A stretch of DNA of 34,909 nt, taken from NCBI GenBank assembly GCA_002238605.1, contig MPMR01000036.1, positions 1 to 34,909 on the forward strand, in the 5' to 3' direction. Of this stretch, positions 1 through 34,909 are shown one piece after another. Positions within the stretch are counted from its first letter, which is position 1, and each line of letters begins with the position of its first letter. The position numbers and the translations under genes are program-made. The notes beneath the pieces were generated by a model that saw nothing but the letters and a program-made list of their open reading frames with translations, did not search any database and was not told where the DNA came from. Source of the stretch: BD2-11 clade cluster bacterium bin43 (GTDB lineage Bacteria; Gemmatimonadota; Gemmatimonadetes; Longimicrobiales; Gaopeijiaceae).

Positions 1-1
1 C

Positions 2-238
2 CACTTCGTGCCCACCTCGTCCTCGTGGCTGAATCTCGTCGAGCGCTTCTTCTCCGAACTCACGCAGCGCCAGCTCAAACGCCTCGCCGTCCACAGCGTC
101 GGCCAGCTCGTCCACGCGATCACGTCCCACATCGACGACAGGAACCGCGCCCCGAAACCCTTCGTCTGGACCGCCACCGTCCGCGATATCCTGGCTAAGG
201 TCAACCGTGCCAACACCGCTTTAGCGGCACTACACTAG
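2..238 (+). CDS. IS630-family transposase, C-terminal part (runs off window start)
   Basis: The reading frame is open from the first bases and ends with TAG at 236-238. It reads HFVPTSSSWLNLVERFFSEL and continues with RNRAPKPFVWTAT. This is the C-terminal end of the DDE domain of IS630-family transposases, where the last catalytic acidic residue lies in the W-L-N-x-V-E-R-F-F motif. Only about 78 codons are inside the window, so integrity of the rest is unknown. Its stop overlaps the stop of the convergent toxin gene by two bases. It belongs to the accessory island and says nothing about the host's metabolism. Confidence 0.85.
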   Translation, partial: HFVPTSSSWLNLVERFFSELTQRQLKRLAVHSVGQLVHAITSHIDDRNRAPKPFVWTATVRDILAKVNRANTALAALH

Positions 239-666
239 CCTGGGCCGATCCTCGACCAAGGATCGATCACAATGAGTCCCGTACCCTCGAAATCTCGAAC
301 GTTGCGCGTGACCAGAGTGGCTCCGCGTGAGCGGGATATCGCGGCGATCTGGCAGTCGGCCTCGCCGATTGGCCGGCCCGCGTGTCGGCGCTCGGAAGCG
401 ATCTCCGCGTAGGCTCTGGCCGCGGCGCTGTCGAACGGCAGGATCCGTTCTCGAAAGCCGAGATCCAGCCAGCTTGTCATGGCAACCTCCAACGCGTTCC
501 GCCGCTTGCCGGTCGGCATTATCGCGACGCCGTAGAGGAGCTCGGCTTCGCTCACGGCCGTCAGGTACATGCCCTGCGCATCGCGCTCACCGATCCATGC
601 TGCTACTGCGGCCGTCGGTTCGGGGCGCATGAGTTCGGACGCGACATTCGTATCTATGACGAACAT
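235..666 (-). CDS. vapC: VapC/FitB-type PIN-domain ribonuclease toxin
   Basis: This 143-residue protein is a complete PIN domain, the ribonuclease toxin of type II toxin-antitoxin pairs. Visible family marks are MFVIDTNVASEL at the N-terminus (catalytic Asp5), the central AVSEAELLYGV, the GEADCQIAAI segment with its acidic pair, and LVTRNVRDFEG near the end. Length is typical of the FitB branch. By family knowledge it cleaves structured RNA, often tRNA, in a Mg-dependent way when free of its antitoxin. The start ATG at 664-666 lies 9 nt after the antitoxin stop with only a weak ribosome site, which suggests translational coupling. Both genes look intact, unlike most of their neighbours. The cellular RNA target cannot be read from sequence. 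Confidence 0.9.
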   Translation of the reverse strand: MFVIDTNVASELMRPEPTAAVAAWIGERDAQGMYLTAVSEAELLYGVAIMPTGKRRNALEVAMTSWLDLGFRERILPFDSAAARAYAEIASERRHAGRPIGEADCQIAAISRSRGATLVTRNVRDFEGTGLIVIDPWSRIGPG

Positions 667-675
667 GACAGCGGC

Positions 676-921
676 TCAGGAGAAATCCGGAGGCCCGCGC
701 ATCGGGCCGCGCGGGGGAAGTTCGAGTTCGACGCCGCCAAGTGACGCGAAGCACTGGCGGGTGAACGTCGCGAGATTCCGCGGACCGGCGCAACGGTCAG
801 TCACGGCTTCACGCAGGATGATTCGCGCTTCTTCCTCCATCGAACGGTGATGCTCGGCGGCGCGTACGCGAAGGCGCGTCTTAACGTCGTCGTCGAGATT
901 GCGGATCGTGATGCTCGCCAT
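676..921 (-). CDS. vapB: FitA/VapB-type ribbon-helix-helix antitoxin
   Basis: This 81-residue protein begins MASITIRNLDDDVKTRLRVR, the ribbon-helix-helix fold of FitA-like antitoxins. The short strand binds DNA and the EEEARIILREAV helix dimerises. The acidic/proline-rich tail should bind and inhibit the PIN toxin encoded next. The start at 921 is chosen over an upstream in-frame ATG because AGGAGG (cctcct on the plus strand, 930-935) sits 8 nt before it and the conserved MASITIRNLDD begins there. By family knowledge the antitoxin-toxin complex represses this operon. No clear palindromic operator was identified upstream. Confidence 0.88.
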   Translation of the reverse strand: MASITIRNLDDDVKTRLRVRAAEHHRSMEEEARIILREAVTDRCAGPRNLATFTRQCFASLGGVELELPPRGPMRGPPDFS

Positions 922-1068
922 TGGCCATGCCTCCTCGTGGTGCGGTACGTGCGGAGAAACTACCGCGTGATTGCAGTGCAACCAAGAGCATCAACCCCTC
1001 CCTGCTCGCTTCACAACCAGTGGGCGGAACTCGAAAGCCGTGCAAGCCAGTCCGATTGATGGGTCCAG

Positions 1069-1076
1069 TTGAGAAG
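1069..1076. repeat. Target-site duplication, left copy
   Basis: TTGAGAAG lies directly outside the left inverted repeat and is repeated without change at 4040-4047 outside the right one. Eight bases is the duplication length known for IS1595-family insertion. The perfect match argues for a single, fairly recent insertion with no rearrangement of the ends since. Confidence 0.93.
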
Positions 1077-1099
1077 GGGGATTATAAGGCTGACTTGAC
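1077..1099 (+). repeat. Left terminal inverted repeat of the IS1595 element
   Basis: The 23 bases are the exact reverse complement of 4017-4039. Their inner end TTGAC is followed by A, which makes a consensus-like -35 hexamer TTGACA (1095-1100) pointing inward to the transposase. A TAATAT at 1123-1128 could be a -10 hexamer, but the 22-bp spacing is too long for a strong promoter. Confidence 0.92.
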
Positions 1100-1116
1100 A
1101 GCCGCGCCAGATCATG

Positions 1117-1135
1117 TTACCGTAATATACGGTAA
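1117..1135. promoter_or_regulatory. Palindrome upstream of the transposase, possible operator
   Basis: TTACCGT, a 5-bp AT spacer and ACGGTAA form a perfect inverted repeat 26 bp before the transposase start codon and just inside the left end of the element. Its place between a TTGACA hexamer and the ribosome site (GGAGA at 1151-1155) would suit a transposase operator, or a structure limiting read-through from outside. Function is inferred only from position and symmetry. Confidence 0.45.
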
Positions 1136-1161
1136 GAGACGTTACAGCATGGAGATACGAC

Positions 1162-2078
1162 ATGGCGCACGGACCCGGAAAGAGCAACCGCAAGGGCATC
1201 AGCATGATGCAGCTCGCGGAGATGTTCGCGACCGAAGAGAAGGCGATTCGTTGGTTCGAGGACTGGACGTGGCCGACGGGCGAGATGGCCTGCATGCGCT
1301 GCGGTTCCGTGAACTGCTATCGGGTCAAGAGCGGGAAGCCGATGCCGTATCGGTGCCGGGACTGCCGGAAGTATTTCAGCCTGAAGACCGGGACGCTGAT
1401 GGAGGATTCCAAGCTCCCGTTGCGCGTCTGGGGCTGGGCGATCTACCGTGAGATGACGAGCCTCAAGGGTGTGTCGAGCATGAAGCTTCACCGGGACCTG
1501 GGCATCTCGCAGCCTGCCGCGTGGTTCCTGCTTCACCGTATCCGGGGTGCGTTCGCGGACATGCGGGCGACGTTCGCTGGCCCGGTGGAAGTGGACGAAG
1601 CGTATTTCGGCGGAAAGCGCAAGAACATGAGCAACGCGAAGCGCGCGGAACAGACGGGCCGGGGTCCGGTCGGCAAGCAGGCCGTGGTTGCCGCGAAGGA
1701 CAGGGAGACGAAACAGGTGGTCGCACGGGTGATCGACCGGACGGACGGCGAGACGCTGCGGGGTTTCGTGGACGCTCACGCGAGCGACGGCGCGAAGCTC
1801 TACACGGACGACGCCACGGCGTACCGGGGCACGAGCCGAGAGCACGAGACGGTGAAGCACTCGGCAGCCGAATACGTCCGGTACCTGGAAGGCGAGGGAC
1901 GGTCCACACCAACGGCGTGGAATCCTTCTGGAGCATGTTGAAGCGCGCTCACAAGGGCGTTTACCACAGGCTGTCGCCGAAGCACCTGCAAGCCTACGTG
2001 GACACGTTCGCGGGCCGTCAGAACGTGCGCGAGATGGACACGCTCGCGCAGCTTCAGCGCATGTCGTCGCCGGGATGA
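1162..2078 (+). pseudogene. IS1595-family (ISXO2-like) DDE transposase, frameshifted
   Basis: The first frame (1162 to about 1900) has a zinc ribbon (CMRCGS, then CRDCRKYFS), a helix-turn-helix region, and the first two catalytic segments of an ISXO2-like domain: EVDEAYFGGK and LYTDDATAYRG. After EYVRYLEGEG the homology moves to the -1 frame at about 1902, reading VHTNGVESFWSMLKR, which carries the catalytic Glu, and on to the stop at 2078. Together the two frames give about 305 residues, the normal family length. One missing base explains the change. No slippery heptamer of the A-AAA-AAG type is near, so a mutation is more likely than programmed frameshifting. The start ATG 1162 has GGAGA six bases upstream. 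As read, the protein lacks its catalytic Glu and should be inactive. Confidence 0.88.
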
Positions 2079-2170
2079 TCGGACGGCGGCTGACGTACCG
2101 GAATCTGGTAGCCGACAACGGGCGTTCCGCGATGGCTGGCCGATTCGGCTCTTGCGCGGCTTGTGCAGCC

Positions 2171-2201
2171 GTGTACACACTTGTGCAATAAGTGTGTACA
2201 C
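2171..2201. promoter_or_regulatory. 12-bp perfect inverted repeat before the cargo genes
   Basis: GTGTACACACTT and AAGTGTGTACAC are perfect 12-bp arms around a 7-base spacer. The inner GTGTACAC is itself a palindrome, and TTGTGCA occurs just before the left arm and again in the spacer region. The repeat lies between the transposase stop and the first cargo gene, 18 bp before its ATG, and has no T run after it. An operator for the cargo operon, or an RNA hairpin over its leader, fits better than an intrinsic terminator. Confidence 0.6.
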
Positions 2202-2219
2202 GGCAACGGGGGACAGACC

Positions 2220-2468
2220 ATGGCGAAGATGCCGGAATGGGTGAAGGTGTGGGCTCCGGTAGCGGTGATTCTCGGGGCGATGTGGACCATGAACACCCGG
2301 TCGGAAGATCGTCTGACGGCGCGACTGGACCGTCTGACCGAGCGCATTGAGCGGGTAGAAATGGCCTTGTCCGAGAACGGGAAGGCGATTGCCCGCCTGG
2401 AGGTCCGGGTCGGGCGGGTGGAGGACGACGTAACCTGGCTCCGCAACAACTACCGGGGCGACCGTTGA
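2220..2468 (+). CDS. Small membrane-anchored coiled-coil protein (transposon cargo)
   Basis: The ATG at 2220 follows GGGGGA at a normal distance and gives an 82-residue protein. Residues about 6-22 (VKVWAPVAVILGAMWTM) form one hydrophobic helix. Residues about 27-75 are rich in charged heptads (LTARLDRLTERIERVEMALS, then ARLEVRVGRVEDDV) and should form a parallel coiled coil. No enzyme motif is present and no named family was recognised, though similar short proteins occur next to phage and plasmid genes. It is the only cargo gene upstream of the methyltransferase, whose ATG starts one base after this stop, so the two are probably co-translated. It is intact while its neighbours are broken. 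Confidence 0.7.
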   Translation: MAKMPEWVKVWAPVAVILGAMWTMNTRSEDRLTARLDRLTERIERVEMALSENGKAIARLEVRVGRVEDDVTWLRNNYRGDR

Positions 2469-2469
2469 C

Positions 2470-3828
2470 ATGGCCAACAGCCTAGTACTTCGGGGATTGC
2501 CTCGACGTAATGCGAGAGGACATCCCCGTCGAGTCCGTTGACCTGATCTATCTGGACCCGCCGTTCAACTCAAAGCGGCTCTACAACGCCAGTATGGGCG
2601 GTGCCCAGTGGGTCGCGTTCAAGGATACCTGGCGGTGGTCGGAGGCGGTGGATGATTTCCACGACGTGGCGGGGGACAACCGGATGGCCGACACGATGGA
2701 GGGGCTCCGGCTGATCCTTGGCGAGGGGTCAAAGCTGGCCTACTTGTCGTACATGGCGAACCGGGTGCGGGAGTGCTGGCGCGTCCTGAAGCCCACGGGC
2801 TCGCTCTACCTGCACTGCGACCCGACCATGAACTATCTGCTCCGGGTGATCCTCGAAGCCGTTTCGGCAAATGTTCGGGGGGGTGGCGGAACGAAATCGT
2901 TTGGTGCTACACGGGCGCCAGCAATACTCCCCGGTGGTTCCCCCGGAAGCACGATACCATTCACTTCTACGCCCGCTCACCGTCCGCCACTTTCCGTCGT
3001 GACCCCGTCCGAATCCCATATCACCCCGAAACACTCGCGAGAAAAGGAAGGGCTGACGCAAGTTGATTTGCTCCCAACGCCAAGCGGAGCGCCGCCGAGG
3101 TTCGCGCCATGTTAGGTACTGGCAAGGTGCCGGAGGATTGGTGGTCCGGTATCCCAAAGCTGACGAATCAAAGGGAGCGGATCGGTTATCCGACACAGAA
3201 GCCGTTGGCACTCCTGCAACGGATCATTCAGGCGTCCAGTGAGCGTGGTGGTCTGGTACTCGATCCGTTCTGCGGGTGCGGCACCACGATTGAAGCTGCG
3301 CATGGATTGGAGCGCGAGTGGATCGGGATCGACATCTGCGTGAAAGCGTGCCAAGTGATCGAGGAACGGTTGCGCCGGAGCTTCGAGCTTGAATGGTCTG
3401 ATATCGAGTTCAAGGGAATGCTGAAGACGCGGGACCATGCCGCGAAGCTGGCCACCGTGGACCCGTTCCAGTTCGAGCGGTGGGCCGCGTCGCTGACGCC
3501 GTGGATGGAGTGGAACAAGCGTCCGGTGGCAGACAAGGGCATTGACGGCGAGGGACGTTTTCCTCTTCGCAAAGGCCGGTTCGCCAAGATAGTCGCTCAG
3601 GTGAAGGGCGGGCATACCCAGCCCCGCGACATTCAGGCGTTCAACGGAGCACGGCGTCAGGCGCGGGCCGACATGGGCGTCTTCACATGCTTCGAGGATC
3701 GGGTAACGCAGGGGATGAGGGACACGGCGGCGAGTACTGGCCGGTTCATGGGCGCGCCAGTGATCCACATATTCACCGTGGAGGACTACTTTGCAGGACG
3801 CCTCCCACAACTACCGAGGGCCGCATGA
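2470..3828 (+). pseudogene. Beta-class DNA methyltransferase fused to Mrr-like nuclease domain, disrupted
   Basis: Read through its breaks, this is a protein of about 450 residues. After MANSL the expected YFGDCLDVMREDIP continues one base out of frame (about 2484), then DLIYLDPPFNS gives the DPPF catalytic motif IV. Near 2862 the homology moves frame again (VILEAV to FGKCSGGWRNEIVW). An in-frame TGA stands at 3064-3066. The last part (3109 on) is open and has LVLDPFCGCGTT, the AdoMet-binding motif I. The order IV then I is that of beta-class amino-methyltransferases, and DPPF favours adenine N6. The C-terminal 120 residues hold DKGIDGEG and AQVKGGH, matching the G-x-D ... Q-x-K core of Mrr-type nucleases. 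It was therefore probably a one-chain methylase-nuclease. It overlaps the next gene by ATGA. Confidence 0.85.
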
Positions 3829-4034
3829 AGAGCAAGTCGCCGAAGCGGGCAGAGCCGCTTGACGTGGAGTCGGTGAACCCGCGTTACGAGGGACTGACGC
3901 TGGGCGGGATGGCCCGGTTGCTGACACGGCCCCGGAGTCCGGCCGCCCGGGCGGCTATCGACAGGCTTCAGGGCCGGTCTGTCACGCCGGAAAATCTGGC
4001 GAAGGAGCCGCCCGCCGTCAAGTCAGCCTTATAA
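3825..4034 (+). CDS. Small basic cargo protein ending inside the right terminal repeat
   Basis: The ATG at 3825 overlaps the methyltransferase stop (ATGA) and the frame gives 69 residues starting MKSKSPKRAEPLDVESVNPR, followed by YEGLTLGGMARLLTRP. The TAA stop at 4032-4034 lies inside the right inverted repeat, so the element's end supplies the final codons. No family was recognised. The basic N-terminus and short length would suit a nucleic-acid-binding or accessory protein of the methyltransferase-nuclease. The ATGA coupling shows it belongs to the same cargo operon. It may simply fill the space up to the transposon end, but it is open and in phase with the upstream cargo. Confidence 0.6.
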   Translation: MKSKSPKRAEPLDVESVNPRYEGLTLGGMARLLTRPRSPAARAAIDRLQGRSVTPENLAKEPPAVKSAL

Positions 4035-4039
4035 TCCCC
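4017..4039 (-). repeat. Right terminal inverted repeat of the IS1595 element
   Basis: This is the exact reverse complement of 1077-1099. It overlaps the last codons and stop of the 69-residue cargo gene. It is followed directly by the TTGAGAAG target duplication. Confidence 0.92.
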
Positions 4040-4047
4040 TTGAGAAG
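4040..4047. repeat. Target-site duplication, right copy
   Basis: This is the second copy of TTGAGAAG, immediately after the right inverted repeat, and identical to 1069-1076. Joining the sequence left of 1069 to the sequence right of 4039 restores the pre-insertion target. Confidence 0.93.
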
Positions 4048-4416
4048 ATTCGACAGAAGCTTCAGGAAGACATGCGTGGTTAGCTGCCTAAGCCGCGATG
4101 GGTGCTCAGTGGATCTGGCCGGAGTCCCCGAGCCGCGCTTGCTGATTGACTTGGACCTTCCGGGATGGTGGCGCCGGTAGAGTTCAAAGACGACATGGCG
4201 CAGGAAGGCCGTGAAGCAGCTTCAGGCCGGGGCGGACGAGTCGCACCACCGCGCCCCGGCGGCATCCGACACGACGTTCCGCCCTGTTGTTGCTCTCCAC
4301 CGCTTCGACCCGAAGATGGCCCGGCGAACCCTGCGTGCGAGGGTAGTCTTCAGGGATCGAGAAGAGCCAATCCGCGTCTTGATTTGTGGGCCGAGCTTCG
4401 GCAGGGTGTTGGAAAC
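4048..4416. other. Stretch with no convincing gene, upstream of the DUF1156 fragment
   Basis: About 370 bp follow the transposon. A plus-strand frame from GTG 4211 ends in TGA at 4418-4420, overlapping the ATG of the DUF1156 fragment as ATGA. This is the usual junction between co-translated genes, so the last residues may be the tail of a lost upstream gene of the same operon. The translated text was not recognised and is low in family-like features. No RNA gene, repeat or promoter was seen. Confidence 0.4.
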
Positions 4417-4503
4417 ATGAGCGCGACCCGAGAGAACTGCCGCCGGAAGCTCATCGAGGTTGCGCTGCCCCTCGACGCGATCAACGACGCTTCGAGGCGT
4501 GAG
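4417..4503 (+). pseudogene. 5' fragment of a DUF1156 (anti-phage-associated methylase) gene
   Basis: From ATG 4417 the frame reads MSATRENCRRKLIEVALPLD and then AINDASRRE. The segment KLIEVALPLDAIN is the hallmark N-terminus of DUF1156 proteins, large adenine-methylase-like proteins of defence loci that also carry DUF499 and helicase genes (family knowledge). The motif that should follow, with SIRHGHPSTLHLWWARRP, is absent. After about 4503 the sequence changes to the leader of an IS3-type orfA. Only about 29 of many hundred codons remain, so the gene is dead. It is evidence that a defence system once stood here and was cut by insertion or deletion. Confidence 0.7.
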
Positions 4504-4568
4504 GTGGTCCCGGTTTTTTTGGACAGGTCGTTAAGGTGGATTTCGGTAACGGAACGGGAGGCACCGAG

Positions 4569-4721
4569 ATGGCCGGGAAGAGACGGAGGTTCACACCGGA
4601 GCTCAAGGCGCGGTTAGCGCTGGAGGCGCTGCGGGAGCGCGACAGCGTGCGCGCGATCGCCAGGTGGCACGAGCTTCATCCGAACCAGGTGAGCACGTGG
4701 AAGCGGCAGTTGCTCGATGCC
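4569..4721 (+). pseudogene. IS3-family transposase OrfA, truncated
   Basis: ATG 4569 has GGGAGG at 4556-4561, seven bases upstream. The frame begins MAGKRRRFTPELKARLALEA and continues with HELHPNQVSTWKRQLLDA. This is the HTH domain of IS3-family OrfA. The similarity ends at about residue 50, where a complete OrfA would continue to a leucine-zipper region and OrfB. From about 4722 the frame runs into unrelated sequence and stops at 4826. OrfB and the right end of the IS are missing, so this is a remnant. The left junction with the DUF1156 fragment near 4504 may mark where the IS inserted. Confidence 0.78.
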
Positions 4722-4727
4722 GAATCA

Positions 4728-4865
4728 CCCTTCGTGGGGCTCACTGCCGACCACCTCGGCGTGTTCTCTCGCCCGCTGATCGAGTCGTGGGTCGTCGCCA
4801 CCTATCTCCTGCGGGAAGGAGACTAGGCCGTCGAGGACTTCCGGCAGGTGCTCGGACAAGCACAC
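4728..4865 (+). pseudogene. Fragment of an unidentified gene (possible DUF5677-like segment)
   Basis: After the OrfA homology stops, the same frame reads HLGVFSRPLIESWVVATYLL then REGD, a TAG stop, and AVEDFR. The pattern of aromatic residues around RPLIESWVVATYLL resembles the helical core of DUF5677-type proteins. A single change from GAG to TAG at 4824-4826 would explain the break in D-E-A-V-E-D-F. Nothing recognisable lies on either side. The assignment is weak and rests on a short motif-like stretch. Confidence 0.25.
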
Positions 4866-5008
4866 GCTGCGAATACTGCGGGAGGCTGAGAACGGGTCCG
4901 AGTTCTTTCGCACGCCCGCAGGTCAGATGAACCGTCAGGGCGTTCTGTCCGACCGAACTCGTGCCCAGATTACCCCTTGAGAAACGTGGACTAGCGACGC
5001 ACCTCACG

Positions 5009-5459
5009 CTAACGTTGGAGGATGCGTAGGCCACCAGCAAGATCGTTCCGGGTCAGGCTGAGGTCGAGGGTTAGTCCGAAGAGTCCCGCGCTCTTGATCC
5101 GGTTGCCCAGAAAGCTGGTCAACTGCTGGTGCCAAGGCTTGTCGATGCTCTCGTTCAGGAGGCGGTGAAAGGTCCGTCGCAGCATCTCGGGAACGTCATC
5201 GACCCCCCCAAGGTACACGTGACAGCCTACCCAGTTGGAATCGTGCTCGGCCCGGTGACGAACGAGAGCCGCCAGGGAGCTCTTGCCGATTCCCCTCTCC
5301 CCGGTGACGAAACCGACGCCGAGGGTGCCTTGGGCGCTCCGGCGGACGAGACCGTGAAGCCGCTCGGAACTGAACCGTCGTGTGCTGGAAGGCTGCGATC
5401 GTCGCCAACTCCCGGTTGGCGCTCCGGTACGCCGTCCATTTGCTGTCAAATTCCGGCAT
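5009..5459 (-). pseudogene. AAA-type ATPase, broken N-terminal remnant
   Basis: On the minus strand a frame of 146 codons contains GVGFVTGERGIGKSSLAALV, a clear Walker A (GxxGxGKS). It is followed by GCHVYLGGVDDVPEMLRRTF and later SAGLFGLTLDLSLTRNDL. This resembles ORC/AAA_16-type ATPases found in defence islands. The N-terminal part appears to switch frame near 5390 (MPEFDSKWTAYRSANRELAT in one frame, SSTRRFSSERLHGLVRRSAQ in the other). The frame stops at 5009 before any Walker B, sensor or effector domain. The gene is truncated and frame-disrupted. Its partner function cannot be told. Confidence 0.65.
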
Positions 5460-5569
5460 TTTCGGTCCGATGGATGGTGATGGCCTGCGAAGGCAAGAAG
5501 GAGGGATCGTGCGGTCCTAGTTGGACTTACGTGACTTCTTGCCGTGATTGCGAACTACTTCTTGGGGGT

Positions 5570-5611
5570 CTGATAAGCGTGAGGTCGGTAGTTCGAATCT
5601 ACCCAGGCCCA
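5570..5611 (+). tRNA. 3' fragment of tRNA-Ile(GAT), attachment-site scar
   Basis: The 42 bases start at the first base of an anticodon loop CTGATAA (anticodon GAT at 5572-5574) and then fit a tRNA base for base. They give the 3' anticodon stem GCGTG, variable loop AGGTC, T-stem GGTAG, T-loop TTCGAAT, T-stem CTACC, acceptor strand CAGGCCC and discriminator A. The bases before 5570 do not form the 5' anticodon stem, D-arm or acceptor strand, so no functional tRNA is made here. Tyrosine recombinases often cross over at the anticodon loop and carry the 3' half of the tRNA, leaving such a partial copy at the far border. Confidence 0.85.
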
Positions 5612-5660
5612 TTGAAGTTGCGGGATTGTCGGGAGCCCAGTTCGCCAATCATGGGGAGTT

Positions 5661-5679
5661 GAGAATGAGTCTCATTTCA
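5661..5679. promoter_or_regulatory. Fur-box-like operator
   Basis: The core AATGAG-T-CTCATT (5664-5676) is a perfect 13-bp palindrome. The 19-base window GAGAATGAGTCTCATTTCA matches the classical Fur box at 12 of 19 positions by hand count. It lies 72 bp before the start of the HhH lipoprotein gene, which is followed by a PepSY protein, a family often tied to iron uptake. Iron-dependent repression of that pair is a reasonable inference. No -10/-35 was assigned. Confidence 0.6.
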
Positions 5680-5751
5680 TGCAGATTGTTGCTCCGTGCC
5701 TGCGCGTGGACGCCATACGCAACCAGGCTCACCTCATGAAACGGAGGCAGC

Positions 5752-6447
5752 ATGTCCCGCCACAGCGTAACGCTCGCCCTTGTCATGATTCCGGTGCTAT
5801 CGGCCGGCTGTGGGGGTGGCGACGCGCCAGAACCTGAACCCGCCGCCAGGGAGTCCATCGAGGCCATGGGCGATATGGGTGCCGCAGGTGCAATGGCCGC
5901 CCTCTCCAACCCCAACCTCGCCACTGAAGACGAGCTGACCACGGTACCGGGGGTCACGGCCGAGGTTGCCGCGGCGGTTGTCGGCGGACGGCCCTACCTG
6001 CGCGCGGCGGATCTGCACGCCGTGCTGGCCGGGACGATCGGAGAAGAGGCGGCACTGGCGGCTTACGGTGCACTCTGGCTGCCGATCAACCTCAACGACG
6101 TGACGAACGACGAAATCCTCCTGATTCCGGGTGTGGGGGATCGGATGGCCCACGAGTTCGAAGAGTACCGTCCATACGTGGACATGGGCGAGTTCCGCAT
6201 GGAGATCGGCAAGTACGTGGACGAGGACGAGGTGGAGCGGCTCGCGCGCTACGTGTACGTCCCGATCGACCTGAACAGCGCCACCCGCGAAGAGATCATG
6301 GCGGTTCCGGGGATGAGCGAACGCATGGCTCACGAGTTCGAGGAGTACCGCCCGTACACCGACCTGGACCAGTTCCGGCGCGAGATCGGGAAGTATGTGG
6401 ACGAGAACGAGGTCGCGCGTTTCGAGCGCTACGTGACGTTGAACTAG
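5752..6447 (+). CDS. Helix-hairpin-helix repeat lipoprotein
   Basis: This 231-residue protein starts with a lipoprotein signal (hydrophobic ALVMIPV, then L-S-A-G-Cys20), so it should be anchored in a membrane facing the periplasm. The mature part has about three ComEA-like helix-hairpin-helix units, each with a P-G-V/M turn: TTVPGVTAEVA, LLIPGVGDRMA and MAVPGMSERMA. The last two form a near-identical tandem duplication of 60 residues (HEFEEYRPY and IGKYVDE recur). HhH units usually bind DNA backbone, but in exported proteins the role is unclear. GGAGG at 5743-5747 supports the start. A Fur-box-like site upstream and the PepSY gene 55 bp downstream suggest iron-related control. Confidence 0.8.
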   Translation: MSRHSVTLALVMIPVLSAGCGGGDAPEPEPAARESIEAMGDMGAAGAMAALSNPNLATEDELTTVPGVTAEVAAAVVGGRPYLRAADLHAVLAGTIGEEAALAAYGALWLPINLNDVTNDEILLIPGVGDRMAHEFEEYRPYVDMGEFRMEIGKYVDEDEVERLARYVYVPIDLNSATREEIMAVPGMSERMAHEFEEYRPYTDLDQFRREIGKYVDENEVARFERYVTLN

Positions 6448-6502
6448 GCGGACAGGGCCGCGCGCGGGCGCGGGCTTCGTCGGCCCCGGCGGTGTCAAGG
6501 CG

Positions 6503-7651
6503 ATGATCCGGGCAACCATCTTCTGGCTGCACCTCACCGTGGCCGCGGCCGCCGGGCTGGTCATCCTGATGTTGGCGGTGACGGGCGTAGTCCTGTCGCT
6601 GGAAGAGACGGTGGCCGGGCTTGCGGAGCGACGGTACTTCGTGGCCGCGCCGGAAGGTGCGGAACGGCTGCCACCGGAGGAGATCGCGGGGGCGGCGGGG
6701 TTCACGGCGACTTCGATGAGCTACCGGTCGGATCCGCGCGCGCCCGTGCGCGTCCATGAGGGACAGGACCGGTACGCCCGCGTCAATCCGTACACCGGGC
6801 AGGTGCTGACAACGGGACCGGGCGGACTCGAGCGGTTCTTCGAAGGCGTTCACAACTGGCACCGCTGGTTCAACGTCTCGCGAGGCTCGGTCCGGCGTGC
6901 CCGGGCGGTGACGGGGGCGGTCAACGTGGCCTTCCTCTTTCTGCTGCTTACCGGACCGATCCTGTGGCTTCCGCGGCCCGTCACCCGGCGGTCGCTCGCC
7001 AACGTGATCCTTTTCCGTCCCAGGGCGGCGGGCGCCTCGCGCGACCTCAATTGGCACCAGGTGGTGGGGATCTGGTCGGTCCTGCCCCTGGCCGTGATCG
7101 CGGCAACGGGGGTCGCCACGTCGTATCCGGCCGTGGGCGATCGCGTTTATCCGATGGTGGGGAACGCAGTGTCCACCGGTGCATGGGCGGTTGGGCCGGC
7201 GTCCGAAGAGGTGGGACCTGGGGGAGCGTTGATTTCGGAGGACTCCGCTCGTGGGCCGGACGCGGACCTGAGGGCCGTGCTCGCAACCGCCGAGGCATGG
7301 GCGCCGGGGTGGCGGACCTTGATCCTGAACGTGCCGCGCCCCGAGGACAGTGAGGTCCGCGTCGAGCTGCAGGAGGGCCGAGCAGGCCAGCCCCACAGGA
7401 CCGGCTTTCTCACCCTGGACGCCGCCTCCGGAGCCGCGCGCGCATGGGAGTCCTTCGCCGACCACACGCCCGCACGGCGCGCACAACAGTTCCTGCGGTA
7501 CGCGCACACGGGAGAGTACTGGGGGCTCGGGGGCCAGCTGTTGGCCGGACTCTTCTCGTTGGCGGCCGCCCTGATGGTGTGGACCGGCCTTTCCCTGGCG
7601 GTGCGCCGGCTGAGACGCTTCGTCAGGTTCCGGCGGGCAGCGCGGGGATAG
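6503..7651 (+). CDS. PepSY-associated transmembrane protein (probable ferric reductase type)
   Basis: The 382-residue protein has the layout of the PepSY-TM family. TM1 is at residues 5-32, followed by a large periplasmic PepSY-like region. TM2 is at about 138-157, TM3 at about 183-207, a second periplasmic region follows, and TM4 is at about 346-367, before a basic cytoplasmic tail. Histidines typical of haem ligation stand in or beside helices: H10, the HNWHRW motif near 117, NWHQ before TM3 and YAHTGEYWG before TM4. Family members are placed with TonB-dependent siderophore receptors and are thought to reduce or release iron. It shares direction with the upstream HhH lipoprotein and probably its Fur-type control. 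Its 3' end overlaps the convergent neighbour by 29 bp. Confidence 0.82.
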   Translation: MIRATIFWLHLTVAAAAGLVILMLAVTGVVLSLEETVAGLAERRYFVAAPEGAERLPPEEIAGAAGFTATSMSYRSDPRAPVRVHEGQDRYARVNPYTGQVLTTGPGGLERFFEGVHNWHRWFNVSRGSVRRARAVTGAVNVAFLFLLLTGPILWLPRPVTRRSLANVILFRPRAAGASRDLNWHQVVGIWSVLPLAVIAATGVATSYPAVGDRVYPMVGNAVSTGAWAVGPASEEVGPGGALISEDSARGPDADLRAVLATAEAWAPGWRTLILNVPRPEDSEVRVELQEGRAGQPHRTGFLTLDAASGAARAWESFADHTPARRAQQFLRYAHTGEYWGLGGQLLAGLFSLAAALMVWTGLSLAVRRLRRFVRFRRAARG

Positions 7652-8573
7652 GAGATGGGACCCCGCGCGAGAAACCTCCACCGGTCTCGATGTCGACGGC
7701 TATCGATCCGATCAGGTTCCCGATCGCCTTCTCCCCGCGGCGCAACGCGTATCGATACAACCCGCGCCAGCCCAGCGCGGTCAGCCAGCCGACCGCTGCT
7801 CCGCTAGCAAGGAAGCCCAATACCGCCGCACCCGCTGCGATACCCCCGATCCCGAGGGCGGCGGCCGCGCCCGCTCCCGCAAAGGCGCCACCGACGCCGC
7901 TCAACGACCCGGCCAACCCCGAGAAGCTGCCCCCGACCCACATATTGAGCTTGTGGCTGTGGATCAGGCTCCCGCGCACGGTCAACTCGGTCGCAGGCGG
8001 ATCGGTGTCCAGGCGCCGGAGGCTGAAGAGCAGCTGCTTGAGGTCGATCCAGGCCATCTCGTACGCGAACGACTGATCTCCCAGGGTTGACAGGTATGCA
8101 GGCACCTTGAAGACCAGCACGCCCCCGTCGAGGGGATCGGCTCCGTGCTGATCGATAATGCTCAGGCGAAACGGGTTCTCCGGAAGGATCCTTTGCATGG
8201 CGCCGTAGACCTCCTCCGCCGGTGCATGGATCACCCGGGAGACCTCCAGCGCGAGCGGCGGTTGGCCCAGGAAACGGGCTGCCATCGCCGACGGCCGGGC
8301 CTCGGCTCCCTCAACAAGGGCCCGACTGCGAGCCTCCGCGACCGCACCATCAACGAACTCCGGCGAGATTCCGGCTTCTTCGGCAGCAGCCCGGACATCC
8401 GCCAGGCGGTACCCTTCGACCTCCGCCGTGTCGGAGTCTGAGGGATGCCCCCTCGGAGCCAGCTGCCGCGAACGCTCCTCGAGGCGACGAGCGGCCTCGG
8501 CCTGCAACTCGGCCGCACGGTGCCAGAGTGCGCGTGCCTCCTCTTCGGAGATGCGGGTTTCGTCCCGGCTCAT
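7623..8573 (-). CDS. Membrane protein of unknown function with N-terminal helical domain
   Basis: The 316-residue protein has three visible parts. The N-terminus (ISEEEARALWHRAAELQAEA then GYRLADVRAAAEEAGISPEF) is a helical domain with two short acidic/amphipathic motifs. The middle (about 95-205) is a soluble alpha/beta-like region that could be START/SRPBCC-type. Then come two Gly/Ala-rich membrane segments (SGVGGAFAGAGAAAALGIGG and AAGAAVLGFLASGAAVGWL) and a short basic tail. No catalytic motif was seen. The start at 8573 (MSRDETR) avoids overlap. An alternative ATG at 8609 would overlap the upstream Fe-S gene by 11 bp and has GGTGG directly before it. It is last in the minus-strand operon with the Fe-S and flavin proteins. 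Confidence 0.65.
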   Translation of the reverse strand: MSRDETRISEEEARALWHRAAELQAEAARRLEERSRQLAPRGHPSDSDTAEVEGYRLADVRAAAEEAGISPEFVDGAVAEARSRALVEGAEARPSAMAARFLGQPPLALEVSRVIHAPAEEVYGAMQRILPENPFRLSIIDQHGADPLDGGVLVFKVPAYLSTLGDQSFAYEMAWIDLKQLLFSLRRLDTDPPATELTVRGSLIHSHKLNMWVGGSFSGLAGSLSGVGGAFAGAGAAAALGIGGIAAGAAVLGFLASGAAVGWLTALGWRGLYRYALRRGEKAIGNLIGSIAVDIETGGGFSRGVPSPIPALPAGT

Positions 8574-8598
8574 GGAGCGGCCGCGCCGGGTCGTGCCA

Positions 8599-9795
8599 TC
8601 ACGCGGCATTCCACCAGCGGGACGGTCTCAGTCGCTCGCCGCGTCCACTGACGCGGTCGAGCCAGAGCGCGAGTCGCCTGAGCCGCGTGCCTGCCAGCCA
8701 TCGCCACACTCGACTCCAGGGGTGGCGATAGTCGCGGTTGTATGGGCAGACGCGCACGCAGATCGAGCAGTCGGTGTTCTGGTTGGCCCAGAAGCGGAAG
8801 CACTTCTCGGCATCCGTGGTCCATTTGCGGATGCCCTGGATGTTCGACCGATTGTGGACCACGGTGGAAGGTTCGCCGTCGTCGATGGCCTTGGCGGGGC
8901 AGCCGTTCGTGCATGCGCGGCAGATGTCGCACGTCTCCTGCACGCCGAATCGGACCGGCCGGTCGTGGGCGAGCGGCATGTCGGTGAAGACCTTGCCGAG
9001 CCGGACCCGGGGACCGTACTCGCGGGTGATGAGGAGCCCGTGGCGTCCGTACTCGCCCAGCCCGGCCTTGATGGCGAGCGGGATGGCCAGTGCCGAGTCG
9101 TTCATGCTGGCCACGGCCTGGTAGCCGAGATTGGTGATGTACTGCGCGATCGCCAGCAGCACGATGGTATCCCGGGAGTAGGTGGCTCCCGTCGCGGCGC
9201 CGCTCAGCGCGGAGGGCGCCGTGCGCAGAAGTTCCCGGTCCATGGATTGCGCGATGACGATCACGTTTCCGAGATCGGTGGAGATCTCCTGCGGCTTCTC
9301 GTGCTCGTTCTCGCGGCTGTAGGCATGCGTGTAGAGCCACCGCTCGTCGTTGCCGGTGATCCCCACCAGGTCGGCGCCCAGGGTCTTCGCGGCGTGCTTG
9401 ATCTCGCGCGCCGCCTCCTCGGGAGAGGCGACCGGCAGCGCGCTGCCCGGGCCGTCCCGAACGACGGTGTACGGATCCAGGAAGCCCTCGCGGCGGTCGT
9501 CGCCGTCACGCAGCTCGGCGAAGATGTCCGTGACATGCCAGGACGCGTTGCGCAACGCGTAGTCACGCTGGGTGAAGCCGTCGACGGAGCGCCAGGTCAG
9601 CTTCGGCGTGCGATACGTCTCGTAGAACATGTCCGAGCGGTCCGTCCGCACCTCCGCATCCCAGAACGAGCGGCAGAAGATGTCGTCCCTCTGCGAGAAG
9701 CGCCGAAAATCCTCTCCGATGTCGAAGTCGGCTTCTTCGTCCGTGACGCCGGATCCGCCGTCTTCCGCGCAACCCGGGTCGGTTGAGTCGTCCAT
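8599..9795 (-). CDS. Reductive-dehalogenase-like Fe-S protein
   Basis: This 398-residue protein is similar to the reductive dehalogenase/epoxyqueuosine reductase superfamily. The region AIKAGLGEYGRHGLLITREY then GPRVRLGKVFTDMPL is the conserved corrinoid-side segment of RdhA-like proteins. Two 4Fe-4S sites follow: CDICRACTNGCP near residues 287-298, and a second set with CSICVRVCP near 343-351 plus an upstream Cys (EKCFRFW). Unlike respiratory RdhA it has no Tat signal, so it probably works in the cytoplasm. Family members use cobalamin and electrons from Fe-S clusters to remove halide or reduce epoxide-like substrates. The substrate here is unknown. The start at 9795 lies 4 bp after the stop of the flavoprotein gene, so co-translation is likely. 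Confidence 0.8.
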   Translation of the reverse strand: MDDSTDPGCAEDGGSGVTDEEADFDIGEDFRRFSQRDDIFCRSFWDAEVRTDRSDMFYETYRTPKLTWRSVDGFTQRDYALRNASWHVTDIFAELRDGDDRREGFLDPYTVVRDGPGSALPVASPEEAAREIKHAAKTLGADLVGITGNDERWLYTHAYSRENEHEKPQEISTDLGNVIVIAQSMDRELLRTAPSALSGAATGATYSRDTIVLLAIAQYITNLGYQAVASMNDSALAIPLAIKAGLGEYGRHGLLITREYGPRVRLGKVFTDMPLAHDRPVRFGVQETCDICRACTNGCPAKAIDDGEPSTVVHNRSNIQGIRKWTTDAEKCFRFWANQNTDCSICVRVCPYNRDYRHPWSRVWRWLAGTRLRRLALWLDRVSGRGERLRPSRWWNAA

Positions 9796-9799
9796 CCGG

Positions 9800-11800
9800 T
9801 CAGCTCATCCCGTCGGCGCCGGTGGTCCGGGTCCGGGCGCGGCTTCGAACGACCAGCTGCTCGCGGGCCGCTCGATGCGCCTCGTCGATGGCCGCGTCCG
9901 TGTGCGGGGTGGCGGCGGCATCGGAGTTCGCGATCGAGATCCGTCCGAATCGACGCCTGCCGATCACGCACGGCCGATCGTCGGGGGCGAAGAGCGCCCA
10001 TTCGATGGGATCGTTCAGGGTGTCGTAGCTGTAGGCGTAGCCGTGCGGCCAGCGATTCACGGTGATCGCCTCGATGTCGCGCGCCGGGTCGAAGCCCCCG
10101 TCCGCGAGCATGCGGCCGAGCTGATCCCTGATCTTGCGCTCGAAGGTCTCGAAGGTCGTCTCCAGGAGATCCGCCCTTCCGATGCGGTGCTGCTCCTTCT
10201 TCGGCAGACCGGGAGCGCAGGGGGTCCGCGTCATGTGCAGGACCATCGGCCCGTCGGGCGATCGGGAGGGGCGGTAGTCGCCCAGCGGCACCGACCGGCC
10301 CAGGTTGACGCCGGTGTGGTACATCCCCGGAGAACTCGCCCTTGAGATGCCCAGGTTCGTGAAGGCGGTCCACCGGCGGACGAGCACGCTCGTGTAGACA
10401 AGCGGCATCTTGACGCCGTACATGAGCGCCGCCCGCTGCGCTTCGGGCATCTCCGGCACGAGGTGCGGGATGACCCGGTTGTAGCACGCCATCACGCAGT
10501 GATCCGCCCGGACCTTCTCGGCCCTGTCCCCCCGCACGTAGGTGACCTCGACCTGGCGGGCCGCGTCGGGATCGCCCAGGTGGCGGGCGGATACGACCGT
10601 GCTGTTGAGTCGGATGCGGGCGTCGGAGCCCTCCCGGTCGAGCCGCTCGTACGCGAGCCGTGACGTGATCGAGTCCTCGAGCGTGGACCCCGGAAGCGCG
10701 TCGGGGATCATGGCCCGGACCAGCAGCCGGGCCAGCGTCGCGTTCCCGTCCGGAAGATCGATGGTGGGTCCTCCTCCCCATTCGCGCTCGCGGCCGTGTT
10801 GTCCTCCCCCGATATGCGTGAGGGGCCCCACCGGCGAGAACGGCTCGAGATTCATCCCCTGGAATCCGGGATAGCCCTCGGCCCATGCGTAAAGAGCGGG
10901 ATAGGCGTCGATGCCCACGCAGAAGAGCCCCTTGGGGCCGTCGTCGTAGAAGGGGATGACGTCGGGGTGCACCTTTGCGAGGTCGAGGAGGAAATCGCGG
11001 TAGCTCATCCTGGCCAGCCGCTCCTTCTTCTCCCAGTCCGGGAGTCCCGGCATGTGGTCGGGATTCGCGCTCTCGTCGTTGAGCCTCGCGATATCCCTGC
11101 GGGCGTCCGCGGAGAGCGGGGTCCGGGCGAGCCAGTCGGCCCAGTCGATGTCCGCGTTGCGTCCGGGCCGCCCCTGCACCAGCCGATCCTCGCCGAACAC
11201 CTCCCTCGCGAAGAAGGTGGCGCTGCCGAGCCCCAGCGAACGGTAGAACTCCCGGCTTCCCGCGCCTGCCGCCTGCGCCCTGTCCAGGTCCAGGCCAACC
11301 GCGGCGAGCAGCGTCCGCGAGACCGTGCTGTAGTGGTTCACGGACTCCAGGTTCGACGTCCCGCCGTTCAGGAGGAGCGTGCGGCCCCCGTAGCTGAACT
11401 CGTTCCGCTTGGCGTGACCCCCGAAGTCGTCGTGGTTGTCGAGAACCAGCACGCGCGCGCCCGGCCCCGCCGACGTCAGGAAGAAGTACGCCGCCGAGAG
11501 TCCGCTCAGCCCCGCGCCGACCACCACGAGGTCGTAGCTCTCGCGCGTGTCGGCGGCGGTCCAGGTGATCCCGTCCCGTAGCTGGTGGGCCACCTCGAAA
11601 GAGCCCGGATGGCTCCCGCGCATCCCCGTCAGAGCAGGCGGATAGTATTCCTGTGGGCCGCGGAACGGCCGGCCATCAAGGGCCGACAGCCATCCCGGCG
11701 CAAGGAGGGAGCCCGTCACGGCAACCCCCACGCCGTTGATGAAGTCGCGTCGGGCGATGTCCCGGTGCATGCCGAGATCGCGATCCTCACTGGTGGACAT
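9800..11800 (-). CDS. Tat-exported FAD-dependent amine-oxidase-like protein (spermidine dehydrogenase type)
   Basis: The chosen start at 11800 has GGAGAGG three bases upstream and gives 666 residues. The N-terminus has a twin-arginine signal (RRDFINGV then GVAVTGSLL), so the folded, FAD-loaded enzyme should be exported. The dinucleotide-binding motif VVVGAGLSGLSAAYFF follows at about residue 83. LDNHDDFGGHAKRNEF is the typical second FAD contact of this group. The C-terminus WPHGYAYSYDTLND and later FGRISIANSDAAAT closes the FAD site. Layout and length resemble periplasmic spermidine dehydrogenase-like proteins, but substrate is not provable from sequence. It leads the minus-strand operon and is divergent from a PQQ dehydrogenase, which suggests an exported oxidation module. 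Confidence 0.78.
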   Translation of the reverse strand: MSTSEDRDLGMHRDIARRDFINGVGVAVTGSLLAPGWLSALDGRPFRGPQEYYPPALTGMRGSHPGSFEVAHQLRDGITWTAADTRESYDLVVVGAGLSGLSAAYFFLTSAGPGARVLVLDNHDDFGGHAKRNEFSYGGRTLLLNGGTSNLESVNHYSTVSRTLLAAVGLDLDRAQAAGAGSREFYRSLGLGSATFFAREVFGEDRLVQGRPGRNADIDWADWLARTPLSADARRDIARLNDESANPDHMPGLPDWEKKERLARMSYRDFLLDLAKVHPDVIPFYDDGPKGLFCVGIDAYPALYAWAEGYPGFQGMNLEPFSPVGPLTHIGGGQHGREREWGGGPTIDLPDGNATLARLLVRAMIPDALPGSTLEDSITSRLAYERLDREGSDARIRLNSTVVSARHLGDPDAARQVEVTYVRGDRAEKVRADHCVMACYNRVIPHLVPEMPEAQRAALMYGVKMPLVYTSVLVRRWTAFTNLGISRASSPGMYHTGVNLGRSVPLGDYRPSRSPDGPMVLHMTRTPCAPGLPKKEQHRIGRADLLETTFETFERKIRDQLGRMLADGGFDPARDIEAITVNRWPHGYAYSYDTLNDPIEWALFAPDDRPCVIGRRRFGRISIANSDAAATPHTDAAIDEAHRAAREQLVVRSRARTRTTGADGMS

Positions 11801-11839
11801 GGCCTCTCCGATTCCTCGAGTCGCGCGGCATGGCGTGGA

Positions 11840-11872
11840 TCGCGAACGCTCCGTACTCCGTCCGGTTCGCGA
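11840..11872. promoter_or_regulatory. Inverted repeat between divergent dehydrogenase genes
   Basis: TCGCGAAC and GTTCGCGA form perfect 8-bp arms with a 17-bp spacer. They are centred in the 175-bp gap between the start of the flavoprotein gene (11800, minus) and the PQQ dehydrogenase gene (11976, plus). Position and symmetry fit a shared operator, but in such GC-rich DNA an 8-bp repeat can arise by chance. Confidence 0.35.
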
Positions 11873-11975
11873 GATGGCGGGCCTCACATGTAGGTTTCCT
11901 GCAAACTCCCCCGGCCCAATACCGGTGTCAAGCAAGCGATGGGCTGGTGGAAAACCGGAACCCGGGAGAGCGCTC

Positions 11976-13964
11976 ATGCCAGGTCGTCTGCGATGGATCG
12001 GAGCGAGCTCGCTCGCATGCATGGTGTGGCTCGGGGCCTGCGAGCCCCGTTTCGGCGGCGGGGGCGCCGACTCCGGCGGCGGGGACGGTGACTCCGGCGA
12101 CCGGGAGGCCGGCTCCGGCGACTGGGCCTACTTCGGCAGCGACAAGGCGTTCACGAGGTACTCGCCTCTCGATCAGATCACGCACGACAATGTCGGAGAC
12201 CTGGAGATCCTGTGGCGACGTCCCGCCGTCGATTCGGCCCTGACGGCCTCTTTCCCGGGTCTGGGGATCTCGGGCTATCTCAGGGCCACGCCGATCCTCA
12301 TCGACGGCGTGCTCTACGCGCCCAACGGTGTCGGTCTGGCCGAGGCCTTCGATCCGGCAACCGGAGAGACCCTCTGGATCCAGCAGCCGTTTCCGCAGAC
12401 GATCGAGGAGGCCCGCGGCCGGTCGTCACGGGGGATGGACTACTGGACCGACGGCTCCGACCGTCGCCTGATACACGTGCGCGGCGGATACCTCTACGCC
12501 CTGGACCCCGAGACCGGCCACGCCCGTCCCGATTTCGGCGACGGCGGTAGGGTCGCCCTGGTCCCGCCCTCGGCCCAACGGTTCAGCTGGAGTTCCGGTC
12601 CCATCGTCGTGAACGACGTCGTCGTGGTCGCGGGCACGCTGGACGGAGCGGGCGACTCGGGAATGCGCTGGAAGGGAAGCGCGCCCGAGAACCTGCGCGG
12701 ATACGACGTGCGCACCGGCGAGCTGCTCTGGACCTTCAACGTCGTGCCGCGCGAGGGCGAGTTCGGCGTCGACACCTGGGGCAACGAGTCGTGGCGGGAG
12801 TCGGGCGACCTCGGCGCATGGTGCTGCCTCAGCGCGGACGAGGAGCTCGGCTTCGTGTTCGTGCCCTTTTCGGCGCCGACCGCCGCCTACTACGGGGGCC
12901 ATCGTCCGGGTGACAACCTGTTCTCCAACAGCCTGGTGGCGATCGACGCCGCGACCGGGGAGCGGGCATGGCACTTCCAGATGGTGCACCACGACCTGTG
13001 GGAGTATGACACCGTGGGTCCGCCGACGCTGGGCGAGATCGTGGTGGACGGCCGCCGCATCGCGGCCGTCATGCAACCAGGCAAGACGGGCTTCCTGTAC
13101 GTCTTCGACCGCGTGACCGGCGAGCCGGTATGGCCGATCGAGGAGCGTCCCGTGCCCCAGTCCACGGTTCCGGGAGAACGCACCGCCGCTACGCAGCCGT
13201 TTCCGACCAAACCGGCGCCGTTCGCCAGGCACGGCATCACCCCTGACGACCTCATCGACTTCCCGGGGCTCGGCGAGCGCGCGCGCGCGGTCGCAGATTC
13301 GTTCGTCATCGGCCCGATCTTCACCCCGCCCTCGCTTGTAAGCGACGAGCCGGGCGGCAAGAAGGGAACGCTGATGGTGCCCGGGTCGTGGGGGGCCGGG
13401 AACTGGAACACCGGTGCGTTCGATCCCGAAACCGGCATGTACTACGCCTTCGCCCACACGATCCCGCGCGTGTACCGGCTCGTGAAGGCCACCGACCCGA
13501 CGTCGGAGATGGAGTACTGGAGCCCGAATCGGGACGCGCCCTACATCGACGGGCTGCCGATCACCAGGCCGCCATGGGGCCGGATCACGGCGATCGACAT
13601 GAACCGGGGCGAGCACGTCTGGGCGAAGGCGAATGGGGATGGCCCGAGGAATCACCCGGCCCTTCAGGGTGTGGAGGTCCCGCCCCTCGGTGTGGCGAGC
13701 CGGCCCGTGGCGCTCGTCACGAAGACGCTCCTGCTGATGGGCGAAGGAGGCCAGGGAGTATTCGGGGGCGTTCAGGCGAACATGTGGGGCAGGAGCTTCC
13801 GCGCCTACGACAAGGCCACCGGAGAGGTGGTCGCGGAGATCGAGCTGGACGCGGGTACGACGGGAGGCCCCATGTCGTACATGCACGACGGGAAGCAGTT
13901 CATCGTCGTGGCCATCGGCGGCAGGGACCATCCGCCGGAATTCGTCGCGCTCGGGCTTCCGTAG
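11976..13964 (+). CDS. PQQ-dependent dehydrogenase, lipoprotein form
   Basis: The start at ATG 11976 (GGGAG upstream) gives 662 residues. A lipobox L-G-A-Cys22 is followed by an unusual Gly/Asp/Ser-rich linker of about 25 residues, which should hold the enzyme away from the membrane. The rest is an eight-bladed quinoprotein propeller: repeated tryptophan-docking motifs (DPATGETLW, DAATGERAW, DRVTGEPVW), the opening SPLDQITHDNVGDLEILWRR, and adjacent cysteines C283-C284 in GAWCCLS, the vicinal disulfide next to PQQ in alcohol/glucose dehydrogenases. It oxidises an alcohol, aldose or similar substrate in the periplasm and passes electrons to quinone or cytochrome. Substrate is not determined. 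It is divergent from the Tat flavoprotein operon. Confidence 0.88.
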   Translation: MPGRLRWIGASSLACMVWLGACEPRFGGGGADSGGGDGDSGDREAGSGDWAYFGSDKAFTRYSPLDQITHDNVGDLEILWRRPAVDSALTASFPGLGISGYLRATPILIDGVLYAPNGVGLAEAFDPATGETLWIQQPFPQTIEEARGRSSRGMDYWTDGSDRRLIHVRGGYLYALDPETGHARPDFGDGGRVALVPPSAQRFSWSSGPIVVNDVVVVAGTLDGAGDSGMRWKGSAPENLRGYDVRTGELLWTFNVVPREGEFGVDTWGNESWRESGDLGAWCCLSADEELGFVFVPFSAPTAAYYGGHRPGDNLFSNSLVAIDAATGERAWHFQMVHHDLWEYDTVGPPTLGEIVVDGRRIAAVMQPGKTGFLYVFDRVTGEPVWPIEERPVPQSTVPGERTAATQPFPTKPAPFARHGITPDDLIDFPGLGERARAVADSFVIGPIFTPPSLVSDEPGGKKGTLMVPGSWGAGNWNTGAFDPETGMYYAFAHTIPRVYRLVKATDPTSEMEYWSPNRDAPYIDGLPITRPPWGRITAIDMNRGEHVWAKANGDGPRNHPALQGVEVPPLGVASRPVALVTKTLLLMGEGGQGVFGGVQANMWGRSFRAYDKATGEVVAEIELDAGTTGGPMSYMHDGKQFIVVAIGGRDHPPEFVALGLP

Positions 13965-13965
13965 G

Positions 13966-14049
13966 TTCGGTTTCCCGCCAGGAGAGCGTGTCGCCCGCAT
14001 CCACGACCCCGAAGGCAACCCGATCGAGCTTTGGGAACCCGCGTCGTGA
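13966..14049 (+). pseudogene. C-terminal remnant of a VOC (glyoxalase/bleomycin-resistance) protein
   Basis: Directly after the PQQ gene stop, a frame offset from it reads GFPPGERVARIHDPEGNPIE then LWEPAS and a TGA stop at 14047-14049. The phrase I-H-D-P-E-G-N-P-I-E-L-W-E-P is the standard C-terminal strand of vicinal-oxygen-chelate proteins, where the Glu is a metal ligand. No start codon or upstream VOC domain exists, because the sequence before it codes for the end of the PQQ enzyme. It is a left-over tail of about 28 codons, so a gene was replaced or deleted at this junction. Confidence 0.7.
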
Positions 14050-14080
14050 GATTCGAGCGAGTTCCGGGGCTTCTCTTCCC

Positions 14081-15619
14081 CTACCAGAACACCACGTAAA
14101 GCCCCACGGTCAGGATCACCACGACCGCGCCCGCCCACCTTGCCGACGGTGCCGGCTCGAGGTCGACGGCATCGGACTTAGGCAGGGGCCGGGCCGCTTC
14201 CAGCGGCCGGACGCGCGACCCGACGACCATCGCCAGGCTCGAGAGGACGAACGCTCCCGCCGCGGCATTCAGGTACGCCTGCGAGTCGAAGAACACATCG
14301 AGCGCGAGCGTCAGCAGCCCGTACGCCACCGGGCCGATCAGGAGCGCCACGGTCGCCGCCCGCGGCGGGGCCTTGGGCAGGACCATCCCCATGAGGAAGA
14401 CGGCGAGGATGCCCGGCCAGATGAAGTTCCAGACGCGCTGCATGTACTCGTAGATCCCACCGACCGAAGCGAGCTGCGGGGCCAGCAGGCAGCCGATCAC
14501 GACGAAGACGCCGGTCGCGATCCTGCCGATGCGCACCGCCCTGCGCGGCTCGAGCTCCTTCTTCACGACGTGGCGCGAGTAGATGTCCAGCGTGAAGATC
14601 GTGGACGCCGAGTTCAGCATGGAGTCGAGCGAGCTCATCACCGCCCCGAAGAGTGCCGCGAACATGACGCCGCGAAGCCCCGTGGGCAGCAGGTCGGCCA
14701 TGAGCGTCGGATACGCCTGATCTCCGATGGCGATGTCGCCCGCGTAGCGTTGATACGCCGCGATCCCCGGCATCACGATCAGGAACGGGATCAGCAGCTT
14801 GAGGAACGCCGCGAAGATCACGCCCTTCTGGCCCTCGGCCAGGCTCCTCGCGGCCAGCGCCCGCTGGGAGATGAACTGGTTCAGCCCCCAGTACGCGATA
14901 TTGGGGACCCAGATGCCCATGATGTAGATCGTCCACGGCAGCGTCGGATGATCGGCCGGCAGCATCAGGTGGAGCCTGTCCTCGTTCGCGGAGAGGAACG
15001 CGCCGAATCCGCCCACGGCCTCCATGGCCAGGAAGAACAGCACCGCACCGCCCGCGAGCAGCGCGACGCCCTGCAGCATGTCGGACCAGACGACCGCCTT
15101 CAGCCCGCCGTAGATCGTGTAGCCGCCCGCGAGCAGGCCGATAGCCCAGACGCCGGCCGCCAGGTCGAGCCCGAAGATGCTCGTCAGGGCCAGGCTTCCC
15201 GCATAGAGGATTCCGGCCAGCCCCACGACGACGTAGACGATCATCAGGTACGCGGCCATGATGACGCGCGGCGTCGGCCCGAATCGGAACTCGAGGTATT
15301 CGGGCAGCGTGTAGATGCCCGCCTGGAGAAACCTGGGCAGGAGCACGAGGGCGACGAAGACGAGCGCGATGGCCGCAATCCACTCGAAGGCGGCGATGGC
15401 CAGCCCGGTCTGAAACCCCTCGCCGGACATGCCGATGAAGTGCTCGGACGAGATGTTGGAGGCGATCAGCGAGATGCCGATGAGCCACCAGGGCAGGTTG
15501 CGGCCGGCCAGGAAGTAGTCGGCGGTCGTGTCCTCCCTGCGGCCCGCGTAGAGCGACACGCCCACCACGATGCCGAGGAAGACGAGGAACGCGACGAGAT
15601 CGATCCGGTCCAGCGCCAT
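14081..15619 (-). CDS. Sodium:solute symporter (SSS/SGLT family)
   Basis: The 512-residue membrane protein has about 13-14 hydrophobic helices. It shows SSS signatures: RREDTTADYFLAGRNLPWWL after the first helix, SNISSEHFIGMSG in the unwound helix region, GGLKAVVWSDMLQG, and the Na-site segment MSSLDSMLNSASTIFTLDIY. Such proteins import sugars, carboxylates or amino-acid-like solutes with sodium, and the SGLT-like pattern favours sugars or inositol. The exact solute is unknown. The ATG at 15619 lies 3 bp after the stop of the DUF983 gene, so it is the last gene of an operon with SDR and DUF983. Confidence 0.88.
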   Translation of the reverse strand: MALDRIDLVAFLVFLGIVVGVSLYAGRREDTTADYFLAGRNLPWWLIGISLIASNISSEHFIGMSGEGFQTGLAIAAFEWIAAIALVFVALVLLPRFLQAGIYTLPEYLEFRFGPTPRVIMAAYLMIVYVVVGLAGILYAGSLALTSIFGLDLAAGVWAIGLLAGGYTIYGGLKAVVWSDMLQGVALLAGGAVLFFLAMEAVGGFGAFLSANEDRLHLMLPADHPTLPWTIYIMGIWVPNIAYWGLNQFISQRALAARSLAEGQKGVIFAAFLKLLIPFLIVMPGIAAYQRYAGDIAIGDQAYPTLMADLLPTGLRGVMFAALFGAVMSSLDSMLNSASTIFTLDIYSRHVVKKELEPRRAVRIGRIATGVFVVIGCLLAPQLASVGGIYEYMQRVWNFIWPGILAVFLMGMVLPKAPPRAATVALLIGPVAYGLLTLALDVFFDSQAYLNAAAGAFVLSSLAMVVGSRVRPLEAARPLPKSDAVDLEPAPSARWAGAVVVILTVGLYVVFW

Positions 15620-15622
15620 CTT

Positions 15623-15973
15623 CTACCGGGGGTCCAGGAGCTGGTCGCAGTGCATCCAGAGGACGCGCGAGTAGCGGAACAACAGCGGAACCAGCAAGGG
15701 AACCATCGCCGCAATCGCCAGGATGCTCCGATTCGCCGAGAAGCCCGCGAATACCATCAGGAACACGCCGAGCGGCGTGCACAGGGCCAGCCCCAACGCG
15801 TAGCTGAAGTACATCGCCCCGGTGAAATAGCCCGGTTCTCTCTCGTATTCCAGCCGGCAGGAGGGACAAAGAGGATGCATCTTCCAGAGGCTCGCGAAGA
15901 CCGCGCCGTTCAGACAGCGCGGGCACCGGAGCCGGACCACGGCGTGGAGGCGCCTCGGCAGCGTTTCTCTCAT
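15623..15973 (-). CDS. DUF983 family membrane protein
   Basis: Starting at ATG 15973 the protein has 116 residues. Two CxxC pairs near the N-terminus (LRCPRC and PLCPSC) form a small zinc ribbon, followed by REPGYFTGAMYFSYALGLAL and a second hydrophobic helix. This is the whole DUF983 pattern. The function of the family is unknown. An upstream TTG at 16024 would add 17 residues, but neither start has a strong ribosome site, and the ATG fits the usual family start (basic, then the first CxxC). It is placed between an SDR gene and a symporter in one direction. Confidence 0.8.
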   Translation of the reverse strand: MRETLPRRLHAVVRLRCPRCLNGAVFASLWKMHPLCPSCRLEYEREPGYFTGAMYFSYALGLALCTPLGVFLMVFAGFSANRSILAIAAMVPLLVPLLFRYSRVLWMHCDQLLDPR

Positions 15974-16030
15974 GGACGGGGGACGGGGCGGCACGCGATC
16001 GTGCGGGACCTGGAGCAGGGCCAACGAGCC

Positions 16031-16825
16031 TCAGGACCGACCTGAGGGCGGCGTGTACCTTCCGTCGATCGCCGTCCAGCCGCCGTCCGCGAACAGGACC
16101 GAGCCGGTCACGTAGCTGGCGGCGTCCGAAGCGAGGAAGACCGTCGGGCCGGCCATCTCGCGGGCGCTGCCCCAGCGGTCGAGGATGTTGCGCGCGGCGT
16201 AGGCGCCGTACCAGTCCGGGTGGTCCTTGATGGGGCTCGTGAGCGGCGTGTCGATCACGCCCGGCGCGACCGCGTTGACCCGCACCCCGCGGGGCCCGAG
16301 TTCGGCCGCGGCGACGCGCACCATCTGCACGATCCCCGCCTTGGTGGCGGCGTACATGCTCTGGCCCGGCTCGACCACCACGGACCGGATCGAACTGAAG
16401 AGGATGATGGACCCCGAGCCCTGCGCGCTCATGATCCGGCCCGCCGACTGGATGACGTGCGCGCCGCCCTTGAGGTTGAGGCCCAGGACGCGGTCGATCT
16501 CCTCGTCCGTGTAGTCGAGGAGGGGCTTTCGCACGTTGACTCCGGGGGTGCAGACCACGACGTCGAGCGATCCGCGGGCGGCCGTGATGTCCTCGAACGC
16601 GCCGGTGACCGCCGCGCCGTCCATGATGTCCAGGTGCGCGGAGGCGGCCTCGCCCCCGGCCGCGCGGATGGTCGTAGCGGCGTGGGCGGCCGCGGCCGCG
16701 TCGATGTCGAGGCAGGACACGTGCGCGCCCGCCTCCGCGCATCCGATCGCGACGGCTTCGCCGATGCCGGAGCCGCCTCCTACAACTGCGGCCGCACGTC
16801 CGTCAAGGCTGAACATCGTGGTCAT
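16031..16825 (-). CDS. Short-chain dehydrogenase/reductase (SDR)
   Basis: The 264-residue protein is a classical SDR. Its cofactor motif is GGGSGIGEA near residue 15, its central segment is VVVCTPGVNVRKPL (where most members have NAG), its catalytic Ser is in FSSIRSVV, its YAATKAG holds the catalytic Tyr-xxx-Lys, and it has RVNAVAPGVIDTPL. The C-terminus DAASYVTGSVLFADGGWT is typical of the fabG-like branch. An acidic residue after the second strand (LDID) favours NAD over NADP. Start 16825 has GAGGA seven bases upstream, whereas the longer in-frame start at 16870 would enter the 22-bp repeats. It oxidises or reduces an unknown alcohol or ketone, perhaps the solute brought in by the symporter of the same operon. 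Confidence 0.88.
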   Translation of the reverse strand: MTTMFSLDGRAAAVVGGGSGIGEAVAIGCAEAGAHVSCLDIDAAAAAHAATTIRAAGGEAASAHLDIMDGAAVTGAFEDITAARGSLDVVVCTPGVNVRKPLLDYTDEEIDRVLGLNLKGGAHVIQSAGRIMSAQGSGSIILFSSIRSVVVEPGQSMYAATKAGIVQMVRVAAAELGPRGVRVNAVAPGVIDTPLTSPIKDHPDWYGAYAARNILDRWGSAREMAGPTVFLASDAASYVTGSVLFADGGWTAIDGRYTPPSGRS

Positions 16826-16853
16826 GGGGAATCCTCGCAGGGTTTTGTGTGAT

Positions 16854-16897
16854 GTCGGGGTGGGGCACAATGTTAGTCGGGGCGGCGCACAATGTTA
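16854..16897. repeat. 22-bp tandem direct repeat in a divergent promoter region
   Basis: Two units, 16854-16875 and 16876-16897, both start GTCGGGG and end CACAATGTTA, with two mismatches in 22 bases. They lie between the divergent SDR gene (start 16825) and the M20 peptidase gene (start 17024). Two head-to-tail sites two helical turns apart suit cooperative binding of a regulator shared by both operons. A simple slippage duplication is the alternative. Confidence 0.6.
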
Positions 16898-17023
16898 ACC
16901 GTCACGCCCGCCGGCAGCCCGGTCGCCCGAAGTCCCGGGCGGGCGGGACCCGGGGCTCACGGGCGCCCCATACGCCCCGCGCCCCGCCTCCCTTCCCTCC
17001 AGCCGTCGACCCCGGAGACCCGC

Positions 17024-18319
17024 ATGCACCACCCAGGCCCGTCGCCCCGCATCCGCCGGGAGGACCGCGTCCTCGCCGAAGTGGAAGCCGCGCGCGACGA
17101 GATCGTGGCCTTCACGGCGGAGATGATCCGGATCCCGACGGTGAACCCGCCGGGCGCGTGCTACCGCGACTGCGCCGAGCTGATCGGCCGGCGGTTGCGC
17201 GCGACGGGCCTGGCGGTGGAGTACCTGGAGGCCGAGGGGCGCCCCGAACACACCGCCGACTACCCAAGGGTGAACGTGCTCGGGCGGGGACCGGCCGTTC
17301 CGGGACGCCCGCGGCTCCACCTGAACGGCCACTTCGACGTGGTTCCGCCGGGGGAGGGCTGGACGGTCGACCCGTTCGCGGGCGTGGTGCGCGACGGGCG
17401 CATCTACGGGAGGGGCGCCTCGGACATGAAGTCGGGAATCGCCGCCGCCGTCTTCGCGGTCGAAGCTCTGCGGCGGGCCGGCGCCGAACTCGAGGGAGCC
17501 ATCGACATCAGCGCCACCGTCGACGAGGAGAGCGGCGGTTTCGCCGGCGTGGCGCACCTGTGCGAAGCCGGGATCATCTCGAGCGACCACACCAGCTACG
17601 CCATCATCCCCGAGCCGTTCGGGCCCGCCCGTGTGTGTCTGGGACACCGGGGCGTATACTGGTTCGACATCATCGCGCACGGGCGCGTGGCGCACGGCAG
17701 CATGAGCCATCTCGGGCGCAGCGCCATCGAGGACATGGGCGCCCTCCTGGAAGCCGTCCGGACCCGGCTCGTCCCCGAGCTCGCAACCCGCATTTCAGCG
17801 CTGCCCATCGTGCCGGAGCCCTCCCGGCGCCCTTCTCTCAACGTCAACGCGATCGCCGGCGGCCAGGCCGGCGAGGGAACCCAGTCGCCCTGTGTGGCCG
17901 ACCGCTGCGTCGCCACCTTCGACCGCCGCTTCATCCCCGAGGAACCCTTCGAACAGGTCCGCGGCGAAATCGCGCGCCTGGTCGGATCGGTGGAGGACGA
18001 CGACCCCGGACGCCGTTTCACGATCGAGGAGCTCATGGTGGTCCACCCGACCGCCGCGCCGCCCGCATCGCCGCTCGTGGCCGCCGTGAGCCGCGCGGTG
18101 GAAACGGTAGGCGGCCGCCCCGCGGAGCTCGTGGCCAGTCCCGGGACCTACGACCAGAAGCACTTCGCCCGCATCGCCGGCATCGAGCACTGCGTAGCCT
18201 ACGGGCCGGGGCCGCTCGAGGAGGCCCACCAGCCGGACGAATCCTGCTCCGTCGACGACCTCGTGGCGAGCACGCAGGTGCTGGCGCTGGCGGCGCTGGA
18301 GCTCGTGGGCTCCGGGTAG
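17024..18319 (+). CDS. M20 family metallopeptidase (ArgE/DapE-like)
   Basis: ATG 17024 (GGAG at 17014-17017) gives 431 residues. Metal ligands and catalytic residues of the M20 family are visible: HLNGHFDVVP (first His and Asp), GRGASDMKSG (bridging Asp), DEESGG (catalytic and metal Glu pair) and, near the C-terminus, EEAHQPDES (last His). The middle contains a lid/dimerisation domain starting near GVYWFDIIAHG. Such two-zinc enzymes hydrolyse N-acyl amino acids or small peptides, and ArgE, DapE and carboxypeptidase G2 cannot be separated here. It has no signal peptide, so it is cytoplasmic. It is divergent from the SDR operon across the tandem repeat and convergent with the LuxR regulator. 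Confidence 0.88.
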   Translation: MHHPGPSPRIRREDRVLAEVEAARDEIVAFTAEMIRIPTVNPPGACYRDCAELIGRRLRATGLAVEYLEAEGRPEHTADYPRVNVLGRGPAVPGRPRLHLNGHFDVVPPGEGWTVDPFAGVVRDGRIYGRGASDMKSGIAAAVFAVEALRRAGAELEGAIDISATVDEESGGFAGVAHLCEAGIISSDHTSYAIIPEPFGPARVCLGHRGVYWFDIIAHGRVAHGSMSHLGRSAIEDMGALLEAVRTRLVPELATRISALPIVPEPSRRPSLNVNAIAGGQAGEGTQSPCVADRCVATFDRRFIPEEPFEQVRGEIARLVGSVEDDDPGRRFTIEELMVVHPTAAPPASPLVAAVSRAVETVGGRPAELVASPGTYDQKHFARIAGIEHCVAYGPGPLEEAHQPDESCSVDDLVASTQVLALAALELVGSG

Positions 18320-18341
18320 GCCGCTCGTCGTCCGAGGGGGG

Positions 18342-19094
18342 TCAGCCTGGTTCCCGGGCTCGCTCCTCCACTGCTGCAGCAGCGGTCGGATCGGGCTCGG
18401 AATGTGGGCGGATTGAGCCGGAGTTGGTTCGCGTACGTCGGGAGCGATACCGGGGAAAGCCGTCCAGCGACAAAACGCGTCGCATCAGCTCCGCCTGACC
18501 CGATATGCCCTGCTTGCGGAAGATCCGGTTGAGGTGCCAGCGGACGGTGCCTTCGCTGCGCCCCGTGCGCACGGCGATGTCGCGCACGCGTTCCCCGGCA
18601 GCCACCATCGTCGCCAACTGGCTCTCGGCGGGTGTGAGGCCCAGGGCCGCCCGCACGACTTCGACGTCGATCCTGGGCTGGCTTTCAGGGTCGGCGACCA
18701 ACACGACTACGGCCACCTGCTGCGGCCCGGGTTTCCGCTGGTGCGCGGACACGGGGACGATATGGACCACCAGCCGGGTTGGAACCGACGATCGCGCGAT
18801 GGTCATCGAGCCGGACGACCCGGGGCCGCCCGGGGAGGGAGCCGCACGCGCCAGCAATCGCTGCAGCTCCCTGTTGTCCCGCGACGCCGTGGCGCTCAGG
18901 AGGCCATCCACACCGCACAGACCCTCGTCGCGCCGCAGGAGGCGGCGCGCCCGATCGTTCGCCGCCACGATCCGCCCCTGCCGATTCAGTTGGATGACGC
19001 CGAAGCGGCTGCCCGCGAGCAGCGCGGAGCGTGAACTGCTCGGCGCGGGCCCGTACGCAGTGTCGCCTGAGTCGGAGTCCTGGGCCTGGGTCAT
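18342..19094 (-). CDS. PAS-LuxR family transcriptional regulator
   Basis: From ATG 19094 (GAGGTG upstream) the protein has 250 residues. The N-terminal half holds a PAS-like fold (FGVIQLNRQGRIVAANDRAR). The C-terminal part is a LuxR-type helix-turn-helix: LTPAESQLATMVAAGERVRD followed by IAVRTGRSEGTVRWHLNRIF. The Arg-rich tail after the HTH is longer than usual. There is no receiver domain, so it is probably controlled by a ligand or by partner binding through the PAS part. A longer form starting at 19202 is possible, but its GGGG ribosome site touches the ATG. It is divergent from the kinase-regulator fusion gene, with an AT-rich, palindrome-containing gap of about 180-290 bp between them. 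Confidence 0.82.
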   Translation of the reverse strand: MTQAQDSDSGDTAYGPAPSSSRSALLAGSRFGVIQLNRQGRIVAANDRARRLLRRDEGLCGVDGLLSATASRDNRELQRLLARAAPSPGGPGSSGSMTIARSSVPTRLVVHIVPVSAHQRKPGPQQVAVVVLVADPESQPRIDVEVVRAALGLTPAESQLATMVAAGERVRDIAVRTGRSEGTVRWHLNRIFRKQGISGQAELMRRVLSLDGFPRYRSRRTRTNSGSIRPHSEPDPTAAAAVEERAREPG

Positions 19095-19202
19095 GGCAAG
19101 CACCTCGCCCCACGGCAGGAGTGCGATCCCGCGGGCAGGGTCTCGAGGCCCCGCAGGCCGCCTGGGCAGCATCTCGAACGTGATCCGCCCAATTCTGAAC
19201 AT

Positions 19203-19386
19203 CCCCTTAATCTAGCGAGATTAGTATGTCCAACGTGTGTTCAAATGTGCTATTATCATGTTGATATCATGATACATGGGTAAATTTATCACGAATGCCC
19301 CGGACCGGCACCCAACCGCGAACCCGGAATCGCCGCCGGACCAGCGCCGCGCGGGTGGCGGTGCATGAGCAGGGAAGGGAGAGCCC
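19203..19386. promoter_or_regulatory. AT-rich divergent control region with TATCATGATA palindrome
   Basis: In GC-rich surroundings, about 19225-19295 is clearly AT-rich. A perfect 10-bp palindrome TATCATGATA stands at 19265-19274, preceded by a second TATCATG at 19254-19260. TTGATA (19261-19266) could be a -35 hexamer, but no well-spaced -10 was found. The region divides the LuxR gene (minus) from the kinase-regulator gene (plus) and is the natural place for control of both. Confidence 0.45.
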
Positions 19387-21720
19387 GTGGCCGACGTCAA
19401 CGAACTCAGACGCGAGAACAGGGCATTGCGGGACCGGTTCGTTCGGCTGAGCAGCGCCGTCCTGCGCATCAACTCAAGCCTCGACCTGGCCATCGTGCTG
19501 CAGGAGGTCGTCGACAGCGCCCGCGCGCTGACCGCCGCCCGCCTGGGCGTAATTACGACGATCGACAAGCAGGGGCAGCTTCGGGACTTCCTGACCTCCG
19601 GCTTCGCCCTCGACAAGCAGCGGACGATGACGGCGTGGCCCGACGGGCTGCGGCTCTTCGAGCATCTTCGGGACCATCGGGAGCCATTTCGGCTCTCGGA
19701 TTTCCCCGGTCACCTCAGGTCGCGCGGCTTCCGCCCGGCTCCGTGGGTTCCGAGAACGATGCAGGGAGCTCCGATGTACCACCGGGGCGAACATCTCGGT
19801 CACTTCTTCCTCGGAGAGAAGGAGGACGGCGAGGCGTTCACGGCTGGCGACGAGGAGATCCTGACCCTCTTCGCCTCGCAGGCGGCCACGGCGATCGCGA
19901 ACGCTCGCGCGCACCGCGAGGTCGAGCGGGCGCGCGCCGACCTGGAGGCCCTCGTGGAAACCGCGCCGGTGGGCGTAGTGGTGTTCGACGCCAGGACGGG
20001 TCGTATGGTGTCGGTCAACCGGGACGTGGAGCGGATCGTCGAGGGTATCCGTACTCCCGGCTGTCCGCCGGAGCAGCTTCTGGAAGCGATGACGTGCCGG
20101 AACGGGGATGGACGGGAGTTCTCCCTCGCAGAGCTCTCCCTGGCCGCGCAGTTCGAGACCGACACCGCGGTGCGTGCCGAGAAGATCGAGCTCTCGGTGC
20201 CCGACGGCCGGCGCGTCCGCACGCTCATCAACGCGACACCGATCCCTGCCGAGTCGGGGGAGGTCGTCTCGGTAGTTGTGACCATGCAGGACCTGGCACC
20301 GCTCGACGAACTGGGACGGCAGCGGGCGGAGTTCCTCCGCATGGTCGGCCACGAGCTCCGTGCCCCGCTCACGTCCATCAAGGGTTCGGCCGCAACCGTT
20401 CTCGAGGCCTCTCCGGTTCCGTCCCGGGCCGAGATGCTCCAGTTCTTTCGCCTCATCAACGGCCAGGCCAACCACATGAGGGGCCTCATCGCCAACCTGC
20501 TTGACGCGGGGAGCATCGAGGCAGGCACGCTCACCGTGGCACCCGAGCCCGCCAACGTGGCCTCGCTCGTGGAACAGGCCCGGACGACCTTCCTGAGCGG
20601 CGGCGGCCGACACCCCGTCCTCATCGACCTCCCGCCGGACCTTCCGTGGGCGATGGCCGACCCCGAGCGAATCGTACAGGTGCTCATCAACCTCTTCTCC
20701 AACGCGGGGCGCCACGCCCCGGAGTCGTCCCCGATCCAGGTGGGGGCGGTGCGCGACGGCACGCACCTCGCAGTCTCGGTCTCGGACCAGGGACGGGGGA
20801 TTGCACCCGAGCAGCTCCCGCACCTCTTCCGGAAGCGCGTCGACCTTGCGGGAGGCCCCGGGCTGGACCTGACGATCTGCAAGGGCCTCGTGGAAGCACA
20901 TGGCGGACGTATTCGCGCCGAGAGCGGAGGCCCCGGGCTGGGCGCGCGCTTCACCTTTACCCTCCCCGTGGCCGTTGAGCCCGCGGTCGCTTCCCCGCAG
21001 AGCCAGAGGCAACTGACCTCTGAAGGGCACGAGCCCACGCGCGTACTCGTGGTCGACGACGACCCGCTGACGCTGCGCCTTGTGCGCGACGCTCTCGCGA
21101 CGGCGGGTTACGCTTCGGTGATGACGGGTGACCCGCAGGAGCTGTCGCGCCTGATCCGGACCGAGCAGCCCGAGCTTGTCGTCCTTGACCTGATGCTGCC
21201 CGGCACGGACGGCATCGAATTGATGGAGCGGATCCCGGAGCTCGCAGACCTGCCGGTCATCATCATCTCCGGCTACCGCGGGGACGAAACCATCGCGAAG
21301 GCGCTGGAACTCGGCGCGGCCGACTACATCGTCAAGCCTTTTTCGGCAACGGAGCTGGTGGCCAGGGTACGGGCGGCGCTGCGACGGCAGACCGTGCCCG
21401 AGTCGTTCGAGTTGGACGAGCTCCGCATCCACTACGGCCAGCACCGGGTGACCCTGGCGGGTCGCGCGGTGAAGGTGACGGCCACGGAGTACATGGTGCT
21501 GCGCGTGCTCGCGCGCAACGCGGGGCGGGTGACGACCTACGCGATGCTGCTGCGCCAGGTGTGGGGTCGGCGCGGCGGAGGCAACCTGGGGCCGGTGCGC
21601 ACGATCGTGAAAAAGCTCCGCAGGAAGCTCGGCGACGACGCGGCCGAGCCAGCCTACATCCTCACGCAGCGCGGCGTCGGCTACCGCATGCCCGGGCCGG
21701 GCACCCGGGAAACCGGTTGA
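19387..21720 (+). CDS. One-chain two-component system: GAF-PAS-kinase-receiver-winged helix
   Basis: The GTG start at 19387 follows GGGAG and gives 777 soluble residues with no membrane helix. Domains in order are a GAF sensor (about 20-185), a PAS domain (about 185-310), and a dimerisation/phosphoacceptor domain with H322 in MVGHELRAPLTSIKG. An HATPase follows (N-box VLINLFSNAGRH, then DQGRGI and GGPGLDLTICKGLVEAHGG). A receiver comes next (VLVVDDDP, acceptor D601 in VVLDLMLPG, Lys in YIVKPF). An OmpR-type winged helix ends the protein (VTATEYMVLRVLARN to LTQRGVGYRM). Phosphate would pass from H322 to D601 in the same chain and act on DNA directly. The G2 box reads GLDL where GLGL is usual. 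A hairpin overlaps the stop. Confidence 0.9.
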   Translation: MADVNELRRENRALRDRFVRLSSAVLRINSSLDLAIVLQEVVDSARALTAARLGVITTIDKQGQLRDFLTSGFALDKQRTMTAWPDGLRLFEHLRDHREPFRLSDFPGHLRSRGFRPAPWVPRTMQGAPMYHRGEHLGHFFLGEKEDGEAFTAGDEEILTLFASQAATAIANARAHREVERARADLEALVETAPVGVVVFDARTGRMVSVNRDVERIVEGIRTPGCPPEQLLEAMTCRNGDGREFSLAELSLAAQFETDTAVRAEKIELSVPDGRRVRTLINATPIPAESGEVVSVVVTMQDLAPLDELGRQRAEFLRMVGHELRAPLTSIKGSAATVLEASPVPSRAEMLQFFRLINGQANHMRGLIANLLDAGSIEAGTLTVAPEPANVASLVEQARTTFLSGGGRHPVLIDLPPDLPWAMADPERIVQVLINLFSNAGRHAPESSPIQVGAVRDGTHLAVSVSDQGRGIAPEQLPHLFRKRVDLAGGPGLDLTICKGLVEAHGGRIRAESGGPGLGARFTFTLPVAVEPAVASPQSQRQLTSEGHEPTRVLVVDDDPLTLRLVRDALATAGYASVMTGDPQELSRLIRTEQPELVVLDLMLPGTDGIELMERIPELADLPVIIISGYRGDETIAKALELGAADYIVKPFSATELVARVRAALRRQTVPESFELDELRIHYGQHRVTLAGRAVKVTATEYMVLRVLARNAGRVTTYAMLLRQVWGRRGGGNLGPVRTIVKKLRRKLGDDAAEPAYILTQRGVGYRMPGPGTRETG

Positions 21721-21757
21721 GGCTCCGGCAGATCGCAAGCGCCTGCCGGAGCCTCAA
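21717..21757. terminator. Bidirectional hairpin between convergent genes
   Basis: Perfect 15-bp arms (21717-21731 and 21743-21757) enclose an 11-base loop. The left arm contains the stop codon of the kinase-regulator gene. It stands between that gene (plus) and the FN3-barrel gene (minus, stop at 21771). The strong GC stem followed on the plus strand by CCTTCCATCCCTTTT suits a terminator, although the T-rich tail is weak. It could serve both directions. Confidence 0.7.
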
Positions 21758-21770
21758 CCTTCCATCCCTT

Positions 21771-24700
21771 TTACCGTAGCTTGATCCTTCCCCGGATACC
21801 CACCGAGTGCCGGGCTCCCTCGAGCCCGCTCTCGCGCCGCGTGCCTTCGACGCGCAGCCCGACGCCCGAGCCGAGGTCGTAGCGTACGCCGCTCGAGAAG
21901 GCGCGCACCCCGCTCTCGCCGAGGTAGAAGCCGCTGTAGGGCGTCCCCTGCAAGCCGGCGATGCCGTAGGCCACCTCGCCGTCCACGTTGGCGCCCATGC
22001 CCGGATGGTGGCCGCCCACCGCATCCGAGACGCCGCGCTCCCAGAGCTGGTTCACCCCGCTCGCGTGGTCGCCGTACGAAGGCGCCACCCGGATCTGCAG
22101 CCCCTGGCCGCGGGCCGCAGGATCGAACATGAGCGTGCCGCCGAGACCCCATTCCTCGTAGCCGTCGCGCGCCGAGATCACGAACCGGCCGCGGCCCTCC
22201 GCGGTCACGCCCAGCTCCGAGTTCGTGTAGCGGAGCCCGCCGCCGACTTCCGCGCTGGTGCCGTTCACGCCGTCGCCGTCGTCGTAGCGCATCCCGCCCT
22301 CGAGCACGAACGCCATCTCGCTGTCGGTGTCGGTGCGGAAGTTCTGAGTCAACTCCAGGGCAAGCTTGCCGCGCTGCATCTCGAGCGTCACTTCCTCGAT
22401 CTGCTCGCTGCCGTCGACCGTGACCTCGCCGTACCAGCCCTCGGCCTTGATGCGCACGCCGGCCGCGCCGCGCGTGAACAGTTGATAGCTGGCGCCGCCC
22501 GCCCCCGTCAGCATGCTCGCAGGGCTGGTGCGGAGCCCCTCGCGCTCGTCGTCGACCTCGATGTCGCCCCGGCCGAGCCCGGCCGAACCCCACACCGAGG
22601 CGCCGCCCGCGCCGGAGAACCACGCCATGTAGGGGTGCACGCTGGTCATGGTGGCGCCGTAGGTGCCCCTCACCGGGCTGGCGCCGGTCTTGTCGGTGAA
22701 GTCGAAGGAGCCCGAGTTGTACGAGCCCGCGACACCCGCCAGGATGTCCGGCCCCACGCGCACGTCCAGGCCGGCGTGGGCGCTCACCATGTTGCCCTTC
22801 CAGTCGAGGGCGCTCTGGCCGGGTTCGCCGAGGTGGTGGTACTCGCCTGCGCCCCAGCTCCCCAGCTGCGTGCCCGTGGCGGACTGCTGCTGCGCGTCGG
22901 AGGCGCCCAAGGGCATCTGGAATGAAGTGCCGCCGAAGAGGGCGGCCAGGCCGGCCTGGTCGCCCTGCGCGAGGCCGAGGCCGCCCGCGTCCGGGGCGGA
23001 CAGGCTCGCCGCCATCGACGAGAGCCCGTTCGTCTCCACGCGCCGCTGCATGCCCATCCCGCTGGCCACCGCGTCCACGCGGCGGGCGATCGCCGAGACC
23101 GTGCTCGACGTCATCGCCGCGGCCACATGCGGCAGCACGCGCGTGTTCAGCCGTCCCGCCCGCCCGACGGGGTCGTCCGTTTCTGCCGAAGCGCTCGCCG
23201 ACGGCGCGCCGGCGCCCACCCGGTTGATCGCCGAGACGCGGTAGTGGCGCTTGCTCCCCGGCAGCAGGCCGGTGTGCGAGAACGCGGTGGCCCTGGACCC
23301 GGTGTTGACGACCAGATCCGTCCACGCGGTGCCGTTCTCCGACACCTCGACGCGGTAGCCGGTGACCGGGGCGCCGCCGTCGTAGGCGGGCGCGGCCCAG
23401 AACAGGTCGATCCGGGTGGGCGAGATATCGGTGGCGACCAGCCCGGTGGGCGCGTCGGGCACGGTCGCGTCGGTAATGGCGCTCACCGCCCGCGACGCGC
23501 GGCCCTCGCCGATCCGGTTGATCGCCGAGACGCGGTAGTGGCGCCTGGTGGCCGGCGCCAGATCCGCGTGCACGTAGGTCGTGCGCGTGTTGCGCGTGTT
23601 GGCCACCAGGTCATCCCAGCGGACGCCGCCGTCTTCGGACACCTCGATGCGGTAGCCGGTGATGTTCGCGCCCCCGTCTCTCGTGGGCGCCAGCCAGGAA
23701 AGCTCGATCCGCGAGGTGCCGTCGGCCTCCGCGTCGAGACTCCGGGGCGAGCCCGGCACGGTGGCCTCGGTCGTCGCGCGCTCGACGTTCGAAAACGGCC
23801 CGGTCCCCGCGGTGTTGATCGCGGCAACCCGGTAGTGCCGCGTGGTCGCGGGCTGGAGGTTCACGTCGGAGAACGTCGTCCCCGTGGAGTTCGTGTTGCG
23901 GCGGACGATCCGCCAGGTCCTGCGCTCGTCGTCGGAGGCCTCGATCCGGTAGCCGAGGATCGGCGCGCCGCCGGTGTTGCGGGGCGCGCTCCACGACAGG
24001 TCGATGCGCGAGGTGCCCACCGCCCGGGCCGTCAGCCCGAGCGGCGCCCCGGGGGCTTCCGCGTACGTGCTCGTGCTCGTTTCGAACGACCACTGGCCGG
24101 CTCCCCTGATGCCGTTGATCACGTTGATCGCCGCCACTCGGTACCGGTATGTGGTCGCCGGCTGGAGGCCCGTGTCCGTGAAGGTGGTCGCCGTCGGACC
24201 CGTGTTGCGAGGGATCGTGATCCAGGCTCCGTCGGGGCCGCGCCGCTGGATGGTGTAGCCGGTGATCGAGCTCCCGCCGTCGCTGGCTGGCGCCTCCCAG
24301 GCGAGGGTGATGCTGGTCGGCCCGGCCCCGCGCGCGCGCAGATTCCGGGGCTGGTCTGGCCGTGCGGCGCGGGTGGTGCCCCTGACCACGTTCGAGGGGT
24401 CCCCGTGCCCCTGGGCGTTGATCGCGCGCACCCGATAGAACCGGGTCGTGTTGGGGGCGAGACCGGTGTGCGTGTAGGTGATGGCCGTGCTGCCGGTGTT
24501 GAACTCCTGGGGGATCCATGGGTCGCCGCCGGTCAAGGACCTCTCGATCCGGTAGCCGGTGATCGGGCTCCCTCCGTTCGAGGCCGGGGCCCTCCAGGTG
24601 AGGGGGATCTGGTCTGTTCCCGGCAGACCGTTCAATCTCAGGCTCGTGGGCGCGCCCGGAACGGTGAGATCGTCGGTGGTCGCGTGGGCGACGTTCGACC

Positions 24701-26255
24701 AGTCGCTCGTGCCCGCCGCGCTGATCGCCGCGACGCGGTAGTAGCGCGTGGTGGCGGGTGACAGACCGTCATCGATGTGCCTCGTCGTCGTCGAACCCGT
24801 GTTGGCCTCGAGAGTCCGCCATCTGCCGGTGCTCGTGCTCGACCACTCGATCCGGTAGCCGGTCACCGGGGACGTTCCGCTGGACGATGGCCGCGTCCAG
24901 TCCAACTCGATGACCGATATCCCTCGGGCCCGGGCCGTCAATTGCCTGGGCGCATCCGGCACGTCCAGCGGGGTTATGTCGCCGTCGATGTTCGAGGGGA
25001 CTCCCGTGGCGAAGGAGTTGATCGCCGAGACCCGGTAGTACCGGGTTTCGTTCGGCGCGAGGCTCGTGTCCTGGTAGGTCCTGAGCGTGTTGCCCGTGTT
25101 GGCCACGAGATCGCTCCATACGCCGGTTTGCGTGCTCGACCACTCGATCCGATACCCGATGATCGCGCTGCTGCCGGGACTCAGCGGGGCGCTCCAGCTC
25201 AGCTCGATCGTCGAGGAACCGATGGCGGTCGCGGTCAGCGCGCGGGGCGGCCCCGGCGGCGTGCCCGTTGACGTGGTGGCGTTCACCGCGGACGTCCAGG
25301 GCCCGAAGCCGGTGGCGTTCCTCGCCCTGACCCGGTAGTGGCGGGTCGTGCCCGCGGAGAGACTCGCGTGCTGGAACGAGGTCAGGCCCGTGGTCGTCAG
25401 CAGCGTCCACGGCGCGACGCCATTTGTCGACATTTCGACCTGATATTCGATGATCGCGCTCGCGCCGATCGAGGCCGGTGCATCCCAGTCGAGGTCGATG
25501 ATGGTGGAACCGGCGGCCGTCGCCGTCAGATTGCGGGGTACGCCCGGTATCCCGGTCGCCACCGTGGTGGCGTGCGTGAACGCCGGGGGCCCGAGGGTGT
25601 TGTCGGAGTACAACGCCCTGACCCGGTAGTGGCGGGTGACGCCTGCCGTGAGACCCGTATGCTGGTACTCGGTCGCAGTCGTGTTCGGCAGCTGCGTCCA
25701 GCTGACGCCGACATTCGCTGACACGTCCACCCGGTAACCCGCGATCGTATTCCCCCCGGTCGAGGACGGTGCGTCCCAGTCGAGGTTGATGATGGTAGGC
25801 CCGAAGGGGACCGCCGTCAGATTGAGGGGTGCACCCGCTGTCCCCGTGCTCCCCGGTGTGGTGATGCCCGGGATCACGTTCGAGGGGCTTCCCGTCCCCT
25901 CGGCGTTGATCGCGGCGACGCGATAGTACAAGGTGGTGCCTGGATCGCGACCGTGATGCGTGTAGCTGTTGGTCACGCCAGTGGTGGCGATAGTGATCCA
26001 GCCCGTGGAGCCGTTGGGGGACGCCTGGATCCGGTAGCCGGTGATCGGACTCCCGCCGTCCGAGGTCGGTGCCTCCCAGACGAGAAAGATGGCGGTGGAG
26101 CCGAGGTCGGTCGCGCTCGTTATCGTCGGCGCACCAGGTACCGTGATCTGCTGAACCGGAGCCGCGACGGCGGCCGCTGGGGACGGCACCCACCACGCCA
26201 CGGCGGCGGCGACCATGAGAAAGCGGGCCGGTCGGCCCAGTCTGTTCCGAATCAT
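21771..26255 (-). CDS. Ten fibronectin type III domains on an outer-membrane beta-barrel
   Basis: The 1,494-residue protein begins with a signal peptide (MIRNRLGRPARFLMVAAAVA then WWVPSPAAA). AAGGAGG at 26263-26269 supports the start. Residues about 38-1027 hold ten FN3 domains, each with the opening V-P-G-A-P, a W-x-A-P strand, G-Y-R-I and a H/Y-Y-R-V-x-A-I-N strand. A linker with SSTVSAIARRVDAVASGM follows. From about 1131 to the end amphipathic strands with alternating residues (HAGLDVRVGPDILAGVAGSY and others, ending HSVGIRGRIKLR) form a barrel of about 360 residues like that of type V autotransporters. The terminal residue is Arg rather than the common Phe/Trp. It probably displays the FN3 rod outside the cell as an adhesin. 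No protease or cleavage motif was seen. Confidence 0.82.
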   Translation of the reverse strand: MIRNRLGRPARFLMVAAAVAWWVPSPAAAVAAPVQQITVPGAPTITSATDLGSTAIFLVWEAPTSDGGSPITGYRIQASPNGSTGWITIATTGVTNSYTHHGRDPGTTLYYRVAAINAEGTGSPSNVIPGITTPGSTGTAGAPLNLTAVPFGPTIINLDWDAPSSTGGNTIAGYRVDVSANVGVSWTQLPNTTATEYQHTGLTAGVTRHYRVRALYSDNTLGPPAFTHATTVATGIPGVPRNLTATAAGSTIIDLDWDAPASIGASAIIEYQVEMSTNGVAPWTLLTTTGLTSFQHASLSAGTTRHYRVRARNATGFGPWTSAVNATTSTGTPPGPPRALTATAIGSSTIELSWSAPLSPGSSAIIGYRIEWSSTQTGVWSDLVANTGNTLRTYQDTSLAPNETRYYRVSAINSFATGVPSNIDGDITPLDVPDAPRQLTARARGISVIELDWTRPSSSGTSPVTGYRIEWSSTSTGRWRTLEANTGSTTTRHIDDGLSPATTRYYRVAAISAAGTSDWSNVAHATTDDLTVPGAPTSLRLNGLPGTDQIPLTWRAPASNGGSPITGYRIERSLTGGDPWIPQEFNTGSTAITYTHTGLAPNTTRFYRVRAINAQGHGDPSNVVRGTTRAARPDQPRNLRARGAGPTSITLAWEAPASDGGSSITGYTIQRRGPDGAWITIPRNTGPTATTFTDTGLQPATTYRYRVAAINVINGIRGAGQWSFETSTSTYAEAPGAPLGLTARAVGTSRIDLSWSAPRNTGGAPILGYRIEASDDERRTWRIVRRNTNSTGTTFSDVNLQPATTRHYRVAAINTAGTGPFSNVERATTEATVPGSPRSLDAEADGTSRIELSWLAPTRDGGANITGYRIEVSEDGGVRWDDLVANTRNTRTTYVHADLAPATRRHYRVSAINRIGEGRASRAVSAITDATVPDAPTGLVATDISPTRIDLFWAAPAYDGGAPVTGYRVEVSENGTAWTDLVVNTGSRATAFSHTGLLPGSKRHYRVSAINRVGAGAPSASASAETDDPVGRAGRLNTRVLPHVAAAMTSSTVSAIARRVDAVASGMGMQRRVETNGLSSMAASLSAPDAGGLGLAQGDQAGLAALFGGTSFQMPLGASDAQQQSATGTQLGSWGAGEYHHLGEPGQSALDWKGNMVSAHAGLDVRVGPDILAGVAGSYNSGSFDFTDKTGASPVRGTYGATMTSVHPYMAWFSGAGGASVWGSAGLGRGDIEVDDEREGLRTSPASMLTGAGGASYQLFTRGAAGVRIKAEGWYGEVTVDGSEQIEEVTLEMQRGKLALELTQNFRTDTDSEMAFVLEGGMRYDDGDGVNGTSAEVGGGLRYTNSELGVTAEGRGRFVISARDGYEEWGLGGTLMFDPAARGQGLQIRVAPSYGDHASGVNQLWERGVSDAVGGHHPGMGANVDGEVAYGIAGLQGTPYSGFYLGESGVRAFSSGVRYDLGSGVGLRVEGTRRESGLEGARHSVGIRGRIKLR

Positions 26256-26352
26256 CCTGCCGCCTCCTTGTGCGGTGGGAAAGTCGTGTGCGTGCCTGTG
26301 TGTGAATCCATCTCAAGGGGGGGTTGGCCGGCCGTCGGTCCCCGTGGCCCCG

Positions 26353-29300
26353 TCATCGCCGCCACGCCGCCGCGTCCGGTAGTCCGCGGCTGAACAGGAC
26401 CTCGAGCCCCGGCCCCCCCGCGGACTGCTCCGCCGCGTCCATCGCGGCCCGCGCCGGGAGCGGCACCTCACGCAAGATGCCCCGGACACGGCCGGTGCCC
26501 GGATCGCGCAGGATGGTCATCGGGAGATCGCTGTCGTCGCCCAAGGCGAACGATCCGCCGGGGCCGGCGAGCGTGATGCCGGCGAGCTCGCCGGCCCAGC
26601 CGGGCTCCGCTGGGAGGACGAACGCGAAGCCGGACCCGCCGTCGCCGTCGGCTGTCCGGGGCATCGCAAAGCGGAGCGAGAAGAGCTCGGTACCGCGCGC
26701 GGGCCGGCCGGTCAGCGTGTACGCGCCGGCCGAGTCCGGGAGCGCCTGCGGCGCCTCGACGACGAAGACCGGATTGAGGAACGGCGCGCCGTCGGCCCCG
26801 GTCCCGCCCCACAGGAGGAGCGACGTCGCGGACGCGGCGACCGCCGCCCCCACCGCCGCACGCGCCTCGAACAGCCGGTAACGGAGCGCGTTGGCGAAGT
26901 GGTAGTCGCTGATCCCGTCGGGAGGGCCGCAGTACGACATCAGGTCCGGGGTCTCCGGGCGCACCAGTTCGCCGCGCGCGAAGTCGTAGCCCCAGGCCCC
27001 CACCGATCCGTCCGGGTACGGGAACGACGGGTCCGGGTCGCCCGCGCCTCCGCACGGCGCGTGATGGAGACTCAGGTTGTGGCCGAGTTCGTGCGCGATC
27101 GTGCCCGGCCGGGCGATCGAGAAGCCCGCCCGTCCGGGGACGAACGCCGCCCCGGAGGGCCCCGTCACCGGGCCCGCCATCGTGCCCAGGTAGTGGCCGC
27201 CCCCGCCCTCCAGCACGCGGATCGCCTCCGTCTCCTCCATCAGGCGGCGGGCGTCGTTGCTCGAGCTCAGCACGGGCTCGTGCGCCGTCAGCTCGAGCGG
27301 TCCCACCGGGAGCAGCGCGCGCACGTCCGCGAGCAGCGCATCGCCCTCCGGATCCGTCGCCATCCCCCGTACCGCGTCGAGGATCGAGGAGTCCGGCGCC
27401 TGCGTCCACAGGAACGGTACGACCGTCAGCTCGAGCGGCGGCAGGGCCCGCACGTCGACCGCCAGCCGCCCAGTCGCGGGAATCCGCCGCGCGACGCCCA
27501 GCGCGGGGTCCAGCGTCCCGTCCGGGTCGACTTCGATCACCATCTCGAGGCCGGGGCGCACCACGCTCCCCGGAATGGCGGCGCTGACCGACGTGGCGAG
27601 CGAGCCCTCGTCGACCTTTGTCGGGATCGCCCCGGACTTGCCCGGAACATGCTCCACGTGCGTCTCCCGGCCGTCGGCGAAGAACCGGGCCCGGACCGGC
27701 GGAACGCCCCCGCCCGCGGCCCGCGCCGCCGTCGGGAACACGCGCAGCAGCGCCCGCTTGCCCGCGACTAGCGGGACCGGGAACGCGCGCGACTGCACCG
27801 CCTGCACCAGATACGCCGCCGGCGCTTCCCCTACGGCGCAGGAGACGACGCGGCGCGTGTGGATCCGGTCGAGCCAGACCGCGAAGGCGAGGTCCGCAGG
27901 CGCACACAACGCCGTGCCCTCGGCCAGGAGCCGCTCGAGCCGGCTGAGCGATGTCAGTTCGGCGGGGAGCGGGCCCGACATCCGGGGGTTGCCCGTGAGC
28001 CCCAGTCCGCGCAGGCTTGCGAGGCCGCCGAGTTCGGGCGGGAGCCGGCCGGACAGGTCGTTGTTCTCGACGCGCAGCTCCTCCAGCGCCGGGAGGTCGC
28101 CGAGTTCGGGCGGGAGCCGACCGGAGAGTGCGTTGCCATCGAGCACCAGGTACCTGAGGCCGGGCAGGCCGCTGAGTTCGGGCGGAATTGAGCCCGACAG
28201 CCCGTTGTCGCTGAGCCGCAGGTACTCCAGGTGCTCCAGCTCGCCGAGTTCGGGCGGGAGCCGGCCGGACAGCGCGTTTTCCCGGAGCCACAGCCCGATC
28301 ACTCGCCTCTGGTCGTCCACCTCGACCCCGCGCCACTCCTCGAGCGGCGCGTCGGTGAGCCAGTTCCTTGAGTCGATCCAGTCGCGCCCGCCCGTCGCGG
28401 CGTGGAACATCTCGAGGATCTCCCGGTCCGTGGCGGGCGCGCACTCCGCCCCGGTGTCCCCCAGGACCGCGATGGCGTCCAGCCATCCCCGAAACGCCTC
28501 GTCTGCCGGGGCGCACAGCTCCGTGCCGGCGTAGTCCAGCTCGCGCAACGACAGGCCGAGCAGGGTTCGAGGCAACCGCCCGGACAGCGCGTTGTCGCCG
28601 ACGCGAAGCGCCGTCATTGCCGTCAGGTCGCCCAGGCCCGCCGGTAGCCACCCCGCGAGTCCGTTGCCGGCCAGGTCGAGGGTCGCGACTCGGCCCAGGG
28701 AGTCGGTCTCGACTCCGCGCCACCCCGCGAGCGCCACGCCGCCCAGCCAACCCTCGGAGTCGGTCCAGCCCTCGCCGCCCGCCGCCGCGTGCAGCGCCGC
28801 CAGCGCCGCCCGGTCCGACTCGTTGCAGAACGGGCTTCCCCCGAGATCCCCGATCCCGTCCAGCCACGCGAGGAATCCGGTCGTGCCCGGCGCGCAGAGA
28901 CCGTCGTTCCGCTCGAAACGGAAACGCACCAGCCCGCCAATCCGCAGGAGACTCCGCGGGAGCGCGCCCGTCAGCGCGTTCCCATCGAGATACAGGAACT
29001 CCAGGCGCCTGAGACCGCCCAACTCCGGCGGGACCGGACCCTCGAGCGCGTTGCCGCCCAGGGACAGCCCCCTCAGGTGCGCGAAACTCCCCAGTTCCGG
29101 CGGGATCGCACCCTCGAACCGATTGCCGTCGAGCCACAGCCCTTCCAGACCGGCGAGATTCCCCAGTTCCGGCGGAATCGGACCCGCCAGCGCGTTGCCG
29201 CTCAGGCTTAGCGACGTCAGACGCGCGAGATTCCCCAACTCCGGCGGGATCGGACCCTCGAGTCGGTTGCCGTCGAGCCACAGCTCCTCCAGAGCGGCGA

Positions 29301-29991
29301 GACTCCCCAGTTCCGGCGGAATCGGACCCGTCAGCGCGTTGGCGCGCAGATTCAGTGACGTCAGGCCCGCGAGACGCCCCAGTTCCGGCGGGATCGTGCC
29401 CCGCAGGCCGTGCGACACCCACTCCCCGGTCTCCCCATCCCGGCGGCCGCCGAGGTCCAGGCGGGCGACCCGGCCGAACGCGTCCGTCTCCACCCCGCGC
29501 CACTCCTCCAGCGGCCCGTTGGTCAGCCAGTTCCCGTCGTCGGCCCAGTTCGGACCGTCCGTCGCCGCGTGGAGCGCGGCCAGCGCCGCCCGGTCGCCAC
29601 TCTCCACCGCCACCGTCACCGTCGCCGTGCCCGCGACCGCGCCGACCGTCGCCGCGACCGTGGTCGTCCCGTTGCCGGCCGCCGCCACCAGCCCCGACCC
29701 GCCGACCGTCGCGACTTCGGGACGCACGCTCGTCCAGATCACCGCCACCCCGGGCATCGACCGCCCGCTGCCGTCGAGCACGCGCGCATTCAGTTGCACG
29801 GTCGCGTCCGGCGCCGTAAGCGAAGCGGCCGCGGGCGTGACCGTCACGCTGGCCACGCGGAGCGTGTCGGACGGAGGACGCGTGGCGTCGTCGCCGCACC
29901 CCGACGCCCACGCCGCAACCGCGCAGATCGCCAACAACGGGACGCGAATCCGTGTGCGGTCGTTCGGGGCGCCGTCGCTCTCTCGTTCCAT
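26353..29991 (-). CDS. Lipoprotein with Ig-like domain, plant-type LRRs and metzincin protease
   Basis: Start 29991 is chosen because a lipoprotein signal follows (VPLLAICAVAAWASG-Cys). Length is 1,212 residues. A Big2-like Ig domain lies at about 43-130. Three LRR blocks follow (about 131-392, 392-522 and 522-720), each opened by an R-A-A-L-A-A-L-H-A-A or similar cap and W-x-G-V-E, with repeats such as GPIPPELGNLARLTSLSLSG of the plant 24-residue type. The last part holds HELGHNLSLHH with His967, Glu968, His971 and His977 and a Met-turn LMSYC, the zinc site of metzincins. Ser replaces the usual Gly in the zinc motif. It is probably a surface protease that docks on a partner through LRRs. The substrate is unknown. 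Confidence 0.82.
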   Translation of the reverse strand: MERESDGAPNDRTRIRVPLLAICAVAAWASGCGDDATRPPSDTLRVASVTVTPAAASLTAPDATVQLNARVLDGSGRSMPGVAVIWTSVRPEVATVGGSGLVAAAGNGTTTVAATVGAVAGTATVTVAVESGDRAALAALHAATDGPNWADDGNWLTNGPLEEWRGVETDAFGRVARLDLGGRRDGETGEWVSHGLRGTIPPELGRLAGLTSLNLRANALTGPIPPELGSLAALEELWLDGNRLEGPIPPELGNLARLTSLSLSGNALAGPIPPELGNLAGLEGLWLDGNRFEGAIPPELGSFAHLRGLSLGGNALEGPVPPELGGLRRLEFLYLDGNALTGALPRSLLRIGGLVRFRFERNDGLCAPGTTGFLAWLDGIGDLGGSPFCNESDRAALAALHAAAGGEGWTDSEGWLGGVALAGWRGVETDSLGRVATLDLAGNGLAGWLPAGLGDLTAMTALRVGDNALSGRLPRTLLGLSLRELDYAGTELCAPADEAFRGWLDAIAVLGDTGAECAPATDREILEMFHAATGGRDWIDSRNWLTDAPLEEWRGVEVDDQRRVIGLWLRENALSGRLPPELGELEHLEYLRLSDNGLSGSIPPELSGLPGLRYLVLDGNALSGRLPPELGDLPALEELRVENNDLSGRLPPELGGLASLRGLGLTGNPRMSGPLPAELTSLSRLERLLAEGTALCAPADLAFAVWLDRIHTRRVVSCAVGEAPAAYLVQAVQSRAFPVPLVAGKRALLRVFPTAARAAGGGVPPVRARFFADGRETHVEHVPGKSGAIPTKVDEGSLATSVSAAIPGSVVRPGLEMVIEVDPDGTLDPALGVARRIPATGRLAVDVRALPPLELTVVPFLWTQAPDSSILDAVRGMATDPEGDALLADVRALLPVGPLELTAHEPVLSSSNDARRLMEETEAIRVLEGGGGHYLGTMAGPVTGPSGAAFVPGRAGFSIARPGTIAHELGHNLSLHHAPCGGAGDPDPSFPYPDGSVGAWGYDFARGELVRPETPDLMSYCGPPDGISDYHFANALRYRLFEARAAVGAAVAASATSLLLWGGTGADGAPFLNPVFVVEAPQALPDSAGAYTLTGRPARGTELFSLRFAMPRTADGDGGSGFAFVLPAEPGWAGELAGITLAGPGGSFALGDDSDLPMTILRDPGTGRVRGILREVPLPARAAMDAAEQSAGGPGLEVLFSRGLPDAAAWRR
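29019..29388. repeat. 72-bp period repeats within the LRR gene
   Basis: The motif CCAGTTCCGG or CCAACTCCGG occurs six times at exact 72-bp steps (29019, 29091, 29163, 29235, 29307, 29379). Each step is one 24-residue LRR unit, and the DNA around the motif is also similar. Such in-frame repeats may gain or lose units by slippage or recombination without breaking the gene. Confidence 0.8.
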
Positions 29992-30301
29992 GCCCGCGGG
30001 ATGATTCGGCCCCGGCTCCGCGACGGGCTCGGGGTTCGTTCGGCGGACCGACCGGGACCGGGTTGTTGTCGCCATTGTTGAATACGTCTGCCTGGCCAAC
30101 TGCTTCGACATTTGCAGGACGACTCGCTGCAACGCTTCCGCTGTTCGTCATTGCCGCCCAAGGAACATCGAGTGAGTTGGCGCCATTATCGGTATCACGT
30201 TCCGCGTTGACACCGGCCGCCGTTTTGACTTCGACGACCTTGGCGTACGGGAGCAACAACTGTGGACTGTACCACCCAGTCCGACTCCTCCCGGTCATCA
30301 C
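29992..30301 (-). other. Coding-like segment of unknown identity upstream of the LRR gene
   Basis: This gap holds a minus-strand frame from ATG 30301 that reads WYSPQLLLPYAKVVEVKTAA and then GVNAERDTDNGANSLDVPWA. It has a balanced amino-acid mix and visibly lower GC than the genes on both sides. It continues to about 30030 before passing into the antisense of the LRR gene. No ribosome site or family match was found. It may be the remains of an exported or surface protein, or chance. The promoter of the LRR gene should also lie here but was not found. Confidence 0.35.
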
Positions 30302-30307
30302 GGAGCG

Positions 30308-30339
30308 AACCCCCCGCCCGGCGAACCGGACGGGGGGTT
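30308..30339 (-). terminator. GC-rich hairpin after the Cna-B-like gene
   Basis: AACCCCCCG (30308-30316) and CGGGGGGTT (30331-30339) are perfect 9-bp arms with a 14-base loop. They lie 45 bp beyond the stop (30384) of the minus-strand repeat protein. No T run follows in the direction of transcription, so termination strength is uncertain. Confidence 0.5.
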
Positions 30340-30383
30340 GCTGCTGCCATCGGTCAGGCCGATGGGGTTGGAGGGTTGGTTAG

Positions 30384-33300
30384 CTATCGACTAATGGCTG
30401 CCGGGGTGTGCTTCGTCCATGCGCCGCTCCCGGTCACCCTGGTATCGACGCGAACGTGGGTCACGGCCTTCAGCATAGGCGCGGTGATATCGTAAGTGGC
30501 AACACCGTCATCGTCAGGCCATGTGCCGGTGGCGGTGTTAGCCGGAAGGTTGATGTCAAATCCGACACCGTCCGCCGGCTGCTCAGGCCAGCTCCACTTG
30601 CCCCAGCCGGTTGTTCCCTTGTCGCTTTCTGCCGTGGCCCTCTCTACGTCAGGTTGCTCAGGGCTGGCGGCGGGGAAGACGAGCCATTCCCATGTGGTCT
30701 CTGTGGCGTTGACCGGGACATATAGGGCGATTCGGTGCGTCAACCCCGGGCTACCCTGTCCAGACCAAGTAGCCGTGAGGGAGTGTACCTCTGGATCGTC
30801 TGCGGTGCCCGCGCCCGTGACCGTGACACCCGCCTCGAGGCCCGTGACAGCCGATGCCACAGCGGCAAGCTCCACAGGGGCACTGGTGGCTGCGGCGGCG
30901 TCGACTGCTCCGTCGTTACCTGTCACTACGACTCCGACCGTAACGTCGACGTCACCGTAGTTGGCAAGGTCCTCGGCAGCAATGGTGTACGTGGTCGTCC
31001 GCTTGTGCGTTACGGTGGTACCGTCGGCCACGCCGGTCCGTTCGGTTCGGTCCGCTTCGGCCGGCAAGGTCTCGAGGCCGGCAGTAGGGGTGGTCCCGGC
31101 TTCCAAGGTGATCGCAGCAGCGCTTGCAACGGAGTACGAGTCGTCGGTGGCGTCGGAAGCGTTTCTGGTATCGTACTCCCACTTCACCTCGATGACGTTC
31201 GTAGGCTCTCCCTTGACAAGAGCGAAATCACGGTCGGCGAGCGCCGGTGCAATGGCGGGGTCCGTGTCGGCGGTTTCAACGTCGTCCTCTAGCACCCCAC
31301 GCTTGACGCTCGTGATTCGGGGTTGGACGCTATATCCCTGGAAAGTGCCGAACTGCAAGGTCTGGCCGGGAATGACGGCGATCGAACCGTCGGGTCTGGT
31401 TGCCGGCGGATCGAACCAGACATACATCTCCGAATTCTTCAGATTCCGCCAGTTAGGGTCGTTCAGATCAGCGGCGGTGGTCTCCCGAGGCTCCGCGGTG
31501 AGGAAGACGGTGCCGCTAAGGGTGGGCACGAAGACGCTGAACGTCCCGGTCTCCGTGGTTGTCACCTCATCCAGTTTGGCCCCGAGCTGGTCCCTCGCCG
31601 TGACCGTAACCTCGCTCCGGGGCATGCCGCCTCCCGGAGCGGTCACTCTGCCAACAATCTCGGTGGCCTTGCGGCCTTCGAAGTTTGCGGTCGGGTTCGA
31701 CCCGGCGATGGCGGCGACGGGGGATTCCTCGGGCAGGAAGTGATAGCCGTCCTTCGTCGCAGTCACGGTGACGAGTGGGTCATTGAATGGCTGGGTTGCG
31801 ACAATCGCCGTGTAGCTGCCGTCGTCTTCCGTCGTGAGCTTCCCTGATCCCTGCCCTGATCCGGCGTTGAGCGGGGCACTACCGTCCACCCGGATCTCCA
31901 CGCCCTTGATCCCTGCGCCGGTGCCGCTTTCCGTGACCATGCCGGTGATCGCGACGGTGTTGTTCGCGCCACTGAGGGTGAAGTTGTGTTGCTTCACCGT
32001 GTTCGCTTCGAACGTGGGGACCTCGGTATCTGCGTTGTTGGTGGAATCCGCCTTGGCCGCCGGATATCCCGCCCTCTCCGTATTCACGAAGAGCTGCCCC
32101 CGCACGCGGGAGATGCCGGACACGATGTAGCGGCCCAGGTCGTCGGTCGTGGCCGTCTGGCCGTTCACGGTCACGGTCACGTTCTCGAGGCCGAACCCGT
32201 CGGCGTTCCGAACGAACCCGTAGAGGGTGGCCGTTGACGGCGTGACAACGAGATCGACGTCGCTTTCGAGGGGGCTGAGCGCGCCGGCCGCCGCCGCGTC
32301 GCCCACCATCGCCCTCCATCCATCCGGAAGACCGAGCTCGTAGGCGCCGGCCGCCATGGTTCCGAAGTCGTGGTCCCTGCGCTCGTCGATCTCTGTCGTC
32401 GGGTCGTCGCTCTTCGCGGTCGTGAAGGACCGTCCGACGCCCGCGAGATTCTTGCCCTCGACCGGCTCCAGGCTGACCGTGACCTCCGACTCATGCGTGC
32501 TGCTGGGGTCGGACGAATGGAACCCGGCGCCCGACTTCCTGACTCTCATCTTCGACACGTTCGCGCTTACATCGTGCGTGGTGACCACCGCGAACGAACC
32601 GCACTTGCCGAAGTCCTGGCCGGTGGGCTCGGTCTCCGTCAGCGGACAGAGCGTCACCGTGTGCCCCCAGCCGCCCATCGCGCCGAACGCACCGCCCATC
32701 ACGCCGTTCTCGGCCATGTTCCGGTAGGTGTCAAGCCCGTGGAGGTCAAGCAGCATGTAGCCGTCCCTGGCGGTCGCATGAACGACGATGTCCAGGTCCG
32801 CCGGCAGGTGGGCGAAGGTGTATGCGCCCCTGCTGCCGCTCGTGTTCGCCCTGGAGTCCCAATCGTCGTTCGAGATCGGACTGGTGAACCTGCCGTCGTT
32901 CCCGCTCGCCTGCCGGACCTCGAGATCGACCAGCTCGGCTGCCCTGACGTCGCCACCCAGGACGCTGCCCGTGTAGCCGCGGACCTGGTCGCGCTCGTGG
33001 TGCACGTAGACCTTCAGCGTCTGGGTCGTGTAGGTCACCACGACCGGAGTGGCGTCCTGGTTGCCCGCCAACTTGAGTCCAGTGTGCGTGTACATGCCGC
33101 CGGACGCCTCGTACATCTCGCCGCCGTCCAGCTCGTCGTCCTGGTCGTCGGCGACCGTGATGGTGAAGGTCGCGGGGAGTTCGTCGGCTGCCACAGCCGA
33201 TTTCCAGGCTCCCATGCCGTTGTCATCCAGCATCTCCGGTGCTGCCCCGACCACTTCCTCGCCGTGCATGACGCTGATCTCCCAGCCAGCGAGTGCTTCG

Positions 33301-34909
33301 CCGCCACCGTATTCGGTCATGACCGTGGCGCCGCTGATGTTCACGTCAACGTTCAGGTTGACGATGTCGGCGTCGTTGAGAACCGCAGGCGGATCCGCGC
33401 CCGCCGCCGGATGCACAAACGACTGCGGATCCCACGTCACGGCCTGCATCTCGGCCGTCGGATCCACGAAGTAGTCGTCCGCAGCAACCATCATGTGAAC
33501 CGTGTTGTCGCTGGCGCCGGCACGCGCAACCTTGATCGACGCATAGACGCCGGCCTCGCTGGCCTTGGTCTCCCCGCTGCCGACCATGGCGTTGTTCGCC
33601 CCGTAGAACGTCACGCTGGCGCCGGGAATCGGATCGCCGCGATACCCGCCGCCCTTCAGCGTGACCGCGACGTTGATCGTCGTGTGTGTGATGTCGAACG
33701 GAACGGCCTGCGTCTTTTGCTCACCGACGTCGAGGTCGAAGGCGTAACCCACCCCCGGTCCGCCGTACTTGACATCGTTTTCCGCGAGCGCGGCTGCAAC
33801 CGTGGCGTCGATCGGCACGACCAGCTGGTAGGAGCCGGCACGCAGACCCGGGAACATGAACGAGCCATCCGGCCCGGTCGCGCTCAGCCGCTGGTCATTG
33901 ACGCCCGGGCCCACCAGCGCCACCGGAATACCAGGTGCCGGCAACGGGTGCTCGCCCGCGTCCATCATGTCGTTCTTGTCCAGTTCGTCGAAGAACAGCA
34001 TTCCCGAGACGCTCGCCGTGGTGGCGTGCGCGCCCTCGAAGTTCACGATCACCGACTCGTCGTCGCCAACCATCACGCTCGAGCTCATCGCATCGAACAC
34101 GTAGGCATCGCCCGCGACCGCGACCGTGACCGTGTAGTCGCCGGCCGCCAGGCCCGCGAAGGCATACTGGCCGCTCGCGTCGGTCATCGTGCTCGCGTCG
34201 GCCGCGCCCGAGAGCGTGACCGCGATGTCAGGGAGTCCCATGCCCTCGACGCTCACCCGGCCGCTGATGCCGGAGGTGCGGAGCAGGACGCCGGTGAAGG
34301 AAACCGTGCCGGTCTCATCGAGATCCACGCTCACGTCCTGCGACGTGGCCGCGAACTCGTAGTCGCGCGGGTCGAAGTCCATAATGCTGACCGTGTAGTC
34401 GCCGGGGCGCAGGTCCTCGAACCGGTACATGCCATCGGCGTCGGTCATCATCGTGTGGCTCTCATCGGACGGACCGCCGGACAGGGTGACCGTAATGCCG
34501 GCAAGCCCCTCGCCTTCGATGATCACCTGCCCCTCGACCGCGGAGGTGCGGATGAAGTGGCCTGTGAAGTCGGCGTTGCCGACCTCGCCCACGTCGATCT
34601 CTACCTCGACGCTCACCGTCTCGAAGGAGATGTCCTCGGGATAGTCCGAGATCGTGACCGTGTAGGTCCCGGCGCGAAGCCCGGTGAAGGCGAAGCCGCC
34701 GCTCATGTCGGTCTCCATGGTCTCGCCCATGGCGTGCTCGCCGCCGAGCGTGACCGTCACGCCAGCCAGCGTCTCGGGCTGACCGTCGCCGCCGCTCATC
34801 ATGGCGTCTGCCGCAACCACGTTGCCGACCACCGCGGAGGAGCGGACGTACTCGCCGGCGAAGTTGAGTTGGACGTTCTGACCATCGGTCGCGATGGTCG
34901 CGGACTGCG
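30384..34909 (-). CDS. Giant Cna-B/SdrD-like repeat surface protein (5' end outside window)
   Basis: The frame is open from the window end to TAG at 30384-30386, more than 1,500 codons, and the true start is outside. At least seven prealbumin-like carboxypeptidase-regulatory/Cna-B units can be seen: LAGITVTLSGG... GMYRFEDLRPGDYTVSI, LPDIAVTLSGA... GQYAFAGLAAGDYTVTV, and GIPVALVGPG... GSFMFPGLRAGSYQLVV (SdrD_B-like). Later units are LENVTVTVNGQTATTDDLG, GIKGVEIRVDG and RSEVTVTARDQ. The C-terminal 350 residues are Ala/Thr/Asp-rich with Ig-like strands. There is no sortase motif, barrel or membrane helix at the C-terminus, so how it is anchored is unclear. Such rods act as stalks or adhesins. 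Its GC seems somewhat lower than upstream genes. Confidence 0.78.
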   Translation of the reverse strand, partial: QSATIATDGQNVQLNFAGEYVRSSAVVGNVVAADAMMSGGDGQPETLAGVTVTLGGEHAMGETMETDMSGGFAFTGLRAGTYTVTISDYPEDISFETVSVEVEIDVGEVGNADFTGHFIRTSAVEGQVIIEGEGLAGITVTLSGGPSDESHTMMTDADGMYRFEDLRPGDYTVSIMDFDPRDYEFAATSQDVSVDLDETGTVSFTGVLLRTSGISGRVSVEGMGLPDIAVTLSGAADASTMTDASGQYAFAGLAAGDYTVTVAVAGDAYVFDAMSSSVMVGDDESVIVNFEGAHATTASVSGMLFFDELDKNDMMDAGEHPLPAPGIPVALVGPGVNDQRLSATGPDGSFMFPGLRAGSYQLVVPIDATVAAALAENDVKYGGPGVGYAFDLDVGEQKTQAVPFDITHTTINVAVTLKGGGYRGDPIPGASVTFYGANNAMVGSGETKASEAGVYASIKVARAGASDNTVHMMVAADDYFVDPTAEMQAVTWDPQSFVHPAAGADPPAVLNDADIVNLNVDVNISGATVMTEYGGGEALAGWEISVMHGEEVVGAAPEMLDDNGMGAWKSAVAADELPATFTITVADDQDDELDGGEMYEASGGMYTHTGLKLAGNQDATPVVVTYTTQTLKVYVHHERDQVRGYTGSVLGGDVRAAELVDLEVRQASGNDGRFTSPISNDDWDSRANTSGSRGAYTFAHLPADLDIVVHATARDGYMLLDLHGLDTYRNMAENGVMGGAFGAMGGWGHTVTLCPLTETEPTGQDFGKCGSFAVVTTHDVSANVSKMRVRKSGAGFHSSDPSSTHESEVTVSLEPVEGKNLAGVGRSFTTAKSDDPTTEIDERRDHDFGTMAAGAYELGLPDGWRAMVGDAAAAGALSPLESDVDLVVTPSTATLYGFVRNADGFGLENVTVTVNGQTATTDDLGRYIVSGISRVRGQLFVNTERAGYPAAKADSTNNADTEVPTFEANTVKQHNFTLSGANNTVAITGMVTESGTGAGIKGVEIRVDGSAPLNAGSGQGSGKLTTEDDGSYTAIVATQPFNDPLVTVTATKDGYHFLPEESPVAAIAGSNPTANFEGRKATEIVGRVTAPGGGMPRSEVTVTARDQLGAKLDEVTTTETGTFSVFVPTLSGTVFLTAEPRETTAADLNDPNWRNLKNSEMYVWFDPPATRPDGSIAVIPGQTLQFGTFQGYSVQPRITSVKRGVLEDDVETADTDPAIAPALADRDFALVKGEPTNVIEVKWEYDTRNASDATDDSYSVASAAAITLEAGTTPTAGLETLPAEADRTERTGVADGTTVTHKRTTTYTIAAEDLANYGDVDVTVGVVVTGNDGAVDAAAATSAPVELAAVASAVTGLEAGVTVTGAGTADDPEVHSLTATWSGQGSPGLTHRIALYVPVNATETTWEWLVFPAASPEQPDVERATAESDKGTTGWGKWSWPEQPADGVGFDINLPANTATGTWPDDDGVATYDITAPMLKAVTHVRVDTRVTGSGAWTKHTPAAISR

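Follow-up and report, generated by a model that had tools for sequence, protein, structure and literature searches.

When an element integrates into a tRNA gene, the textbook outcome is that the host retains the 5' half of the gene along with its promoter. Among the 3919 islands in Islander, 3760 have displaced 3' fragments and 159 have 5' fragments (PMC4383910). In the islands with 3' fragments, a tyrosine recombinase crosses over in the anticodon loop, the restored tRNA gene lies at the integrase side, and the displaced 3' half lies at the far side (PMC4383910). (The scheme of overlap and core sites used by tyrosine recombinases is reviewed in PMC8371274.) Integration on the 5' side is described as seldom seen in bacteria (PMC8371274). 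For an archaeal pTN3-like case, the promoter for the restored tRNA is described as supplied by the element (PMC8371274, PMC5495485). Each mode is thus known singly. Our literature search, which covered mostly papers outside subscription journals, turned up no description of a single tRNA gene occupied on both sides.

We analyzed a stretch of 34,909 nucleotides (the window), which is the whole of contig C16 in a 65-contig assembly (genome G000). A sequence-only reading had taken positions 5570-5611 for the 3' half of a tRNA-Ile(GAT) gene that lacks its 5' half, displaced to the end of an island by crossover at the anticodon loop. Both claims hold. The fragment (CTGATAAGCG...CAGGCCCA) is identical at 42 of 42 positions to positions 33-74 of the tRNA-Ile(GAT) gene on contig C36 of the same 4.47-Mb genome (E = 2.2e-15), and it begins with the first base of the anticodon loop and ends with the discriminator base. 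ARAGORN did not call any tRNA in the window, and the 5' half of the tRNA is also absent there. Across the genomes, displaced 5' halves stop at tRNA position 39-40 and displaced 3' halves begin at position 33. In the fragment we see attR, the 3' half displaced by a tyrosine-recombinase island whose crossover lies in the anticodon loop, CTGATAA. The features of the window are listed in Table 1.

Table 1. Features around the tRNA fragment (positions in the window)
Feature	Position	Strand	Basis
Distal part of an integrated element (left end beyond contig)	1-5430		ORFs, Pfam, PADLOC
PIN toxin	235-666	-	ORF, Pfam
FitA-like antitoxin	676-981	-	ORF, Pfam
IS1595 transposase	1162-1941	+	ORF, Pfam
DNA methyltransferase/Mrr-like gene, two ORFs	2510-3115 and 3109-3828	+	ORF, Pfam, PADLOC methyltransferase match
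IS HTH fragment	4536-4826	+	ORF, Pfam
AAA_16 ATPase fragment	5009-5449	-	ORF, Pfam
Conserved distal end of element family (stops ~19 bp before core)	5431-5569	+	C36 identity, family matches, 34-end alignment
Distal-end inverted repeat, GGCAAGAAG (5492-5500) and CTTCTTGCC (5535-5543)	5492-5543		Sequence, alignment
Displaced 3' half of native tRNA-Ile(GAT), positions 33-74 (attR)	5570-5611	+	C36 identity, no tRNA call in window
CTGATAA anticodon loop, putative 7-bp crossover overlap	5570-5576	+	Ends 5' halves, starts 3' halves
Degenerate integrase-proximal (P') arm of second A-type element, integrase lost	5612-5655	+	Arm alignment vs shuffles
HHH-protein and PepSY-TM gene pair with promoter region, relocated	5657-7651	+	84-88% identity in nine congeners, different locus
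Unknown-family gene (on other contigs in relatives)	7669-8576	-	Synteny; Pfam: no match
Start of native tRNA-Ile downstream neighbourhood	8578-20000		G002:C7 synteny; 20000 = extent of G002 compared

We then looked for the rest of the gene. The anticodon arm has three copies in the genome, as found by a pattern search: the window's, an intact one on C36, and a degenerate one on C19. Pattern searches of the 65-contig assembly found no intact GAT gene besides the one on C36. The three complete genomes from the family (G014, G031, and G034) have one full-length, closely similar copy of tRNA-Ile each, so tRNA-Ile(GAT) appears to be normally single. (The C19 copy, G000:C19:1015-1049 or L007, is a further tRNA-Ile 3' half, degenerate, that follows a distal end.)

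Just left of the fragment is a sequence of about 110-140 bp that has at least 39 matches in the genome and 10-38 matches in each of the eight congeners we searched. Window positions 5431-5574 are 94% identical to C36:28475-28619. In an alignment of 34 of these ends, the layout is constant: the inverted repeat, then about 15-20 bp, and then a core site. The core site can be the tRNA-Ile anticodon arm, the tRNA-Val anticodon arm (on contig C32), or a palindrome such as CTGCCAAAATGGCAG or TGCCAGCCCGGCA. The complete genome G034 has three single elements in which this end marks one side; a tyrosine recombinase lies 5-8 kb from it, with its 3' end pointing to the opposite side. From this layout, we take the conserved end to be the distal end of an integrase element. 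At L134 1063-1265 and again at L135 5812-6022, a gap of about 75-90 bp separates a facing pair of distal ends and contains CTGCCAAAATGGCAG twice; there, CTGCCAAAATGGCAG is a non-tRNA core site of the same family of elements.

The only intact tRNA-Ile(GAT) gene that we found is at G000:C36:71783-71856 on the minus strand (ARAGORN), and it lies between two convergent integrases. IntA (393 amino acids) ends about 40 bp from the 3' end of the tRNA, and IntB (390 amino acids) ends about 50 bp from its 5' end. Both belong to PF00589. The best integrase matches are from sponge-type Gemmatimonadota MAGs, including one named Candidatus Palauibacter denitrificans, and by these matches the genome appears to be that of a sponge-associated, Palauibacter-type member of the Gemmatimonadota. 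Beyond the integrases are ICE-like genes, namely a coupling protein and ArdC (from Pfam) and a VirB11-like ATPase (by eye). The integrase of the element that ends in the window is absent from contig C16. The sequence-only reading had placed an intact tRNA-Ile gene and an integrase beyond the left end of the window. The identical 42 bp do lie beside a tyrosine recombinase, but because the window is the entire contig, with nothing further to its left, the search for them moved to other contigs. (On contig C42 of the same genome, a convergent pair of integrases separated by about 80 bp has no tRNA in the gap; L140 13419-15777.)

Convergent integrases surround the intact tRNA-Ile gene in G000, G001, and G003. 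In G010, IntB is present and the contig stops at the tRNA. G008 has IntA, and its IntB is interrupted by the end of another element. (The intact gene is not in the G007 assembly.)

What did the site look like before integration? In the congener G002, the intact tRNA-Ile gene (C7:9652-9725) lies between PhzF and homologues of window positions 9818 onward. The order there is tRNA-Ile, 12 bp, the homologue of 9818-13982, then 8578-9800, and then 14065 onward. The sequence-only reading had expected window DNA from 5612 onward to follow an intact tRNA-Ile gene in relatives without the island. Window-type chromosomal DNA does follow the gene in G002, but the junction is with 9818 and not with 5612. 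That reading also depended on the genome having a matching tRNA-Ile gene, which is the C36 copy, and on relatives without the island not carrying an isolated fragment. At this locus, G002 is intact, and the 3'-half fragments of G003 and G004 adjoin an element end. In G003, the 3' half is joined to the native downstream sequence that is shared with G002; in G004, it is followed by HHH-PepSY remnants and then by the native downstream sequence. Of the features that Islander looks for, tRNA-Ile has a matching displaced end fragment, PF00589 integrases (IntA and IntB) beside the C36 gene, and an empty site (G002:C7).

The native upstream sequence of tRNA-Ile (PQQ dehydrogenase and PhzF) is on another contig of G000, C8, where it matches G002 at 89% until tRNA position 39 and then stops. 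This native 5' half (C8:7897-7935) is joined to an inverted distal end. Since the native upstream sequence ends at a bare 5' half, the native gene lost its 3' half at that place. In five congeners, the native gene is likewise cut at 39-40 with its native upstream sequence retained, so that a displaced 5' half with native upstream sequence lies at the far end of an element in C8 and in all five. The inverted distal end follows the 5' half in C8 and in four of the five congeners; in G008 it is degenerate. The cargo beyond the C8 junction includes JAB, E1/ThiF, and metallo-beta-lactamase-like genes. Beyond the junction in other genomes are a type III restriction-modification set (G007) or an MmeI-type IIG enzyme (G003).

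The sequences next to the intact gene vary accordingly among the seven scorable genomes of the genus. An integrase arm (the B arm) flanks the intact gene on its 5' side, with the native 5' half displaced, in five of five cases; in the two genomes without a B arm (G002 and G004), the native 5' half is not displaced. The D-loop also differs. Displaced or native 5' halves have GTTGG in G000, G001, G002, G003, G007, G008, and G010. Genes beside a B arm have GGTGG (or GTCGG in G001), which differs from the displaced native half in five of five genomes, although the native gene of G004 also has GTCGG, so the D-loop base does not mark origin strictly. The D-loop base supports a foreign 5' half in the gene beside the B arm. 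Gene conversion could also explain the difference.

We propose that the tRNA-Ile(GAT) gene is occupied from both sides, by elements that restore its 3' half (A elements) and by elements that restore its 5' half (B elements), with the same crossover. We consider this quite likely. It draws on what can be seen directly, namely the sequences, breakpoints, synteny, families of arms and ends, and integrase clades. The integrases would form one clade of tyrosine recombinases (about 390 amino acids, PF00589). Recombination would be conservative, with the 7-bp anticodon loop as the overlap and the arms of the stem as core sites, so that the core would be the near-palindromic anticodon arm. An A element would carry a tRNA 3' half beside its integrase-proximal arm; its integration would restore the gene while moving the native 3' half, the fragment in the window, to its far end. 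A B element would be the mirror image. Its attP would hold a tRNA 5' half, ending GCACGCCTGATAA; its integrase would read into the tRNA; and C8:7897-7935, at its far end, would be the displaced native 5' half. An integrase that lies upstream and reads into the restored tRNA is what we see at C36. With both elements in place, the array would be: [native upstream - 5' half] - B ... intB - [B 5' half + A 3' half] - intA ... A - [3' half - native downstream]. If A and B elements used the same crossover, then the working gene would be built from element-borne halves. Because IntB is upstream in the same direction and the native upstream sequence is lost, the tRNA would probably be transcribed from B.

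We infer that C8, C36, and C16 form one array, and likewise the order of events and the source of the 3' half of the working gene. Counting against the proposal, no single contig covers the 5' half, the intact gene, and the 3' half. Also, the distal end on C36 (at 28.5 kb) lacks a 3' half. Together with the arm remnant and the moved genes in the window, this indicates later rearrangement of the locus. The 3' halves do not differ in sequence, which makes their sources indistinguishable.

A broader claim is more tentative: in most of the genus, the single tRNA-Ile(GAT) gene may have been taken over from both sides, so that its native promoter is lost, it is transcribed from the upstream integrase unit, and a mobile element is needed to read isoleucine codons. 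In any case, the only intact copy that we found of a presumably essential tRNA sits between the integrases of two mobile elements. The gene would be partly or wholly element-borne, on islands whose cargo includes restriction-modification and E1/JAB-type genes.

We considered several other explanations for these junctions. First, there might be a single canonical island, with the native tRNA-Ile gene restored in place and just the 3' half displaced. This was the picture in the sequence-only reading. This arrangement does exist: G004 has canonical occupation by an A element alone, with the native upstream sequence kept at the intact gene. Likewise, tRNA-Val(TAC) has a complete canonical A-type island, about 42.5 kb long, on a single contig of genome G000 (G000:C32:25107-67692; L298 and L299), which comprises the intact tRNA-Val gene, a 3'-side integrase (25231-26400), and a distal end with a 3' half in the same orientation (67521-67692). 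But in G000, the native upstream sequence of tRNA-Ile leads into a bare 5' half that stops at position 39, where an element end takes over, and the intact gene is flanked by an integrase arm instead of by the native upstream sequence. The native gene was not restored in place; its 5' half is on C8, joined to the end of a second element. A single island is therefore unlikely. (For tRNA-Val on C32, the gene and the fragment are on one replicon; the tRNA-Ile gene and fragment are on different contigs. The 5' flank of the C32 tRNA-Val gene also resembles an integrase arm. In G008, a tRNA-Val 3' half with a distal end, at C80:117410-117451, is in the opposite orientation to the intact gene at 124458-124532 (L303), and that gene has integrase-arm-like sequence at both flanks.)

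Second, an ordinary element with a 3' half might have inserted in the inverted orientation, with the gene being repaired later from another copy. In its favour, the anticodon arm is a near-perfect inverted repeat, and the distal ends at the split halves are mutually inverted. However, inverted insertion predicts an inverted 3' half beside the integrase, and all of the 5'-side integrases that we observed abut the complete 5' end of a tRNA. This includes integrases without a partner element and those at tRNA-Arg and tRNA-Val. For instance, L158 has IntB and tRNA-Ile with no adjoining A element, and L164 has a 5'-side integrase at tRNA-Val. At tRNA-Arg(CCT), the integrase reads into the 5' end in L226, L231, and L236, and there are convergent integrases in L215. 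Integrases also lie at the 5' end of tRNA-Leu (L224 and L178). In G005, a 39-bp displaced 5' half of tRNA-Arg has native-looking upstream sequence and lies 18 bp from an inverted distal end, which is the far-end arrangement seen for tRNA-Ile on C8. The tRNA-Arg cases, L158, and the tRNA-Val island on C32 also give the proposal of A and B elements independent support. (For the tRNA-Val 5' halves in G004, G005, and G034, the next sequence is not a distal end, and we left them out of the support.)

The integrase tree also argues against inverted insertion. It has 99 rows, and all nine of the 5'-side rows for tRNA-Ile form one clade (97/85). Four 5'-side rows for tRNA-Arg form another clade (100/99), which is sister to the main 3'-side clade for tRNA-Ile (100/96 jointly). 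One 3'-side row for tRNA-Ile lies beside the 5'-side clade for tRNA-Ile (86/92). From this topology, the side of the integrase seems to have changed more than once. Given that the 5'-side integrases form clades with a fixed type of junction and also occur alone, we set inverted insertion aside as improbable. If one clade of integrases uses the same 7-bp loop from both sides, as we propose, then it becomes testable what sets the orientation of an integrase on a symmetrical site.

Third, a transposon with terminal inverted repeats might have landed in the anticodon loop and duplicated 7 bp of its target. This was our first reading of the inverted ends, which occur at both halves; the two tRNA halves have 7 bp in common. 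But the single elements of G034 have this end on one side and a tyrosine recombinase on the other, and we saw no transposase beside the ends that split tRNAs. We rejected the transposon on the layout in G034 and think it very unlikely. Finally, an artefact of assembly or binning at repeats is also hard to credit: the genomes from this genus are all fragmented and many contigs end at these repeats, but the 39-40 breakpoint recurs in six genomes with different cargo, and the tRNA-Val island is contiguous in one contig.

How does two-sided occupancy compare to the known systems? The window fragment and the tRNA-Val island on C32 both fit the Islander type with 3' fragments; the difference is that at tRNA-Ile, the native 5' half is also displaced, by a second element. 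The B elements resemble islands with 5' fragments (PMC4383910) and pTN3-like integrases (PMC8371274, PMC5495485) in that attB is in the 5' half, the native promoter is severed, and the element lies upstream. Unlike pTN3, whose integration disrupts its integrase gene, the integrases here are whole. Another difference from both is that here 5'-side and 3'-side integrases are found in one clade and can share one gene. In the tRNA-dependent lysogeny of actinophages, integration also costs the host its own tRNA gene at that site, and a tRNA of the mobile element serves the cell instead (PMC10865867). But in those phages, attP and attB share just about 10 bp and a complete phage tRNA complements the loss, whereas here the halves rejoin at the junction. 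Such lysogeny combines a short core, a tRNA that is not rebuilt at the junction, and a separate complete tRNA on the element; here, a complete tRNA is at the junction of the integrase arms, as on C36. Tycheposons are similar in layout, with a bordering tRNA, a tyrosine recombinase, and islands rich in cargo, but a two-sided arrangement is not part of the description of them that we consulted (PMC10872708).

The conserved distal end and the arms could also serve as markers for mapping islands in fragmented genomes from metagenomes, where many contigs break at these sequences.

We then compared the two sides of the fragment. The left side had been described as accessory DNA in decay, which fits the two-ORF methyltransferase and the fragments of an AAA ATPase and an IS, but the toxin-antitoxin pair looks intact. 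The right side had been described as intact chromosome, which is true from 8578 on. Before that, 5612-5655 is an arm remnant, and the genes at 5657-8576 are elsewhere in relatives. When we aligned 5612-5655 to nine 3'-side integrase arms, none of 300 shuffles scored as high for eight of the arms, and 4 of 300 did for the ninth. Native downstream sequences did not give a comparable alignment to 5612-5655.

In nine congeners, the HHH-PepSY pair has a small TonB-plug-like gene upstream and no tRNA. The corresponding locus in G000 (C7:115364-115719) does not have the pair. Judging from these loci, the pair has moved, and our genome's own C7 locus now lacks it. We had considered whether the congeners' locus, with no tRNA upstream, refuted the sequence-only reading, but we dropped this idea, because the native DNA begins at 8578 and the pair is relocated. 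In G004, the pair is likewise beside the tRNA 3' half, but it is decaying. The native block in the window is also out of order: 8578-9800 comes first, then 9818-13982, and then 14065 onward. The gene at 8578-9800 has reductive-dehalogenase and 4Fe-4S domains; it precedes 9818-13982 here and follows it in G002, G003, and G004.

Farther to the right, large genes with FN3, LRR, and Ig-like domains (21771-34909) also occur on C36 (32.5-45.3 kb), in the same order and with about 80-82% identity. The C36 copy of this block sits between a distal end and IntA.

Genome G016 has about 10 tRNA-Ile 3' halves on contigs C57, C68, C87, and C26 (L096-L099). Several of these are in tandem, 1.6-9.2 kb apart, and some are preceded by another inverted repeat, ACCGGAAAG...CTTTTCCGGT. 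This series looks like an accretion array of another family of elements.
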